A stretch of 64,000 nt of DNA from Polaromonas sp. (GTDB lineage: Bacteria > Pseudomonadota > Gammaproteobacteria > Burkholderiales > Burkholderiaceae_C), in contig JAURWY010000011.1 of NCBI GenBank assembly GCA_030654695.1, positions 1 to 64,000 of the forward strand, written 5' to 3'. The notes beneath the pieces were generated by a model that saw only the letters and a list, made by a program, of their open reading frames with translations, did no database searches and was not told where the DNA came from. Below are positions 1 through 64,000 of this stretch, piece after piece. Within the stretch, counting starts at the first letter, position 1. Each line of letters starts with the position of its first letter. The position numbers were made by a program, and so were the translations under genes.

Positions 1-92
1 CGAGCGATCACCCCCAGCGTGCTGACGCCGATAGATCCGGTGGACCCCAAAACAGTGACTCGCTGCTTCGGCTTGCTTCTCAAATCAATCAT
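1..92 (-). CDS. dxr: 1-deoxy-D-xylulose 5-phosphate reductoisomerase, N-terminus only
   Basis: Only the first 30 codons are in the window; the gene runs off the left edge. The ATG (92-90) shares one base with the cdsA stop codon (TGATG overlap), so the two are translationally coupled. The visible residues include VTVLGSTGSIGVSTL, the N-terminal NADPH-binding loop of DXP reductoisomerase, which makes 2-C-methyl-D-erythritol 4-phosphate in the non-mevalonate isoprenoid pathway. Position directly downstream of cdsA and uppS is the standard proteobacterial order. Family assignment rests on this motif and the gene order. Confidence 0.9.
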   Translation of the reverse strand, partial: MIDLRSKPKQRVTVLGSTGSIGVSTLGVIA

Positions 93-946
93 CAGGGCTT
101 CCACATCGAGTAAAGCATCATGGCCAAGGGCAGCGTTGGCAACAGAGCATCCACGCGGTCCAGGACACCGCCATGTCCGGGCAGCAAGCCACTGCTGTCC
201 TTGGCACCGGCGCTCCGTTTGACGAGCGACTCAAATAAATCACCCACCACGCTCATGGCGGCCATGAACACAGCAGCAATCAGCAGCAACCATCCACCCT
301 GTTGACCGAGGTGGCTGTAAAAACTTGGCGGTGTGATGGCCCATTGGGCATCGGCCCAGCGCCAGGCAAACGCCAGCACAATAACGCCTGCCATCCCCCC
401 CCAGACACCTTCCCAGCTTTTACCCGGGCTGATTGAGGGGGCCAGCTTGCTCCGGCTAAAACGGCCGCCCAATGCCCGGCCTGCAAAATAGGCAAAGATG
501 TCAGCCACCCAGACCAACACCAGGATCGAAAGCAGAAAGTTGATGCCAATCACCCGGGCTTGAGCCACAGCAAGCCAGGCAAGCCACAGCGCGAACAGAC
601 CCAAAACCAATCGCATCGTTCGCGGATGATCCGCCCAGGCAGAGACGCCACTGTGCAGCACCCAGGCGCCCGCAAGCACCCAGGTCGCACCTGCCAGCAA
701 CCACAACAGGCTCAGCGATTGCTCCAGCCAACCGAACCACCACGCAGCAGTGCATGCAAGAACACAGACAAGTCCACACATCAGCGATGACATCTGGCCA
801 TAGCCATTGAGACGCGCCCACTCCCATGCGCCAGCCGCTATCAGTACAAGGGCAACCGCACAAAACGGCACCGGCGAGTGATAAAACAATGCAGGCAGAA
901 GAATGAGCAGAAGAACCAAGGCGGTGATGACGCGTTGCTTTAGCAT
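92..946 (-). CDS. cdsA: phosphatidate cytidylyltransferase (CDP-diglyceride synthase)
   Basis: A 284-residue polytopic inner-membrane protein that converts phosphatidic acid and CTP to CDP-diacylglycerol, the branch point of phospholipid synthesis. It has hydrophobic segments throughout, starting at MLKQRVITALVLLLI. The C-terminal CDS signature is visible: SISPGKSWEG near residue 180, then VVGDLFESLVKR and KDSSGLLPGHGGVLDRVDAL, with the conserved Asp residues of the active site. A GAGGA ribosome binding site precedes the ATG, inside the end of uppS (7-nt gap). The stop overlaps the dxr start, so it belongs to the frr-uppS-cdsA-dxr transcription block. Length is typical. Confidence 0.97.
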   Translation of the reverse strand: MLKQRVITALVLLLILLPALFYHSPVPFCAVALVLIAAGAWEWARLNGYGQMSSLMCGLVCVLACTAAWWFGWLEQSLSLLWLLAGATWVLAGAWVLHSGVSAWADHPRTMRLVLGLFALWLAWLAVAQARVIGINFLLSILVLVWVADIFAYFAGRALGGRFSRSKLAPSISPGKSWEGVWGGMAGVIVLAFAWRWADAQWAITPPSFYSHLGQQGGWLLLIAAVFMAAMSVVGDLFESLVKRSAGAKDSSGLLPGHGGVLDRVDALLPTLPLAMMLYSMWKP

Positions 947-953
947 TTATTCC

Positions 954-1676
954 TCACGTTTCTGCCGAAAAGGCTGCTTGGGATGCCAGTTGCTCTGATG
1001 TTTTGCCAAACCGTCGTTCGCGCTGATTGAAGACGGCGATTGCCGCATCAAGCGCCGCATCATCAAACTCGGGCCAGAGTTTGTCGCTGAAATAAAACTC
1101 CGAGTAAGCCGACTGCCATAGCAAGAAATTGCTTATACGCTGCTCGCCACCGGTGCGAATGACCAAATCAGGATCAGGCACATGGGCCAGAGCCATGGCC
1201 CGGCTCAACTCAAGCTCGGTGACCGGTTTGCCCTCAGCTCCCACTTTTGCGGCCGCCTGGACGATATCCCAGCGCCCCCCATAATTGAAGCAAACATTCA
1301 GAATGAGACGTGTGTTCGCAGCGGTCGCGCGTTCCGCCTGCTCAATACCTACAATCACCTTCGATGACAAACCGGCGCGCTCGCCAACAAAATGCAATTG
1401 AACGCCATCGGCCTTGAGCTGCGGGACTTCCCTGGTCAAGGCCATCGCGAAAAGGTCCATCAGACCGGACACCTCCTCGACGGGCCGATTCCAGTTCTCG
1501 GAGGAAAAGGCAAAGACAGTCAACACGCCAACGCCGCGTTGCGCACATGTCTTCACGCATCGACGAAGTGTGTCGACACCCTGCTTGTGGCCAGCAACCC
1601 GGGGAAGAAAACGCTTTGACGCCCATCGTCCATTGCCATCCATCACGATGGCGATATGGTGAGGTACCGGGCTCAT
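954..1676 (-). CDS. uppS: isoprenyl transferase (undecaprenyl diphosphate synthase)
   Basis: Cis-prenyltransferase that elongates farnesyl diphosphate with isopentenyl diphosphate to the C55 lipid carrier for peptidoglycan and other wall polymers. The hallmark HHIAIVMDGNGRWA sits at the N-terminus (Asp13 of the chosen start is the catalytic Asp). FAFSSENWNRP and DLVIRTGGEQRISNFL, the substrate-binding blocks, follow in order. The ATG at 1676 gives 240 residues, close to family length. A GTG at 1697 would add seven residues, and neither start has a convincing Shine-Dalgarno sequence. It lies between frr and cdsA on the same strand. Confidence 0.96.
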   Translation of the reverse strand: MSPVPHHIAIVMDGNGRWASKRFLPRVAGHKQGVDTLRRCVKTCAQRGVGVLTVFAFSSENWNRPVEEVSGLMDLFAMALTREVPQLKADGVQLHFVGERAGLSSKVIVGIEQAERATAANTRLILNVCFNYGGRWDIVQAAAKVGAEGKPVTELELSRAMALAHVPDPDLVIRTGGEQRISNFLLWQSAYSEFYFSDKLWPEFDDAALDAAIAVFNQRERRFGKTSEQLASQAAFSAET

Positions 1677-1763
1677 GACTTTTGTCAAAGGAAACACCAG
1701 CGCAGTGAACGCTGATCGGAGCGTTGCCCGATTCGGGGAAGCAAGCGTCGTAGTGGCGACAAC

Positions 1764-2324
1764 TTAGACCGCCATGATTTCTTGTTCTTTGGCCGTGACC
1801 AACTGGTCAATCACCTGAATGTGGCGATCTGTTACTTTCTGGATATCACTCTCAGATCGCTTTTGATCATCTTCAGAGGCCAGCTTGTCCTTGACTGCCT
1901 TCTTCACCGACTCATTGGCATCACGGCGCAGATTGCGCACCGCAATCTTGGCGCTCTCGCCTTCATTCCTCACCACTTTGGTGAGTTCCTTACGGCGTTC
2001 TTCGGACATGGCAGGCATGGGAACACGAATCAACTCTCCCATTGACGAGGGGTTCAGGCCCAGATCGCTGTCGCGAATGGCTTTCTCAATCTTGGCCCCC
2101 ATACCCTTTTCCCAGGGTTGCACGCTGATGGTGCGGGCGTCGAGCAATGACACATTAGCCACCTGGCTAATCGGCAACATGGAGCCGTAATAGTCGACCT
2201 GCACAGCATCCAGCAGTGCGGGATTCGCTCGACCGGTGCGAATTTTGGTCAGATTATTCTTGAATGCGGCAATGGACTGATCCATCTTGGCTTCAATCGT
2301 GCTTTTGATATCGGCAATGGGCAT
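1764..2324 (-). CDS. frr: ribosome recycling factor
   Basis: With EF-G, splits the post-termination ribosome. The 186-residue product has the family's exact usual length. Diagnostic stretches are [13 protein letters not shown] near residues 28-40 and PLTEERRKEL-type sequence (here [14 protein letters not shown]) in the hinge and domain I helix. An upstream in-frame TTG exists, but a strong GAGGAG Shine-Dalgarno sequence lies within that extension, 6-8 nt before the ATG at 2324, so the ATG is the real start. Located 60 nt downstream of pyrH, its usual partner. Confidence 0.98.
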
Positions 2325-2384
2325 TTTTCTCTCCTCACTCAACTGTTGACTGGCGTCCCGATTCAGAGCGCAATTTTGACATGA

Positions 2385-3107
2385 TCAGGCGTAGACCAAG
2401 GTGCCTTCATCTTCTCCCATCACCACGCGCTTGAGGGCACCGTGCTTGAATATGGAGAACACCTTGACGGGCAACCTCTGGTCACGGCACAAGGCAAAAG
2501 CGGTCGCGTCCATGATGCCCAGGTTTTGAGCCATGGCCTCATCAAACGAGATCTTGCTATAGCGGGTAGCGCTGGGGTCTTTCTTGGGGTCAGCGGTGTA
2601 GACCCCATCGACTTTGGTTGCCTTCAAGACGATTTGAGCGCCAATTTCGGCTCCGCGCAAGGCTGCAGCGGTATCCGTCGTGAAGAATGGATTGCCAGTG
2701 CCTGCGGCAAAAATCACCACTTTGCCTTCTTCGAGGTATTGCAGTGCCTTGGGCCTGACGTAGGGTTCAACCACCTGCTCAATGGCAATAGCCGACATGA
2801 CGCGAGCGGTCAAACCGGCCTTGTTCATGGTGTCGCCCAGCGCCAGGGAATTCATGACCGTGGCCAACATGCCCATGTAATCAGCCGTGGCCCGATCCAT
2901 ACCCACCGAACCCCCGGCGACGCCGCGGAAAATATTGCCACCACCAATCACAACCGCCACTTCCACACCAAGGCGGGTAACCTCGGCAACCTCATCCACC
3001 ATCCGAACAATGGTGTCTCGGTTAATGCCAAACTGGTCGTCCCCCATCAGAGCCTCGCCTGACAGCTTGAGCAATATGCGCTTATAGGCTGGTTTGGCGA
3101 CGGACAT
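2385..3107 (-). CDS. pyrH: uridylate kinase (UMP kinase)
   Basis: Hexameric amino-acid-kinase-fold enzyme that phosphorylates UMP to UDP, the first committed step from UMP to all pyrimidine nucleotides. The N-terminal [14 protein letters not shown] is the family nucleotide-binding start. [11 protein letters not shown] is the phosphate loop, and the fold continues through [19 protein letters not shown] and [15 protein letters not shown]. The 240 residues match bacterial PyrH. The order tsf-pyrH-frr is conserved in proteobacteria. A 113-nt spacer separates it from tsf, and no convincing terminator is seen there. Confidence 0.98.
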
Positions 3108-3220
3108 GATGGACTCCTTGATGCGATGACTGATGTGGGCGAATTAGATCCAAATTCAGCCCGGTATTTTCGATCTGAATTGGAACATGGAAAACCGAAT
3201 GACGAACGGCTGTATAGCTA

Positions 3221-4141
3221 TCAGCTTGCCTGCTGTGCAGCAGCCACTTGGGCAGCGACCTCGGCGGCAAAGTCGTCAACCTTCTTCTCGATGCCTTCAC
3301 CCACGACGTAAAGAGTGAAACTCTTGACGGTGGTGCTGGCAGCCTTGAGCATTTGCTCAACTGTCAGCTTGTCGTTCTTAACGAATGCCTGGTTGAACAA
3401 GGACACTTCCTTGAGGTATTTCTGGACACCGCCCTCGATGCGCTTGGCAACGATCTCTGCGGACTGAACCGGCTTGCCTGCAGCCGTTGCGACTGCTGCG
3501 TCTTCTGCCGCCTTGGCGGCCGCAACGGAACGCTCCCTGGCAACCAACTCAGCAGGCACATCGGCGCTGGACAGAGCCACTGGTTTCATCGCAGCCACGT
3601 GCATGGCAACGTCTTTGGCAGCGGTTTCGTCGCCCTCAAACTCCACCACCACACCGATGCGCGTGCCGTGCAAGTAAGACGCCAGCTGGTTGCCCGCATC
3701 AAAGCGTTTGAAACGGCGAACGCTCATGTTCTCGCCAATCTTGCCGATAAGGCCTTTGCGCACGTCTTCGATCGTTGGGCCAAAGCCGTCCATAGCGAAA
3801 GGCATGGCACCGATGGCTTCGACATCAGCAGGGTTGTGCTTGACGATGCCTTCGGCTACAGCCTTGACGAGACCCAGAAAACTGTCGTTCTTGGTGACGA
3901 AGTCGGTTTCGCAGTTGACTTCGACCAGGGCGCCAATGCCGCCTTCGGTGTAAGTCGCGACAACGCCTTCAGCGGTGATGCGGGAGGCGGCCTTGCCAGC
4001 CTTGTTGCCCAGCTTGACGCGCAAAATTTCTTCGGCTTTTTCCATGTTGCCGTCGGCTTCGGTCAGTGCTTTTTTGCACTCCATCATGGGAGCGTCGGTC
4101 TTGGCGCGCAGTTCAGCGACCATGCTTGCAGTAATAATCAT
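3221..4141 (-). CDS. tsf: elongation factor Ts
   Basis: Guanine nucleotide exchange factor that regenerates EF-Tu-GTP. The N-terminal UBA-like segment [19 protein letters not shown] and the core sequence [14 protein letters not shown] (the classic EF-Ts signature containing TDFV) are both present. The product has 306 residues, slightly longer than the E. coli protein, as is normal in betaproteobacteria. It lies downstream of rpsB on the same strand, separated by a 126-nt spacer that contains a strong hairpin (4218-4244), so tsf expression probably depends on partial read-through. Confidence 0.98.
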
Positions 4142-4217
4142 TTTTGGTTCTCCGTGAGAGTCAGTTGGCTGGATGTACGAGGTGCAGACCGGTTGGTATC
4201 CGCAAAATTTACTTGTG

Positions 4218-4244
4218 AAAAAGGGGCTACCCGAGCCCCTTTTT
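4218..4244. terminator. Perfect hairpin with flanking A/T tracts between rpsB and tsf
   Basis: An 11-bp perfect inverted repeat (AAAAAGGGGCT / AGCCCCTTTTT) with a 5-nt loop. GC core plus U tract gives an intrinsic-terminator form in both directions. On the transcribed (minus) strand it lies after rpsB and before tsf, so it is most likely an attenuator setting the S2:EF-Ts ratio. Confidence 0.8.
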
Positions 4245-4267
4245 CGAGTGGCGCAAGGCCGCAGCGA

Positions 4268-5017
4268 TTAAGCGGCGGTTTGCACTTCGACGAATTCGTC
4301 GGCGCTTTCAGCGGCCACAGCACGAACCACTTCGCCAGTCGAGTTGGCACGGCCTTCGATGATCGCGTCAGCAATACCGCGAGCGTACAGCTCAACAGCC
4401 TTGGACGAGTCATCGTTACCAGGGATCACGTAATCGATACCGATGGGCGAGTGGTTAGAGTCAACCACACCGATCAGTGGGATGCCAAGCTTTTGAGCTT
4501 CAGCCACGGCGATTTTGTGGAAACCGACGTCGATCACGAAAATAGCATCTGGCAATGCAGCCATGTCCTGGATGCCACCGATGTCTTTTTCGAGCTTCTC
4601 GATTTCACGCTTGAACGTGAGTTGCTCTTTTTTGCTGATGGTCTCGAGGCCAGACTCTTGCTGAGCCTTCATTTCTTTCAGGCGCTTGATCGACGTCTTG
4701 ACCGTTTTGAAGTTGGTCAGCATGCCGCCCAACCAACGCTGGTCAACGTAAGGCACGCCGGCGCGCTGAGCTTCAGCGGCAACGATGTCACGGGCTTGGC
4801 GTTTTGTGCCAACCATCAAAATATTGCCGCCGTTGGCAGCGAGTTGACGCGCGAACTTGGCTGCGTCCTGGAACATCGGCAGCGATTTTTCCAGGTTGAT
4901 GATGTGGATACGGTTGCGGTGACCGAAGATGTACGGCGCCATCTTAGGGTTCCAGAAGCGGGTTTGGTGTCCGAAATGGACGCCGGCTTCAAGCATTTCG
5001 CGCATGGTAACTGACAT
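4268..5017 (-). CDS. rpsB: 30S ribosomal protein S2
   Basis: Ribosomal protein of the small-subunit body, needed for S1 binding. The N-terminus [20 protein letters not shown] and the following [11 protein letters not shown] are nearly invariant in S2, and the C-terminal core [12 protein letters not shown] and [14 protein letters not shown] also match. The ATG at 5017 is preceded by a GGAG motif. A possible in-frame extension of four codons to 5029 covers that Shine-Dalgarno sequence and is rejected. The 249 residues match the family. It is first gene of the rpsB-tsf block, with about 130 nt of leader. Confidence 0.98.
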
Positions 5018-5145
5018 GTAAAACTCCAAAGGTTGTGTCTAAAATCAGCGCTTATCGTCTGGACTTATTTCCTGAGCGACACCTTGAGTGGCTGATTTGC
5101 GATTTACCTTGCAAACGACATCTTAGTCATTCACAAAGCCCGCAG

Positions 5146-5154
5146 ATCATACCA
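5146..5154 (-). promoter_or_regulatory. Probable extended -10 promoter for rpsB
   Basis: On the minus strand TGG-TATGAT reads as an extended -10 element (TGn plus a hexamer close to TATAAT), about 130 nt upstream of rpsB. No good -35 is visible, as expected for extended -10 promoters. The leader it would produce is long enough for S2 autoregulation as known in other proteobacteria. That regulation is an inference here. Confidence 0.45.
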
Positions 5155-5190
5155 TCCTCAGGCGTGAAACCCCTAATACCCTCGAGACCC

Positions 5191-6552
5191 ATGCTCCAAG
5201 ACCTGCACGCACAACGCCTAGCCATCTCATCCGGCCAGCTGAGTCTGGTCGATGCCTTGAACCAAGCCCAGCTGGCCAGCTTGAGCAGCGCTTGCGCTCA
5301 GGTCTACATCAGCCACCCTGCTGAGCTTTTGGCCGAAGCTGCCAAAGTGGCAAACGTCGCCAACCCAAAAACGGCCAGCCTAGGCCCGTTGGGCGGGCTG
5401 CCGATCTCTGTCAAAGACTTGTTTGACGTCGCCGGTGAGCTAACCCAGGCCGGCTCCACCGTCTTGGCGGACGCAGAACCGGCGCAGTCCGACTGCCCGG
5501 CGGTGGCCAGATTGCGCAGCGCTGGCGGTCTGATCGCCGGCCGCACCAACATGTCCGAGTTCGCGTTTTCAGGCGTCGGCATCAATCCACACTTTGGCAC
5601 GCCAGTGAACCCTGCCGACACCTTGGTCGCCCGCGTTCCGGGTGGTTCGTCTTCGGGCGCTGCGGTGTCTGTGGCCACTGGAGCGGCAACCGTAGGCTTG
5701 GGCTCTGACACCGGTGGCTCGATCCGCATTCCGGCTGCCCTGTGTGGTCTGGTCGGCTTCAAAAGCACGGCGCGACTGGTGCCTACCGCGGGCGCCCTGC
5801 CCTTGTCGACCACGCTTGACACGGTCTGCGCCATCACGCGCTCGGTGCGCGACGCCGTGACGGTGCATGAAGTGCTGGCCGACAGGCGCGTGGCACTGGC
5901 AGGCAAGCCTTTGTCGGCCAGCCGTTTTGCCGTGCCCCGTAGCCTGATGCTAGACGGCTTAGACGCCGCAGTGGCCAGCGCCTTTGAGCACAGCTTGCGC
6001 GTGCTGCGCGAGGCTGGCGCGGAGATTATCGCGATCGACCTGAACGAGATCAGCGACCTGGCCAGCATCAATGCCACCGGCGGCTTGTCTGCAGCTGAGA
6101 GCTACGCTTGGCATCGGCAGTTGATCGGGAGCAGACAGTCTGACTACGATCCCCGCGTGGCGCTTCGAATTCTCAAAGGCGCGAGCATGAGCGCGGCAGA
6201 TTACATTGACTTGCACGCTGCGCGGCGCGCGTGGATAGTCCGCATGAACCAACGCATGAGCGGCTTTGACGCCATGCTGTCACCCACAGTGCCGATGGTC
6301 GCGCCAGCGATTGCCGAGCTGATCGACGACGATGCCGCTTTCTTTCGCGTCAACGGTTTGTTGCTGCGCAATCCTGCGGTGGTCAACATGCTCGACGGCT
6401 GCGCCATCTCCCTGCCCTGCTACACGCCCGAGCAAGTGCACAATCAATTACCTGTTGGCCTGATGCTCTGGCATTCCGCCCTGCACGATGACGGCGTTCT
6501 AGACGCGGCATTGCAGGTGGAAGCGGCGCTGAATCTGGCGCACGCGCACTGA
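5191..6552 (+). CDS. Amidase-signature family hydrolase
   Basis: A 453-residue amidase-signature enzyme with the Ser-cisSer-Lys triad visible. Lys75 is in GLPISVKDLFDV, the cis-Ser is near 153 in GGSSSG, and the nucleophile is Ser177 in GSDTGGSIRIP. It should hydrolyse a carboxylic amide in the cytoplasm (no signal peptide). The family includes GatA, allophanate hydrolase, AtzF and indoleacetamide hydrolase. The absence of gatB/gatC next to it argues against a transamidosome role, and the substrate cannot be read from sequence. The ATG at 5191 is preferred; a GTG extension to 5035 would run through the rpsB promoter region and adds no conserved sequence. It is divergent from rpsB. Confidence 0.88.
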   Translation: MLQDLHAQRLAISSGQLSLVDALNQAQLASLSSACAQVYISHPAELLAEAAKVANVANPKTASLGPLGGLPISVKDLFDVAGELTQAGSTVLADAEPAQSDCPAVARLRSAGGLIAGRTNMSEFAFSGVGINPHFGTPVNPADTLVARVPGGSSSGAAVSVATGAATVGLGSDTGGSIRIPAALCGLVGFKSTARLVPTAGALPLSTTLDTVCAITRSVRDAVTVHEVLADRRVALAGKPLSASRFAVPRSLMLDGLDAAVASAFEHSLRVLREAGAEIIAIDLNEISDLASINATGGLSAAESYAWHRQLIGSRQSDYDPRVALRILKGASMSAADYIDLHAARRAWIVRMNQRMSGFDAMLSPTVPMVAPAIAELIDDDAAFFRVNGLLLRNPAVVNMLDGCAISLPCYTPEQVHNQLPVGLMLWHSALHDDGVLDAALQVEAALNLAHAH

Positions 6553-6622
6553 GTTTTGACGGGCCGAAAATATCCTCCAACAGCCGCGCTTCCCAGACCT
6601 TGAGAAGTCGCCACAATCAGGC

Positions 6623-8173
6623 ATGCACCGCACGCTCAAGATCTCTCAAGAACTCAGCTACCCGCTTTTCGACATCGCTGCCACGCGGCAGATAGAGGCG
6701 CAGGCTCAAGCCGATTTGCTAGGACACAGCCTCATGCAACGGGCTGGACTGGCCACCGCCCGCCTAGCCTTGGCGCTGGCACCGCATGCACAGCATGTCT
6801 GGGTCGCCTGCGGCCCCGGCAATAACGGCGGTGATGGATTTGAAACCGCACTGCAATTGCGCCGGCTTGGAAAAAACGTCAGCCTGACGTGGACCGAGCT
6901 AGGCAAAGCTACGGACGGCAGCCCACACCAGCAACCATCCGACGCCCGCGCCTCACGCCTGCGCGCACTGGCCGCTGGTCTGATGATTTCCCCTGAACCC
7001 CCAGCGACTTTTGACTTCGCGATCGACGCACTGCTCGGCATTGGCGGCACGCTGTCAGCCGATCGTCCCGGCACGCTGTTGATGACGCAATGGCTGAACC
7101 ACATGCACGGCAGCGGAGCGCCGGTGCTGTGCATCGACCTGCCGACAGGGCTTAACGCGGACACGGGCGCGTCTTTGTTTAAAACCTCAAGACTTGGTGC
7201 GCGTCACACCTTGAGCCTGTTGACCTTGAAACCTGGCCTATTCACAGCGGACGGGCGAGACGCAGCAGGCCAAGTCTGGCTGGATGATTTGAGCGTAGAT
7301 CCGCCTTCGGACATAAAGCCCTGCGCCATGCTGCAAGGCGTAAATAGTGAGATGAATTTAACTCAGCAACAGCGAGCACACGCCAGCCACAAAGGCAGTT
7401 TCGGCGACGTGGCCGTGTTGGGTGGTGCTCACGGCATGGTCGGTGCGGCCTTGCTGGCCGCACGCGCCGCCCTGCACGCGGGAGCAGGTCGGGTTTTTGT
7501 CGCGCTGCTTACCGAAGCAGCGGACAGCGTTTTGTGGGTCGACACGAGCCAACCCGAACTGATGTTTAGAAACCCCTCTGCTCTAGATTTGAAGCAACAG
7601 GTGCTGGTCTGCGGCTGCGGTGGTGGTCAAGCCATGCAAGCGCATCTGCCGGCACTATTGGCTGACGCCACACGCGCAGTCTTAGACGCTGACGCCCTGA
7701 ACGCCATCGCTGCAGACACAACATTGCAGGCACTGCTGACGACCAGACAGTCACATGGTTACGCCACAGTTTTAACGCCACACCCGCTGGAAGCCGCCCG
7801 CCTTTTGCAGTCCAGCACGCATGACGTTCAGTCAGACAGGCGCCGTGCGGCTCAGCAATTGGCTGATCGATTTGACTGCGTGGTGGTGCTGAAAGGGTCG
7901 GGCAGCGTGATCGCCACACCGGGACGCATAGCGCTGATCAACCACAGCGGCAATGCCCTGCTGGCCAGCCCCGGCACCGGCGACGTGTTGGCCGGCATGA
8001 TCGGGGCGATGTTGGCTGCAGGTCTTCCCGCGAGAACTGCAGCAGCCCGAGCTGTTTTCATACACGGCCAGTTGGCCGACCGCTGGGCAGACCCATGCGC
8101 AAAAACCAGCGCCACCAGCGGAACGCCTGAAGCACTGACAGCCTCAGCACTGGCCCGATGCGCGAGTGCCTGA
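6623..8173 (+). CDS. nnr: Bifunctional NAD(P)HX epimerase / ADP-dependent NAD(P)HX dehydratase
   Basis: Metabolite-repair enzyme for hydrated NADH/NADPH. The N-terminal YjeF_N epimerase domain (roughly residues 15-235) contains CGPGNNGGDGFETA, the family glycine motif. The C-terminal ribokinase-like dehydratase domain (about 245-510) contains SHKGSFGDVAVLGGAHGMVGA, VVLKGSGSVIATP and the catalytic loop NASPGTGDVLAGMIGA-like sequence (here LLASPGTGDVLAGM). The 516 residues suit the fused form. Its stop lies 8 nt from the convergent yggT stop, so there is no room for a normal terminator between them. Confidence 0.93.
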   Translation: MHRTLKISQELSYPLFDIAATRQIEAQAQADLLGHSLMQRAGLATARLALALAPHAQHVWVACGPGNNGGDGFETALQLRRLGKNVSLTWTELGKATDGSPHQQPSDARASRLRALAAGLMISPEPPATFDFAIDALLGIGGTLSADRPGTLLMTQWLNHMHGSGAPVLCIDLPTGLNADTGASLFKTSRLGARHTLSLLTLKPGLFTADGRDAAGQVWLDDLSVDPPSDIKPCAMLQGVNSEMNLTQQQRAHASHKGSFGDVAVLGGAHGMVGAALLAARAALHAGAGRVFVALLTEAADSVLWVDTSQPELMFRNPSALDLKQQVLVCGCGGGQAMQAHLPALLADATRAVLDADALNAIAADTTLQALLTTRQSHGYATVLTPHPLEAARLLQSSTHDVQSDRRRAAQQLADRFDCVVVLKGSGSVIATPGRIALINHSGNALLASPGTGDVLAGMIGAMLAAGLPARTAAARAVFIHGQLADRWADPCAKTSATSGTPEALTASALARCASA

Positions 8174-8181
8174 AAGCGCTC

Positions 8182-8718
8182 TCAACCCAGCAGCATCAAG
8201 CCAACCTGCAACAGCAGCAGCAAAGCCATGGCCGACAGGTCAATGCCGCCAATCATGGGGACAATCCGGCGCAGCGGCGACAACGGCGGCTCGACCAGTC
8301 GGGACAGCAAACCGTGGCCATAAGAGCCGGGCTGCACCCACGAGATGATGACGTAAGCAAAGACCACAATCGTCAAGGCTTGCAGCGCCACGCGGATCAG
8401 CATCTTGACGGCAAAAGCCACTACCGCCAGCACCGGCACGTCGCCTGAGAACCAGCCAAACAGCAAGGCTGCCAACAAGGCGTACAGCAATGACAGCAAA
8501 GCCGCCGCAAACAAACTGGCGGAATCCACCTTGGAGCGAGCCAACGCCTGCGGCAGCATGCGCCGCAGCGGCTTCACCAACCAGTTCGTCAGCGCCATCA
8601 CAAACGTGCCCGGCTGGGCCGTCATGCTGATGCGCAGCCAGTTCATGTAAGCACGCAACAAAGACGCACCGATCAGCAGATAAAAAGCTGTCTCCAGCAA
8701 AAAACTCACAGCACGCAT
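8182..8718 (-). CDS. YggT family integral membrane protein
   Basis: A 178-residue, very hydrophobic protein with four predicted membrane segments arranged as two repeats. Each repeat carries the YggT pattern of a membrane helix followed by a PL-R-R loop: NWLVKPLRRMLP near residues 45-57 and VEPPLSPLRRIVPMIGGIDLS near 140-160. YggT proteins are linked to osmotic and cell-division functions in various bacteria, but no biochemical activity is established. The gene starts 5 nt after the rnr stop, indicating an rnr-yggT operon. Confidence 0.88.
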   Translation of the reverse strand: MRAVSFLLETAFYLLIGASLLRAYMNWLRISMTAQPGTFVMALTNWLVKPLRRMLPQALARSKVDSASLFAAALLSLLYALLAALLFGWFSGDVPVLAVVAFAVKMLIRVALQALTIVVFAYVIISWVQPGSYGHGLLSRLVEPPLSPLRRIVPMIGGIDLSAMALLLLLQVGLMLLG

Positions 8719-8723
8719 CTACA

Positions 8724-11036
8724 TCACCGCCTTGATTTCTTGCTGGGTTTGCTTGACTTACGCGGTCCGCCCGCAGCCGCTTTTTTAACGGCGGCTTTGA
8801 GCGACTGAATCGGCGACCGGGCCGCACCGCGGTCTGATGCACCACCACTGCGTGCGGCAGAACGATCAGGACGTTCTGAGCGCTTGCCGGCACTTTTGTC
8901 TGCTCGTTTGTCCGCGTATTTGTCGCCACCTTTGCGGCCACCGTCGCGTTCACCAGAGGGGCCGTCGAATGCGCCACCGCCCGACTTGTCCTTCATGGCG
9001 CGAGTCATCAGCTCCTCGCCTTCGTGTACCAACCTGAAGTCAATCTTGCGACCATCTAGGTCGACGCGGCTGACCTGCACCCGAACCCGCGTGCCGATGG
9101 CGTAACGCATGCCGGTACGCTCACCACGAAGCTCTTGCCGGGCTTCGTCAAAGCGGAAGTACTCGCTGCCGAGTTCGGTGATGTGCACCAGCCCTTCGAC
9201 ATACATCGCATCTAGGGTGACAAAAATACCGAAGCTGGTTGCCGAGCTGACCACACCGCCAAACTCTTCGCCCAAATGGCCGCGCATGTATTTGCATTTG
9301 AGCCAGGCTTCAACGTCGCGGCTGGCCTCGTCGGCCCGGCGCTCGTTGGCGCTGCAATGCAGGCCGGCGGCTTGCCAGGCAAGTTGGTCCATCGTCGGTT
9401 TTTTCGGCTTTTGATCCGACTCCACCGCCCGCGCAGCCAAACGCTTAGACAACTTGGCATGGGCCTCGCCCGGTGTCGGCAAGGCTGGCAACTGGTATTT
9501 AGCCTGCTTCAGAACAGCCTTGATAACGCGGTGCACCAGCAAGTCTGGGTAGCGCCGAATCGGGCTGGTGAAGTGCGTGTAAGCCTCGTACGCCAAACCA
9601 AAGTGGCCGTTGTTCATTGGCGTGTAAATCGCCTGCGACATGGAGCGCAGCAACATCGAATGGATTTGCTGGGCGTCAGGGCGGTCCTTGGTGGCCAAGG
9701 CGATCGACTGAAACTCGCCAGGCATCGGCTCTTCGCTGATGGTCAGCCCCAAGCCGATGGCTTTGAGGTAGCTGCGCAGCAGGTCTTTTTTCTCAGGCGT
9801 CGGGCCTTCGTGCACGCGGAACAAGCCGACATGCTTGCTCTGGGCAATGAAGTCTGCCGAGCAGACGTTGGCCGACAGCATGGCTTCTTCGATCAAGCGG
9901 TGCGCCACATTACGGGTGCGCGGCACGATTTTTTCGATGCGGCCTGCGTCATCGCAGACGATCTGTGTTTCTGTGGTTTCAAAATCGACCGCACCGCGCA
10001 CGCCACGCTCTTTCAGCAGGGCTTGGTAAACGTCATGCAAGTCCAGCAGGTGCGGCACCAGCGCTTTGCGCTGAGCAGCTTCGGGGCCGCGCGTGTTGGC
10101 CAAAATAGCCGCCACCTCGGTGTACGTGAAACGGGCGTGGCTGAACATCACAGCCGGGTAAAACTGATAGGCGTGAACTTCGCCTTTGGCGGTGATCAGC
10201 ATGTCGCAAACCATGCACAACCGCTCAACGTTCGGGTTCAGTGAACACAGGCCGTTGGAGAGTTTTTCAGGCAGCATCGGGATCACGCGGCGCGGGAAAT
10301 ACACGCTGGTGGCCCTGTCATAGGCGTCAATGTCAATCGCGCTGCCGGTCTCTACATAGTGGCTCACATCGGCAATCGCCACCAGCAAACGCCAGCCCTT
10401 GCCACGGCCGACTTTGGCCGGTTCACAATACACGGCGTCATCGAAGTCGCGTGCGTCTTCGCCGTCAATCGTCACCAACGCAATATCGGTCAGGTCGACG
10501 CGGCCTTGCTTGTCAATAGGACGCACGGCGTCGGGCAAAGCGCGTGCCAGCGCCAACGCCTCATCGCTGAATTCATGCGGCACGCCATATTTACGCACCG
10601 CAATTTCGATTTCCATGCCGGGGTCGTCCACCTCGCCCAGCACTTCTTTGACGCGCCCGACCGGTTGACCGAACAGCGCGGGCGGCTCGGTCAGCTCGAC
10701 CACCACCACTTGGCCAGGCTTGGCCGTACCGGTGGCGCCTTTGGGAATCAGGATGTCTTGACCATAGCGCTTGTCTTCGGGAGCGACCAACCAGATGCCG
10801 CTTTCTTGCAATAAACGGCCAATGATCGGATTCGGCGAACGCTCAATGATCTCAGTGACGCGGCCCTCAGGGCGGTTTTTACGGTCATGGCGCACGATGC
10901 GCGCTTTGACGCGATCTTTGTGCAGAACCGCACGCATTTCGTTCGGCGGCAGGTAAATGTCGGCTTCGCCGTCATCGCGCTGAACAAATCCGTGGCCGTC
11001 GCGGTGACCCGAAACGGTGCCTTCAAATTCGGCCAA
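8724..11036 (-). CDS. rnr: Ribonuclease R (RNB-family 3'-5' exoribonuclease)
   Basis: Processive hydrolytic exoribonuclease that degrades structured RNA. Order of domains: OB cold-shock domains at the N-terminus (GTVSGHRDGHGFVQRDDGEADIYL at residues 6-29, split here only by its own Gly residues), the RNB domain with the catalytic Asp cluster VTIDGEDARDFDDAV near 190-205 and HFTSPIRRYPDLLVHR, a C-terminal S1 domain, and a very basic Lys/Arg/Ser-rich tail of about 75 residues. The product begins directly at the first cold-shock domain; the N-terminal helix-turn-helix of E. coli RNase R is not encoded. The best in-frame start is a TTG at 11036 with a weak ribosome binding site, so the true start is uncertain. 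Confidence 0.93.
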   Translation of the reverse strand: MAEFEGTVSGHRDGHGFVQRDDGEADIYLPPNEMRAVLHKDRVKARIVRHDRKNRPEGRVTEIIERSPNPIIGRLLQESGIWLVAPEDKRYGQDILIPKGATGTAKPGQVVVVELTEPPALFGQPVGRVKEVLGEVDDPGMEIEIAVRKYGVPHEFSDEALALARALPDAVRPIDKQGRVDLTDIALVTIDGEDARDFDDAVYCEPAKVGRGKGWRLLVAIADVSHYVETGSAIDIDAYDRATSVYFPRRVIPMLPEKLSNGLCSLNPNVERLCMVCDMLITAKGEVHAYQFYPAVMFSHARFTYTEVAAILANTRGPEAAQRKALVPHLLDLHDVYQALLKERGVRGAVDFETTETQIVCDDAGRIEKIVPRTRNVAHRLIEEAMLSANVCSADFIAQSKHVGLFRVHEGPTPEKKDLLRSYLKAIGLGLTISEEPMPGEFQSIALATKDRPDAQQIHSMLLRSMSQAIYTPMNNGHFGLAYEAYTHFTSPIRRYPDLLVHRVIKAVLKQAKYQLPALPTPGEAHAKLSKRLAARAVESDQKPKKPTMDQLAWQAAGLHCSANERRADEASRDVEAWLKCKYMRGHLGEEFGGVVSSATSFGIFVTLDAMYVEGLVHITELGSEYFRFDEARQELRGERTGMRYAIGTRVRVQVSRVDLDGRKIDFRLVHEGEELMTRAMKDKSGGGAFDGPSGERDGGRKGGDKYADKRADKSAGKRSERPDRSAARSGGASDRGAARSPIQSLKAAVKKAAAGGPRKSSKPSKKSRR

Positions 11037-11295
11037 CAGGCTAGAAACCTGGCTCGAAGGGTGTTGAGTTGTTTTGATAAGTAATCTCTTTCGTGAGATG
11101 GTCGATAAAAAATAGCGTGCTTGTTTAAGCTTACGCCGAGTGGGCCGCTGCCTGCGAATGAGGGGCTAAGCACGAGGCGGTACCTTGATAAAAGCAGCTT
11201 GCACGGCCATCAGCATAAGGCATGGACGTTACAAACCGGAACATGGCGAAAAGTTGAATTTTTTGCGCATGGCCTTCAGGAAGCCGCTTTTCTAA

Positions 11296-11304
11296 TGGTA
11301 CATT
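11296..11304 (+). promoter_or_regulatory. Probable extended -10 promoter of tRNA-Leu
   Basis: TGG-TACATT forms an extended -10 element whose predicted start point falls about 3 nt before the mature tRNA 5' end. No clear -35. The 277-nt stretch between rnr and the tRNA holds no other recognisable gene. Confidence 0.4.
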
Positions 11305-11313
11305 ACTAGTTGT

Positions 11314-11398
11314 GCCCGGGTGGCGGAATTGGTAGACGCGCACGGTTCAGGTCCGTGTATCGCAAGATGTGGAGATTCGAGTTCTCTCCCGGGCACCA
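11314..11398 (+). tRNA. tRNA-Leu (anticodon CAG)
   Basis: An 85-nt tRNA with an encoded CCA end. The acceptor stem GCCCGGG (11314-11320) pairs perfectly with CCCGGGC (11388-11394), followed by discriminator A and CCA. The D-arm TGGCGGAATTGGTAGACGC is leucine-type, and the anticodon loop TTCAGGT gives CAG. A long class II variable arm is present, and the T-arm contains GATTCGAGTTC. All pairings were checked by eye. Confidence 0.97.
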
Positions 11399-11408
11399 CA
11401 GATACTCA

Positions 11409-11448
11409 AACGACAAAAAGCCGCTGATCCCAGCGGCTTTTTGTCGTT
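11409..11448. terminator. Bidirectional intrinsic terminator between tRNA-Leu and rimO
   Basis: An 18-bp perfect inverted repeat (arms 11409-11426 and 11431-11448, loop ATCC) with a GCCGCTG core flanked by A5/T5 runs. It ends the tRNA transcript on the plus strand and the rimO transcript on the minus strand. Confidence 0.93.
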
Positions 11449-11461
11449 CTGGCCGGGGTTT

Positions 11462-12895
11462 TCAGACCGGCACAGCCACCAGATCATGGCCTTGCGTGCC
11501 GACGATGCGGGCACGCGTGAACTCGCCCACCTTCAATGTCTTGCTGATCTTTTCAGGCGGCAACAACTTCACGGTGCCGTCAATTTCAGGCGCATCTGCG
11601 TAGCTACGGCCGATACCGCCTTTGCGGCCCAAGGCAGGCGCTGAGTCCACCAGCACTTGCATGGTGGCACCGACACGCTCCTGCAGCTTTTGGCTGGAAA
11701 CTTCTTCGGCCACAGCCATGAAACGGGCACGACGCTCTTCGCGCAGTTCCAGAGGCAACATGCCCGGAATGTCATTGGCAGTCGCACCCGCCACAGCGCT
11801 GTAGGCAAAGCAACCGGCGCGGTCAATGCGGGCTTCGCGCATGAAGTCGAGCAGATGACTGAACTCCGCTTCGGTCTCACCCGGGAAGCCGGCAATGAAG
11901 GTGCTGCGAATAACGATCTCAGGACACATCTCGCGCCAGCGCGCAATGCGTTCTAGGTTTTTCTCGCCACTGGCAGGCCGCTTCATCCGCTTCAGCACAT
12001 CAGGGTGGCTGTGCTGCAAAGGCACATCAAGGTAAGGCAAGACCAAACCCGTCGCCATGAGCGGAATCACCTCATCAACGCTCGGATACGGATACACATA
12101 GTGCAGGCGAACCCAGGCACCGTAAGGTTCAGCCAACTCGCCCAGCGTTTTGACCAGCTCCAACATGCGGGTTTTGACCGGTTTACCATCGAAAAATCCG
12201 GTGCGGTATTTCACGTCGACACCGTAAGCCGAGGTGTCTTGGCTGATCACCAGCAGTTCTTTGACGCCACCTTCGAACAAGGCACGGGCCTCCACCAGCA
12301 CGTCGCCAATAGGCCGCGAGACAAGGTCACCGCGCATCGATGGAATGATGCAAAAAGTGCAACGGTGGTTGCAGCCTTCGCTGATCTTCAGGTACGCGTA
12401 ATGCCGCGGTGTCAGTTTGATACCGGCAATACCGAACGAATTGGGCACCAAGTCGACGAATGGGTCGTGTGGCTTGGGCAGGTTCAGGTGCACCGCATCC
12501 ATCACTTCTTGCGTGGCGTGCGGTCCGGTCACGGCCAACACGCTAGGGTGCATCTGCTTGACCAAGTTGCCGCCCGCCTCACCGGCCTTGGCCCCCAGAC
12601 AACCGGTGACGATGACCTTGCCATTGGCTGCCAGTGCTTCGCCGATGGTGTCCAGACTCTCACGCACGGCGTCGTCGATGAAACCACAGGTGTTGACGAT
12701 CACCAGATCGGCGCCCTCAAAGGTCTTGGAGGTCTCGTAACCTTCAGCGCTCAGCTGGGTCAGGATCAATTCTGAATCGGTCAATGCCTTGGGACAGCCG
12801 AGACTGACAAATCCAACACGGGGCGCGGATTTAGAGGTGATTGACAAAGGAGATGCCACAGATGTGGACGGGGTGCCGGAAAGGGTTTCGCTCAT
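11462..12895 (-). CDS. rimO: Ribosomal protein S12 methylthiotransferase
   Basis: Radical-SAM enzyme that adds a methylthio group to the beta-carbon of the conserved Asp of ribosomal protein S12. The N-terminal UPF0004 domain shows three cluster-binding cysteines in [25 protein letters not shown] and VTGCLGAK. The radical-SAM core carries [15 protein letters not shown] (CxxxCxxC). A C-terminal TRAM domain (about 405-470) ends the protein. The N-terminus has a 25-residue Ser/Thr-rich extension before the conserved core; the ATG at 12895 is the only good start. It is transcribed alone toward the shared terminator. Confidence 0.97.
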
Positions 12896-13030
12896 GCGGG
12901 TATTGTCTCAGAGGCTGCTGATGAACGTGCAGGCACCATTTGACGGTAGAGTTGTGCTACAGCGCCTAGCTCAAATTAGGCAAAAATAACGACTCCAATG
13001 CCCCCCGCACAGACAAAGACTAAGGACACC

Positions 13031-13333
13031 ATGATTCTCGAACTCGCTGACATTCGCATTCACACTGGCCAGCAAACGGCTTTCAACGAAGCCATCGAAC
13101 GCGGTCTTCGCACCGTGATTTCGGGTGCCCACGGCTTCCATGGCTTCAAGGTCAATCAAGGTATTGAAAATCCGGAGCGCTATGTCCTGCAAATATTTTG
13201 GGCCTCGCTGGAAGACCACACTGTAGGCTTTCGGGAGTCACCCGCTTTTGCCAATTGGCGGGCGATTGTTGGCCCCTTCTTTGCTGCACCGCCGGTGGTC
13301 GAGCACTTTAAACTGCTGCTGAAATCTGAGTAA
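13031..13333 (+). CDS. Antibiotic biosynthesis monooxygenase (ABM) domain protein
   Basis: A 100-residue protein with the small ferredoxin-like ABM fold. Recognisable parts are ILELADIRIHTGQQTAFNEA, GAHGFHGFKVNQGIENP-type 'GC..y.l..s.e.p..y.l...W' core, and EDHTVGFRESPAFANWRA. The ATG at 13031 follows an AAGGA ribosome binding site at good spacing; an upstream in-frame ATG at 12998 lacks one. Such proteins are cofactor-free monooxygenases or simple dimeric binding proteins, so activity cannot be inferred. It heads a same-strand run with the FAH hydrolase, DUF2889 protein and TRAP genes. Confidence 0.75.
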   Translation: MILELADIRIHTGQQTAFNEAIERGLRTVISGAHGFHGFKVNQGIENPERYVLQIFWASLEDHTVGFRESPAFANWRAIVGPFFAAPPVVEHFKLLLKSE

Positions 13334-13423
13334 TCGGACTGCTACCGACGTCAAGCTGCGCTACATTAATTCAGACCGTCCGGTGCATGTCGCATCGGGC
13401 TTACTGCAAGAAGAAAGTGTGTC

Positions 13424-14119
13424 ATGAGTTTTGTTTTCTCGCCACCTGCTACGGTTTCTGTTCCAGTTGTTGGACTGGCTGAACGCTTTCCCGTCAACCG
13501 CATTTACTGCGTCGGTCGCAACTACGAAGAACACGCCAAGGAAATGGGCTTCACAGGCCGCGAGCCACCTTTCTTTTTCCTGAAACCAGCCAACGCCTTG
13601 GTCGTGGTTGAAAACGATCAGACTGGCGACATGCCTTACCCAAGCTTGACGCAAAATTTTCACCACGAAATCGAACTCGTGGTGGCGATTGGCACCGGCG
13701 GGAAAAACATCAAAGCAGCCGATGCCATGAAGCACGTTTACGGTTATGCCGTGGGCCTCGATATGACGCGCCGCGACCTGCAAAACGAAGCTAAAAAACT
13801 CGGCCGTCCTTGGGACATCGGCAAAGGCTTTGACCATTCTGCACCGATCGGCCCGATCACCCGGGCAGCGGATGCCGGGGACATTGAAAACGCTGAAATC
13901 TATGTGCAAGTCAATGGCCAAGACCGCCAGCGCAGCAACACCTTTAAACTAATATGGAATATCGCTGAAAGCATTGAGCACCTGTCCGCCGCCTGGGAGC
14001 TCCAACCCGGCGACCTGATCTACAGCGGCACGCCGGAGGGCGTTGCAGCCGTGGTGGCGGGCGACACCTTGATCTGTGGCGTAGCAGGTATTGGCACGCT
14101 GAAAGTCAAAGTCAGCTAA
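13424..14119 (+). CDS. Fumarylacetoacetate hydrolase-family protein
   Basis: A 231-residue FAH-fold hydrolase, the size of fumarylpyruvate hydrolases and acylpyruvases that cleave C-C bonds in ring-fission products. Family features are IYCVGRNYEEHAKEMG near residues 27-42, FFFLKPANALV, the divalent-metal site HHEIELVVAIG near 85, the GYAVGLDMTRRDLQ segment, and the C-terminal GDLIYSGTPEGVAAV. The closest named role by length and motif is fumarylpyruvate hydrolase of the gentisate route, but no gentisate dioxygenase or maleylpyruvate isomerase is in the window, so no symbol is assigned. It lies 90 nt after the ABM gene. Confidence 0.85.
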   Translation: MSFVFSPPATVSVPVVGLAERFPVNRIYCVGRNYEEHAKEMGFTGREPPFFFLKPANALVVVENDQTGDMPYPSLTQNFHHEIELVVAIGTGGKNIKAADAMKHVYGYAVGLDMTRRDLQNEAKKLGRPWDIGKGFDHSAPIGPITRAADAGDIENAEIYVQVNGQDRQRSNTFKLIWNIAESIEHLSAAWELQPGDLIYSGTPEGVAAVVAGDTLICGVAGIGTLKVKVS

Positions 14120-14243
14120 CCAAGAGCTGCCGCGCCCCGCAAATTGAGATGGTGAGGCATGGTTTGGCGCGGCGTTTAGCCAGCGTAAGCTTCTCAAGCG
14201 CTTGGATTTAAATTTAAATCGTCGATGGATGAGAACGGAAAAA

Positions 14244-14819
14244 ATGTCTGGATTGAATCACGCGGTCACGCGCAAAGAGCTTCACTTTCGAAAAATTGAA
14301 ATGAGGGGGTGGGAACGCTCCGATGGCCTCTACGAAGTAGAGGGGCATGTGACAGATCAAAAACCGGACGTCTTTACAGCCATCAGTGGCGGCAGGGTGG
14401 TACCGGCTGGTGACTACATTCACGACATGGGCGTCAAACTGGTGATCAACCAAGAGATGCAAGTGCTTGAAGCGTCGACCTTCACCACGTCGGCGCCTTA
14501 TGAAGACTGCATGTCGGCCGGCACGGCATTGCAGTCGATCAAAGGGCTGCGCATCGCCAGCGGATGGAGCAGTGAGGTGCGTCGACTTTTGGGCGGGGCG
14601 CAGTGTTGCACCCATCTGATGGAAATTCTGATCCCGATGGGCACTGCGGCGTTCCAGTCTTTGACCATGATTCGCCAAGGTGAACCGGATAAATTGCGGG
14701 CCAATGGCACACCCACCAAGGTTGACAGCTGCTACGCCTACGCGGCCAACCGGACGATCGTGATGAAAAGGTGGCCCAATTTCTACACGGGCTCGGACCA
14801 AGTCGTGCACAAGGAATAG
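14244..14819 (+). CDS. DUF2889 domain protein
   Basis: A 191-residue soluble protein of unknown function that I recognise as DUF2889. Conserved features are KIEMRGWERSDGLYEVEGHVTD at the N-terminus (here interrupted only by family-variable residues), AGDYIHDMGVKLVINQEMQVLE, a CMSAG segment, and GGAQCCTHLMEILIPMGTAAFQS with adjacent cysteines at about residues 118-119. The Cys-Cys-x-His arrangement resembles a metal or cofactor ligand set, but that is an inference. The ATG at 14244 has GGA upstream; ATG 14229 and TTG 14202 are alternatives. Its place between an FAH hydrolase and TRAP genes suggests a role in catabolism of an organic acid or aromatic compound. Confidence 0.75.
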   Translation: MSGLNHAVTRKELHFRKIEMRGWERSDGLYEVEGHVTDQKPDVFTAISGGRVVPAGDYIHDMGVKLVINQEMQVLEASTFTTSAPYEDCMSAGTALQSIKGLRIASGWSSEVRRLLGGAQCCTHLMEILIPMGTAAFQSLTMIRQGEPDKLRANGTPTKVDSCYAYAANRTIVMKRWPNFYTGSDQVVHKE

Positions 14820-14862
14820 CACTCAAGCATCATCGGCCCATTGCTTAAAAGAGATTCCGACC

Positions 14863-15357
14863 TTGAAAACTTTCCACACGCTTGCCAAGTTGTTCGCCAT
14901 TCTGGCGGGCTTGTTATTGACCTTCATCACACTCATGACCTGCTGGAGTGTGATCGGGCGCAACCTGTTTGACACCTCATTGATCGGTGACTTTGAACTC
15001 ACAGGCGTGACAACTGGCGCGGCCATCGCACTGTTCATGCCTTACTGCCAGGCCAAGCGTGGCAACATCATTGTGGATTTTTTCACAGCCAAACTCAGTG
15101 ATAAAAATCAAGTTGGACTCGACCGGTTCGGCGCTCTGCTGTTGGCGCTTGTGTTTGCCTTGCTCGCATGGCGCACCACGCTCGGTGGGTTGAACTCATT
15201 GAATACAAACTCTGAAACCCAAATTCTGGGGTTTCCAGAATGGACTGTCTTCGCGGCGATGGTGCCACCTTTTGTGCTGACCGCCTTGATCGGTTTAGGC
15301 CAAATGCTCTTTGGCATGGACGCCGGCGACACAGATGCCGGGGAGATGCACACATGA
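14863..15357 (+). CDS. dctQ: TRAP transporter small membrane subunit (DctQ type)
   Basis: A 164-residue protein with four hydrophobic helices and the DctQ family features WSVIGRNLFDTSLIGDFELT (helix 1-2 junction with the conserved GR and E) and YCQAKRGNIIVDFFT. It is the small membrane partner of the sodium-driven TRAP importer. The start is a TTG preceded by AAGAGA. The stop overlaps the dctM start by four bases (ATGA), the usual coupling of these subunits. Confidence 0.9.
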   Translation: MKTFHTLAKLFAILAGLLLTFITLMTCWSVIGRNLFDTSLIGDFELTGVTTGAAIALFMPYCQAKRGNIIVDFFTAKLSDKNQVGLDRFGALLLALVFALLAWRTTLGGLNSLNTNSETQILGFPEWTVFAAMVPPFVLTALIGLGQMLFGMDAGDTDAGEMHT

Positions 15358-16673
15358 GCCCGCTCAGCCTGGCTCTGCTGATCTTCGGCATCATGCTGGT
15401 CTTCATGGCCTTTCGGGTGCCTATTGCGGTATCCATGTTTGCGGCTGGCGCTGCCGGCTACATCATGCAAACCGGCTGGGGACCGTTTTCAAACTTCTTG
15501 AACGCGCAAGCCTTTGCGCGTTTTGCCAGTTACGACTTGTCGGTCATTCCCCTGTTCATCCTGATGGGCCACTTCGCCACGCAGGGCGGCATCAGCAAAG
15601 CCCTGTTTCAATTTGCCGCCGGTGTCATGGGTGGTTTCAGGGGCGGCTTGGCCATGGCGGCGGTGCTGGCCAGCGCTGCATTTGGCGCGATCTGCGGATC
15701 GTCAGTGGCCACGGCCGCGACCATCACCGGCGTCGCCTTGCCGGAGATGAAACGCCATGGTTACTCTGGCCGACTGGCCACCGGCACGCTGGCAGCGGGC
15801 GGCACCCTCGGCATCTTGATTCCGCCCTCTGTGCCGCTCGTGATCTACGCGATTTTGACCGAGCAAAATATCGCCAAATTGTTTGCTGCAGCGATGGTGC
15901 CAGGCATCATTGCCATGCTCGGCTACATGGTGGCGATTGGCATTTACGTTCGACTGGTGCCTGGGCAAGCCCCTGAAGTCGACTCGAATCGTCCCCCGCT
16001 GACACTGGCATCTTTGATGGGAGTCATCCCCATCGGCATCATCTTCGTGATCGTTTTTGGCGGCATTTATGGCGGCGTTTTCACGCCGACCGAGGGTGCC
16101 GCAGTGGGCGCTGCAGCAACCTTTTTAGCGGCCTTGCTGAAACGCGAAATCACTTGGTCCAAATTCAAGCTGTGCTTCTACGCCACGGCCAGCAGTTCCG
16201 CCATGATCTTTCTGATCTTCATCGGCGCCGACCTGATGAATTCGGCCTTGGCCCTGACGCAAGTGCCGAACCAGTTGGCCGGCTTAGTGGGCAGTTGGGG
16301 GTTCTCGCCACTGATGGTGGTCACGGCCATCTTGCTGTTTTATGTGGTGCTGGGCGCAGTGATGGATGAACTCTCCATGCTACTGCTGACCATCCCGATT
16401 TTTTTCCCGATGGTCATCGGCATGGACTTCGGCATGCCTCGGGAATCAGTGGCTATTTGGTTTGGCATCATGGTCCTGATGACGGTTGGCTTTGGACTAT
16501 TGGCACCGCCTGTCGGTCTCAACGTCTACGTCGTCAACGGCCTCGCCAAAGACGTCCCCATCAGCGAAAGCTACAAAGGCGTGATGCCGTTTTTGGTCAG
16601 CGATGCCCTGCGCACCACCCTGCTGCTGTTTTTCCCAGGCGTGTCGCTGTGGCTGGTCAAATACATTTCATAA
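15354..16673 (+). CDS. dctM: TRAP transporter large membrane subunit (DctM type)
   Basis: A 439-residue integral membrane protein with about twelve helices, the ion-coupling and substrate-translocating subunit of a TRAP importer. DctM motifs include PLFILMGHFATQGGISKALF, the conserved GSSVATAATITGVALPEMKRHGY (given here as the family GxSxA...P.M block), LGILIPPSVPLVIYA near residue 145 and LLAPPVGLNVYV near the C-terminus. The ATG at 15354 lies in the dctQ stop. A longer reading frame from 15240 is only overlap with dctQ. The matching binding protein is 1.2 kb downstream, beyond the isomerase-like gene. Confidence 0.93.
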   Translation: MSPLSLALLIFGIMLVFMAFRVPIAVSMFAAGAAGYIMQTGWGPFSNFLNAQAFARFASYDLSVIPLFILMGHFATQGGISKALFQFAAGVMGGFRGGLAMAAVLASAAFGAICGSSVATAATITGVALPEMKRHGYSGRLATGTLAAGGTLGILIPPSVPLVIYAILTEQNIAKLFAAAMVPGIIAMLGYMVAIGIYVRLVPGQAPEVDSNRPPLTLASLMGVIPIGIIFVIVFGGIYGGVFTPTEGAAVGAAATFLAALLKREITWSKFKLCFYATASSSAMIFLIFIGADLMNSALALTQVPNQLAGLVGSWGFSPLMVVTAILLFYVVLGAVMDELSMLLLTIPIFFPMVIGMDFGMPRESVAIWFGIMVLMTVGFGLLAPPVGLNVYVVNGLAKDVPISESYKGVMPFLVSDALRTTLLLFFPGVSLWLVKYIS

Positions 16674-16719
16674 ATCACTGATTACAGTCCCTCAAAATCA
16701 ACTTAATCGCCAAATTCAC

Positions 16720-16748
16720 TTGACGAATAAAAATAATATTCATATATT
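16720..16748 (+). promoter_or_regulatory. Sigma70 promoter upstream of the isomerase-like gene
   Basis: TTGACG (16720-16725), 17-nt spacer, TATATT (16743-16748), set in a very A+T-rich stretch. Predicted transcription start is near 16755, giving a leader of about 90 nt. It makes the isomerase-like gene independently transcribed from dctQM. Confidence 0.75.
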
Positions 16749-16845
16749 GCAAACTGAAAGCCATCTTCATCAGCGTCGGACTATTCAGTTTTATTTTCAG
16801 ACTCCGTCTTGATAAATAACCGGGTCCCAACCAAGAAATCTGACT

Positions 16846-17607
16846 ATGTTTGATCGAGAGTACGGATCCCTCGCCACGATTGGCATCACTGTTCCACAAG
16901 CCAACACGACGGTTGAACCTGAGATGACGGCGTTGATGCCAGATGGCGTCAGCATGCTGATCGGGCGTCTTCAAGGGAGTCGCGAGAATTCTCGAAATCG
17001 CTTGCTTGAATATCTAGACAACTTCGGTGACACCTTGTCGGACTTTGACACGGCACCGCTGGATGCTGTTGGCTACGCCTGCACCGCAACGTCGTACCTG
17101 ATTGGTGCTGAGCAAGAGGAGCGCCGCATCGGTGAATTTTCAGCGAAAGCCGGCTTTCCGATCGTCACCGCAGCGCAGGCTATTCGTGCAGCGCTCAAAC
17201 ATCTTGGTGCGCGAAAAATGGCCCTGTTTGCGCCCTATCCAGCTTGGGCCGTTGAGGCCAGCCAGACCTACTGGAAAAATGCAGGATTTTTGATCACAGA
17301 CACCAAAACTGTCTCGCTCGACACCAGCGACACACGCCATGTTTATCGAATCAGAACCCAAATGGTTCTCGACAGCGTTGCACGCCTCGACTGGACAGAT
17401 GCTGATGCCGTGGTGCTCACGGGTACAGGCGTGCCAACGCTACGGGCCATCGGCGACATTGCGCGTCGCTCTGGCAAACCGGTTCTGTCTTCCAATTTAT
17501 GCTTGGCTTGGTATTTGTTAAAGCAACTGAACGCTGACAAGAACCTGCCTGCACCAGGCATCGGCGAGTCTTTGTATGGCGGATGGAATTCACGTATTCG
17601 TGCCTGA
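16846..17607 (+). CDS. Maleate isomerase / arylmalonate decarboxylase-like protein (Asp/Glu racemase superfamily)
   Basis: A 253-residue cytoplasmic protein. The N-terminal GITVPQANTTVEPEM and AVGYACTATSYLIG (Cys79) match the maleate cis-trans isomerase branch, as does the second-half VTAAQAIRAALKHLGARKMALFAPY. The position where maleate isomerases have their second catalytic cysteine (family 'SCTNL.TL') reads LTGTGVPTLRAI near 191-202, so that cysteine is replaced. Another cysteine, Cys219, lies further on in SSNLCLAWYLL. It may therefore not be a two-cysteine isomerase; a decarboxylase or another reaction is possible. It sits between dctQM and dctP, and the transported acid is probably its substrate or precursor. 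Confidence 0.8.
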   Translation: MFDREYGSLATIGITVPQANTTVEPEMTALMPDGVSMLIGRLQGSRENSRNRLLEYLDNFGDTLSDFDTAPLDAVGYACTATSYLIGAEQEERRIGEFSAKAGFPIVTAAQAIRAALKHLGARKMALFAPYPAWAVEASQTYWKNAGFLITDTKTVSLDTSDTRHVYRIRTQMVLDSVARLDWTDADAVVLTGTGVPTLRAIGDIARRSGKPVLSSNLCLAWYLLKQLNADKNLPAPGIGESLYGGWNSRIRA

Positions 17608-17833
17608 CATTTGCATGCGACATCGGCAGTCACGGACCTCCGAATCCGTCAAAACGCCATCAACGCCATCTGACACGCTGTTCAACATTCGGATAATAAA
17701 ATGAAAAAATCTTCACTCTAGAAATTTGCGTCAACACGTAAGGGTATTTCATAACCTTGATGGGGCTTTCACCCCTGTTCAAAAGGCGATGATTCCCGTA
17801 AGTTAGCTGCATCGTTCCACCGGAGACATTTAA

Positions 17834-18886
17834 ATGATTCAAAGACGCACATTACTCAAAACTGGCGCAGCCGCTGCCCTCGGTACGCCGGCCCTGTCGG
17901 GGCTGGCCCAGCAGTCGGTCACGCTCAAGTTCCACACCTTCATGTCCCCGCAGTCGGGTGTTTGGCTGGGCATGCACAAGCCATGGATGGCCAAGGTTGA
18001 AAAAGAATCCGGCGGGCGCATCAAATTCGAAGCCTATCCGGCCATGCAACTGGGCGGCACGCCCGTGCAGTTGTATGACCAAGCCAAAGACGGTGTGGTC
18101 GACGTGGTCTGGACACTGCCCGGCAACACCGCAGGCCGCTTCCCGCGGGTCGAGGTGTTTGAGTTGCCGTTCATGATGACCAACGCCGAAGCCACCTCCA
18201 AAGCTTATTGGGAATATGTGCAAACGGTCGCGGCGGATGAATTTAAAGACACCCAAGTGATCGCCCTGCAGGTGCACGGCCCCGGCGTGATCCACACCGC
18301 CGACAAACCCGTCAAGTCGATTGCTGACATGCGCGGACTGAAGCTGCGCGCACCCACACGGCAAGTCACTAAACTACTGGGCGTTTTGGGCGCCATCCCT
18401 GTGGGCATGTTGCTCCCTGGCATTCCTGACGCCCTGAGCAAAGGCACCATCAACGGCTGCGCCATTCCCTGGGAAGTCGTACCGGCGGTCAAGGTGCAAG
18501 AACTGACCAAGTTCCACGCCGAGTTCGACCCGGCCGGCGGCAGCCTCTACACCACCACCTTCATCATGACGATGAACAAGGCCAAGTACAACTCGCTGTC
18601 GCCCGATCTGAAAAAGGTCATCGACAACAACTCAGGCATGGCAACATCGGCTTGGCTGGGCAAGGCCCAACAGGCCAACGACATTCCAGGCCGAAAATCA
18701 GCCGTTGACCGTGGTAACTCCATTTACACGGTGAGCCAGGCTGAAGCACAGGAATTTCGCCGCAAGTCCCGCGCCGTGGAGGTTGAGTGGGTGCAAGACA
18801 TGGACAAGCGCGGCTTTGACGGCAAAAAACTGCTGGACACTGCACGCAGCCTGATCGAAAAACACACGAAAACAACCAAGGCTTGA
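17834..18886 (+). CDS. dctP: TRAP transporter substrate-binding protein (DctP type)
   Basis: A 350-residue periplasmic receptor. The N-terminus MIQRRTLLKTGAAAALG is a twin-arginine signal (RRTLLK) with cleavage expected after the Ala/Gln-rich segment near residue 26. DctP features follow: MAKVEKESGGRIKFEAYPAM, VDVVWTLPGNTAGRFPRVEVFELPF and the ligand-arginine segment DMRGLKLRAPTRQ near residues 160-172. It completes the dctQM transporter. The 226-nt spacer upstream holds a possible promoter, a small GGGG/CCCC hairpin and no other gene. A terminator follows at 18912. Confidence 0.93.
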   Translation: MIQRRTLLKTGAAAALGTPALSGLAQQSVTLKFHTFMSPQSGVWLGMHKPWMAKVEKESGGRIKFEAYPAMQLGGTPVQLYDQAKDGVVDVVWTLPGNTAGRFPRVEVFELPFMMTNAEATSKAYWEYVQTVAADEFKDTQVIALQVHGPGVIHTADKPVKSIADMRGLKLRAPTRQVTKLLGVLGAIPVGMLLPGIPDALSKGTINGCAIPWEVVPAVKVQELTKFHAEFDPAGGSLYTTTFIMTMNKAKYNSLSPDLKKVIDNNSGMATSAWLGKAQQANDIPGRKSAVDRGNSIYTVSQAEAQEFRRKSRAVEVEWVQDMDKRGFDGKKLLDTARSLIEKHTKTTKA

Positions 18887-18911
18887 TGCGGCCTTCAGAC
18901 TGAACAAAAAT

Positions 18912-18933
18912 GCCGGTTTCAGCCGGCTTTTTT
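18912..18933 (+). terminator. Intrinsic terminator after dctP
   Basis: GCCGG / CCGGC stem with TTTCAG loop followed by TTTTTT, 26 nt after the dctP stop codon. Confidence 0.8.
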
Positions 18934-19003
18934 GTTGCATCAACAGAGGATAAGACTGCGCACCAAGACGGTCACAGCTCAGCCAAAGCGCTACACTTAT
19001 TTC

Positions 19004-19558
19004 ATGCATCGTCCCCCTATCAAACATTGCCGTGAATGCGGTATTGCCGTTGTCTATCGCCTGCCAGATGATGGTGACACCCGTCAACGCGCTATTTGCA
19101 CCCTTTGCCATACAGTGCATTACGAAAATCCGCTCAACGTGGTTGGAACTGTGCCGGTGTGGGGTGACAACGGCGAGCAAGTGCTGCTGTGCAAGCGCAA
19201 TATTGAACCGCGCTGGGGCAAATGGACGCTACCCGCTGGGTTCATGGAGCTTGGCGAAACCACGGCCCAAGGCGCAGCACGAGAGACCGATGAAGAAGCC
19301 GGTGCCGAATACGAAATGCAGGATCTCTTCACAGTGATGAACGTGGTGCGGGTCAGCCAGGTGCATTTTTATTACCGTGCCCGCTTGCTCAGCCCCGTCT
19401 TCAATCCAGGCCACGAAACCATTGAGGCGCGCCTGTTCACAGAAGCTGAGATTCCTTGGGACGAAATCGCATTTCGGACGGTCAAGGAAACCCTCGAACA
19501 CTACTTTGACGACCGGCGCAAAGGTCGCTTCAACACCCACGTGATTGACGTCGCCTAA
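19004..19558 (+). CDS. NUDIX hydrolase with N-terminal zinc ribbon
   Basis: A 184-residue protein. An N-terminal four-cysteine zinc ribbon is visible (Cys9-x2-Cys12 and Cys32-x2-Cys35). The NUDIX domain follows, with a complete Nudix box at GFMELGETTAQGAARETDEE and the two residues after it (pattern Gx5Ex7REUxEExG). It hydrolyses a nucleoside diphosphate linked to another group, possibly an NADH- or ADP-ribose-type substrate given the zinc ribbon, but the exact substrate is not readable. An in-frame reading upstream to 18932 overlaps the dctP terminator, so the ATG at 19004 is preferred. It lies 86 nt upstream of rdgC. Confidence 0.88.
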   Translation: MHRPPIKHCRECGIAVVYRLPDDGDTRQRAICTLCHTVHYENPLNVVGTVPVWGDNGEQVLLCKRNIEPRWGKWTLPAGFMELGETTAQGAARETDEEAGAEYEMQDLFTVMNVVRVSQVHFYYRARLLSPVFNPGHETIEARLFTEAEIPWDEIAFRTVKETLEHYFDDRRKGRFNTHVIDVA

Positions 19559-19644
19559 CTTTGGCTAGCGTCGCTTAGCGGCGATCGGCGTCAACGCCCC
19601 GCCCCCTCATAACCACTTTTCGATTTTTTCAACGACCGTATTGC

Positions 19645-20604
19645 ATGTTCAAAACCGCTTCCTTTTTCCGTATCGCCACCGACTTTGTCATGCCACCGCT
19701 GGACGCTTTTGAAGCAGCCCTGCAAGCCACCCGCTTTGTGCCTTGCGGCCCGACCCAGCCTGAATCCAACGGCTGGGTTGCACCGCGCAGCAACAAGAGC
19801 ATTTCGATGTTGGAAAGCATTGGTGGCCAGATCATCCTCAAGCTGTGCACCGAGCGTCGCCCGCTGCCGGCCTCTGCCGTGAAGGCTGCTGTTGACGAGC
19901 TCATTGAAAAGTACAAACAGGAAACCGGGCAAGAACGGGTTGGCTCAAAAATCAAAAAAGAGTTCAAAGAGCAAGTCGTTTTTGACCTGCTGCCGCGCGC
20001 TTTCACCAAACGCTCGACCACCTTGCTGTGGCTCGACCCAGTGCGTCACTTGTTGGTTGTCGACACCGGCAGCTTGTCTGGCGCGGACAAGGTTGTGACC
20101 TTTTTGATCGAAGCCTTGAGTGAAGTCCCCGGCTCGCTGCCAGGCCTCGGCGTCAAGCCCGTGTTGACCAATATGTCAGCAGCAGCGTCCATGTCGCATT
20201 GGCTCTCGAGCCGAGAAGCACCCGTCGGTTTCACCGTCGACCGCGACTGCGAACTGAAAACCCCAGACGACCAAAAATCAACTGTGCGCTACTCGCGCCA
20301 CACTTTAGAAATAGATGAAGTCGCCCAGCACATTGCTGCCGGTAAAGTCCCCACCCAGCTGGCCCTCACCTGGAACGACCGCATCTCTTTTGTGCTGACA
20401 GAAACTGCGCAAGTGAAAAAGCTAAAACTGCTCGACGTTGTGTTGGACGGTGTGCAAGAAGGCGGCAAAGACGACGACGGCTTCGACACCGACGCCGCTA
20501 TTTTGACGGGCGAGCTCAGTGCCATGCTGCCCGATTTGCTCGAAGCCTTGGGGGGTGAAGTCGGTGTCGAGAGCCCCGACAGCGTCGAGACAACATCAAA
20601 GTGA
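19645..20604 (+). CDS. rdgC: Recombination-associated protein RdgC
   Basis: A 319-residue ring-forming DNA-binding protein that limits RecA function and is needed for fork recovery in some backgrounds. The N-terminal FKTASFFRI, GPTQPESNGWVAPR and FKEQVVFDLLPRAFTKRS are close to the RdgC consensus, as is LWLDPVRHLLVVDT. The length is slightly above the E. coli protein (303 residues) because of an acidic C-terminal extension. The chosen ATG has no strong ribosome binding site, but it begins with the conserved MFK. Confidence 0.95.
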   Translation: MFKTASFFRIATDFVMPPLDAFEAALQATRFVPCGPTQPESNGWVAPRSNKSISMLESIGGQIILKLCTERRPLPASAVKAAVDELIEKYKQETGQERVGSKIKKEFKEQVVFDLLPRAFTKRSTTLLWLDPVRHLLVVDTGSLSGADKVVTFLIEALSEVPGSLPGLGVKPVLTNMSAAASMSHWLSSREAPVGFTVDRDCELKTPDDQKSTVRYSRHTLEIDEVAQHIAAGKVPTQLALTWNDRISFVLTETAQVKKLKLLDVVLDGVQEGGKDDDGFDTDAAILTGELSAMLPDLLEALGGEVGVESPDSVETTSK

Positions 20605-20705
20605 TGTAGCCGCCATCGAATTCAGCATTGGACGTCAGTTCAACCGCTTTTTAGAATCATTCCAACCTCCTCTCTGCGAGGGGGCCTTGAGCGCTAAAAA
20701 GTCCG

Positions 20706-20894
20706 ATGACAACGGACAAGACCTTCATTTTGGTCAGTCCTGACCAACTCAGCACCTTCATCTCAAGCGCCTTAAAAAACGCCGGCCTGCCCGACCAAGA
20801 CGCTGTCAAAGTCGCCGGCCTCACAGCCACTGGAAGACTTGTGCCGCGTGACGCCAGCCGTCTAGCCGATGCAACTCGCGGACTTTTCAACTGA
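20706..20894 (+). pseudogene. Fragment resembling the N-terminus of an Ldh_2-type (malate/L-lactate) dehydrogenase
   Basis: A 62-codon frame whose first 40 residues (LVSPDQLSTFISSALKNAGL, then PDQDAVKVAGL) match the N-terminal pattern of the malate/L-lactate dehydrogenase family: a helix, then AG....DA..VA. The conserved D..G..SHG active-site segment that should follow is missing and the frame ends. I read it as a decayed remnant. A real short protein cannot be excluded. From 20895 to 21179 no gene is recognisable; that stretch holds an imperfect inverted repeat (ACTAGGG-tat-CCC-at-TAGT near 20970-20990) and A+T-rich DNA. Confidence 0.4.
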
Positions 20895-21179
20895 ACGTCC
20901 GTCCTGCCGGCCAACACGGGTGTCAGGCTAGTCCACGAGGTGCAGAATGGGTGCGTTATCAGTCGATTGAAACTAGGGTATCCCATTAGTCATAAAAGCA
21001 TTTTTTTGCCCTAATTAACTAATAAATAGGTGCACAATGCAGTCAGAAATAGAGCAACTTAGCTCTAGTTGTCACGACTTTCACAGTGTGACCACCCTGA
21101 ACCCCAACCCTGCTTAGACTGGCTCGGCACCACATTGCCGACCAAGCCAATCTTGACGCCCGGGTTTTTGGGTTGAACG

Positions 21180-21315
21180 GATCTGAATCAACTGCTGGCA
21201 GTGATTGAAGCCTTCGCGAGAAGGTGACCTTTCAAACCCTCAGAGAAGCTTTGCAACTGGACTGTCACCAACTTCGGTCGGTCGACGCAGCGACGCATTG
21301 CACGCAGACCCACTT
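21180..21315 (+). pseudogene. Frameshifted, truncated LysR-type regulator N-terminus
   Basis: In one frame 21180-21215 reads DLNQLLAVIEAF. After a one-base shift, 21217-21315 reads REGDLSNPQRSFATGLSPTS followed by VGRRSDALHADPL. Joined, these give the LysR winged helix-turn-helix pattern (L..l.av.eeGdls.Aar.l..s.ptvsrri..Le). A start codon, the frame, the recognition-helix end and the whole effector domain are lost; tctB begins 24 nt later. It is therefore a fossil of the transporter operon's likely former regulator. Confidence 0.6.
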
Positions 21316-21338
21316 TATAAAAACTCGAAAGGTAAATT

Positions 21339-21830
21339 TTGCAAAACAAAAGTCAAGTTGACTTCTATTCAGGACTGCTGTTTGTGGTCATGGGCGTCGC
21401 GTTCGCGTGGGGTGCTACGAATTACAACATCGGCGATGCCGCCCGAATGGGCCCAGGCTACTTTCCCCTGTTGCTCGGCACGTTGATGGCGCTGATTGGC
21501 GTCCTCATCACCATCAAAGCACTGCTAGCCCAAACCCCCGATGGCGACAAGATCGGCGCATGGGCATGGCGGCCGCTCTTCTACATCATTGCTGCCAACT
21601 TCGTGTTTGGCCTGTTGTTGGCTGGCATGCGCAGCATCTCGTTCCCGGCATTCGGCTTGATCATTGCCATTTATGCCTTGACCTTCATTGCCAGTATGGC
21701 CCAGGCGAACTGGAAATTCTTGAGAACCTTCTACTTGGCAACAACCCTGGCTGTTGGCAGTTACCTCGTGTTCGTCATGGCACTGGCGCTTCAGTTCCCA
21801 GTGTGGCCTGACTTCATCACCGGCTACTAA
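21339..21830 (+). CDS. tctB: Tripartite tricarboxylate transporter small membrane subunit
   Basis: A 163-residue TctB-family protein with four membrane helices. The N-terminal pattern FYSGLLFVVMGVAFAW, then NIGDAARMGPGYFPLLLGTL, is diagnostic (the conserved G.A..MGPG.FP block). It partners TctA in a proton- or sodium-motive importer of carboxylic acids. The start is a TTG with GAAAGG upstream. It lies 11 nt before tctA. Confidence 0.9.
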   Translation: MQNKSQVDFYSGLLFVVMGVAFAWGATNYNIGDAARMGPGYFPLLLGTLMALIGVLITIKALLAQTPDGDKIGAWAWRPLFYIIAANFVFGLLLAGMRSISFPAFGLIIAIYALTFIASMAQANWKFLRTFYLATTLAVGSYLVFVMALALQFPVWPDFITGY

Positions 21831-21841
21831 GGAAAATAAAA

Positions 21842-23350
21842 ATGGATCTAATTGCAAATTTATCCTTGGGTTTTGGCGTCGCCTTCACACCTGTCAATCT
21901 GACCTACGCGTTGGTTGGCTGCCTGTTGGGCACCTTGATTGGCATCTTGCCGGGCATTGGCCCAGCCGCTACCATCGCTATGCTGCTTCCCGCGACCTAC
22001 GCGCTGCCACCTGTGTCAGCGCTGATCATGTTGGCCGGTATTTACTACGGGTCCCAGTACGGCGGTTCCACCACCGCCATTTTGGTGAATCTTCCAGGCG
22101 AGTCGTCATCTGTCGTGACCGTGATTGATGGTCACCAGATGGCCAAAAAAGGGCGAGCGGGGCAGGCCTTGTCTGCCGCGGGTATCGGTTCTTTCTTTGC
22201 CGGTTGTGTCGGCACCGTGCTGATCGCCGCTTTTGCGCCACCGTTGACTGAACTGGCTTTCAAGTTTGGCCCCGCTGAGTACTTTTCATTGATGACACTG
22301 GGTCTCATTGGCGCCGTGGTGCTGGCATCAGGCTCACTGCTCAAAGCGGTTGGCATGATTTTCTTGGGTCTGCTGATTGGTCTAGTCGGCACCGACGTGA
22401 ACTCGGGTGTGGCGCGCTACAGCTTTGACGTGCCAGAGCTGACCGACGGCATTGGCTTTGTCGCGATTGCCATGGGTATCTTTGGGTACGGGGAGATCAT
22501 CACCAACTTGGCGCAGCGCCAAGTTGAGGGAGAAATAACCGCCATCAAAATCAAGGGCATGTACCCGACCAAGCAAGACTGGAAGGACATGACGCCGGCC
22601 ATCCTGCGCGGCACCTTGCTAGGTTGCGTCCTCGGCATTTTGCCGGGCGCAGGCGCCACACTGGCGGCTTTTGCGGCTTACACCATCGAGAAAAAAGTCA
22701 AAGGGCGTCCCGGTGAAGTGCCCTTCGGTCAAGGCAACATCCGCGGAGTGGCCGGTCCTGAATCAGCGAACAATTCCGCCGCACAGACGGCCTTCATTCC
22801 GCTGCTGACACTGGGTATTCCGTCGACCGTGACGATGGCGCTGATGATTGGCGCGATGACGATTCACAACATCCAGCCAGGCCCACAGGTCATGACCAGT
22901 AACCCGGAGCTGTTCTGGGGCTTGATTGCATCGATGTGGATTGGCAACGCGATGTTGATCATCTTGAATCTGCCACTGGTCGGCATGTGGGTCAAACTTC
23001 TGAAAGTACCCTACCATTTCATGTTCCCGTCGATTGTGCTGTTCTGCGCGATTGGTGTTTATTCGACCAACAACAACACATGGGACGTCTGGGTCGTCGG
23101 CGTGTTTGGCATCATTGGCTACGCCTTCAACAAGCTGCGCCTAGAACCAGCCCCCCTGCTGCTGGGTTTGATCCTCGGCCCGATGATGGAAGAAAACCTG
23201 CGACGTGCATTGCTGCTGTCTCGCGGAGACTGGAGCACCTTCATCACCCGTCCGTTGTCTGCCGGTTTGCTGGTCGCCTGCTTAATGCTGCTCCTCGTTG
23301 TATTGTTGCCTGCAGTGGCAAAAAAACGTGAAGAGGCATTTGTCGAATAA
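21842..23350 (+). CDS. tctA: Tripartite tricarboxylate transporter large membrane subunit
   Basis: A 502-residue TctA-family protein with about twelve membrane helices. Its two internal glycine/proline-rich repeats are visible: GTLIGILPGIGPAATIAMLL near residue 30 and LGCVLGILPGAGATLAAFAAY near 260. YYGSQYGGSTTAILVNLPGE, the conserved substrate-path motif, lies near residue 70. A good ribosome binding site (AAGGAAAA) precedes the ATG. An intrinsic terminator follows directly, so the Bug and lyase genes downstream form a separate unit. Confidence 0.95.
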   Translation: MDLIANLSLGFGVAFTPVNLTYALVGCLLGTLIGILPGIGPAATIAMLLPATYALPPVSALIMLAGIYYGSQYGGSTTAILVNLPGESSSVVTVIDGHQMAKKGRAGQALSAAGIGSFFAGCVGTVLIAAFAPPLTELAFKFGPAEYFSLMTLGLIGAVVLASGSLLKAVGMIFLGLLIGLVGTDVNSGVARYSFDVPELTDGIGFVAIAMGIFGYGEIITNLAQRQVEGEITAIKIKGMYPTKQDWKDMTPAILRGTLLGCVLGILPGAGATLAAFAAYTIEKKVKGRPGEVPFGQGNIRGVAGPESANNSAAQTAFIPLLTLGIPSTVTMALMIGAMTIHNIQPGPQVMTSNPELFWGLIASMWIGNAMLIILNLPLVGMWVKLLKVPYHFMFPSIVLFCAIGVYSTNNNTWDVWVVGVFGIIGYAFNKLRLEPAPLLLGLILGPMMEENLRRALLLSRGDWSTFITRPLSAGLLVACLMLLLVVLLPAVAKKREEAFVE

Positions 23351-23365
23351 CAATATAGTCGCTAT

Positions 23366-23394
23366 AAAAAGAGCGCCTATGGCCGCTCTTTTTT
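23366..23394 (+). terminator. Intrinsic terminator after tctA
   Basis: AAAAGAGCG / CGCTCTTTT arms enclosing CCTATGGC, with the right arm running into a T6 tract; 16 nt after the tctA stop. Confidence 0.85.
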
Positions 23395-23906
23395 AACCAA
23401 AATCACTGTACCTAGATTTACAAATTAAACCCTAGCAAGCATAAGGCGCCCAATAATAGGTGCTGAAGAAGGTCTGCAGAACCACAGCGGCTGCGGGAGT
23501 TGAGCTTTAAAAATTCATCCAATGAAACATGAAGCGCAATTTCACTGAACTTCAGTGCTTTTGGGCTATATCCCATGGCTTTTTCATGTCTCCGTTGGGC
23601 ACTTGCTCGCAGTGCACGCGCACTCATCCACGTGCACCCAGCCAATGTCTTCGTGCCATCCACACATTGCTCTGAGCAATTTTTACAAATCGGACATCAC
23701 ATTGATGCCAAGGCCGAAGGGTGCTGAACCGGCCACCGCCTCATCGGCGGCGCGCCTACAATATTTGACAGACTTCCGTTGCGGTCAAGAGCCGCAAGGT
23801 CATCGTGGAATATTGCGCGAGCAGCGGAGAGATTCACCCTACTGAACACATAAATTCCGGCACAGCTCAACATCAACTTTGTCACCCTAGACAAGCAAGG
23901 TAGTTC
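23395..23906. other. Intergenic stretch with no recognisable gene
   Basis: About 510 bases between the tctA terminator and the Bug gene. Short open frames exist on both strands (23418-23663 minus, 23697-23845 plus), but none shows a family I recognise, a ribosome binding site or a consistent start. Like the stretch before tctB it may be decayed coding sequence. The promoter of the Bug gene must lie here; TACAAT near 23757 is a candidate -10 without a good -35. Confidence 0.4.
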
Positions 23907-24878
23907 ATGCATTTTTCACTCAAGCGCTTGGCCATGGCCAGCGCTACAGCTGCACTTCTGTGCGCCTTGACCCAAGCTCAGGCACAAACTTGGCCAACCA
24001 AGACGGTGCGCTTTATCGTGCCATTCACCCCTGGTGGCGCGAATGACCTGATGGCCCGCGCTGCTGCGGAAGGCGCCGGCAAAGCACTGGGCCAAACCGT
24101 CATCGTTGAAAATCGGGGCGGTGCGGGTGGCTCCTTGGGCGCAGACATCGTCGCCAAGAGCAGCCCCGATGGCTACACATTTTTAATCAGCGCTGCCGGG
24201 GTTATTTCGAACAGCATGATCAAAAAGTCACTGCCATTCAAAGATGAAGATCTTGTGCCGGTCGTCATGATTGGTGTCGCACCATCGGTTATCGTGGTGC
24301 CAAAATCTGCGCCTTACAACACCTTGCGTGAATTTGTTGATGCCTCTAAAAAAGGGCAAGGGTTTAACTTCGCCACGGCAGGGACTGGGAGCACGCCGCA
24401 CTTTGTTGCAGAAATGCTCAACGTCAAATACGGTGCAAAACTGCAGCCAGTGCCCTACAAGAGCGGATCAGAAAGCACCACCGCCGTTCTCAGCGGACAG
24501 GTTGAAGGCACGTCCGAAGCCAGCATCATCGCACTGCCGCATATTCGCGGTGAGGCCCGTTTCAAGCCGTTGGCCACCACGTGGACCAAGCGCATCTCGG
24601 CTTACCCACAACTCACAACCGCTGTCGAGCAAGGCTTCCCCGATTTAGAGATCGCGCACTGGGCCGGACTGCACGCCCCGCGCGGCACGCCGCCAGAAAT
24701 CATGGACAAATTGGCCGCAGCCGTCGACAAAGCCATGCACGACCCCGTCAATTCGGAAAAGTTGCGCAAACTGGGGATTGAGCCGGTTGGCGGCACTCGA
24801 CCAGCATTCGTCACTTTCGTTGATGCAGAACGCAAACGTTTGGGCGAGATCGTCAAAGCCGCCAACATGAAAGAATAA
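23907..24878 (+). CDS. Tripartite tricarboxylate transporter substrate-binding protein (Bug family)
   Basis: A 323-residue periplasmic receptor with a Sec signal peptide cleaved near AQAQT at residues 25-28. Bug-family features are TVRFIVPFTPGGANDLMARA (ligand loop 1), GQTVIVENRGGAGGSLGADIVAKSSPDGYT (the invariant VENR.GA.G..G segment) and the second loop GTGSTPHFVAEML. It presumably feeds TctAB 0.6 kb upstream, although a terminator separates them. The stop codon overlaps the next start (TAATG), linking it to the lyase-family gene. Confidence 0.92.
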   Translation: MHFSLKRLAMASATAALLCALTQAQAQTWPTKTVRFIVPFTPGGANDLMARAAAEGAGKALGQTVIVENRGGAGGSLGADIVAKSSPDGYTFLISAAGVISNSMIKKSLPFKDEDLVPVVMIGVAPSVIVVPKSAPYNTLREFVDASKKGQGFNFATAGTGSTPHFVAEMLNVKYGAKLQPVPYKSGSESTTAVLSGQVEGTSEASIIALPHIRGEARFKPLATTWTKRISAYPQLTTAVEQGFPDLEIAHWAGLHAPRGTPPEIMDKLAAAVDKAMHDPVNSEKLRKLGIEPVGGTRPAFVTFVDAERKRLGEIVKAANMKE

Positions 24879-25741
24879 TGATGAGCACCAAGAAACAACT
24901 TCGAACCCTCGTAGAGGCACGCCGCGGTGTGATTGTCCCCGGGGCCTTTAACGCCCTGTCTGCCCGCGTCATCGTTGACGCAGGGTTCCAAGCCATTTAC
25001 ATCACGGGTGCCGGCGTCACGAACATGACGTTCGCGTTGCCCGACCAGGCCTTCATGGGCCTGAGCGACATTGCCGACCACACGGCCCGGATCCGCGACG
25101 CGGTTGATGTACCCTTGATCGTCGACGCTGACACCGGTTTCGGCAACGCCCTCAACACCTATCAAACTGTTCGCACGCTCGAACGCGCGGGTGCTGACTG
25201 CATCCAAATCGAAGACCAAGTCAGCCCCAAACGTTGCGGCCATTTTTCCGGCAAAGAAGTCATCACCACCATTGAGATGATTGGAAAGATCAAGGCGGCA
25301 GTTGATGCCCGTCGCGATCCCGATCTGCTCATCATGGCCCGGACTGACGCCTGTGCGGTGTATGGTTTTGAGGCTGCGATCGAACGCGCCCAGTTGTTCA
25401 GCGAAGCCGGAGCCGACATTCTGTTTGTCGAAGCTGTGACCACCACCGAAGAAATTCGCACACTGCCATCGCGCTTGAAGAGCCCGCAACTCATGAACAT
25501 GGTGATCGGTGGCAAGACACCGATTTTCAGCGCCGAAGAGTTGGCGGGACTCGGCTACGGTATCGTGCTGTACGCCAATGCAGCGTTGCAAGGTGCCGTC
25601 TCCGGTATGCAAAAAGCGTTGACCGTTTTGCGCGATACGCAGCGCATTGATGAAGGCTCTGGCTTGGTTGTGTCTTTTGCCGAACGCCAACGACTTGTTG
25701 GCAAGCCTCAATGGGATGCCCTCGAGAAGAAATACCAGTGA
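24878..25741 (+). CDS. Isocitrate lyase / PEP mutase superfamily enzyme
   Basis: A 287-residue TIM-barrel enzyme. Superfamily signatures: VPGAFNALSARVIVDAGFQAIYITG near residues 20-44 (split by normal family variation), the Mg-binding loop PLIVDADTGFGN near residue 85, and the active-site loop EDQVSPKRCGHFSGKEV with the KRCGH motif near 115. Members include 2-methylisocitrate lyase, 2,3-dimethylmalate lyase, oxaloacetate decarboxylase and carboxyphosphonoenolpyruvate mutase. KRCGH fits a lyase rather than a PEP mutase. Coupling to a Bug receptor suggests lysis of an imported C4-C6 carboxylic acid. ATG 24878 and ATG 24881 are both possible starts. Confidence 0.87.
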   Translation: MMSTKKQLRTLVEARRGVIVPGAFNALSARVIVDAGFQAIYITGAGVTNMTFALPDQAFMGLSDIADHTARIRDAVDVPLIVDADTGFGNALNTYQTVRTLERAGADCIQIEDQVSPKRCGHFSGKEVITTIEMIGKIKAAVDARRDPDLLIMARTDACAVYGFEAAIERAQLFSEAGADILFVEAVTTTEEIRTLPSRLKSPQLMNMVIGGKTPIFSAEELAGLGYGIVLYANAALQGAVSGMQKALTVLRDTQRIDEGSGLVVSFAERQRLVGKPQWDALEKKYQ

Positions 25742-25907
25742 GGCGTGAATCGCAAGATCATCTGGGTACGGCAAAACCAAAACAAACCCCTTAGAAGTCC
25801 ACACTGGCGGCACGCGTGTCTAAAAACTCAGGCTTGACGGACCGTCGCCGTCCAACGCAGCTGTGCATTTTTGACGCACAAGAGATGGCTCTGTCACCGG
25901 CGCCGTC

Positions 25908-26660
25908 ATGAACGCACTTCAACCGCATCATTCTTGCGACCGCCTAGCGTCCTATTTTTGGAGCGGTGATGCTATCCGAAGTCGCAGCGTCAGTGATGTC
26001 GTTCTGGCAGGGGTGCTCGACATACCTGCGCCGCCGGCGAGGCTGTCTGTCGATTGGGACCGAGAGATATCTTTACGCTTAGGCTTGGATGCCGGAGACG
26101 TCGAGGAATTGTCTTTGACAAGAGCGCGTCTGCGCTGGCCGGACTACAAGCACTGCGTGCAGGCGGCGTCCGATTGGACGCGCAGGCTCGGCCTGCAAGA
26201 TGTGCTGTCCTCAAGCGATGTCGCCCTGATGGTCTGCCGCGGCGCAAAGTATCACCATGACGGCACGCAATATGGCAGCGCGGCATTTTGCAATCTCTTC
26301 CTGAGTGAAGACCGTGGGCTTGACGTGCATTTTCCGGTGACAGACCAACGCATTCCCTTGGTCAGAGGAACCGCTGTGATCTTCGATACCTGCCAGCCTC
26401 ATGCCGTCATTGATCGCCGCAGCACTGGCTTTAAGATGGCCGATTTTCCACCCAACCGGGATTGCTCTCAAGTCTTCCTGACCTGGGAGCTTTCCATTGA
26501 GAATGCCTGCCTTAGGCATGCTCTGCGGATCGCCTTGGATATCGACGCGGCAACCGCTTCAACACTCGATGAACAGCAAGTCTGGTTGAACGGCGCAAGA
26601 ACCTCGGTCAGCCCAGATTCAGGTCGGTGGTGCCAACCGGAGTCATCACCAACAAGGTGA
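25908..26660 (+). CDS. Uncharacterised protein with a 2OG-Fe(II)-oxygenase-like HxD...H pattern
   Basis: I do not recognise a named family. The 250-residue protein has no signal or membrane segment. In its centre the run KYHHDGTQYGSAAFCNLFLS (residues 114-133) supplies an H-x-D pair (His116/Asp118), and FDTCQPHAVIDRRSTGF (159-175) supplies a distal His165 with Arg170/171. This is the facial triad and 2-oxoglutarate-arginine layout of double-stranded beta-helix dioxygenases. The beta-rich character between them is consistent. It is a single gene, convergent with the aromatic operon and with a 166-nt upstream spacer, and its ribosome binding site is weak. Oxygenase activity is an inference. Confidence 0.6.
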   Translation: MNALQPHHSCDRLASYFWSGDAIRSRSVSDVVLAGVLDIPAPPARLSVDWDREISLRLGLDAGDVEELSLTRARLRWPDYKHCVQAASDWTRRLGLQDVLSSSDVALMVCRGAKYHHDGTQYGSAAFCNLFLSEDRGLDVHFPVTDQRIPLVRGTAVIFDTCQPHAVIDRRSTGFKMADFPPNRDCSQVFLTWELSIENACLRHALRIALDIDAATASTLDEQQVWLNGARTSVSPDSGRWCQPESSPTR

Positions 26661-26708
26661 AAGCCTGCGGAGTCGGGACTGTGAAGGCTTTTCGCAGGAA
26701 AAGAGAAG

Positions 26709-26731
26709 AGTCAACACCAGAGTTGACTTTT
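26709..26731 (+). terminator. Possible weak terminator between convergent genes
   Basis: AGTCAAC / GTTGACT perfect 7-bp stem, loop ACCAGA, followed by a short T tract, 48 nt after the upstream gene's stop and before the 3' end of the convergent Bug gene. Confidence 0.4.
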
Positions 26732-26801
26732 GCATCAAAGGCTGGTGTCGCACTTTGCATGTAAATGCGCGGAGGGAACCCCGCGAGTTGCTCTATGTCA
26801 C

Positions 26802-27809
26802 TCAATCAACGCGGATGTTGCCTGCTTTGATCACGGCACGCCAACGTTCCGTGTCTTCCCGCATCCAAACCGCCATCTCCTCCGGCGTATTTCCCACGGG
26901 CTCAGCACCCACCTCGGAAAACCGTTGGACCATCTCTGGCAAACGGAGAATTTCGGCCACTGTGGCAGACAGTTTGGCCGCAATTTCTGGCGGCGTGCGG
27001 GGCGGGGCCACCAGCGCAAACCAAGCCATGGCGACCATGCCGGGAATCAGTTCGTTCAATGCGGGAAGGTTCGGCATGGACGCTTGGCGCGCGGCGCTGG
27101 TCACCCCCAAAATACGAAGTTTTCCGCTGCGTGCATAGGCCGATGCAGCCGCAATATTGCCAAACATCACATTGACATGACCTGCCAACAGATCTGCCAT
27201 GGCCGGAGCATCGCCCTTGTAGGGAACATGCAGCATTTGCAGCCCAGTCTTGAGTTTGAAGAGCTCTGCGGTCAAGTGCGCTGTTGAACCATTGCCCTGC
27301 GAGGCATAGCTGATTTTGTCGGGGTTGGCTTTGGCATAGGCCATGAATTCCTGCACCGTCTTGACGGGCAAGGACGGATGCACCATCAGCACGTTGGGAA
27401 CCAGCGCCATGACCGTGACCGGCACAAACTTGGACGGTACGTAGTTCAGCTTCGGATACAGGCTGACGTTGATGGACAGCGGTGGCGGTGGCGCCGCCAT
27501 CAGCGTGTAGCCATCGGGTTCGGCATTGAACAGATATTCAGCGGCGATGTTGCCAGCTGCACCCGGCTTGTTTTCAACCACGATGGCTTGGCCTAATCGT
27601 TTAGCCAACGGTTCTGCGATGAGCCGCGGAAACAAATCAGCCGTCCCGCCGGGCGGATTGGGCACCACGATGCGTATGAGTTTTTGAGGCCACGCGCCGC
27701 CTTGGGCGTGCGCACTTTGCAAGGTCCAGGCAGGCGCCGCAAGCAAGAGAGATGAAGCCACGAACTTGCGGCGACTGGGGTGGGTGTTATCGATGACAGG
27801 CAGCGGCAT
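26802..27809 (-). CDS. Bug-family periplasmic substrate-binding protein of the aromatic operon
   Basis: A 335-residue receptor with a twin-arginine-like signal (SRRKFVASSLLLAAPAW) and cleavage near SAHAQGG. Family blocks are IRIVVPNPPGGTADLFPRL, QAIVVENKPGAAGNIAAEYL and GNGSTAHLTAELFKL. ATG 27809 has AAAGAGA upstream; an in-frame extension to 27845 lacks support. It is last in the minus-strand run ligB-ligA-oxygenase alpha-beta, 52 nt after the beta subunit. A job like TphC (terephthalate uptake receptor) is the natural inference. No membrane subunits are adjacent, so it would borrow TctAB from elsewhere, possibly 21.3-23.3 kb. Confidence 0.9.
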   Translation of the reverse strand: MPLPVIDNTHPSRRKFVASSLLLAAPAWTLQSAHAQGGAWPQKLIRIVVPNPPGGTADLFPRLIAEPLAKRLGQAIVVENKPGAAGNIAAEYLFNAEPDGYTLMAAPPPPLSINVSLYPKLNYVPSKFVPVTVMALVPNVLMVHPSLPVKTVQEFMAYAKANPDKISYASQGNGSTAHLTAELFKLKTGLQMLHVPYKGDAPAMADLLAGHVNVMFGNIAAASAYARSGKLRILGVTSAARQASMPNLPALNELIPGMVAMAWFALVAPPRTPPEIAAKLSATVAEILRLPEMVQRFSEVGAEPVGNTPEEMAVWMREDTERWRAVIKAGNIRVD

Positions 27810-27861
27810 TTTGTCTCTTTCTTTTAATGGGTCCAGGTCACGCACGACATGAAGCTCTGCA

Positions 27862-28353
27862 TTACAAAGGAATCACCAGCAAGGTTTCAATCACGCGCGA
27901 ATCGTAGATGAATTTCCGGCTTCTGAATAAAACACTTTGAGGGGTCACTTCGACAAGGTCAAGGCATTGACCGGTCGAGTAAATCTTCATGTTGCCGTCC
28001 AAGTCCATCGTGCGGACCACCAGGTAGTTGGAGCGCACCATCAGGGCACCGTCTTCCTCGCTGATGATCTGGACGCCCGAGACCATGTGGCGGTAGTGAT
28101 GCGGTTCATAAATATTGGCAATCCGCATGGATTTGATGCGGTCGCGCAATTGCGCCGCACTGTGGCAGTCAATGACGGCCAAGGGCAATTGACGGTCGCT
28201 GTTGAACCGGGAGGTCACCGTGTAGCGGCCTTGCGGGGTCAGCAAATCGCAAATCGCCTCGACACGGTTTTCGTCAATGGTGCGCGCCCATTCGAAAATC
28301 AGATTTTCAACAGCACGGTGGTGGTGGTCGTAAGGCATTGGGTGAGCACTCAT
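27862..28353 (-). CDS. Aromatic-ring-hydroxylating dioxygenase, small (beta) subunit
   Basis: A 163-residue NTF2-like subunit that packs with the Rieske alpha subunit. Typical features are an N-terminal helix with ENLIFEWARTIDENRVEAIC, SMRIANIYEPHHYRHMVSG and the C-terminal beta sheet VLFRSRKFIYDSRVIETLLV. The start ATG shares one base with the alpha-subunit stop (TGATG), giving strong coupling. The preceding in-frame sequence to 28386 is only overlap with the alpha gene. It resembles the terephthalate/anthranilate group of beta subunits by length and by the HxxR core. Confidence 0.88.
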   Translation of the reverse strand: MSAHPMPYDHHHRAVENLIFEWARTIDENRVEAICDLLTPQGRYTVTSRFNSDRQLPLAVIDCHSAAQLRDRIKSMRIANIYEPHHYRHMVSGVQIISEEDGALMVRSNYLVVRTMDLDGNMKIYSTGQCLDLVEVTPQSVLFRSRKFIYDSRVIETLLVIPL

Positions 28354-29663
28354 CACAGGTCCATGTCTTGGCGGTAGTTGTGCCAAAAATTACGAATGGC
28401 GCGTTCAGACAGTTTGCTGGCACCGCCGCTGTCAAGCTCACGACCGCCCATCTCGATGAAGGACTCACCACTTTGACCGTCCGCCATGGCGCGCTGCATC
28501 ATCTCGCAAACCGCCGCGTCTTCAACCGAAACCATGCCGGCAGAACCAGCCAGATTGGCTTGCAATAATCGCATGCGCGTGGTTTCAGCGTCATCGTCTT
28601 CAAAACCAAAATAAGTCCAAACCAAGTCACACTGCCCCGGCCCCTTGGGCAGCAGTTGGCGGGTAGCCAAGCTGTTGGCGATCTGGTGCAACACAAAGGA
28701 CGGGTAGGTCGTCAAAATTTGAATACTGACGCCGTCACCGAACTCGTCGCGCCATTTCAAAATGCTGGGGTCTTCCAGTTTCAGGTCGTCATTGTGGGAG
28801 CGAAGGTCTGCCGCCGTAGTGTTGAAGTCTTCAGATTTCTTTTCAGTGCCCGCCTTGGTGTAGAAATAGACATGCCGGCCTGCGCCGTCTAAGACCATGC
28901 CTGACTCCTGTGACTGGCGTGACAGTCCAAAGGTGCCGTAAAAGGTATGCAAAATGTTGGCATGATACGAATCCCGCGGGTTCTCGTGATACGCCTTCCA
29001 GTTGGCATGAATTCGCTGCGTGTCATAGCCGAGCACTTTGAGCGGTTTGTGCAGCACACGACGGATGCCCGTCGCCACATCCCCAAGCCAATCTTCCAGC
29101 GGTTCTGTTTCGTCTGAAAAGGTGGCAAACACCAAGCCGCACAAGGTGGCCACGCGGAGTTTCTGCAGGCCATGCTCGGCCATGTCGAAGTCCTTGGGCA
29201 GACCGCCCTCACCTCGCAAGCCATGGCGAAAGGCGGCATGGGTCAAGTCGCCTTTCAAGTTGTAGTTCCACGCATGGTAGACACAGTTCAACTTTTTGAC
29301 GGTTCCAAAAGCTTCCCGGCAGACCATGTTGCCGCGGTGCGCACAACGGTTGACCATGGCGTTGAGTGAACCGTCTTCGGCGCGGGTGAGCAAGACAGAT
29401 GTCTCGCCGATGTAGGTCGTTTTGAAGGAACCGGGTTCAGGCACTTCGACCTCGAGACCCAAGTAGTTCCAAGTCTTGCCCCTGAAAATTGTCAACTGTT
29501 CCTTCGCGTACACCTCCGGATCAACATAGACCCAATAAGGCGCTCGGGTGAATCCCCCGGCCGGCCATTTTTTCAACGCGCGTTGGGCAGTGGTTTCAGG
29601 GCCGCGGACAACGGCTGTCTGATGATTCGATTCTTCTGGGCACATAAGCAATGCGTCTTTCAC
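28353..29663 (-). CDS. Aromatic-ring-hydroxylating dioxygenase, Rieske (alpha) subunit, terephthalate-dioxygenase-like
   Basis: A 436-residue terminal oxygenase that cis-dihydroxylates an aromatic acid. The Rieske [2Fe-2S] site is intact: Cys107-x-His109 and Cys127-x2-His130. The mononuclear iron site reads DSYHANILHTFYG (bridging Asp231, His234, His239). From memory, TphA2 of Comamonas shares long stretches in the same places (FRGxxWNYLxLExE, NRCAHRG, CVYHAWxYNxxGDLT, KLRVAxxCGLVF). The GTG start overlaps the ligA stop (GTGA); ATG 29645 is an alternative. No ferredoxin reductase (TphA1-like) or diol dehydrogenase (TphB-like) gene is adjacent. Confidence 0.92.
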   Translation of the reverse strand: MKDALLMCPEESNHQTAVVRGPETTAQRALKKWPAGGFTRAPYWVYVDPEVYAKEQLTIFRGKTWNYLGLEVEVPEPGSFKTTYIGETSVLLTRAEDGSLNAMVNRCAHRGNMVCREAFGTVKKLNCVYHAWNYNLKGDLTHAAFRHGLRGEGGLPKDFDMAEHGLQKLRVATLCGLVFATFSDETEPLEDWLGDVATGIRRVLHKPLKVLGYDTQRIHANWKAYHENPRDSYHANILHTFYGTFGLSRQSQESGMVLDGAGRHVYFYTKAGTEKKSEDFNTTAADLRSHNDDLKLEDPSILKWRDEFGDGVSIQILTTYPSFVLHQIANSLATRQLLPKGPGQCDLVWTYFGFEDDDAETTRMRLLQANLAGSAGMVSVEDAAVCEMMQRAMADGQSGESFIEMGGRELDSGGASKLSERAIRNFWHNYRQDMDL

Positions 29664-30019
29664 CGTGCGGCCGGTACTTTTCGAGTGGCCAAAAATGCCT
29701 CAAAGGTCTCGCCACGCATCAGCGCATAGACCTGCATATTGCTGACCTTCATCACTCGCGCGAATTTTTCAAGGACAAAAAAATTGGCGCCAATACGAAC
29801 CAAGCCCAGCCAGTCACAAGCCCGAATCAACTCTTTTTCAAGCTCACTCAAGCCGGACTCTGTCAGCACCGCTTCCGGGTCGGCCACAAAGCGAGCGCGC
29901 CAATCGGCACCAATCATCTTCCAGAAAAACCGGTTCAAACGCAAGGCTTTATGGCTGGTCTCAATGTCAAAAACATAGGTACCTGGAATGTCACTCATGC
30001 CGATCAGTTGGGGGTTCAC
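29660..30019 (-). CDS. Extradiol ring-cleavage dioxygenase, LigA-type small subunit
   Basis: A 119-residue LigA-fold protein (alpha subunit of protocatechuate 4,5-dioxygenase), which closes over the active site of LigB. Recognised blocks: YVFDIETSHKALRLNRFFWK, FVADPEAVLTESGLSELEKE and VSNMQVYALMRGETFEAFLA. The GTG start at 30019 is chosen because a strong GGAGG sits 7 nt upstream, and it overlaps the ligB stop (GTGA). From memory, this sequence matches the C-terminal part of the fused gallate dioxygenase GalA better than stand-alone LigA. It follows ligB, the reverse of the usual ligA-ligB order. Confidence 0.88.
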   Translation of the reverse strand: MNPQLIGMSDIPGTYVFDIETSHKALRLNRFFWKMIGADWRARFVADPEAVLTESGLSELEKELIRACDWLGLVRIGANFFVLEKFARVMKVSNMQVYALMRGETFEAFLATRKVPAAR

Positions 30020-30873
30020 AGACTAGCCTCCGACTCAACACCTTCTTCGTAAAGCACAACCGTCATCGCGGTGGTTGTAGCCAAGTAGTAGTTCTGGTGG
30101 ATTTTCCGAATCGGACCGCCCAAAGCACCGCGCATGGCCAGCCACATGATTTGTTCAACGCTCTCCGCACCACCCAAACGCACAAATTCAGTGTGGGTCA
30201 TCTTTGTCAGTTCTTCCGGGTCGTGCTGCAGCAGCTCCAAAAACTTCATGTCCCACTCGGTGTTGTTGAAACCGGTTCGCTCTCCATGGATCTGGTGCGA
30301 CAAGCCCCCAGTGCCAACGACGACCACTCGCAAATCTTCAGGGTAGGACTCAATCGCGCGCCGCAGCGCCTGACCCAAACGGTAGCAACGCCGTGCGGTG
30401 GGCAGCGGGTACTGCAGCACATTGATGGCGATGGGCACAACCGTCCCGGGCCAATCCGGTTGATGCGGCCACAGCAAGGGCAGCGGTGAGGCGACACCAT
30501 GGTCGATCGGTTTGTCTTGAAAAACCGTCAGGTCAAACTCGTCGTTGACCAGACTCTGCGCAATGTGCGCTTGCAGCTTGACGTCGCCACGAATCGGCGG
30601 CAAATCACGCAAGCCAGCACCTTCGTCGGCCACCTGAAATTGCTCACCGACGCCGAGCGCAAAGGTGGGGTACATGTCGAAGAAAAAAGTGGTCCCATGG
30701 TCGTTGTAAAAGAACACCAACACATCGGCCTTCTGCGCTTCCAGCCAAGCTGCTACCGGCTTATAGCCGTCAAAAAGTGGCGCCCAAGCGGGCTCGTTCT
30801 GCCGCCCTTTGTCATACGCCACGCCAATCGTAGGCACGTGTGAAGTTCCAATTCCGCCAATTATTTTTGCCAT
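30016..30873 (-). CDS. Extradiol ring-cleavage dioxygenase, LigB-type catalytic subunit, gallate-dioxygenase-like
   Basis: A 285-residue non-haem Fe(II) type II extradiol dioxygenase. The N-terminal iron ligand His12 is in GTSHVPTIG, and a second His is in FYNDHGTTFFFD near 59. VVVVGTGGLSHQIHGERTGFNN near 190-211 holds the catalytic His (given with family-conserved neighbours), and the iron-ligand Glu lies further on. As recalled, the N-terminal half of P. putida GalA aligns almost without gaps (PTIG, EPAWAPxF, ALRRAIESYPEDL). Candidate substrates are gallate, protocatechuate or a related diol acid. A good AGGGGA ribosome binding site is present. It starts 29 nt after the 96-residue gene. Confidence 0.9.
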   Translation of the reverse strand: MAKIIGGIGTSHVPTIGVAYDKGRQNEPAWAPLFDGYKPVAAWLEAQKADVLVFFYNDHGTTFFFDMYPTFALGVGEQFQVADEGAGLRDLPPIRGDVKLQAHIAQSLVNDEFDLTVFQDKPIDHGVASPLPLLWPHQPDWPGTVVPIAINVLQYPLPTARRCYRLGQALRRAIESYPEDLRVVVVGTGGLSHQIHGERTGFNNTEWDMKFLELLQHDPEELTKMTHTEFVRLGGAESVEQIMWLAMRGALGGPIRKIHQNYYLATTTAMTVVLYEEGVESEASL

Positions 30874-30902
30874 TATTCATGTCCCCTGTCGATGAGATTA
30901 TT

Positions 30903-31193
30903 TTACAAAGGTTGCCGCAACAACTCTTCAATAGCCGTCGTTGAGTTCTCGGCGTGTTCGGCAATTTGCGCAGACATCAGCGCCAACGAGGCCAGCGGGT
31001 AGGTGCCGCTGATGACGCTTTTGTAGGCGATCTCAGCGCCCATCGCGTCTTGGCCTAGGCCGTCCACTGCAGCAGCAATGCATTCTTCAATGCTTGACAG
31101 GCCGGCGTCTGCGTACAGGTCTTCGCCCTCGTACGTGACGCGGTAGTCGAAGCTGCCTTTTTCAAACTGGTCAATGTGAAAGCGAACAATCAT
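30903..31193 (-). CDS. Small conserved-looking protein of unknown function, coupled to a flavoprotein
   Basis: A 96-residue acidic, soluble protein that I do not recognise. It starts MIVRFHIDQFEKGSFDYRVT, a beta-hairpin-like run, followed by a mostly helical, alanine-rich remainder with no Cys pair, signal peptide or membrane segment. The start overlaps the flavoprotein stop by four bases (ATGA), so the two are made together and probably act together. The gene lies 29 nt upstream of ligB, which may put it in the same transcript as the aromatic operon. Confidence 0.75.
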   Translation of the reverse strand: MIVRFHIDQFEKGSFDYRVTYEGEDLYADAGLSSIEECIAAAVDGLGQDAMGAEIAYKSVISGTYPLASLALMSAQIAEHAENSTTAIEELLRQPL

Positions 31194-32536
31194 GATGTGA
31201 TCCCGAAGTGTCGTAAAACGCCCTGCCCGGCCTTGCTGCCACTGGCAAAGCAGGCGGTCATCAGGTAACCGCCGGTGGGGGCTTCCCAGTCGAGCATTTC
31301 ACCGGCACAAAAAATGGCGGCGCCGGCTGGCTGACTGGTTTTGATTTTCAGATCTGCGTCCACGGCGTCAAAGGACACACCGCCAGCGCTACTGATGGCT
31401 TCGTCGATGGGCCGCGTCCGGACCACCGTGATCGGCAGCGCCTTGATGGCAGCGGCTAACTTGGCCGGGTTGGCCATGGCGTCTTTGTCCAGCAACTCAT
31501 GCAGGATGGCGGCCTTGATGCCGTCCAGACCCAAACGGCTTTTCAGATGGTTTGAGAGCGAACGCGAACCTCGCGGGTGGCGAATCTCCGTTAGCACTTG
31601 CTGGGCCGACTTGTCGGGCAGCAGATCCAGCATGAAAGTGGCGCTGCCCGTGCGCTCAATGTCGTCACGCAAAAAGCTCGATGCAGCGTAAACCAAACTG
31701 CCTTCGACACCGGTCGCCGTCGCCACAAATTCACCGCGGCGGCTGAACTGTCGGCCCAGCGAGTCAGTGAGATTGATCGCCACTGACTTGAACGGTTGGC
31801 CGGCAAAACGACTGGCGAAATACGCCGACCAACCTGAGGCTGAAGGCTCAATCTCAGTAGACCCAGCCAACCCAACCGGTCTCGCAGCGACATCAAAACC
31901 GCAGTTGGAAGGCCGCAAGGGCTGCACCTCAATGCCGCGCTGTGCCAACAGCGGCACCCACGCGCCGTCTGAGCCCAAACGCGACCAGCTGCCGCCGCCT
32001 AGGGCCAAAACAACCGCATCAACCTGCACCAATTGCTCGCCCGCTGGCGTTGAAAAACGAAGGGCGCCGTTGTCGTCCCAGCCGAGCCAGCGATGCCGCA
32101 TGGAGAACTGAACGCCCGACGCCCGCAAACGATGCAACCAGCTGCGCAGCAAAGGCGCGGCTTTCATATCTTTGGGAAAGACCCGGCCCGAACTGCCGAC
32201 AAAGGTGTCCACGCCCAAGCCTTCGGCCCACTGGCGCATCTCAGCACCGCCGAGGTCGGCCAACAAGGGTTCGAGCGAGGCGGCGCGGTCGCCGTAACGC
32301 GCGTTGAAGGTGACAGGTGGCTCGGAATGTGTGAGGTTCAGACCGCCTTTGCCAGCCAGCAAAAACTTGCGGCCGACCGATGGCATGGCATCAAACACCT
32401 GCACTGACAGCGCAGGGCCAGCGCTCGCCAAAATTTCAGCCGCCATCAGGCCGGCTGGACCGCCACCAATGACAGCCACGCGACGAACCGCAGTGCCGGT
32501 TGACAAGGAAGGTGTGTTGCTCAAGAAAAAGTCCAT
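31190..32536 (-). CDS. HI0933/BaiN-type FAD-dependent oxidoreductase
   Basis: A 448-residue flavoprotein. The N-terminal dinucleotide-binding loop VAVIGGGPAGLMAAEILASA, then the family signature VGRKFLLAGKGGLNLTHSE, and the C-terminal FAD-binding ISSAGGVSFDAVDADLKIKT and GEMLDWEAPTGGYLMTACFASG are all present. The subgroup is probably the TIGR03862 branch. Biochemical roles of close relatives are poorly defined; distant ones reduce unsaturated bile-acid intermediates. It starts 37 nt after addA and is coupled to the 96-residue gene. Confidence 0.9.
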   Translation of the reverse strand: MDFFLSNTPSLSTGTAVRRVAVIGGGPAGLMAAEILASAGPALSVQVFDAMPSVGRKFLLAGKGGLNLTHSEPPVTFNARYGDRAASLEPLLADLGGAEMRQWAEGLGVDTFVGSSGRVFPKDMKAAPLLRSWLHRLRASGVQFSMRHRWLGWDDNGALRFSTPAGEQLVQVDAVVLALGGGSWSRLGSDGAWVPLLAQRGIEVQPLRPSNCGFDVAARPVGLAGSTEIEPSASGWSAYFASRFAGQPFKSVAINLTDSLGRQFSRRGEFVATATGVEGSLVYAASSFLRDDIERTGSATFMLDLLPDKSAQQVLTEIRHPRGSRSLSNHLKSRLGLDGIKAAILHELLDKDAMANPAKLAAAIKALPITVVRTRPIDEAISSAGGVSFDAVDADLKIKTSQPAGAAIFCAGEMLDWEAPTGGYLMTACFASGSKAGQGVLRHFGITS

Positions 32537-32573
32537 TCGCGCTTGGCAAACTTCAATTATTGCAGTTCCAAAT

Positions 32574-35500
32574 CTAGCGTTCTAAATCCACCTCAAGCAG
32601 CTTGCCCTGCGCCGTCAAAAAGGCCGCCTTGACGACTTCCCCGGGGTAAACCGCCTGCACCGCAGCGCAGTAGGTCTGCATTTGCGCGCGCAGCTCTGGC
32701 AAGTCTTGCGGGGCTGCGTTTGACTTGTAGTCCAGCACCCACCAATGGCCTTCATGCCCCGCGTCTTTGCGTTGCACCAAGCGATCCAAGCGCAGGCTTT
32801 GCCCCTCGTAAGCGAGCTCAACCTCGTCGCCCTGCCAGCTGACGACCGCCGGGTCCCAGGCCCACGCGCCAGCGCCGGCCAAAACTGCTTTGGCACCGGC
32901 CAAAGCCGCATGGGCTTGCGCCACGTCTAGCCGAAACTCACGCGTGATGGCCCGCACATGCGCATCAGACATAGCCCCCCATTCGAGCAAGCGGTGCATG
33001 GCCTGACCGGTTCGCGATGCAGCTGAATCTGAAGCTGGTTTGGCGATGGCCACCGGCAGCAAAGGCGCGGGCGGCAGCTCGGGGAAATCGACCACTGACA
33101 CAGCAGCGAGCTCTGTCGCTACCGCCTTCAGGGCCGGTTGCGGCCACTCTCCGGCCAGCGCGTGCAGCCGAAGCCACCAGCTGCCAGGGGCGTTGCGGTG
33201 CGACTCAATCGACGACATCGCCAGCGTTGTCTTGGCCCGCGTCAGCGCCACGTACAAGGCGTTGAGTTCTTCGCGGTGGCGCTCGTCTTTTTCGGCTTGC
33301 AAGGCATCGGCACAGCAAGCCGGCGGACGGCTTTCGCTGACCAGAAAAACAAAGCGATGCGGCACGGCAGATTCGCCCGGCCAGTCGACCAGCACGCCCA
33401 TGCTGTCGGCGCTGCGCGGCGGCGTGTCTGTGTCCAGCAGCAACACGGCTTCGGCCTCCAGCCCCTTGGCACCGTGGATGGTCAAGAGCCGAACCGCCTC
33501 TTGGCTGACGGTTGCCGGGGCCTGAATGCCGCCGGCTTTGAGCGCCCGCACCAAGGCGTACGGCGTGGTGTAGCGACCACCATCGACTTGCAAGGTGACC
33601 GACAGCAAGGCGCGCAAATTGGCCAGCACGGCCACGCGCTGCGCATCAGGCGCGGCAGCGGCAAAACGCGCCAGCACATCACCGTCGTCGTAAATGGATT
33701 GCAGCGCGTCGTGCGGCGGTAGCGTGTCCAACCAATTTTTCCAGCGCGACAATTGCTGCGCGACACCGGCCAAGCTTTTAGCCTCGTCGGTTTGCAGTTC
33801 TGCCAGCGGACTCGCGGCATCGCCCTGCAGTAACTGGTACCACGGCTGGCTGAGTCGGCGCTGCGCCAAAGCGAGTTGAACCAGCGCGGTGTCGTCAGCA
33901 CCAAACAGCGGCGACCGCAAAGCCCGCGCCAACGACAAATCGTGTTGCGGCGACACCAATGCATCCAACAGCGCCACGATGTCTTGCACTTCACAGCAGT
34001 CAATCAAGGCGGTTTTTTCGCCGATCTGCGCGGGAATATTGAGCGCGCGCAATTCGTTTTGCAAAGGCAACAAGCCTGCGCGTTTGCGCGACAGCACCAT
34101 GATGTTGGCGGGTTTGAGGGTTGCGGCCTCAAGTTGCATAGCAATCCACGCGGCGGCTTGGCGGGCTTCGAGTGTGCGCAGCGTTTCTTCGGGGACTTCG
34201 CGGGGTTGCGTCAGGCTGTCGCGCCAATCGACGGGCTCTTCATCTGCAGACTTCGCAACCTTGACGCGCAAGATCGGCGGCAAGCGCCCGACCGCGCCCA
34301 GCTGCGCGGAGTCCGTGCTGTGCGCACGAAAGCCATCGTAGCCGTCGACTTCAACGGCTTGCGCCATGGCCGCATTGACGGCGCTGATGACGCCTTGCGC
34401 GTTGCGCCGGGTGTGGTCGCAGCTCAGCAAGTCGCCGCCCAGACCGTTCTGCACAAAGGCTTGCGCCGCCCTAAACACCTGCGGCTCAGCGCGCCGGAAG
34501 CGGTAAATACTTTGCTTCGGGTCACCCACGATGAAAACGCTGGGCGCTTGCCCGGCGCCGGTGTAGCTGCCCAGCCAAGCCAGCAGCGCCTGCCACTGCA
34601 GCGGATTGGTGTCTTGAAATTCATCGATCAACAGATGCCGCACGCGGGCATCGAGTTTTTCTTGCACCCAGCCTGACAACACAGGGTCTCCCAGCATGAC
34701 CAGCGCAGCACGTTCGACATCGTTCATGTCGACCCAACCGCGTTCGCGCTTGAGTGCGGCGAACTCGGCAATGAGCAAGCGCGTCAAGCGCGCCATGCGC
34801 TGCTGGTAGGCCCAAGCATCGTGTTGATGGCGGGCTGCGGCCACGGCCAGCACGAGTTCTTGGGCTTCCCGCACCGTGCTGATGCCAATAATTTTTTCGC
34901 CAAATTTGCGGGCTTTACCGTCGGCCGTCAGCAAGGCCAAGTAGACAGCGCTCCTGTCGCCGGCGGTCAAGGCGCGCTCCAACTCTGCGCCTTTGGCCGA
35001 AAAAGTCACCGCTGAAGCACGCCCCAAAGCGATGGCGGCGTCGACCAGCAGTTGGTGCGCTGGACCGGCGGAAAAAGCATCTTCCGGTTCCGCTAGGTCA
35101 ACGAACGCCGGGAATTGCGCGCCGAAAGTTTTCACTGACGCATCGGTCACACCAGCCGCGTCGGCGAGCGCGAACTCGACCCGTTTGTCGAGCGCCGCTT
35201 GCAGGGCTTTTTCGGTTTGCGAACGGCCATAGGCAAAGACGACGGCTTCAAAGTCTCCCTTCAGCGCCGGGTTGCCCACCAGCGCTTGGTAATAGCGCCG
35301 CCAGACCAATGCTCGGGCTTGGCTGTCGTCTTCCAGCAAGTCGTAATTGACCGGCAAGCCCAAGCTCTGCAACACCGCCACCGGGGCGCTGCGCAACAAG
35401 GCCGCGAACCAGCCGTGAAAAGTGCGGATTTGCACCGACCGGCCGGTGGCCAACATGGCCGCATACAAGCCTTGAAGCTGCGTTGCCAAGCGTGACGCTG

Positions 35501-35855
35501 TGGCCTCGTCGTGCAGGCCGGGCACACCGCGAATCTGCAATTCGTGAAGCAACTTGGCGCGGTCTGCATGGGCAAATTCGGCGAGCCATTCGTAGAGACG
35601 TTCGCGCATTTCGCCAGCGGCACGTTTGGTGAAGGTGATGGCCAGAATTTCCTGTGGCTGCAAGCGGCCATCGGTACCGGCTTTCTCCACACCCTCGAGC
35701 AAGGCACGCACCATGCGCGAGACCAGCATCCAGGTCTTGCCAGCACCCGCACAAGCCTCGACCGCCACGCTGCGGCGCGGGTCGCAGGCAATGGCGTAAA
35801 AAGCGTCGGCCGTGACCAGCGCGCCGTTGCGTTCGTAAGCGGCTGGTTGCGTCAT
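32574..35855 (-). CDS. addA: AddA-type helicase-nuclease (UvrD/RecB-like)
   Basis: A 1093-residue protein. Superfamily 1A helicase motifs run in order: Walker A VEACAGAGKTWML (residues 32-44), motif Ia LAITFTKRAAGEMRERL near 75-95, motif II LLIDEFQDTNPLQW near 400, VFIVGDPKQSIYRFRRAEP, motifs V/VI VRLLTIHGAKGLEAEAVLL and LNALYVALTRAKTTL, then a C-terminal PD-(D/E)xK nuclease with WVLDYKSN near 1035. With AddB it resects double-strand breaks up to Chi-like sites for RecA. The ATG at 35855 overlaps the addB stop (ATGA). A longer frame to 35882 lies in addB and is rejected. Confidence 0.9.
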   Translation of the reverse strand: MTQPAAYERNGALVTADAFYAIACDPRRSVAVEACAGAGKTWMLVSRMVRALLEGVEKAGTDGRLQPQEILAITFTKRAAGEMRERLYEWLAEFAHADRAKLLHELQIRGVPGLHDEATASRLATQLQGLYAAMLATGRSVQIRTFHGWFAALLRSAPVAVLQSLGLPVNYDLLEDDSQARALVWRRYYQALVGNPALKGDFEAVVFAYGRSQTEKALQAALDKRVEFALADAAGVTDASVKTFGAQFPAFVDLAEPEDAFSAGPAHQLLVDAAIALGRASAVTFSAKGAELERALTAGDRSAVYLALLTADGKARKFGEKIIGISTVREAQELVLAVAAARHQHDAWAYQQRMARLTRLLIAEFAALKRERGWVDMNDVERAALVMLGDPVLSGWVQEKLDARVRHLLIDEFQDTNPLQWQALLAWLGSYTGAGQAPSVFIVGDPKQSIYRFRRAEPQVFRAAQAFVQNGLGGDLLSCDHTRRNAQGVISAVNAAMAQAVEVDGYDGFRAHSTDSAQLGAVGRLPPILRVKVAKSADEEPVDWRDSLTQPREVPEETLRTLEARQAAAWIAMQLEAATLKPANIMVLSRKRAGLLPLQNELRALNIPAQIGEKTALIDCCEVQDIVALLDALVSPQHDLSLARALRSPLFGADDTALVQLALAQRRLSQPWYQLLQGDAASPLAELQTDEAKSLAGVAQQLSRWKNWLDTLPPHDALQSIYDDGDVLARFAAAAPDAQRVAVLANLRALLSVTLQVDGGRYTTPYALVRALKAGGIQAPATVSQEAVRLLTIHGAKGLEAEAVLLLDTDTPPRSADSMGVLVDWPGESAVPHRFVFLVSESRPPACCADALQAEKDERHREELNALYVALTRAKTTLAMSSIESHRNAPGSWWLRLHALAGEWPQPALKAVATELAAVSVVDFPELPPAPLLPVAIAKPASDSAASRTGQAMHRLLEWGAMSDAHVRAITREFRLDVAQAHAALAGAKAVLAGAGAWAWDPAVVSWQGDEVELAYEGQSLRLDRLVQRKDAGHEGHWWVLDYKSNAAPQDLPELRAQMQTYCAAVQAVYPGEVVKAAFLTAQGKLLEVDLER

Positions 35856-38374
35856 GCGGCCACCCGAAAGTCTCGCCGGCATAAACCGCGGGCATCACAA
35901 TAGTCGCAAGCCTTGCCTTCGCCTATTGCCGGCAACCGCGCACCCTCGGTGATGCGGCTCATGTCACTCAAAATGCTGCCAATCAACTCGTCTCGCAGGT
36001 CCACGATGTCCTCTTGGTCATAGCTTTTGGTCGGCTCTTTTTCACCCAAATTCACATAGGCCGCGCTCAAAGGATCGTCACTCAGCAACGCAGCATAAAA
36101 CGGCAGCTGCGTGTCTTCCTGCGGGTCGTTGATGCGATCAGCGGTGGTAGTGCGCGACTCGGTTTTGTAATCCATCACCACCGGTTGACCATCGGGCAAG
36201 CGGTCAATCCGATCGATTTTGCCAATCAGTGTGAGCGGGCCGATGGGCATTTCTTTCCATTGCTCGGCCTCGGCGAATTGCGCGCCTGTTGCCTCGTGGC
36301 CCGCGAGCCACAGCAGGTAGCCCTCACGCACCCGTGGCCACGCGGCGGCAAAGGGCAAGAACTCGCTGTCGGCAAGCGCCATCTCCCGCGTAGTACGTTC
36401 AGCGGCTTGGTTCATCATCTGCACCCGCTCAGGCGCATCGGCTGTCGGGGTTTGTTTGAGCGCCACGTGAAAGTGGCTGAGTAGCGCGTGCAGCCAATTG
36501 CCAAAATCGCGCTTGCCCAACTCGCCTTCCAGTTCCTCGACGGCTTGCAGCTTGAGCTGACGCATCGCAAAAAATCGGTAAGGGCAGCGGCGCAAATCTT
36601 CATACGCGCTGGCTGACAAACGCACCACCGGCAGCGCTTGACCCGTGGGCGCTGGCATAGTCGTTGGCTGCAAAGTCAGCGATCGCTGCACGCGCACATC
36701 TGCCGCCAATTCGACGTCGGGTGCCAGCAGCAAGGCCTGCACAAAACCACTCGGCATGATGCGCTCGCCGCCTTCGCTGTTGCGCCACAGCACGTCGACC
36801 GGATTGAACTGCAGGGCGTACAACCACGCCGCGCGGGCGCTAGCCGTCAAGGTGTCGCGTGAAGGCAAACCCAGCAACTCGCGTTGCGCCGGCGTCCACT
36901 GGCCGGGCGGCTCGGGCGACACCGGCAATCGGACTTCATCAGCGCCCGGAAAAACCACCGCCTGCATAGGCCGGCCCAGCAACTGGCTCAGCGGCAAGAT
37001 CACCACTTGCGCTTCGGGCGGGTGTTCGGGCGTGAAACTGGCCGACTCCAGCACCTGATTGACCCAAGCGGTGAAGTCGCGCAGGCTCATGCGCGCACCG
37101 AAGGTTTCGAATTCGCTTTCCAGGCCTTCACGCAGCCGCAGCGCGTCCATCACGGCCTGCCCTGCCGTGTCGCTGAGCAAGGCTTCCCATTGCTTGGACG
37201 CCTGCAGCACGCCACGCAGCGCGCGCAGCCAGGGCATCAGTGCTTTACCGCCTTGCAGTGGCGCCAGCAACGGGGCCGCCAATGCGGCCAACGCGGCACT
37301 GGCGGTCAGCGATGCAGTTTCAGAATGGCTGACCGAACGCCATTCGCGCACACCGGTTTTACGCAATTCGATTTCAGCCGCCGTGACGGCCGCGGCATTG
37401 AAGACAGGCGCATTTTTCAGCCAGTCGAGCATGGCGTCGGCCGAGGCGTCCCATGTCGCCGCCCGCAGCAGGCTCATCAGAGTCGCCGCCGACCGGGTAG
37501 TCGACAGCTTCCAGCCGGTTTCGTCCCGCACCGCGACACCTTTGTTGGCGAGCATGGCCCGTACGCGTCGGGTCAGCACGCGATCTTGCGCCACCAACGC
37601 GACAGGCAAGCAGCCTTGGTTGAGTCGCACCAAGACGCAGGCAGTGGCGCGCTGCGCCTCGTCTTCGGCGTCTTGCGCGAGTTGCAAGTCTGGGGGCGTT
37701 TCAATGCTTGGCAACTCGTCATCAACCAAACGCAAAGTCACCGCACGGTCGCCCCACATCGCCTTCAAGGCGTCGGTCAGCGGATCGGTCTGAAAACCTT
37801 CCAGCACCAGCAACAAATCGCCCGTAGCACTGAACAAGACATCGGTCGGATAGGCCGAGGTCGACGCCCAAGCCAGCGCAATTTGACCCACCGCCGACTC
37901 CAGCGCCAGCAGCGGTGCATCCATGCCAGCCGCCAACAAGCCGCCTAGGCGCTGCCCCCATTCAGGGCGCTGGGCGGGTGGCAAAGCGGCAGCCAGCCGC
38001 GCCACAGACCAAGCCGACTCCACCAACCGAGCCGCCAACAAGTCTTTGTGCGCACCCAGACCAGCGCGCTCCAACAACCCAGCGGCCGTCAGCATGTCAT
38101 AAGCCGCGTCCATTCGGATGTCGCTGACAGCGGGCTCAAAAGGACCGTCCAGTGGCGCCTGCAAACTGTTGGCCCAGTTCATGCTGGTTTCAAAGCGCGG
38201 CACAAACGAGGCCGTGCCTTGAGCCGCCCAGGCAGTACGCGCCTGCTGCATCAGCTGCGCATAAGGCACCAGCACGACGCAGGCAGCCGGGTGCAAACCG
38301 CGGCTAGCAATGTGATCGTGGATCTGCTGGGTCACGCGGGACCAGCTGGCTTCAATGAAGAGGGGGTGCGTCAC
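35852..38374 (-). CDS. addB: AddB-type nuclease subunit with iron-sulfur cysteines
   Basis: An 840-residue partner of AddA. The N-terminal half is a degenerate helicase-like region without a Walker A. The C-terminal third is a Cas4/AddB-like nuclease: it begins at RRCPYRFFAMRQLKL (first cluster cysteine), includes IDRIDRLPDGQPVVMDYKT (catalytic Asp and Lys) near 750 and ends with CDYCDARGLC (Cys823, 826, 832). Together these four cysteines form the [4Fe-4S] staple of AddB nucleases. It is transcribed away from trxA, 159 nt upstream, and coupled to addA. Confidence 0.88.
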   Translation of the reverse strand: MTHPLFIEASWSRVTQQIHDHIASRGLHPAACVVLVPYAQLMQQARTAWAAQGTASFVPRFETSMNWANSLQAPLDGPFEPAVSDIRMDAAYDMLTAAGLLERAGLGAHKDLLAARLVESAWSVARLAAALPPAQRPEWGQRLGGLLAAGMDAPLLALESAVGQIALAWASTSAYPTDVLFSATGDLLLVLEGFQTDPLTDALKAMWGDRAVTLRLVDDELPSIETPPDLQLAQDAEDEAQRATACVLVRLNQGCLPVALVAQDRVLTRRVRAMLANKGVAVRDETGWKLSTTRSAATLMSLLRAATWDASADAMLDWLKNAPVFNAAAVTAAEIELRKTGVREWRSVSHSETASLTASAALAALAAPLLAPLQGGKALMPWLRALRGVLQASKQWEALLSDTAGQAVMDALRLREGLESEFETFGARMSLRDFTAWVNQVLESASFTPEHPPEAQVVILPLSQLLGRPMQAVVFPGADEVRLPVSPEPPGQWTPAQRELLGLPSRDTLTASARAAWLYALQFNPVDVLWRNSEGGERIMPSGFVQALLLAPDVELAADVRVQRSLTLQPTTMPAPTGQALPVVRLSASAYEDLRRCPYRFFAMRQLKLQAVEELEGELGKRDFGNWLHALLSHFHVALKQTPTADAPERVQMMNQAAERTTREMALADSEFLPFAAAWPRVREGYLLWLAGHEATGAQFAEAEQWKEMPIGPLTLIGKIDRIDRLPDGQPVVMDYKTESRTTTADRINDPQEDTQLPFYAALLSDDPLSAAYVNLGEKEPTKSYDQEDIVDLRDELIGSILSDMSRITEGARLPAIGEGKACDYCDARGLCRRDFRVAA

Positions 38375-38533
38375 AGGCGAAAGTTATCGGGGGAAGTTTT
38401 AAGAGAAAGTGGAAAGTTGGTCATCGCGGCCATATAAGAAGCGGAAGGCTTCACCAACGACGAGGGTACTGGCTTTCTGCCACAATAACCTCAACTTTCG
38501 CCGTATCTTGAACAACCTTTTGAAGGAGCCATC

Positions 38534-38866
38534 ATGGCCAACGAACTGATTAAACATACCACTGATGCCACCTTCGAAGCCGACGTGCTCAAGTCGACCC
38601 AACCCGTGCTGGTGGACTACTGGGCCGAGTGGTGCGGTCCTTGCAAGATGATTGCGCCGATTCTCGATGAAGTCGCCACCACCTACGACGGCAAACTCCA
38701 AATTGCCAAGATGAACGTCGACGAAAACCGCGACATCCCGGCCAAGTTCGGTATTCGTGGCATTCCAACGCTGATGTTGTTCAAAGACGGCGAACTGGCC
38801 GCCACCAAAGTCGGCGCCATGAGCAAGGCTCAGCTGACCGCCTTCATCGACCAGCAACTGGCCTGA
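38534..38866 (+). CDS. trxA: Thioredoxin 1
   Basis: A 110-residue cytoplasmic disulfide reductase with the active site WCGPCK (Cys34, Cys37) and the cis-proline segment [15 protein letters not shown]. It reduces ribonucleotide reductase, PAPS reductase and other targets. A GGAG ribosome binding site precedes the ATG. A strong terminator follows, and rho comes next, the normal betaproteobacterial order. Confidence 0.98.
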
Positions 38867-38871
38867 AGCCC

Positions 38872-38908
38872 ACCCAAAAGAAGCTCTGCGGAGCTTCTTT
38901 TTTTGGGT
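38872..38908 (+). terminator. Intrinsic terminator after trxA
   Basis: ACCCAAAAGAAGCTC / GAGCTTC-T7-GGGT inverted repeat with a TGCG loop and a 7-T tract. The A/T flanks make it usable in both directions. The 235 nt from here to rho are the rho leader; no gene is seen in it. Confidence 0.9.
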
Positions 38909-39143
38909 CAACCGTTCATTCTTGTGCCGTAGCGCACCGCAGAGCCTCAGAAACCCTGTTTTTTTCCTGTCATAATTTGCCATATTCGCTGCTGTCTTCT
39001 GGACAGAGAGTGTGAATTCCAGCACTGGCAGCCGGTTTTAGAAATCTCCCTCTAAGCCGTCATCTTGTTGTTTCGACTTATCCCACCTCCCCCCGTTTTT
39101 TCAGTTGAACTCTCTTGAGAGTTCTCATTACGCAGGTAACCCC

Positions 39144-40406
39144 ATGCATTTAAACGAACTCAAGGCACTGCACGTGTCTGAAGTCCTCAAGCAAGCTGAA
39201 GCCCTTGAGATCGAAAACGTTGGCCGTATGCGCAAACAAGAATTGATGTTTGCCATCATCAAAAAGCGCGCTAAGACGGGTGAAACCATCGTCGCTGACG
39301 GCGTGCTTGAAGTGCTGCCCGATGGCTTCGGCTTTTTGCGCGCACCGGATTCGAGCTACACCGCCTCGACCGACGACATCTACATCAGCCCGAGCCAGAT
39401 CCGCCGCTTCAACCTGCACACCGGCGACATGATCGAAGGTGAAGTCCGCACGCCGAAAGACGGCGAACGCTACTTTGCACTCAACAAACTCGACAAGATC
39501 AACGACGGCGCACCTGAAGACAACAAGCACAAGGTGATGTTCGAGAATTTGACGCCGCTGTTCCCACGCGAGCAGTACAAATTAGAGCGCGACATCAAGG
39601 GCGAAGAAAACCTGACCAGCCGGATCATCGACATCATTGCGCCTATCGGTAAAGGCCAGCGCGCCTTGCTGGTGGCACCGCCAAAATCCGGCAAGACCGT
39701 GATGATGCAAAACATCGCTCACGCCATCACCGCCAACTATCCCGACTCCGTCATGATGGTGCTGCTGGTGGACGAACGCCCAGAAGAAGTGACCGAAATG
39801 CAGCGCAGCGTGCGCGGCGAAGTGATTTCATCGACCTTTGACGAGCCAGCGGCGCGTCACGTGCACGTGGCTGAAATGGTCATTGAGCGCGCTAAGCGTT
39901 TGGTTGAGCTTGGCAAAGATGTGGTCATTTTGTTGGACTCTATTACCCGTCTGGCCCGCGCTTACAACAACGTGCTGCCTTCGTCAGGCAAAGTCCTGAC
40001 CGGTGGCGTGGATGCCAATGCCTTGCAGCGCCCTAAGCGTTTCTTTGGTGCCGCCCGCAAGATCGAAGAAGGCGGCAGCCTGACCATCATCGGCACGGCG
40101 CTGATCGACACCGGTAGCCGCATGGACGAAGTGATCTTTGAAGAATTCAAAGGCACCGGCAACTGCGAGATTCATTTGGATCGCCGCCTGTACGAAAAAC
40201 GCGTGTTCCCGGCCATCAACCTGAACCGCAGCGGCACGCGTAAAGAAGAACTGCTGCTGGCGCCTGAGATTCTGCAAAAGTCACGGATTTTGCGTCAGTT
40301 CATGTACAACATGGACGAAATCGAATCGATGGAATTGATGCTGAAAAACATGAAAGCCACGAAGAACAACCACGAGTTCTTTGACATGATGCGAAGGGGT
40401 GGGTAA
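39144..40406 (+). CDS. rho: Transcription termination factor Rho
   Basis: A 420-residue hexameric RNA-dependent ATPase. The N-terminal [19 protein letters not shown] is the canonical start. RNA-binding residues lie in [22 protein letters not shown] near 62-83. Walker A is [12 protein letters not shown] near 175-186, and the Q/R loop and [16 protein letters not shown]-type Walker B follow (here [16 protein letters not shown]). An in-frame extension to 39105 is leader sequence. Its stop codon lies within a small GTGGG/CCCAC hairpin followed by T5 (40399-40419), which could act as a weak terminator. Confidence 0.98.
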
Positions 40407-40421
40407 CCCCACGCTTTTTAA

Positions 40422-40430
40422 TGCGATAAT
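40422..40430 (+). promoter_or_regulatory. Possible extended -10 promoter of rpmE2
   Basis: TGC-GATAAT forms an extended -10 element 65 nt upstream of the rpmE2 ATG, just after the hairpin at the rho stop. No clear -35. Confidence 0.35.
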
Positions 40431-40495
40431 CTGCGGCTTAGCGGAAAGTGTCCAAGACTGGCTTGGGTGGCTACCGCAACGAATAAGGATAGATC

Positions 40496-40753
40496 ATGAA
40501 AGACGGCATTCACCCTAACTACCGCGAAGTTTGCTTCGTGGACTTGTCAAACAACTTCAAGTTTGTCACGCGTTCATGCGTCAACACCAAAGAAATGGTG
40601 AAGATGGATGATGGCCGCGAATTGCCTTTGTACAAGCTGGACACCTCCAGCGAGTCGCACCCGTTTTACACCGGCACGCAAAAATCCGTGGACAACATGG
40701 GTGGTCGTGTTGAGCGCTTTCGTAACCGCTTCGGCAAAACTGCCGCCAAGTAA
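40496..40753 (+). CDS. rpmE2: 50S ribosomal protein L31, type B
   Basis: An 85-residue L31 of the zinc-independent type. It starts MKDGIHPNYREVCFVD and has NFKFVTRSCV, but lacks the CxxC...CxxC ribbon of type A. The C-terminal ESHPFYTGTQKSVDNMGGRV is typical of L31 type B. An AAGGA ribosome binding site precedes the ATG. In many bacteria such paralogues are zinc-starvation genes, but here it sits in the constitutive rho neighbourhood, so it may be the main copy. Confidence 0.96.
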   Translation: MKDGIHPNYREVCFVDLSNNFKFVTRSCVNTKEMVKMDDGRELPLYKLDTSSESHPFYTGTQKSVDNMGGRVERFRNRFGKTAAK

Positions 40754-40783
40754 ACTGCGAATCGTTTCAAGCCGATGCCAAAA

Positions 40784-40812
40784 GCAGCCTGAACTTCAGG
40801 CTGCTTTTTTTT
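40784..40812 (+). terminator. Intrinsic terminator after rpmE2
   Basis: GCAGCCTG / CAGGCTGC stem with loop AACTT, preceded by A4 and followed by T8, 30 nt after the stop codon. Confidence 0.93.
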
Positions 40813-40883
40813 CGCCCTGAAACCTCGGTTTCGGTCATGATCGAAACCCTGATGACGCAACTCATTTTCTGGCAGACCGAACC

Positions 40884-42620
40884 TTGACCCAGCCGTCCCC
40901 CGCCCTCATTGCCCAATCTGCCGTGCGCAGACTGCCGCGCCTTGCGCTGCTGCTTTTTTGCGTGGCTTACGTGTTGCCGGGACTGGTCGGGCGTGGGCCT
41001 TGGAAGAACGCGGACATCTCGGCTTTCGGTGTCATGCAGCAAATGGCTGCCACTGGCAGTGACTGGCTGCAACCCAACTTGATGGGTTTCACCGTCGACT
41101 TTGACGGCCTGCTGCCTTACTGGATAGGCGCACTGGCGATCAAGCTGATGCCCTTCCTAGACCCGGCTCTGGCCGCGCGTCTGCCCTATATCGGCTTGCT
41201 GGCATTGACGCTGGCGGCCACTTGGTACGCGGTGTATTACTTGGCGCGCAGCCCGCAGGCGCAGCCGGTGGCCTTTGCCTTTGGCGGCGAGGCCAGTCCG
41301 GCCGACTACGCCCGTGCCATGGCGGATGCTGGCCTGCTGGCCTTGCTGGCGTGTTTGGGTTTGGCCCAGTTGTCCCATGAAACAACCCCAGCCATGGCCC
41401 AACTCGGCTTCATGACACTGATGTTTTACAGCGTGGCCGCCAGCCCTTACCGCAGTCCTTGGCAGGTGTTGGGCCCTGGCTCAGCCTTTGTGCTGGGCAT
41501 GGTTGGGCTCGCGCTGAGCGGTGCACCCACTGTTGCCGCCCTGCTCGGTATCGGCAGCGTGCTGGTGGAATGGGCGCATCGCCGCTGGGGCGGGGAGACC
41601 AACGAGCAACCCGACACGCGCGGCTGGATGCTGCTGATGTTGGGCGCTACCTTGGCGACGGCGGTGCTGGCGTACGCGCTCGGTCTTTGGGCGTGGCGCA
41701 TTGATGTCGCTGCACTGAGCCGGTCTGAAGCCCACAAAGAATGGGGCAGCATCATCCGCCTGCTGCTGTGGTTTCCGTGGCCCGCTTGGCCGCTGGCCTT
41801 GTGGACGCTGTATCGCTGGCGCCGGCAGTTGACCAGTCGCCATGTCGCCCTGCCCTTGTGGTTTGCGGTCGTGGCCGTTGGCACCACGCTGCTGACAGGT
41901 GCCTCAGACCGCAGCCTGCTGCTGAGCCTGCCGCCGCTGGCCGCGCTCGCCGCGTTTGCCCTGCCGACCCTGCGGCGCAGCGTTGCCTCCTTGATCGACT
42001 GGTTCACGCTGCTGTTTTTCACCTCTTGCGCCATCATCATTTGGGTCATTTGGGTCGCCATGCAAACCGGTGTACCGAAACAACCGGCTGCCAACGTAGC
42101 CAAGTTGGCACCCGGCTTTGAGCCGAGCTTCTCTGCACTGGCCTTTGGCTTGGCCTTGCTGGCCACGCTGGCTTGGGCTTGGCTGGTGAAATGGCGCGCC
42201 GGCCAACACCGTGCCGCCATCTGGAAGTCACTGATCTTGCCAGCCGGTGGCACCACGCTGTGCTGGCTGCTGCTGATGACGCTGTGGCTGCCGTTGTTGG
42301 ACTTCGCCCGCAGCTACGAATCCCTGTCGAAGCAGGTCGCGTGGCAAGTGAAGCGACAAGATTGCATCGAAGTGCTGGGCCTCAACACCGCGCAGATTGC
42401 GGCGCTGCGCTACTACCAAAAGCTGGACTTGCGCAGCATCGGGCCAGAGACTCGCTGCCCCTATCTACTGGTCGACACGAAGTCTTTGTCGAACATGGGC
42501 CAGAGCGTCAACCGCGCTGAGTGGGAGCGAATGATCTTGCTGCGGCGCCCGGCCGACCGCAACGAAAATGTCGTGGTGTTCCGCCGCTTCAAGCCCTCAG
42601 CAGCCGCTGAACGCCCCTGA
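40884..42620 (+). CDS. ArnT/PMT-like polytopic membrane glycosyltransferase-type protein
   Basis: A 578-residue protein with about a dozen membrane helices. The first periplasmic loop PGLVGRGPWKNADISAFGVM resembles the Asp-containing loop 1 of GT-C (ArnT/PMT) transferases that use a polyprenyl-linked sugar donor, and a soluble C-terminal part (residues 460-578) follows the last helix. The acceptor and sugar cannot be inferred. The start is uncertain: TTG 40884 has no good ribosome binding site, and GTG 40923 is an alternative. The MATE-family gene begins about ten nt after its stop, so both are probably one transcript. Confidence 0.65.
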   Translation: MTQPSPALIAQSAVRRLPRLALLLFCVAYVLPGLVGRGPWKNADISAFGVMQQMAATGSDWLQPNLMGFTVDFDGLLPYWIGALAIKLMPFLDPALAARLPYIGLLALTLAATWYAVYYLARSPQAQPVAFAFGGEASPADYARAMADAGLLALLACLGLAQLSHETTPAMAQLGFMTLMFYSVAASPYRSPWQVLGPGSAFVLGMVGLALSGAPTVAALLGIGSVLVEWAHRRWGGETNEQPDTRGWMLLMLGATLATAVLAYALGLWAWRIDVAALSRSEAHKEWGSIIRLLLWFPWPAWPLALWTLYRWRRQLTSRHVALPLWFAVVAVGTTLLTGASDRSLLLSLPPLAALAAFALPTLRRSVASLIDWFTLLFFTSCAIIIWVIWVAMQTGVPKQPAANVAKLAPGFEPSFSALAFGLALLATLAWAWLVKWRAGQHRAAIWKSLILPAGGTTLCWLLLMTLWLPLLDFARSYESLSKQVAWQVKRQDCIEVLGLNTAQIAALRYYQKLDLRSIGPETRCPYLLVDTKSLSNMGQSVNRAEWERMILLRRPADRNENVVVFRRFKPSAAAERP

Positions 42621-42630
42621 TTTTCGGCCC

Positions 42631-43998
42631 GTGAAAGAACTCAAGATCATTGGCAAACACGCCAGCACCGTGCTGGTGGGACAGCTCGCCATCATGGCTT
42701 TTGGTGTCGCGGACACCGTCATCGCCGGCCGCTACAGCGACACCGCGTTGGCCGCCTTGTCGGTCGGCTCGGCCATCTACATCAGCGTCTACGTCGGCCT
42801 GATCGGCATCATCCAAGCGCTGCTGCCGATCTGGGCTGAAATGCGCGGTGCCCGTCAACACCATGCGGTCGGTCAGTCGATTCGGCAAAGCCTGTATCTG
42901 TGTGGCCTCATCAGCATGGCCGGGATTGGCGCGCTGTTGTTTCCGGGACCGCTGCTGCAATGGGCCAAAATTCCGGCCGCCATGCAGGGCGAGGTTCAAG
43001 CGTATCTGGCGGTGCTGGCGCTGGCCTTTGTGCCGGCGTTGCTGTTCCGGCTGTTCAGTACCCTGAACCAAGCGCTGGGCAAACCGGTGTTGATCACTTG
43101 GCTGCAAATCGGCGCACTGGTGGTGAAAATTCCGCTGTCGATCTGGTTCGTGGCTGGCGGTGGTGGGCTGGACGCCATGGGCGCAGTCGGCTGCGCTTGG
43201 GCGACGCTGGTCGTCAACTACTTGTTGCTGCTGCTGGCCGTGCTGCTGCTGCGCACCAACGCGCTGTACCTGCCGTATCGCATCTGGGCGCGGATGGAAA
43301 AGCCCGACTGGCGGCAAATCCGGAGTTTTGCGCGGCTCGGCCTGCCGGCCGGTCTGGCCTACATGGTCGAAGTCACCTCCTTCACCCTGATGGCCTTGTT
43401 CATTGCCCGGCTGGGCACGGTGGCTGCGGCCAGCCACCAAATTGCCGCCAGCTTGGCAGCCGTGCTGTACATGGTGCCGCTGTCGCTGGCGATTGCCTGT
43501 AGCGCCCGCGTGTCGTTCTGGATTGGCGCGGGCGAGCCAGCCCAAGCACGGCGTGTGGTCGGCTTGGCGCTGAGCCTGTCCGCGCTGAGCGCCTCGGCGC
43601 TGGCGTTGCTGCTGTGGCTGATGAGCCAGCAGATTCCGGCTTGGTATTCGCGCAATCCAGAGGTTGTTCTCAGCGCCTCAACACTGTTGGCTTGGGTGGC
43701 GGTTTACCATCTGGCCGATTCGCTGCAGGCGGTCTGCGCCTTTTTGCTGCGCTGCTACCGCATCACCCTGATGCCACTGCTGATTTACGGCGTCTTGCTG
43801 TGGGGCTTTGGCCTGACAGGCGGTTATTTTCTGGCTTATGTCGGGACCGCCGGCATGCCCGCCTCGCAGCTCCCCGCCAGTTTCTGGACGGCTGCCACCG
43901 CCGCACTGACCGCGGTGGCCTGCTGCTTTCTGACGCTGCTGTGGCGCGCTTCAAGGCAAGCGATTTCCACGCCGCCCAGCACTTTTTACAAGAAGTGA
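42631..43998 (+). CDS. MATE-family multidrug/metabolite efflux transporter
   Basis: A 455-residue protein with twelve predicted helices in two repeats. MATE/NorM features include GVADTVIAGRYSDTALAALS in helix 2, QALLPIWAEMRGA and the second-repeat ARLGTVAAASHQIAASLAAV. It exports cationic compounds in exchange for Na+ or H+. GTG 42631 is preferred because it begins the conserved KELKIIGKHA N-terminus after the upstream stop. A longer frame to 42568 only overlaps the previous gene. Confidence 0.88.
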   Translation: MKELKIIGKHASTVLVGQLAIMAFGVADTVIAGRYSDTALAALSVGSAIYISVYVGLIGIIQALLPIWAEMRGARQHHAVGQSIRQSLYLCGLISMAGIGALLFPGPLLQWAKIPAAMQGEVQAYLAVLALAFVPALLFRLFSTLNQALGKPVLITWLQIGALVVKIPLSIWFVAGGGGLDAMGAVGCAWATLVVNYLLLLLAVLLLRTNALYLPYRIWARMEKPDWRQIRSFARLGLPAGLAYMVEVTSFTLMALFIARLGTVAAASHQIAASLAAVLYMVPLSLAIACSARVSFWIGAGEPAQARRVVGLALSLSALSASALALLLWLMSQQIPAWYSRNPEVVLSASTLLAWVAVYHLADSLQAVCAFLLRCYRITLMPLLIYGVLLWGFGLTGGYFLAYVGTAGMPASQLPASFWTAATAALTAVACCFLTLLWRASRQAISTPPSTFYKK

Positions 43999-44030
43999 CA
44001 CCCGCTGCAGGATAGTGTGACAACATCGCT

Positions 44031-44048
44031 CTGTCACACTGTTGTCAC
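44031..44048 (+). promoter_or_regulatory. Pho box (PhoB binding site) of the pst operon
   Basis: CTGTCAC-ACTG-TTGTCAC is a direct repeat with 11-nt phasing that fits the PhoB consensus (CTGTCAT-N4-CTGTCAT) at 12 of 14 positions. A candidate -10 (CATAAA, 44057-44062) lies 8 nt downstream, the geometry of a PhoB-dependent promoter in which the box replaces the -35. An inverted copy, GTGTGACAA (44015-44023), lies just upstream. Confidence 0.85.
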
Positions 44049-44101
44049 ACAAGCGCCATAAAGTTCAGTTTGTTTTTCACGCATCAACCCAAGGGACTTA
44101 T

Positions 44102-45133
44102 ATGAACACCAAACGCATGCTTCTCAAAACAATCGCCGCCGCGGCATTCGCCAGCGTCGCCATGAGCTCTGCCATGGCCGCTGACCTGACCGGTGCTGGC
44201 GCCACATTCCCATTCCCGATTTATGCCAAATGGGCCGAAGGCTACAAAGCCGTGACCGGCGTTGGCATGAACTACCAATCCATCGGTTCGTCCGGTGGTC
44301 TGAAACAAATTCGCGCTAAGACCGTGACCTTTGGTGCCACGGATGCGCCTGTCAGCGGTGCCGACTTGGACAAAGACGGCATGGTTCAATTCCCAGCCAT
44401 CATTGGCGGTACTGTGCCCGTGCTGAATCTGGACGGCTTCAAACCAGGTGAGTTGCGCATCACCGGCCCTGTGCTGGCTGACATTTACCTCGGCACCATC
44501 GTCAAGTGGAACGATGCCAAGCTGGTTGCTCTGAACCCAGGCAAAAAACTGCCGAACGACAACATCACCGTGGTGCACCGCGCTGACGGTTCGGGCACGA
44601 CCTTCAACTTCACCGACTACCTGGCTTCCATCAGCAAAGAATGGGCCGACAAAGTTGGCAAAGGCGCAGCCGTCAAGTGGCCAGCGGCTTCTTCCGTCGG
44701 CGGCAAAGGCAATGAAGGCGTCGCAGCCAACGTCAACCGCATCAAAGGTGCCGTCGGTTACGTGGAATACGCTTACGTCAAGAAAAACGGCATGAACTTC
44801 ATGCAACTGCAAAACGCGGACGGCAAGTACGTCAGCCCGGACGACAAAACCTTTGCAGCCGCAGCAGCAGGTGCTGACTGGTTCAGCGTCCCCGGCATGG
44901 GCGTGTCCATGGTCAACGCCAAGGGGGCCGCCAGCTGGCCGATTAGCACGGCTTCGTTCATCGTGATGTACAAGAACCCAGCCGACAAAGCAGCCTCCGC
45001 AGAAGCCTTGAAGTTCTTTGACTGGGCCTTCAAAAATGGCAAGAAAATGGCTGACGATCTTGACTACGTTTCGCTGCCAGACAGCCTGACAAATGAGATT
45101 CGCGCCAAAGTCTGGTCACAAATTCAGAAATAA
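44102..45133 (+). CDS. pstS: Phosphate ABC transporter periplasmic binding protein
   Basis: A 343-residue receptor with a Sec signal (MNTKRMLLKTIAAAAFASVA, cleavage after AMA near residue 28). The mature start DLTGAGATFPFPIYAKWAE, then SIGSSGGLKQI, and the phosphate-site FGATDAPVSGADL and HRADGSGTTFNFTDYL are canonical PstS. An AAGGGA ribosome binding site supports ATG 44102. The Pho box is 54 nt upstream. A strong hairpin separates it from pstC, fitting high PstS output compared with the membrane parts. Confidence 0.97.
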   Translation: MNTKRMLLKTIAAAAFASVAMSSAMAADLTGAGATFPFPIYAKWAEGYKAVTGVGMNYQSIGSSGGLKQIRAKTVTFGATDAPVSGADLDKDGMVQFPAIIGGTVPVLNLDGFKPGELRITGPVLADIYLGTIVKWNDAKLVALNPGKKLPNDNITVVHRADGSGTTFNFTDYLASISKEWADKVGKGAAVKWPAASSVGGKGNEGVAANVNRIKGAVGYVEYAYVKKNGMNFMQLQNADGKYVSPDDKTFAAAAAGADWFSVPGMGVSMVNAKGAASWPISTASFIVMYKNPADKAASAEALKFFDWAFKNGKKMADDLDYVSLPDSLTNEIRAKVWSQIQK

Positions 45134-45149
45134 TTCTGGGTCAACACAT

Positions 45150-45191
45150 AAACCCGTCGAGCTGCCCCAAGCAGGTCGGCGGGTTTTGTTT
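45150..45191 (+). terminator. Attenuator-like hairpin between pstS and pstC
   Basis: Arms 45150-45165 and 45171-45186 form a 16-position stem (14 Watson-Crick pairs, one G-U, one G-G mismatch) with loop CCCAA, followed by a broken T tract (TTTTGTTT). It should stop part of the pstS transcripts and protect their 3' ends. Confidence 0.8.
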
Positions 45192-45218
45192 CATATCTGA
45201 CAACCACAAGGTATTCAC

Positions 45219-46229
45219 ATGAGTCTGGAAGCCATCATGACTTTGCCCTCTACCCCCATTGACTTAGCAAGCGAAACCGGCAGTCAAGACATGGTCGCCG
45301 TGGCCAAGCGCCAGCGCATTCAAGACTTCTTTTTCCACCGCATCACGCAGGGCTTTTCGCTGCTGGTGTTGATCGCCCTGACGGGCATTATTGTGTCCTT
45401 GTTTGTCAATGCTTGGCCGGCACTGCACAAGTTTGGCCTGCATTTCCTTTGGTATGTTGAGTGGGACATCGTCAACGAAGAATTTGGTGCCGCGATTGCG
45501 ATCGTCGGCACTTTGGCCAGCGCTGGTATCGCGATGTTGATCGCCGTGCCACTGGCGTTTGGCATTGCGGTCTTTTTGACCGAAACCTGCCCGGTCTGGC
45601 TGCGTCGCCCGCTGGGCACCGCCATCGAATTGCTGGCCGCTGTGCCCTCCATCATCTACGGCATGTTTGGCTTGTTTGTGTTCGCCCCCTTGTTCGCCGA
45701 CTACATGCAAGTACCTTTGCAAAAAGTACTCGGCGGCATGCCGTTGGTGGGCTTTTTATTTGGCGGCGCCACCAACGGCATGGGTATTTTGGCTGCCGGC
45801 ATTGTGCTGGCCTTCATGGTCTTACCGTTCATCGCCGCCGTGATGCGCGATGTCTTTGAAGTCACCCCCCCCATCTTGCGTGAATCCGCTTACGGCCTGG
45901 GTTGCACCACCTGGGAAGTGGTGCGCAAAGTAGTCTTGCCTTACACCCAAAAGGGTGTCATCGGCGGCATCATGCTCGGCTTGGGGCGTGCTTTGGGTGA
46001 GACCATGGCGGTGACCTTTGTGATCGGTAATGCCAACCGCATGCCAACGTCTTTGTTTTCACCGGGCACCTCGATCGCGTCGACCTTGGCCAATGAATTT
46101 GGCGAAGCCGATGACTTTCACATAGCGGCCCTGTTTGCCCTCGCCTTTGTGCTGTTTGTCATCACTTTCGTGGTCTTGGCGCTGGCCAAAATTTTGGTGA
46201 TACGGGCTGACAAAGCCAAAGGAGCTTGA
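45219..46229 (+). CDS. pstC: Phosphate ABC transporter permease PstC
   Basis: A 336-residue inner-membrane permease with six helices. Family features are a long N-terminal cytoplasmic segment, [33 protein letters not shown] and the ABC-interaction loop [25 protein letters not shown] (EAA-type, near 225-249), followed by [21 protein letters not shown] 45219 has an AAGG ribosome binding site. It is followed by pstA one nt after its stop. Confidence 0.96.
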
Positions 46230-46230
46230 G

Positions 46231-47091
46231 ATGATGACCAACCTGAATAAAAAGCTCTACCGCCAACGTCGCTGGGCCAATATCCAAGGGCTGATCCTGT
46301 CCATGAGCGCCATGGCCGTGGGTCTGGCAGTGCTGCTGTGGATTTTGTTCGTGCTGTTTTCCAATGGTTTGGCAGCCATTGACTGGAACATGTTCACCCA
46401 AGACACGCCCGCCCCTGGCTCCGAGGGTGGCGGCTTGCGAAACGCCATCATTGGCAGCTTGATGATGGTCGGCCTGTCGGTTTTGGTCTCAACGCCGGTT
46501 GGCATTCTGGCGGGCATTTACCTGACCGAATACGGCGACCAGAGCAAGACGGCAGAAGTCACTCGCTTCGTCACCGACATCATGCTGTCAGCCCCGTCGA
46601 TCGTGCTGGGTTTGTTTGTCTACTCCATTGCCGTGGCCACCGTGGGTAACTTCTCGGGTTATGCCGGCAGCTTGGCTTTGTCGCTGATCGCCGTGCCAGT
46701 CGTCATGCGGACCACCGAGAACATGCTGCGCCTGGTGCCTGGCAGCTTGCGCGAAGCGGCATTTGCGTTGGGTGCACCGCGCTGGAAAGTCTCGACCTTG
46801 GTGACACTGCGTGCCGCCAAAAGCGGTGTGATCACAGGTTTGCTGCTGGCCGTCGCCCGCATCAGCGGTGAGACTGCACCACTGCTCTTCACGGCACTGA
46901 ACAACCAGTTTTACAGCACCGACATGGGTGCGCCAATGGCCAATCTGCCGGTGGTGATTTATCAATTCGCCATGAGCCCTTACGACAACTGGATTCGTCT
47001 GGCCTGGGGCGGTGCCTTGCTCGTCACCATGGCCGTCTTGGTCTTCAACATCTTGGCGCGGGTCTTTTTCCGGGACAAGATTCACAGCTGA
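46231..47091 (+). CDS. pstA: Phosphate ABC transporter permease PstA
   Basis: A 286-residue partner of PstC with six helices. PstA features include TPAPGSEGGGLRNAIIGSL-type sequence (here DTPAPGSEGGGLRNAIIGSL), GVLAGIYLTEY-like VGILAGIYLTEYGD, the EAA loop EAAFALGAPRWKVSTLVTLRA near 180-200, and GLLLAVARISGETAPLLFTA. Two adjacent ATG codons (46231 and 46234) are both possible starts. It is followed by a 42-nt gap before pstB. Confidence 0.96.
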   Translation: MMTNLNKKLYRQRRWANIQGLILSMSAMAVGLAVLLWILFVLFSNGLAAIDWNMFTQDTPAPGSEGGGLRNAIIGSLMMVGLSVLVSTPVGILAGIYLTEYGDQSKTAEVTRFVTDIMLSAPSIVLGLFVYSIAVATVGNFSGYAGSLALSLIAVPVVMRTTENMLRLVPGSLREAAFALGAPRWKVSTLVTLRAAKSGVITGLLLAVARISGETAPLLFTALNNQFYSTDMGAPMANLPVVIYQFAMSPYDNWIRLAWGGALLVTMAVLVFNILARVFFRDKIHS

Positions 47092-47133
47092 TTCACACGC
47101 ATTTATTCGCCTTCCAAAAACTTATTTTCAACA

Positions 47134-47922
47134 ATGGACCTGTCAATGGCTGAAACCACCACAGAACTGAAAAACGCCCTTGAGGTGCGCAACCTCAATT
47201 TTTATTACGGCAACTTTCGCGGTCTCAAAGACGTGACGATGAACATCGCTGAACGCAAGGTCACCGCCTTCATCGGCCCATCGGGTTGCGGCAAGTCAAC
47301 ACTGCTGCGCACACTGAACCGCATGTACAGCCTGTACCCTGGGCAGCGTGCTGAAGGTGAGATTAACTTTTATGGCAAAAACATTCTGGACAAAAGCCAG
47401 GACCTGAACTTGCTGCGTGCCCGCATCGGCATGGTCTTCCAAAAGCCAACGCCGTTCCCGATGACGATTTACGACAACATTGCCTTCGGCGTGCGTCTCT
47501 ACGACAACCTGAGCAAGAGCGACATGGACGAACGCGTTGAATGGGCGCTGACCAAGTCTGCATTGTGGAATGAAGTCAAAGACAAGCTCGGCCAGAACGG
47601 CCTGTCGCTGTCCGGCGGCCAACAACAGCGCCTGTGCATTGCCCGCAGCGTGGCGGTCAAACCCTCGGTCTTGCTGCTCGACGAGCCGACCTCGGCGCTC
47701 GACCCGATTTCGACCGGCAAGGTCGAAGAGCTGGTGCACGAACTCAAGCAGGACTACACCATCGCCATCGTCACACACAACATGCAGCAGGCAGCCCGCT
47801 GCAGTGACTTCACCGCCTATATGTACTTGGGTGAACTGATGGAATTCGGCTCGACTGAGCAGATTTTCTTCAAGCCCAAGCGCACCGAGACCGAAGACTA
47901 CATCACAGGAAGGTTTGGCTAA
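47134..47922 (+). CDS. pstB: Phosphate ABC transporter ATPase PstB
   Basis: A 262-residue ATPase with Walker [10 protein letters not shown] (48-56), Q-loop [16 protein letters not shown], signature [14 protein letters not shown] near 167-180, Walker [13 protein letters not shown] and H-loop [23 protein letters not shown] is PstB-specific. The C-terminal YITGRFG is the normal family end. ATG 47146 (MAETTTEL) is an alternative start. phoU follows 2 nt after the stop. Confidence 0.97.
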
Positions 47923-47924
47923 TC

Positions 47925-48626
47925 ATGAGCGAAAAACACATCTCCAGTCAGTTCGATGCCGAGCTGAACACCATCTCCACCAATGTGCTCGAGATGGGCG
48001 GGCTGGTCGAAGCCCAGCTGCACCAAGCGATTCACGCGCTGGTTCACATGAACTTGGCGTCCGCTGAGCAGGTGATTGAAAACGAAGCCAAGATCAACCA
48101 AATGGAATTGAGGATCGATCACGACATCATTTCCACCATTGGCCGGCGTCAGCCGACGGCACGCGATCTGCGTTTTTTGATGGCTATTTCACGGACCACG
48201 CAAAACTTGGAACGTGCCGGCGATGAGGTCGAGCGCATGGCCCGCATGGTCAAGTCCATCATCAAAAGCGGCTCGCCCCGCAACCTGCCCACCTCTGAGC
48301 TGCGCATCGCGGCTGACATGGCTGCGGCCTTGCTGCGCAAAACGCTCAATTCATTTGCACGTCTTGACACCAGCATGGCGGTAGCCATCATCAAAGAAGA
48401 CGACCAAATCGATGATGAGTACAACGGCTTCCTGCGCAAGCTCATCACCTACATGATGGAAGATCCCCGCACCATCTCACCAAGCTTGGACCTGCTGTTT
48501 TTAGCCAAGTCGATTGAACGCGTCGGTGACCACGCCAAAAATATCGCAGAACAAATCATCTTTGTCGTCAAAGGTGAGGACGTCCGTCACTCAGCATTTG
48601 AAAAGGTTGAGTTGGTCGTCAAATGA
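47925..48626 (+). CDS. phoU: Phosphate signalling protein PhoU
   Basis: A 233-residue all-helical peripheral protein made of two three-helix repeats. Each has the metal-binding E/D-x3-D motif: QMELRIDHDII near 60-70 and DDQIDDEYNGFLRKL near 160. It connects PstSCAB transport state to PhoR and keeps the Pho response off in high phosphate. The start MSEKHISSQFDAELNTI is typical. The stop overlaps phoB (ATGA). Confidence 0.96.
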   Translation: MSEKHISSQFDAELNTISTNVLEMGGLVEAQLHQAIHALVHMNLASAEQVIENEAKINQMELRIDHDIISTIGRRQPTARDLRFLMAISRTTQNLERAGDEVERMARMVKSIIKSGSPRNLPTSELRIAADMAAALLRKTLNSFARLDTSMAVAIIKEDDQIDDEYNGFLRKLITYMMEDPRTISPSLDLLFLAKSIERVGDHAKNIAEQIIFVVKGEDVRHSAFEKVELVVK

Positions 48627-49354
48627 GAAAACTACCCCGTGTCTTGGTGGTCGAAGACGAGCCTTCAATTGCCGAGTTGATTGCCGTCAACCTGCGGCAC
48701 AACGGCTTCTCCCCGATCGTCGTGTTTGACGGTGCAGCCGCTCAGCGAGAGGTTGACGCCGTGCTGCCTGACTTGATCTTGCTGGACTGGATGCTGCCCG
48801 GCGAGAGCGGGGCTACGTTAGCGCGGCAGTGGCGCAAAAGTGACCGGACAAAAACCGTTCCGATCATCATGCTCACCGCCCGCAGTGACGAAACAGACAA
48901 AGTGCAAGGCTTGGACGCGGGCGCCGACGACTACATCACCAAGCCTTTTTCGACCCAAGAACTGCTGGCCCGCATTCGTGCACTGCTACGCCGCCGCAGC
49001 CCAGAAATAGTCAAAGACTCGGTGCAGTTGGGTGAACTGACCCTAGACGCAGGGACTTACCGCGTCACTTTTCGCGGCAATGAACTCAAGATCGGGCCAA
49101 CCGAGTTCAAACTGCTGCACTACCTGATGAAACATGCCGAAAGGGTGCACACTCGCAGCACCTTGCTCGACAAGGTTTGGGGCGATCACGTCTTCATTGA
49201 AGAGCGCACTGTGGATGTCCACGTCAAACGCCTGCGCGAGTCACTGGGTGATGCCGCCAGCATGATCGAAACCGTGCGTGGCGCAGGCTACCGACTGACG
49301 GTTCAGAGCAGTGCCGGCAACGCAGGACGAGGCCAGCCCATTTCCGCCACATGA
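48623..49354 (+). CDS. phoB: Phosphate response regulator PhoB
   Basis: A 243-residue OmpR-family regulator. The receiver has the acidic pocket Glu11/Asp12, phospho-acceptor Asp55 in LILLDWMLPG, Thr/Ser in MLTARSDE and Lys in DYITKPFS. The C-terminal winged helix has GPTEFKLLHYLMKHAERVHT and RTVDVHVKRLRESLG. When phosphorylated by PhoR it binds Pho boxes, such as that at 44031 and the weaker one at 53935. It is coupled to phoU and phoR by ATGA overlaps. Confidence 0.97.
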   Translation: MRKLPRVLVVEDEPSIAELIAVNLRHNGFSPIVVFDGAAAQREVDAVLPDLILLDWMLPGESGATLARQWRKSDRTKTVPIIMLTARSDETDKVQGLDAGADDYITKPFSTQELLARIRALLRRRSPEIVKDSVQLGELTLDAGTYRVTFRGNELKIGPTEFKLLHYLMKHAERVHTRSTLLDKVWGDHVFIEERTVDVHVKRLRESLGDAASMIETVRGAGYRLTVQSSAGNAGRGQPISAT

Positions 49355-50670
49355 CGCAACGCCTGATTGAACTGCTGCTGCTCATCGCGCTGGCCTCCGC
49401 TTGGGGCTTGCAGCATGGATCAGCCGGCTGGGCTGTAGCCGGCGCCTTGGCGGGTGCCGTTCTGTGGACCCTGCTTGACGGTCTTCGCGCACGACGGCTG
49501 CTGCGCTGGCTCAACAAGGCAGACACGTCACAGTCACCTAAGTTCTCCGGCGTGTGGGCCGAGCTTTTCAATCGAAGCAAGAAAGTCATCAAAAATCTAG
49601 AGAGAAAAATAGACAGCAGCAACGTCCGACTGGCTAATTTTCTGGCGGCTATTCAAGCTTCACCGAATGGCGTGATTCTGCTCGATGCGACCGGTCGCAT
49701 TGAATGGGTGAACCTGACCGCCGCCCATCAACTTGGCTTGGACCCGCAAAAAGACGTGGGTCAATACATCCAAAATCTGGTGCGTTCGCCAGTCTTTAAA
49801 GATTACTTCCTCGGCTCTGATTTCAGCAATGCAATACTGATCGGCGGCATCGGCGCTCGTCCCTCTGTGCCCTCCAGAATTTCGGTCCAAATTCACCCTT
49901 ACGGGCACAAGCGCAAGCTGATGCTGTCGCAGGACGTGACCGCCGTCGAACTTGCGGACACCATGCGTCGTGATTTTGTGGCCAATGTTTCGCACGAAAT
50001 TCGGACCCCATTGACGGTACTCAGCGGTTTTGTAGAGACGCTGCAAAACATCCCCGTCACTGAGACAGACCGGAACCTCTACTTGGGCATGATGAGCCAG
50101 CAGGCGCAGCGGATGCAGATGCTGGTGAGCGATCTGCTCACGCTGTCACGACTTGAAGGCAGCCCCGCACCCGGTCCAGGAGACTGGCTCAACACCGATG
50201 ATTTATTGTCACCAGCAGTGCAAGAAACGCGTGCGCTCTCGAGCGTCATTGCGCAGCCTCCTCACGAGATCACACAAGTGACCGACGCTGTCTTCTGTGT
50301 CTCAGGCAACAAGTCAGAGCTGCACAGTGCCATGTCTAACCTGCTGAGCAATGCCGTGCGCTACACGCCCCCAGGTGGCTCGATTCGAACCGGTTGGCTC
50401 TTGCGTCCCGATGGCGGAGCCGAATTCTTTGTGGAAGACAGCGGCCCGGGGATTGCCGCAGAACATTTGCCGCGCCTGACCGAGCGCTTTTACCGCGTTG
50501 ACCGCAGCCGTTCGCGCGAGAGTGGCGGCACCGGCCTGGGACTGGCCATTGTCAAACACGTGGCGCAGCGACATGGCGGACAACTGGAGGTGAAAAGTAC
50601 CATGGGCAAGGGATCGACTTTTTCAATCGTCCTACCGCCCTCGCGCGTGCAGCCCATCAACCCGCCGTGA
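49351..50670 (+). CDS. phoR: Phosphate sensor histidine kinase PhoR
   Basis: A 439-residue membrane kinase. Two short N-terminal helices (residues 8-42) anchor it with almost no periplasmic domain. A charged linker and a PAS domain follow (about 92-195, IQASPNGVILLDATGRIEWVN). The phospho-acceptor is His215 in NVSHEIRTPLTVL, with N, G1 and G2 boxes NLLSNAVRYTPPGG, DSGPGIAAEHLPRLTERFYR and GGTGLGLAIVKHV. It has PhoR architecture. The final 14 nt overlap the 3' end of the convergent HD-domain gene. Confidence 0.96.
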   Translation: MTQRLIELLLLIALASAWGLQHGSAGWAVAGALAGAVLWTLLDGLRARRLLRWLNKADTSQSPKFSGVWAELFNRSKKVIKNLERKIDSSNVRLANFLAAIQASPNGVILLDATGRIEWVNLTAAHQLGLDPQKDVGQYIQNLVRSPVFKDYFLGSDFSNAILIGGIGARPSVPSRISVQIHPYGHKRKLMLSQDVTAVELADTMRRDFVANVSHEIRTPLTVLSGFVETLQNIPVTETDRNLYLGMMSQQAQRMQMLVSDLLTLSRLEGSPAPGPGDWLNTDDLLSPAVQETRALSSVIAQPPHEITQVTDAVFCVSGNKSELHSAMSNLLSNAVRYTPPGGSIRTGWLLRPDGGAEFFVEDSGPGIAAEHLPRLTERFYRVDRSRSRESGGTGLGLAIVKHVAQRHGGQLEVKSTMGKGSTFSIVLPPSRVQPINPP

Positions 50671-51214
50671 CGAGCACTTCCATCTTTTTCTGAAAGTGTG
50701 CAAGATCAGGCGTTGACGCTTTAGGCACCTTGGCTAGGTCATCGTAACGACGCAGTCGTACAGCCTCCTCGGCATAAGGCTGCGCGAGAAAACCAGCGAG
50801 TTCTTCGCTGGTGTAAGCACCACCTTGCAATTCAAGACTGCGTTGAGAGGCCGGTGACAAACTGGCCCAGTAAGTCGGTTCTGCCGCGCACAGGTAGCGC
50901 TTGGCATCGACATGCAGACGTATTGGCTCCAGCACGGCGTCAGGCAACAAGCCACGTAAAAATGGGATGGCGATGAACTGGTGCAAGTCGTCGCGTTGCT
51001 GCGTGTCGTCTAACCGTTCCTCTTTTTGGGCAGCGATGAGATGCCCTAGATCGTGCAGCAAGGCCGCCACCACAGTGGCATCGGTTTCACCTGCCATCTC
51101 AGCCAAATGTGCACACTGAAGCGCATGCTCCAGTTGGCTCACCGCCTCTCGGCCGTATTGACGCGTGGCACGGGTTTCAAAAAGATGAACGATGTCGGTG
51201 GTTGATAAAGTCAT
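50657..51214 (-). CDS. PhnZ-like HD-domain protein of the phosphonate locus
   Basis: A 185-residue protein of the phosphonate-operon HD family. Probable diiron ligands are His30, His54-Asp55 (HDLGH motif), His78, His101 and a C-terminal Asp. YGREAVSQLEHALQCA places Tyr20 and Glu23 three residues apart, as are Tyr24 and Glu27 that gate the substrate in PhnZ, and His58 corresponds to PhnZ His62 (from memory of PhnZ). It may therefore be a mixed-valence diiron oxygenase cleaving a C-P bond after alpha-hydroxylation, rather than a phosphohydrolase. No PhnY-type hydroxylase is in the window. ATG 51214 has AAGG upstream. It lies 10 nt after phnE. Confidence 0.8.
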   Translation of the reverse strand: MTLSTTDIVHLFETRATRQYGREAVSQLEHALQCAHLAEMAGETDATVVAALLHDLGHLIAAQKEERLDDTQQRDDLHQFIAIPFLRGLLPDAVLEPIRLHVDAKRYLCAAEPTYWASLSPASQRSLELQGGAYTSEELAGFLAQPYAEEAVRLRRYDDLAKVPKASTPDLAHFQKKMEVLVTAG

Positions 51215-51224
51215 GGCCAAGCCT

Positions 51225-52031
51225 TCAAATCAGAATTTTTCGGATGCGGGCAGAGACCAGGTCAATCGCCGTCACCGACACAATGATGATGATCATCACA
51301 GCGCAGGTTTCAGCGTACTGAAAGCCGCGAATGATCTCCCACAACACCACACCAATGCCGCCCGCGCCGACCATGCCCACCACCGAGGCTGAGCGCACGT
51401 TGCTCTCCAGTCGGTACAGCGTGAAAGAGATCCACAGCGGCATGACCTGCGGAATGACGCCGTAAACAATTTCATGCAGCGCACTCGCGCCGGTCGAACG
51501 AATACCTTCGACCGGCTGCGGGTCGATCGCCTCAACCGCTTCAGAAAACAGCTTGGCCAACACACCGGTGGTGTGTATCCAAAGTGCCAGCACGCCGGCA
51601 AACGGACCCAGACCAACGGCCACCACGAACAGCATGGCGAAGACCATCTCATTGATCGCCCGTGTGGCGTCCATCAGGCGACGCGTAGGTTGGTAGACCC
51701 ACCAAGGAACCAAATTGGCGGACGCCATCAAGGCCAGTGGTACGGCCGTGACAACAGCCAACGCAGTTCCCCACAAAGCGATTTGCAGGGTGATGACCAT
51801 CTCACCCACATACATACGCCACTGGCTGAAGTTGGGCGGGAAAAACTCAGCGGCGTAGGTCGCCATGTTGCCGGAGTCACGCACCAAATCGAGCGGCCGC
51901 ATATCGGCCCCTTGCCAAGACCCTGCCAACGCAATTAAAACGAATGCCCAGAGAAAATACCAAGTCAGGCTGCGCTTGGGCGCAGCCGCCTCGGCCATCA
52001 ACCGGTGCGAATGAGTAGCCGTTGATGACAT
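51225..52031 (-). CDS. phnE: Phosphonate ABC transporter permease
   Basis: A 268-residue inner-membrane permease. After an N-terminal cytoplasmic tail there are six helices. PhnE blocks are [59 protein letters not shown] and the ABC-contact loop [29 protein letters not shown], then [19 protein letters not shown]. These are quoted in shorter family pieces because the whole segment is conserved: GPFAGVLAL and VGAGGIG are the clearest. It overlaps the phnD stop by one base (TGATG). Confidence 0.94.
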
Positions 52032-52984
52032 CAGTTCAACGCAGCCAATTGCTTGTCAATGGCGGCCAGCTGCTCTTTTTTAGCGGCTTCAGAGATGACA
52101 GAATCTGACGCGATTTTGGTGCGTTTGCTGAACAAATCGAGTTGACGAATCGGCAGCAACTGACTGTTGCTGGACTCTTTGAAACCAGAGAGTTTTGATA
52201 TCTTCATCAAAACTTCTTTCTCACGGGAATCGGTTTTCCCATAGCTGTAAAAGAACTGCTTCAGCTTGGCCTTGGTGGCGGCTGGCATGTCTTTGCGCAT
52301 CACCAGCGGGTCAAGAGCGATCAAAGGTGATGTCCAGACGATTTTGATATCGTTGAACTTTTCTGGATAACGGTTTTGGACCTTCTCCAAGTTTTCGCTG
52401 TTGTTGGTGGCGACATCAACCTGCTTGTTGGCAACAGCCAATGCATTGGCTTCGTGGTTGGCGCTGCGGCTCACTCTGAAGTGCGTTTTAGGGTCAATTT
52501 GATTCTTTGCAAAGACATAAAAACCAGGCACCAAAAAGCCAGACGTCGAATTGGGATCACCATTGCCAAAGCTCAGGCTTTTTCCGTTCTTGAGGATGTC
52601 ATCCAGCGTGTTGTGCGGACTGTCCTTATGCACAATCAAATGCGAGTAGTAACCTTGCGAGCCATCGGCATTGACCATCTGCGCGAAGACCTCACCGCTG
52701 GCCCTGTCGACTGCCTCCATCGCAGACTTGTTGCCCAGCCAAGCCACATGCACTTTATTGAAGCGCATGCCTTCAATGATGCCGGCGTAGTCTGGCGCGA
52801 AGAAGGCGGTGACTTTCATGCCGGTCTGCTTCTCCATGTCTTTGATCAGCGGTTCCCAATCTTGTTTCAGATTCTGGGTTGACTCTGTCGAGATAATGCC
52901 GAAGTTGATGTCCTGAGCACTCGCGCCAAGCGACAAGCCCAGCGCAAAGGTCGTGGCCGTGATGGCCAATATTTTCTTAATCAT
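52031..52984 (-). CDS. phnD: Phosphonate ABC transporter periplasmic binding protein
   Basis: A 317-residue receptor with a Sec signal ([20 protein letters not shown], cleavage after ASA). PhnD features: [62 protein letters not shown] and the ligand-site [20 protein letters not shown] (Ser/Thr-rich phosphonate pocket). An AAGGA ribosome binding site supports ATG 52984. The frame to 53095 overlaps phnC and is rejected. It lies 31 nt after phnC. Confidence 0.94.
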
Positions 52985-53015
52985 CAAATCATTCCTTAAA
53001 TATTCAGTCAAAAAA

Positions 53016-53885
53016 TCAAGCGGCCTGAGCCAGTCCAGACTGCCACGCCGGTACGGCATTGGTAGCCGACGGCACCAGCGATACAGGGGCAGCATGCAGG
53101 CGTGTGGAGTCGGTCAGAATTTCGTCTACATGCACGCCATAAAGCTCGCGCAGCAGTTGCGGTGTCAGCAGCTTTGAGGGTCCATCAAAGACCACGCGGC
53201 CTTGGTGCAAGGCGACCACCCGAGGGCAATATTTCAGCGCCATGTCGACCTGGTGCAAAGAGACAATCACGGTGCAGCCGTCCTCGCGGTTGATGCGCGC
53301 CAAAATTTCCATCACGTTGCGCGAGGACTCCGGGTCCAGCGAGGCAATGGGTTCGTCAGCCAGCACCACCTTGGCACCCTGAACGAGTGCGCGAGCAATC
53401 GCCGCGCGCTGCTGTTGACCACCCGACAAGGTCGATGCCCGCTGGGCATGGCAGTCCGCAATACCGACGCGGGCCAGCGCATCAAGGGCTTGCGCACGCT
53501 CTTGCGCATTGAAAATGCGAAACAGACTGCGCCACCACGGCATGCGGTGCAATTGACCAACCAGCACGTTGACCAAGACCGGTAAACGATCCACCAAATT
53601 GAACTGCTGAAAGACAAAGCCGACGTTAGAGCGCACACGGCGAATGTCGTGGTGTATGCGACCGCCCTGCTGCACACGGCGACCGTCTATTTCGATCAAA
53701 GAGTCGGTGCGGCCATCGGCCGTGATCAAGCCAGACATGTGCCGCAGCAAGGTTGACTTGCCAGACCCAGACGCACCGATCAGCGCCACCATCTCACCCT
53801 TTTTCACGGAGATGTTGATGTCGCAAAGCGCTTGCTTGTTGGCGAAATATTTGTTGAGCTTGTGAATTCGAAGTGCCGCGTCCAT
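53016..53885 (-). CDS. phnC: Phosphonate ABC transporter ATPase
   Basis: A 289-residue ATPase. Walker A is GASGSGKST near 37-45, Q-loop [19 protein letters not shown], signature [17 protein letters not shown] near 150, Walker [16 protein letters not shown] and H-loop [19 protein letters not shown]. This last segment is PhnC-specific. Of two adjacent ATGs the second (53885) has the better spacing from AAGGAG. It heads phnC-phnD-phnE-HD gene, which has its own promoter region with a Pho box and a PhnF-type operator. Confidence 0.94.
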
Positions 53886-53902
53886 CATGAACTCCTTGTA
53901 AG

Positions 53903-53914
53903 TTGTCTAGACAT
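53903..53914 (-). promoter_or_regulatory. PhnF-type operator upstream of phnC
   Basis: TTGTCTAGACAT contains the perfect palindrome TGTCTAGACA and lies 18 nt upstream of phnC. It is nearly identical to the motif in the phnG-phnF intergenic region. The PhnF assignment is by this shared occurrence and by memory of the mycobacterial PhnF site (GTATAGAC core). Confidence 0.65.
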
Positions 53915-53934
53915 ATGGAGTCTCATCGTTGTCT

Positions 53935-53952
53935 GTGACGGTTTCATGAAAC
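53935..53952 (-). promoter_or_regulatory. Probable Pho box upstream of phnC
   Basis: On the minus strand GTTTCAT-GAAA-CCGTCAC matches the 7-4-7 PhoB repeat (11 of 14 positions, and the A-rich spacer). A further half-site, ATGTCAC, lies two repeat periods upstream. It sits 50 nt before phnC and 20 nt upstream of the PhnF-type operator. Confidence 0.55.
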
Positions 53953-53990
53953 TTAAAAGAAGCTTGTGTGACATGTATTGATCCGCGGCC

Positions 53991-55145
53991 TTACAGGACA
54001 CGACGACCTTCACGCCAGACCGCTCTCACGACGGCATGGCGACTGCCATTCGGCAGCGCCGCAATGTGAACCTGGATCAAGTCAGCCCGCAGGCCCACAG
54101 TCAGTTCACCGCGATCGGTCAGCCCTGTCGCCCGCGCTGGTGTTGAAGTCACTGTCGCCACCGCTTCCGGCCAAGTCATGACGCCCTGCTCCACCAAGCA
54201 CATCACGGCCGACAACAGACTGCCCGGCACATAGTCCGAAGACAGAATGTCGAGCAGGCCAAGCCTGGCCAGATCAACCGCCGCCACGTTGCCCGAATGG
54301 GAGCCACCACGCACCACGTTCGGCCCGCCCATGACGGTCTGCAAGCCGAGTTTGTGCGCCTCACGAGCCGCCGCCACGGTGGTCGGGAACTCCGACATGA
54401 TGGCACCTTCGGCATGCGCTTGCTGCACGTGCGCCGCCGTGGTGTCGTCGTGACTGGCCAAGGCAATGCTGTGCGTGCGACTGAAATCCACAAAATACCG
54501 ACGGTGCGGCTCTGCAAATTCGGCCTGCAGTTGACTGGCATGCGCCACTTGTTGCTCAAACTTCTGCTGGCTCCAGCCCTTTTTACCGGTGTAGTAAATC
54601 CGCGCCTGCTCGATGTTTTCCCACTGCCGCTGACCGGGTGTGTGGTCCATCAGCGAGATCAACGACAGCCGTGGATGACCGTGGAACGGCTCAAATAATT
54701 CGACCGTGTTGGGCGCCGGCAATTCGCAGCGCACGTGCAAGTGGTGGTCAGCGCGCAGCAAGTCTTGTTGGGTGCAGTTGTCCAGGGTGGCGATCACATC
54801 GCCCCAAGCGCTGCCACGCAAACTTTCTGGGTCGGCCTCACCGACGCCCAGCGCATCAAACACCGTGGTGATACCGGCAGCGGCGATCTCAGCGTCATGC
54901 GCGAGCAAAGCGGGCAACTCCGCCCAATGCACCTTTGGGCGGGGCATCAGGTGGCGCTCAAAATTGTCCGTGTGCATTTCCACCAGACCCGGCAATAAAT
55001 AATCGCCACCCAAGTCCACCGCAGCCAAGGCCGAGGTGTCGCCACCGACAGCACTGATACGGCCATTTTCTGCCTGCAAACTGCCGTGCACGACTTCACC
55101 CGGCAACACCATCTTGGCATTTTTAAAAATCACTGACGCGTTCAT
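53991..55145 (-). CDS. phnM: Alpha-D-ribose 1-methylphosphonate 5-triphosphate diphosphatase
   Basis: A 384-residue amidohydrolase-superfamily enzyme that removes pyrophosphate from the PhnGHI product to give the 5-phosphate substrate of PhnJ. The N-terminal metal motif differs from H-x-H as known for PhnM: LLPGLVEMHTDNFERHL. Further ligand regions are SLMDHTPGQRQ, ALASHDDTTAAHV and LDILSSDYVPGSLL (catalytic Asp). The start overlaps phnL (ATGA). It is the last gene of the phnG-M unit, 105 nt upstream of phnC, and no clear terminator is seen there. Confidence 0.95.
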   Translation of the reverse strand: MNASVIFKNAKMVLPGEVVHGSLQAENGRISAVGGDTSALAAVDLGGDYLLPGLVEMHTDNFERHLMPRPKVHWAELPALLAHDAEIAAAGITTVFDALGVGEADPESLRGSAWGDVIATLDNCTQQDLLRADHHLHVRCELPAPNTVELFEPFHGHPRLSLISLMDHTPGQRQWENIEQARIYYTGKKGWSQQKFEQQVAHASQLQAEFAEPHRRYFVDFSRTHSIALASHDDTTAAHVQQAHAEGAIMSEFPTTVAAAREAHKLGLQTVMGGPNVVRGGSHSGNVAAVDLARLGLLDILSSDYVPGSLLSAVMCLVEQGVMTWPEAVATVTSTPARATGLTDRGELTVGLRADLIQVHIAALPNGSRHAVVRAVWREGRRVL

Positions 55146-55867
55146 GCGATAGCCTTCATAGTCCTGAAATCAGCCACATTGATGCGGCGGGTGGCGACGG
55201 CGTCACCCACATGGGCGTCGTGAAAAATACCGACGATGGCGGCGCCGCGCGCACTGGCTTCGCGTATCAATTCGATGACGGTCTGTGCGTTCTCAGCATC
55301 CAGAGAAGCGGTCGGTTCGTCCAGCAACAGCAGCGGGCGCGGCTTGATCATGTTGCGAGCGATGTTGATACGCTGCTGCTCACCGCCTGAAAACGTGGCG
55401 GGCGGCAAATGCCACATGCGCTCAGGAATACGCAAACGCGTCAGCCAACGACTGGCCTCGGCACGTGCAGCAGCCAGCGTGTCTGGGTCGTCGCCGGCAT
55501 CTTCGAGCAAGGGTTCGGCCACCACGTCCAGCGCCGGCACCCGTGGGATGACCCGCAAAAACTGGCTGACATAACCTATCGAGTCTTTGCGCAAGCGCAC
55601 CAGTTCATGCGGCGAGGCGGTGGTCACTTCGATCGGCAGTTGGCCTGGCAAATGGAGGCTGATGCTGCCGGCGCTGGTTCGGTAGTTGGCATAAATCATT
55701 TTCAGCAAGGTGCTCTTGCCCATGCCGGAAGGTCCGTCCAGCACGATGCATTCGCCGGAGTGAACGCTGAGGTTGGCCTCGCCAAGAACCGCCAGCTCGA
55801 CGCCGTTTTGGTGATGCAGGGTGAAGCGTTTGGCCACCCCTTGAATGTGAAGCAGAGGGTGGGTCAT
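55142..55867 (-). CDS. phnL: C-P lyase system protein PhnL (ABC-type ATPase)
   Basis: A 241-residue ABC ATPase without membrane partners. Walker A is DGPSGMGKSTLLKMIY, the PhnL-specific RLRKDSIGYVSQFLRVIPRVPALDVVAEPL follows (recognised from its YVSQFLRVIPRV part), then signature FSGGEQQRINIARNM, Walker B LLLLDEPTASLD and H-loop IFHDAHV. It belongs to the C-P lyase complex accessory set. It overlaps phnK and phnM by ATGA. Confidence 0.94.
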   Translation of the reverse strand: MTHPLLHIQGVAKRFTLHHQNGVELAVLGEANLSVHSGECIVLDGPSGMGKSTLLKMIYANYRTSAGSISLHLPGQLPIEVTTASPHELVRLRKDSIGYVSQFLRVIPRVPALDVVAEPLLEDAGDDPDTLAAARAEASRWLTRLRIPERMWHLPPATFSGGEQQRINIARNMIKPRPLLLLDEPTASLDAENAQTVIELIREASARGAAIVGIFHDAHVGDAVATRRINVADFRTMKAIA

Positions 55868-56670
55868 GGTTGGAGTACCGAAGAAACAAGAAGTTGGGTG
55901 TAAGCGTGTTGCGGGTCGTCAAGCACTTGATCGGTCAGGCCGACTTCAACGATGCGGCCGCGCTGCATGACGATCATGCGGTGCGCCAGCAGGCGGGCCA
56001 CCGCGAGATCGTGCGTGACCACGATGGCCGCCAGTTGCATCTTGCGGGTGAGTTGGCGCAGCATGTCCAAGAGCCGCGCTTGCACCGAGACATCCAGCCC
56101 AGATGTCGGCTCGTCCATGAACACCAGGCGTGGTTGTGTGACCAAGTTGCGGGCGATTTGCAGGCGCTGCCGCATCCCGCCGGAGAAGGTGCGTGGTGCA
56201 TCGTCAATGCGCGCCACATCAATCTCGACACGTTCCAGCCATTCAGCGGCAACGCTGCGCAGCCGGCCGTAGTGACGCTCACCCTGCCCCATCAATCGCT
56301 CACCGACGTTGGCACCGGCCGAGACGTCCATGCGCAAACCATCAGCAGCGTTTTGGTGCACAAAGCCCCAGTCCGTGCGCGCCAGCAAACGCTGCTGCGC
56401 TTCGGTCATGGCGAAGACATCTTGCAGTCCCTCATGACGCGTCATGAAATGCACACTGCCGGCATCGGGCTGGCTGCGTGCCGCAATCGCATTGAGCAAG
56501 GTCGACTTGCCCGAGCCGGACTCACCCACCACCGCCAGCACTTCGCCGGGCCAGAGGTCAAAGGAAACGTCTTGCAGCGCGACGCGGTCGCCGTAGTTTT
56601 TGCCCAGACCGCGCACCTGCAGCAGGGGTGCCGGCGGCGCCGAAAAATGCGGAGATAAATTCATAGTCAT
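55864..56670 (-). CDS. phnK: C-P lyase system protein PhnK (ABC-type ATPase)
   Basis: A 268-residue ABC ATPase that docks on the PhnGHIJ core in E. coli. Walker A is [16 protein letters not shown], and a PhnK-typical Q-loop region RTDWGFVHQNAADGLRM, signature FSGGMRQRLQIARNL, Walker B LVFMDEPTSGLDVSVQARL and H-loop VVTHDLAVARLL follow. It is opposite in origin to transporter ATPases but resembles oligopeptide types. ATG 56670 lies one base after the GNAT stop; ATG 56664 is also possible. Confidence 0.94.
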   Translation of the reverse strand: MTMNLSPHFSAPPAPLLQVRGLGKNYGDRVALQDVSFDLWPGEVLAVVGESGSGKSTLLNAIAARSQPDAGSVHFMTRHEGLQDVFAMTEAQQRLLARTDWGFVHQNAADGLRMDVSAGANVGERLMGQGERHYGRLRSVAAEWLERVEIDVARIDDAPRTFSGGMRQRLQIARNLVTQPRLVFMDEPTSGLDVSVQARLLDMLRQLTRKMQLAAIVVTHDLAVARLLAHRMIVMQRGRIVEVGLTDQVLDDPQHAYTQLLVSSVLQP

Positions 56671-56671
56671 A

Positions 56672-57115
56672 TCAAGGTTCAATCACAAAACTCAGGCCGT
56701 GCTGGTCAAACCCGAGAGATTCATAAAATGCATGCGCCGCGTGGCGCTGGCGGTTAGACGAGAGCGCCAACTTGTAGCAACCAGCCGCACGTGCTTGGTC
56801 TTTGGCATGGCTCATCAACTGGCGGCCAATGCCGCGCCCCTGCTGATCGCTGGCCACCACCACATCTTCGACAACCGCCGACGGTGTGCCGCCATGCGCC
56901 AAGTTGTGCATGACCAAGAGCGCATAAGTGCCCAGCACCACCGCCCCGTCTGTGGCCACAAAAAGGCGGTAGCTCGGGTAGCGGGCGAACTCCGCGAATA
57001 TTTGTTGAGCCGCTTGTTCCGACAAAACGCTGCCGTTGTTGAAGTCAAGCTGCGCGTAAAGGGCCAACACCGCAGGCAGATCGGCCGTGTCAGCTTGCCG
57101 AATGACAAGGCTCAT
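56672..57115 (-). CDS. GNAT-family N-acetyltransferase inside the phn operon
   Basis: A 147-residue acetyltransferase. The acetyl-CoA motif A is VVASDQQGRGIGRQLM near 90-105 (Q-x2-G-x-G), followed by the motif B region AFYESLGFDQHGL. The start overlaps the phnJ stop (ATGA) and phnK follows after one nt, so it is a full member of the operon. E. coli PhnO acetylates aminoalkylphosphonates. This protein lies at a different operon position and sequence identity to PhnO is not obvious, so the role is by analogy only. Confidence 0.82.
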   Translation of the reverse strand: MSLVIRQADTADLPAVLALYAQLDFNNGSVLSEQAAQQIFAEFARYPSYRLFVATDGAVVLGTYALLVMHNLAHGGTPSAVVEDVVVASDQQGRGIGRQLMSHAKDQARAAGCYKLALSSNRQRHAAHAFYESLGFDQHGLSFVIEP

Positions 57116-58002
57116 GACGCATCCTGACGCGACTGGCAATAGTCAGAGTCCGAGCACACATGCATGCGGCTACCGCTGTCATCGGTGATGACCTCATCTA
57201 AAAAGCTGTCAGTCGCACCGCACAAGTCGCAGACCGCATCCCAGCGCTGCACTTCAAAAGGGTGGTCTTCAAAGCCCAGACTTTCAACCGAGGTGTAAGG
57301 CGGTACGGCATAAATACGCTTCTCCCGGCCGGCACCAAAGAGTTGCAAGGCCGGGTTCATGTGCATCTTCGGGTTGTCAAATTTCGGGATCGGCGAAGGC
57401 GCCATGATGTAGCGACCATTGACCAGCACCGGGTAGTCGTAGGTGGTGGCGATGTGGCCGTACTTGGCTATGTCTTCATACAGCTTGACGTGCATCAGCC
57501 CGTATTCGGCCAGCCCATGCAGGGTGCGAGTTTCAGTTTCACGCGGTTCTAGCCGCTGCATCGGCTCAGGCACCGGCACTTGGTAGACGATCACTTGGCC
57601 CTCTTGCAAAGGGATTTCAGGAATACGGTGGCGCGTCTGGATCAGCGTCGCTGCACGGGTGTGCGTGGTGGTTTCAACACCGGCCGTGCGTTCAAAAAAG
57701 CGCCGGATGTTGACGGCGTTGACGGTATCGTCTGAGCCTTGGTCAATGATTTTCAACACATCGTCAGGGCCAATGACCGCCGCCGTGACCTGAATCCCGC
57801 CGGTGCCCCAACCGTAAGGCAGCGGCATTTCACGCGAGCCAAACGGAACTTGGTAACCGGGAATCGCCACCGCCTTGAGCAGCGAGCGGCGGATCATGCG
57901 CTTGGTGCGTTCGTCGAGGTAAGCGAAGTTGTAGCTGGCCTGAACATCGTCTGTGGCCGTGTCCGACCGCAGCTCTAAACCGGCTTCTTTCAATGCGTTC
58001 AT
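57112..58002 (-). CDS. phnJ: Alpha-D-ribose 1-methylphosphonate 5-phosphate C-P lyase
   Basis: A 296-residue radical-SAM enzyme that breaks the C-P bond. Its non-classical cluster cysteines are Cys258, Cys261 and Cys283, with the thiyl-radical Cys289. The spacing x2, x21, x5 is identical to Cys241/244/266/272 of E. coli PhnJ. The N-terminal SYNFAYLDERTKRMIRRSLL, PFGSREMPLPYGWGTGGIQ and the GQVIVYQVPVPEP segment are strongly conserved. It is coupled by ATGA to phnI and the GNAT gene. Confidence 0.98.
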   Translation of the reverse strand: MNALKEAGLELRSDTATDDVQASYNFAYLDERTKRMIRRSLLKAVAIPGYQVPFGSREMPLPYGWGTGGIQVTAAVIGPDDVLKIIDQGSDDTVNAVNIRRFFERTAGVETTTHTRAATLIQTRHRIPEIPLQEGQVIVYQVPVPEPMQRLEPRETETRTLHGLAEYGLMHVKLYEDIAKYGHIATTYDYPVLVNGRYIMAPSPIPKFDNPKMHMNPALQLFGAGREKRIYAVPPYTSVESLGFEDHPFEVQRWDAVCDLCGATDSFLDEVITDDSGSRMHVCSDSDYCQSRQDAS

Positions 58003-59123
58003 GTTGTGACTCCGGTGTCTGGTTGGGCCGCTTTGGCGCTGGCCGCTGCGCGCATTTTTCGGATCAGTTCAAGCTCTGACTGAAAGTCAACGTAGTGCGG
58101 CAACTTCAAGTGCTGCACAAAGCCAGAGGCTTCGAGACTGTCACTGTGCGAGAGCACAAACTCCTGCATTTGTGCGGGCGACTCGATCGGCTCGCCCAAC
58201 TCGTCTGCACGCAACGCCCGGTCCACCAAGCTCATGGCCATCGCCTTGCGCTCGCTGTGGCCAAAGGCCAAGCCATAGCCACGGGTGAACTGAGGCGGCT
58301 CGGTTTTGCTGCCAGCAAACTGATTGACCATTTCACATTCGGTGATTTCGATGTCGCCAATCGAAATGGCAAAGCCGAGCTCTTCTGGTTCGATTTCAAT
58401 CGCAACTTGGCCCAAGCGAACCTCACCGACAAAGGGATGGCTGTGGGCGTAACCGCGCTGGGTGGAGTAAGCCATCGCCAACAGAAAACCCTCGTCACCG
58501 CGCGCCAAGTTTTGCAGCCGCGTGGACCGCACCGCCGGAAAACGCAAAGGCTCGCGGGTCAGGTCGACAGGAGACGGATCGCCCGGCGGGATCGGCCGGG
58601 TTTCAATCAAACCTTCATGGTTGAGCAGTTCCACCACGCGCGGTGTGACAGCAGCATCAACGCCTGTCGACAACACGCTGGCTGGGGTTTGAACATCAGC
58701 CGGTGCGTCTTGCCCGTTGGCCAACAAGGTGAAGTCGAGCAAGCGTTGGGTGTAGTCGTAAGTCGGGCCAAGCACCTGGCCGCCGGGCAGGTCTTTGAAG
58801 GTCGCCGAAATGCGCCGCTCCAGCGACATGCGATTGGTCTGCAGAGGTTTTGTCGTGCCCAAACGAGGCAAGGTGGCGCGGTATGCGCGCAGCAAAAATA
58901 TGGCCTCGATCAAATCCCCGGAGGCCTGCTTGATCGCCAGTGCAGCGAGTTCCGGGTCGTAGACCGAACCTTCGTTCATCACCCGGTCAACTGCCAGCTT
59001 GAGCTGTTGTTGAATCTGCGACACGCTGAGTTCGGGCAGTCGGTTGTCACCGCGCCGCTGCTCGGCCAGCAAGCGGTAGCTGTTGAGAATGGCGGTTTCC
59101 CCGCCCTTGACGGCAACGTACAT
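57999..59123 (-). CDS. phnI: C-P lyase core subunit PhnI
   Basis: A 374-residue subunit that, with PhnG, PhnH and PhnL, transfers the phosphonate to the ribose of ATP, releasing adenine. MYVAVKGGETAILNSYRLL is the canonical start. Conserved later parts include GYAHSHPFVGEVRLGQV and GYGLAFGHSERKAMAMSLVDRAL. ATG 59123 has GGAGGG 8 nt upstream, which lies inside the end of phnH; the in-frame TTG two codons earlier is less likely. It starts 2 nt after the phnH stop. Confidence 0.97.
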   Translation of the reverse strand: MYVAVKGGETAILNSYRLLAEQRRGDNRLPELSVSQIQQQLKLAVDRVMNEGSVYDPELAALAIKQASGDLIEAIFLLRAYRATLPRLGTTKPLQTNRMSLERRISATFKDLPGGQVLGPTYDYTQRLLDFTLLANGQDAPADVQTPASVLSTGVDAAVTPRVVELLNHEGLIETRPIPPGDPSPVDLTREPLRFPAVRSTRLQNLARGDEGFLLAMAYSTQRGYAHSHPFVGEVRLGQVAIEIEPEELGFAISIGDIEITECEMVNQFAGSKTEPPQFTRGYGLAFGHSERKAMAMSLVDRALRADELGEPIESPAQMQEFVLSHSDSLEASGFVQHLKLPHYVDFQSELELIRKMRAAASAKAAQPDTGVTT

Positions 59124-59125
59124 AC

Positions 59126-59761
59126 TCAAAGCCCTCCTGACAACTGAATGGATGTGGTGCGCGGCAAGCCGACCAGTTGCTGCGCCGAAGCCAGAAACAA
59201 GTCAACGCCACGCGGAAAGCTGGCGTGGTTGGTCGTCCACTGCGCGAGAAAATCAGCGGCCAAACCATCGACTGACACATGGTTGACGTCTTGAATGCCG
59301 GGGCCTTTGAGCGACCACTGCGCAGCGCCGCTCTCGCTGCGTGCCTTGGCATCTAACAGAGGCAAGTCCAAGACGCAGGTGGCAGACTGGTCCGGCGCGT
59401 TGTCGCTGCCCTGCGAAAAACTGGCCAGTGCGGGCATGGCGTCACCTGCGGCCACCCAAGCAAACATGGCTTGGTCAACGTGACTCACCAGCTGGCAACC
59501 AGTGTGAAAGCGAAGCCAAGCAGCGGCATCACTGTTCGCCAAAGAAGGCGACAGCCACAGCGTGCAGTCAGAGTCCAGCAGCGCCAGCAGCAAAGCTGCC
59601 GAAGCCGGGTGGCCGGTCTGCGGCACCTCGGCGTCGTGGCTGACCGTCATGCAGCGGCCAGGGTACGAAAGCGCTTCTAGCGCAACTCGAAACATCGCCT
59701 GACTGCCGAAGGCCTCATGCGTGAAGCCGGCACCGAGATTAGACAAATCGTGGGCGCTCAT
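59126..59761 (-). CDS. phnH: C-P lyase core subunit PhnH
   Basis: A 211-residue PLP-transferase-like fold protein without PLP. The N-terminal GFTHEAFGSQAMFRVALEAL, then SYPGRCMTV, and C-terminal FPRGVDLFLASAQQLVGLPR (the conserved FPxGVD...LPRTT) are typical. It is coupled to phnG by ATGA. Confidence 0.94.
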   Translation of the reverse strand: MSAHDLSNLGAGFTHEAFGSQAMFRVALEALSYPGRCMTVSHDAEVPQTGHPASAALLLALLDSDCTLWLSPSLANSDAAAWLRFHTGCQLVSHVDQAMFAWVAAGDAMPALASFSQGSDNAPDQSATCVLDLPLLDAKARSESGAAQWSLKGPGIQDVNHVSVDGLAADFLAQWTTNHASFPRGVDLFLASAQQLVGLPRTTSIQLSGGL

Positions 59762-60270
59762 GACGCCTCTCCTTCGTCGTCCGCCGAGCCTGACTCGCGG
59801 GCCACTGTGAAAAATTCAACCTTGGTGCTCTGCGCACGCTGCTCACGCAGGCTGCGCTGCAGCGCCAGATGTTGCCGCACCGGGCTCAACAAGGTTTGCT
59901 CCAGTAAATCCTGCTGCGAGCTGTCTTGCAACAGAGCGTCAGCGACGGCAGCGAGCCCGACTTGGCGGTGCGAGCGACCCAAGGCATAAGCCACACCGAC
60001 CACGGTGGTGTTCGCCTGAGTCCCCGACAAACGCAAGGCGCAGCGGCTGACAGTCACCTCGCCCAAGTTAAAGCGTTCACCCGTCGAACCTGCGCGCCCC
60101 TGCACCATCATCAAACCGGTTTCTGGCGCTCTGAGCCAATGCGGCTTGGTCGGCCAATGCGCGCCAACCGCCGACTCCAGCAAGTCCAGCGGTGCCCGTG
60201 ACAGCAAGGCCATCCAGTCAGCACGCACCATCGGTGGTGCTGGATCGTGATTGTCAAATGCATGAAACAT
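59758..60270 (-). CDS. phnG: C-P lyase core subunit PhnG
   Basis: A 170-residue subunit. Family features: RADWMALLSRAPLDLLESAV, PETGLMMVQGRAGSTGERFN and the GEVTVSRCALRL segment, followed by AYALGRSHRQVGLAAVADAL. The last contains the conserved GR..R...A. The in-frame TTG at 60300 falls inside the operator/promoter, so ATG 60270 is preferred, with GAGG upstream; ATG 60231 would also keep the conserved part. It is first gene of the phnGHIJ-GNAT-KLM unit. Confidence 0.93.
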   Translation of the reverse strand: MFHAFDNHDPAPPMVRADWMALLSRAPLDLLESAVGAHWPTKPHWLRAPETGLMMVQGRAGSTGERFNLGEVTVSRCALRLSGTQANTTVVGVAYALGRSHRQVGLAAVADALLQDSSQQDLLEQTLLSPVRQHLALQRSLREQRAQSTKVEFFTVARESGSADDEGEAS

Positions 60271-60288
60271 TCTGGTGATACCCTCAAG

Positions 60289-60318
60289 TTGTATAGACAA
60301 ATAAATTCACTTCGCCAA
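60289..60318 (-). promoter_or_regulatory. phnG promoter with overlapping PhnF-type operator
   Basis: On the minus strand: -35 TTGGCG (60318-60313), 17-nt spacer, -10 TATACA (60295-60290). The operator-like motif TTGTATAGACAA (60289-60300 on the plus strand) covers the whole -10. Bound repressor would block phnG transcription, and since phnF is divergent 45 nt away, it probably also controls itself. Confidence 0.75.
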
Positions 60319-60344
60319 GCTTAACGATCACATAAGTAGATTTC

Positions 60345-61097
60345 ATGACAACACTGACATCAGCTGCACCCAGCCTTGAGCGGCCAACCCGGGATAGTTT
60401 TTGGCACCGCATTGCAGCGCAGATTTCTGATGCCATCAGCAGCGGGACTTACCCGCCCGGTGAACGCTTGCCTTCAGAACATGCACTGGCCGAACAATTT
60501 GGCGTGAACCGGCACACCATTCGAAAGTCACTGGCGAGCTTGTCGAGCCAGGGCTTGGTGCGTGTGACCCAAGGCAGCGGTACCTACGTGGAAGACTTTG
60601 CGGTGGAACTGATGTTGGGCAAACGCACACGCCACCGACACAGCTTGGTTCAAGCCGGTTTACGCGGCGGTCTGCAAGTACTTGAGGCCAGCACCGTGCG
60701 GGCGAACAGTGCCCAAGCCAAAGCCTTGGCATTGACTGCACGCAGCAAGCTGTTGTGCTTGAACGTACTGGGCGAAGCTGAAGGCCAAATTTTGCATGTC
60801 AGTGAGCGCTATTTCCCGCTGCCACGCTTCAACGGACTGGACGCCGTGATCGCTGAAACAGGCTCGATCACTGCGGCCTTCGCAGCCTGCGGATTGACCG
60901 ATTACACCCGGCAGGAAAGCCGCATCACAGCTCAGACTCCAACGGCAGCCATCGCTGCGCACTTGCGCCAACCTGTTAGCAGGCCGGTGCTGGAAGTGAC
61001 CAGCGTCAACGTCGACAGCGCGGGAACCCCGATTGAATTTTCAACGACTTGGTTTGCCGGTGACCGAGTCAAACTAACCATACGCCACGATGACTAA
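60345..61097 (+). CDS. phnF: PhnF, GntR/HutC-family regulator of phosphonate genes
   Basis: A 250-residue repressor-type regulator. The N-terminal GntR winged helix-turn-helix runs FWHRIAAQISDAISSGTYPP, GERLPSEHALAEQFGVNRHT, IRKSLASLSSQGLVRVTQGS to GTYV. The C-terminal UTRA ligand domain (about 95-245) ends with IEFSTTWFAGDRVKLTI. It is divergent from phnG and shares the operator region. It overlaps the DUF1045 gene by 8 nt. Confidence 0.93.
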   Translation: MTTLTSAAPSLERPTRDSFWHRIAAQISDAISSGTYPPGERLPSEHALAEQFGVNRHTIRKSLASLSSQGLVRVTQGSGTYVEDFAVELMLGKRTRHRHSLVQAGLRGGLQVLEASTVRANSAQAKALALTARSKLLCLNVLGEAEGQILHVSERYFPLPRFNGLDAVIAETGSITAAFAACGLTDYTRQESRITAQTPTAAIAAHLRQPVSRPVLEVTSVNVDSAGTPIEFSTTWFAGDRVKLTIRHDD

Positions 61098-61803
61098 CGC
61101 CCTGCTCACGCCCTATCGATTTGCGGTTTACTTCGCACCACCGCCAGACAGCCCGTGGTGGCAAGCCGGCAGTCAGTGGCTCGGACGCTGCGCTGCAGGC
61201 AGTGCGGTCAAACCCATGCCTGCGGTCAACGGCATCAGCGACGAGGCGTTCCGTCAAGTGACCGCCGCGCCGCGCCGCTACGGTTGGCACGCGACGCTGA
61301 AGGCTCCCTTCAGCTTGGCTCCTGGTGCAGATGTGGCTCAGCTGCGAGAAGCACTCCAAACGATTTCCGCAAGCGCCAGCACCTTTGAAATGCCGCCGCT
61401 CAAAGTCACACTGTTAGATGATTTTCTAGCCATCGTGCCGCAGCCCCGCAGTGCAGCAGCCGAGGCCCTGGCAGCAAGATGCGTCATGGAACTGCAACCT
61501 TTGGCTGCAGCGCTGTCAGCAACCGAGTTGCAACGCCGGCGGCAAGCACAGCTGTCACCCGCACAAGATGCGCTGCTGGAACGCTGGGGCTATCCCTTCG
61601 TATTGGATGAATTTCAACTCCATTGCACACTGACAGGCTCACTCAAACACCTGAACTCGCAGCAAGTGCAAAGCCTGCAACAGGCCGCGCAAGACAGGTT
61701 CGCCAACTTGCCACCCTGCAACTTTGAATCACTGGCGCTGTTCGCAGAACCCACGCGAGGTGCAGACTTCGTGCTGCAAGAGCACTTCAGGTTTACCGCG
61801 TGA
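61090..61803 (+). CDS. DUF1045 phosphonate-metabolism protein, 2H phosphoesterase type
   Basis: A 237-residue protein of the DUF1045 family that recurs in phn loci. Two H-x-T motifs, His67-Ala-Thr69 in GWHATLKAPF and His178-Cys-Thr180 in LHCTLTG, give the 2H-phosphoesterase active site. These enzymes open 1,2- or 2',3'-cyclic phosphates. In the C-P lyase route the 5-phosphoribosyl 1,2-cyclic phosphate product must be hydrolysed; E. coli uses PhnP, absent from this window. It may fill that step. It overlaps phnF and phnN. Confidence 0.85.
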   Translation: MTNALLTPYRFAVYFAPPPDSPWWQAGSQWLGRCAAGSAVKPMPAVNGISDEAFRQVTAAPRRYGWHATLKAPFSLAPGADVAQLREALQTISASASTFEMPPLKVTLLDDFLAIVPQPRSAAAEALAARCVMELQPLAAALSATELQRRRQAQLSPAQDALLERWGYPFVLDEFQLHCTLTGSLKHLNSQQVQSLQQAAQDRFANLPPCNFESLALFAEPTRGADFVLQEHFRFTA

Positions 61804-62372
61804 ACCATCGCCTGATTTATGTGATGGGCCCGTCAGGTGCAGGCAAAGACAGCCTGCTCGACTGGCTCAAATCCAAACTACCCCCGCAGTCGCCCATCCA
61901 CTTTGCCAAGCGCACCATTGACCGACCACTGCAAGCACAGGGCGAGCAACACGAAAGCGTGGACAGCGACACCTTTGAGCGCTTGCAAAAGGAAAAGTCA
62001 TTTGCCATGCACTGGCTTGCCAACGGCAGACAGTACGGCGTGCGACATGGCGAGCTGGAGCCGCTGAAGCTGCATCAATGGTTGTTGGTCAACGGGTCCC
62101 GAGCCTACCTGCCGGAAGCATTGCGTCTGTTCGACGGTTTGACCGTGTTGCACATCACCGCCAGCGCGGACATTCTTCGCGCTCGACTGTTGGCTCGTCA
62201 ACGCGAAACGCCTGAGGCGGTTGAAGCACGCGTCCAACGCGCCGTCGCTTTCAGCGTGCCGACGTCTTGTCGTTGCGTGAATGTCTTGAACGACACCAGC
62301 CTTGATGATGCTGGTGCCGTGTTGATGAAGGCACTGGCATTGATGCCAGGATGGGCCGCTAAAAATCAATGA
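61800..62372 (+). CDS. phnN: Ribose 1,5-bisphosphate phosphokinase
   Basis: A 190-residue guanylate-kinase-like enzyme that phosphorylates ribose 1,5-bisphosphate to PRPP, returning the C-P lyase sugar to metabolism. The P-loop is GPSGAGKDS (10-18), followed by FAKRTIDRPLQAQGEQHESV (the KR.I.RP motif) and ARLLARQRETPEAVEARVQRA. GTG 61800 overlaps the DUF1045 stop (GTGA). The 94 nt between it and the convergent hutU contain no gene or clear terminator. Confidence 0.94.
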   Translation: MNHRLIYVMGPSGAGKDSLLDWLKSKLPPQSPIHFAKRTIDRPLQAQGEQHESVDSDTFERLQKEKSFAMHWLANGRQYGVRHGELEPLKLHQWLLVNGSRAYLPEALRLFDGLTVLHITASADILRARLLARQRETPEAVEARVQRAVAFSVPTSCRCVNVLNDTSLDDAGAVLMKALALMPGWAAKNQ

Positions 62373-62466
62373 CTTGCGCAGAGCCGGGGGGCGCCGCGTC
62401 ATCCAGACCAACCTAGGCAGGGGTGTGCTGGAGTTGACGCAGTTGAGACGGGAGCTAGGGTCCAAT

Positions 62467-64000
62467 TTAGCCATTAATCATGGGTAAATTGAGTCCTTGC
62501 TTCTTAGAAGTTTCAATGGCCAGCTCATAGCCCGCGTCTGCATGCCGCATGACGCCTGAGCCGCAGTCGTTGACCAGCACATTGGCCAAGCGTGCGGCGG
62601 CTGCATCGGTGCCGTCCGCCACGATGACCATGCCGGAGTGCTGCGAGTAACCCATGCCCACGCCGCCACCGTGGTGCAGGCTGACCCAGGTTGCGCCGCC
62701 TGAGACATTCAACATGGCGTTGAGCAACGGCCAGTCGCTCACTGCGTCGGTGCCGTCTTTCATGCTCTCGGTTTCGCGGTTGGGGCTGGCCACCGAGCCA
62801 GTATCCAGGTGGTCGCGGCCGATCACAATGGGGGCCTTGAGTTCACCATTCTTCACCATCTCGTTAAACGCCAACCCTGCAATGTGGCGCTCGCCCAAGC
62901 CCAGCCAGCAGATGCGGGCGGGCAGGCCCTGGAACGCAATGCGATCACGCGCCATGTCAAGCCAGCGATGGGTGTGCAGGTTGTCGGGGAACAGCTCTTT
63001 GATTTTGGCATCAGTCTTGTAAATGTCCTCAGGGTCGCCGGAAAGTGCCACCCAGCGAAATGGCCCTTTGCCTTGGCAAAACATGGGGCGAATGTAGGCA
63101 GGCACAAAACCGGGGAAATCAAAGGCGTTGGCAACGCCCATGTCTTTCGCCACCTGTCGGATGTTGTTGCCGTAGTCCACCGTGGGGATGCCCATGCTTT
63201 GAAAGTCCAGCATGGCCTGCACATGCACGGCACACGATTTGGCGGCATCGTTGGTCAGTTTTGCGTGCTGCGTGGGGTCGCGCTGAGCAGCCTTCCACTC
63301 CGCCACGCTCCAGCCAGCAGGCAGGTAGCCGTTGATCAGATCGTGTGCAGAGGACTGGTCGGTCACTAGGTCGGGGCGAATGCCTCCGGCTTTGACGCGT
63401 TTGACCAGTTCTGGCAACACTTCGGCTGCGTTTCCCAGCAGGGCAATGGAGATGGCTTCTTTGGCTGCGCAATGCTGCTGGATGAGACGCAGGGCATCGT
63501 CAATGTCTTTGGCTTGTTTGTCCACATAGCGGGTGCGCAAGCGAAAGTCGATGGAGCTTTGCTGGCACTCGATGTTGAGCGACACGGCACCGGCCAGTGT
63601 GGCGGCCAATGGCTGCGCGCCACCCATGCCGCCCAAACCGGCGGTCAAGATCCAGCGGCCCGCCCAGTCGTTGTTGTAGTGCTGGCGGCCGGCCTCCACA
63701 AAGGTTTCGAACGTGCCTTGCACAATGCCCTGACTGCCGATGTAAATCCAGCTACCAGCGGTCATTTGTCCGTACATGAACAGACCCTTGCGGTCGAGTT
63801 CGTTGAAGTGCTCCCAGTTGGCCCACTTGGGCACCAAGTTGGAATTGGCGATCAGCACGCGTGGCGCGTTGGCATGGGTTTTGAACACGCCCACGGGCTT
63901 GCCGGATTGCACCAGCAGGGTCTCGTCGTCGTTCAATTCCTTGAGGGTTTCGAGAATTTTGTCAAAGCATTCCCAGTTGCGCGCGGCACGGCCAATGCCG
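62467..64000 (-). CDS. hutU: Urocanate hydratase, N-terminus outside the window
   Basis: The frame stays open to position 64000, giving 511 residues of the C-terminal side of urocanase, the NAD-dependent second step of histidine breakdown. The first visible residues ([16 protein letters not shown]) are already conserved urocanase sequence. [28 protein letters not shown] (NAD loop), the catalytic-region [12 protein letters not shown] and the C-terminal [17 protein letters not shown] are diagnostic. A TTG at 63936 looks like a start, but upstream codons are clearly part of the protein. No other hut gene is in view. Confidence 0.97.

Follow-up and report, generated by a model that had tools for sequence, protein, structure and literature searches.

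How are the genes of phosphonate breakdown controlled where the C-P lyase and the transporter form two predicted transcripts and the regulator gene, phnF, is divergent from them? The phn locus of Polaromonas sp. (contig JAURWY010000011.1) raises this question, and we explored it in the whole stretch of 64,000 nucleotides that was analysed, hereafter the window. On the minus strand the gene order is phnG-H-I-J-(GNAT)-K-L-M, followed by a gap of about 100 nt that holds a second operator, by phnC-D-E and by an HD oxygenase gene; in the opposite direction run phnF, a DUF1045-type phn gene (TIGR03223, just under the cut-off) and phnN. PhnF is encoded together with C-P lyase genes, phnGHIJKLM and phnCDE all lying within the window, and the pst genes, together with phoB and phoR, lie at about 44100-50670, convergent with the phn genes. 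Pst-pho genes near phn are also seen in two other loci (L126 and L129). Rfam gave no match in 50000-64000. From the arrangement of sites in this locus and its relatives, we consider it likely that the two phn transcripts arise from two PhoB-dependent promoters, each overlaid by one PhnF operator. The genes and operators concerned are the following:

60345..61097, plus strand: phnF, a predicted repressor of the GntR/HutC subfamily (TIGR02325, 197.5 bits against a cut-off of 156.8)
59758..60270, minus strand: phnG, which heads the lyase transcript phnGHIJ-GNAT-KLM (TIGR03293, 140.8 bits against 89)
53016..53888, minus strand: phnC, which heads the transporter transcript phnCDE-HD (TIGR02315, 303 bits against 266.1)
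48623..49354, plus strand: phoB, the response regulator expected at Pho boxes (TIGR02154, 321.2 bits against a cut-off of 296.2, the only gene of the genome above it)
60289..60300, minus strand: predicted PhnF operator of the phnG promoter, TTGTATAGACAA, in the phnF/phnG gap (minus strand TTGTCTATACAA, then CTT)
53903..53914, minus strand: predicted PhnF operator of the phnC promoter, TTGTCTAGACAT, before phnC (minus strand ATGTCTAGACAA, then CTT)

The two 12-mers, which the initial annotation had placed at 60289 and 53903, were confirmed directly in the sequence. Allowing up to one mismatch on both strands, TTGTMTAGACAW gives five matches in the window at three places (17010, 53903, and 60289), against a mean of 0.41 matches in the shuffle control, where none of 100 shuffles reached five. 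Over the whole 3.45 Mb genome the exact operator pattern occurs three times, and its reversed control not at all. Two of these exact sites are the phn sites, as expected if matches were to occur only at phn genes, but the third (G000:C29:68680), between hutC and a livK-like gene, is a HutC operator, and the expectation holds for two sites out of three. A GT-N4-AC palindrome with the core GTMTAKAC, the general operator consensus of the GntR/HutC subfamily (PMC4494728), is satisfied by the window's GTATAGAC and GTCTAGAC.

The operator shared by phnG and phnC, allowing up to two mismatches, is kept in relatives. We compared 81 loci, that is, the window and the best 80 of 294 confirmed PhnF-relative loci, the 80 being mostly titled as Comamonadaceae genera and some to a higher rank only; phnG precedes a divergent phnF in all gene orders listed for them. 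Beside phnG the operator is found in 81/81 loci, 71 exact to TTGTMTAKACAA, four with one mismatch and six with two, and its distance from the estimated start of phnG is 18-24 nt throughout (19 nt in 61). Before phnC it is found in 61 of the 65 loci where phnC could be tested, the other 16 having no phnC in reach; none of these sites is exact to TTGTMTAKACAA, 53 have one mismatch and eight have two, and no site within two mismatches occurs at phnC in L119, L138, L143, and L145. In two cases the phnC site is as far as 122 and 127 nt from the estimated start of phnC, whose start codon is probably misjudged there. Exact TTGTMTAKACAA sites in the loci of the 80 relatives lie, in 70 cases out of 70, no more than 400 nt from phnF, phnG, phnC or phnM. 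For the promoter profiles the 80 phnG rows were reduced to 74 distinct sequences by dropping duplicates and sites with more than two mismatches, and L143 was left out, its phnF and phnG being 7.8 kb apart in the annotation used; the relatives are akin, so that neither the 74 phnG nor the 61 phnC promoters count as independent events. One locus titled Akkermansia muciniphila (L136) is probably a mislabelled bin, its PhnF match values being identical to those of Limnohabitans Rim28 (L137).

Across the family, PhnF exceeds its cut-off in 19 of 200 genomes. A first survey left 12 of the 19 PhnF-bearing loci without a site at up to one mismatch; seven of the 12 carry a changed operator, discussed below, two, which are copies in one genome, carry another variant, and in the remaining three (L047, L049, and L053) PhnF is present with no recognisable operator near phnF/phnG or phnC. 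Pho-box-like elements stand before phnC in these three loci.

Where, then, would the two transcripts begin? The initial annotation had laid the phnG operator over the -10 of a well-spaced sigma-70 promoter, TTGGCG-N17-TATACA, which as a rival to our reading amounts to a PhoB-independent phnG promoter whose -10 is covered by PhnF. TTGGCG and TATACA do stand literally on the minus strand of the window, 17 nt apart. In 52/74 distinct relatives TATACA is intact, a consequence of the operator sequence; a hexamer resembling a -35 (at least 4/6, at a spacing of 16-18 nt) occurs in 16/74 (22%), twice the rate of shuffles (11%). Each hexamer, however, agrees with the consensus at only 4/6 positions, TTGGCG is kept at that spacing in 3/74 distinct relatives, and the operators TTGTCTAGACAA, TTGTATAGACAA, and TTGTCTACACAA are without TATACA. 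Conservation at phnG points further upstream, where a TANNNT is kept in 74/74. Thus, this promoter is probably wrong, and phnG transcription of the PhoB-independent kind seems to us unlikely. No terminator-like sequence or sigma-70-like promoter was seen in the two small gaps scanned. The promoter scan lists nothing in 60255-60365; its rule demands a -35 as well as a -10 that ends in T as its sixth base, and so it misses promoters of the Pho type proposed here.

For the latter, a Pho-box profile was built from the pstS promoters of the family (28/30 used), where the Pho box is followed by TANNNT at exactly 10 nt in 27/30, and was applied to the 80 nt before each operator. The pstS of the window provides an internal positive control, its -10, TAAAGT at 44059-44064, standing 10 nt after the Pho box. 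The elements are as follows:

44031..44048, plus strand: Pho box of pstS, CTGTCACACTGTTGTCAC, the internal positive control (a one-mismatch match in the genome scan)
60334..60351, minus strand: predicted Pho box of phnG, TTGTCATGAAATCTACTT, from the pstS-trained profile
60318..60323, minus strand: predicted -10 of phnG, TAAGCT (TANNNT exactly 10 nt after the box in 74/74 distinct promoters)
53935..53952, minus strand: predicted Pho box of phnC, GTTTCATGAAACCGTCAC, from the pstS-trained profile
53919..53924, minus strand: predicted -10 of phnC, GAGACT (NANNNT exactly 10 nt after the box in 61/61 distinct promoters)

The predicted Pho box of phnC in the window is convincing: its profile score is 11.2 (mononucleotide-shuffle P 0.002), and by plain consensus it agrees at 10/14 positions, a value reached by about 4% of dinucleotide shuffles. 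Among the distinct phnC promoters, 61/61 exceed the 95% mononucleotide-shuffle level under the pstS profile and 52 exceed the 99% level. The geometry of a PhoB promoter (two 7-nt repeats 11 nt apart, with the -10 at 10 nt) is present at phnC, though with no TANNNT; the phnC hexamers (CACACT, GAGACT and similar) are poor -10 elements, and 0/61 begin with T. The Pho box of phnG in the window is weak, with a profile score of 3.9 (mononucleotide-shuffle P 0.038) and a plain-consensus agreement of 8/14, reached by about 46% of dinucleotide shuffles; under the pstS profile, 74/74 distinct phnG promoters lie above the 95% mononucleotide-shuffle level and 55 above the 99% level. The phnG box also overlaps the start codon of phnF (ATGACA), so that its conservation may partly be that of coding or ribosome-binding sequence, which weakens the Pho inference at this promoter. 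Binding of PhoB at 60334-60351 could, given the same overlap, also affect phnF transcription. In the distant lineage described below, the phnG Pho box stands before the likely phnF start or only touches it, and the arrangement box-N10-NANNNT is clean in 4/7 loci and off by one in L062, the best profile match in L063 and L064 being the operator. By plain consensus, box-N10-hexamer is recovered in only 70/74 phnG and 53/61 phnC promoters. The gap between hexamer and operator varies, from 15 to 18 nt at phnG and from 2 to 7 nt at phnC, with one phnC promoter at 17. A genome-wide Pho-box search with three mismatches was discarded as too loose: its match counts were 304 and 314, those of the reversed control 250 and 221. 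Since Pho-box-like elements occur at both promoters and phoB-phoR lie in the window, repression by PhnF seems to be added on top of Pho control.

The identity of the repressor is a separate matter. One GntR regulator had been proposed for both phn transcripts, acting by steric block; the identity of PhnF, the shared and conserved operator and its parallel change in a distant lineage sustain the single regulator, but not the block at a phnG -10. The 12-mer alone cannot name this regulator, since it is found beside HutC-like genes, beside PhnF or beside neither: TTGTMTAKACAA is present in 48/120 genomes of the family, and the 30 family loci returned for it have a HutC-like neighbour in 19 cases, PhnF in three and neither in eight. 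In favour of PhnF at the phn sites, the phn site is the only exact site of the genome in G001, G014, and G085. One genome (G078) has 20 places with exact TTGTMTAKACAA, and the others of the 120 have at most four.

HutC might therefore, besides PhnF, also act at the phn operators, a histidine-phosphonate cross-regulation that would be compatible with PhnF and Pho control together. The HutC of the same genome and family belongs to the same subfamily as PhnF, has the operator core TTGTMTAKACAA in common with it and, like PhnF, has no equivalent of Arg38 (see below); besides the frequent HutC-like neighbours, TTGTATAGACAA is identical at phn and at the hutC/livK divergon, 8.4 kb from phn (G000:C29:68680-68691; L012 6681). 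That divergon, where HutC adjoins histidine-utilisation genes, has a second site, TTGCCTATACAA (G000:C29:68783-68794; L012 6784), and the phn sites do not behave as HutC operators by position: they adjoin phnF/phnG and phnC, and hutC has two sites of its own. The flanks differ as well, with GT commoner than CTT around HutC-linked sites. A CTT flank, on one side or both, is found at 60/67 phnG and 55/60 phnC sites against 7/34 HutC-linked sites, and a GT flank, counted likewise, at 4/67, 14/60, and 24/34, respectively; in the genome of the window, CTT flanks both phn sites and GTA stands on both sides of the exact hut site. As a full separator of PhnF from HutC sites the flanks were rejected, the overlap being partial. 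No hut genes were seen beside phn in the loci of the 80 relatives, some of them not long enough to reveal such neighbours; among those that are, the idea of a conserved hut-phn neighbourhood gained no support.

The distant lineage bears most directly on this point. Its PhnF is 35-42% identical, and its phnG core is changed to GTCTAGATGAC in 6/7 loci and to ATCTAGATGAC in L064; at phnC the changed core GTCTAGATGAT is found in 3/3 loci examined (L054, L057, and L060), the phnC of L063 being at the edge of its stretch and the stretches of L056, L062, and L064 containing none. The HutC sites of this lineage, in contrast, keep exact TTGTMTAKACAA in 5/7 genomes, with one mismatch in G197 and no site found in G091. 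The operator has changed in parallel at phnG and phnC, which points to PhnF as the binder of both, and we favour PhnF as the regulator at the phn sites. Action of HutC at the phn operators seems to us quite unlikely, although some cross-binding may occur in the genome of the window.

The binding residues are in keeping with this picture. NagR reads G at -5 by Arg38 and G at -4 by Arg48 (PMC4333415), and in the HutC subfamily the equivalent of Arg38 is correlated with the base at -5 (PMC4494728). The PhnF of the window conserves the recognition-helix arginine, as R56, and has His46 where DasR has Arg; HutC, with Arg38 and Arg48 matched by spacing, has Ala where NagR has Arg38. The window sites carry T at -5 and no G, which agrees with the missing Arg38 equivalent in PhnF and HutC, and R56 together with His46 is consistent with sites that have G at -4 but T, not G, at -5. 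PhnF has its subfamily and the recognition-helix arginine in common with NagR and DasR (dre sites) and differs from NagR at -5, where Arg38 and G are replaced by His and T. The NagR and DasR operators presumably have the GTCTAGAC core in common with the phn sites.

Under the reading that we prefer, two PhoB-dependent promoters each overlaid by a PhnF operator, phosphorylated PhoB (PhoB~P) would bind the Pho box at low phosphate and bring RNA polymerase to the -10 hexamer, which lies 10 nt further downstream. When a phosphonate, or a metabolite derived from it, is absent, a PhnF dimer would occupy TTGT-MTAK-ACAA. Transcription generally starts about 7 nt after the -10 hexamer, and on this rule the start sites would fall near 60311 for phnG and, inside the operator, near 53912 for phnC. 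The phnC operator would then extend from about -3 to +10, covering the start and blocking polymerase binding or opening; the phnG operator, from about +11 to +23, would lie just inside the transcribed region, like a downstream operator of the LacI type, and block promoter escape or early elongation. Ligand binding by PhnF would release both operators, giving an AND-NOT logic in which phn expression requires both low phosphate and the release of PhnF. Autoregulation of phnF through the gap operator may be a further consequence. That the gap operator serves phnF autoregulation only, leaving phnG under PhoB alone, we regard as improbable: its place between the two divergent genes, 44 nt upstream of phnF in the window, and the TATAGA that it shows when read on the phnF strand speak for this view, yet its distance to phnG stays within the same few nucleotides (18-24) in 81/81 loci, and phnC, which is remote from phnF, is preceded by the same operator. 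Finally, chance matches to a loose palindrome, which a short core and the other one-mismatch palindromes might suggest (the match at 17010 in the window and three genomic ones beyond the phn-hut region, all inside stop-to-stop frames of more than 100 codons), can be practically dismissed, the pattern being rare genome-wide, its position conserved and the relatives already contradicting them.

How does this arrangement compare with known systems? In Escherichia coli, the C-P lyase and transporter genes are described behind a Pho box upstream of phnC (PMC10574752), and phnCDEFGHIJKLMNOP form one cluster with phnF inside (PMC7866108). Here, in contrast, there are two predicted transcripts, a divergent phnF and an operator at each promoter. 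The control logic had been set apart from the E. coli pattern in the initial annotation, rightly as regards the divergent phnF and the two transcripts; the contrast with Pho control is misleading, both promoters being Pho-box-like with a pstS-like geometry (strong at phnC, weak at the window's phnG). In Mycobacterium smegmatis, PhnF is reported as a GntR-family repressor of phnDCE with two sites in a divergent promoter region (PMC7866108). Like the PhnF of the window, it belongs to the GntR family and is encoded beside a phn operon, but it controls a phosphate transporter, whereas here C-P lyase and transporter transcripts are the predicted targets. Its operator we take to be TGGTATAGACCA. In RegPrecise, a PhnF phosphonate regulon has been propagated computationally to Pseudomonas stutzeri RCH2 (PMC5299692).

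A PhnF repressor, an operator of the GntR/HutC type and Pho control of phn are each already known. A 2023 review knows of no transcriptional control of C-P lyase activity other than Pho, though it suspects another, and also cites PhnF as a repressor of the PhnCDE transporter (PMC10574752); in Variovorax xiamenensis, likewise of the Comamonadaceae, control of phn is described as phosphate dependent, and methane release driven by methylphosphonate has been shown (PMC12226003). Promoters of C-P lyase genes that combine a Pho box and a PhnF operator appeared in none of the titles and abstract openings of the literature searched, which is no proof of absence. What seems new is the combination of two split phn transcripts, each bearing a predicted Pho box together with a predicted PhnF operator whose position differs between the two, a layout that relatives conserve. 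As a candidate for dual control in Comamonadaceae, these composite promoters are both concrete and conserved, and they predict that methane would be released from methylphosphonate only at low phosphate with PhnF released. We further suggest, tentatively, that within one regulon of two PhoB-activated promoters the position of the PhnF operator, over the transporter start in one and downstream of the lyase start in the other, might set different thresholds, the lyase possibly staying off until substrate has entered, so that uptake would precede cleavage; the core identical to that of HutC might add a histidine input.

Two further genes of the locus deserve mention. Between phnJ and phnK stands a GNAT gene (56672-57115) that is phnO-like, at 50.9 bits against 142 and so far under the cut-off. 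After phnE lies a phosphonate-type HD oxygenase gene (50657-51220; TIGR03276, 224.4 bits), and a second phosphonate-cleaving route, by way of this oxygenase, may share the control of phn.
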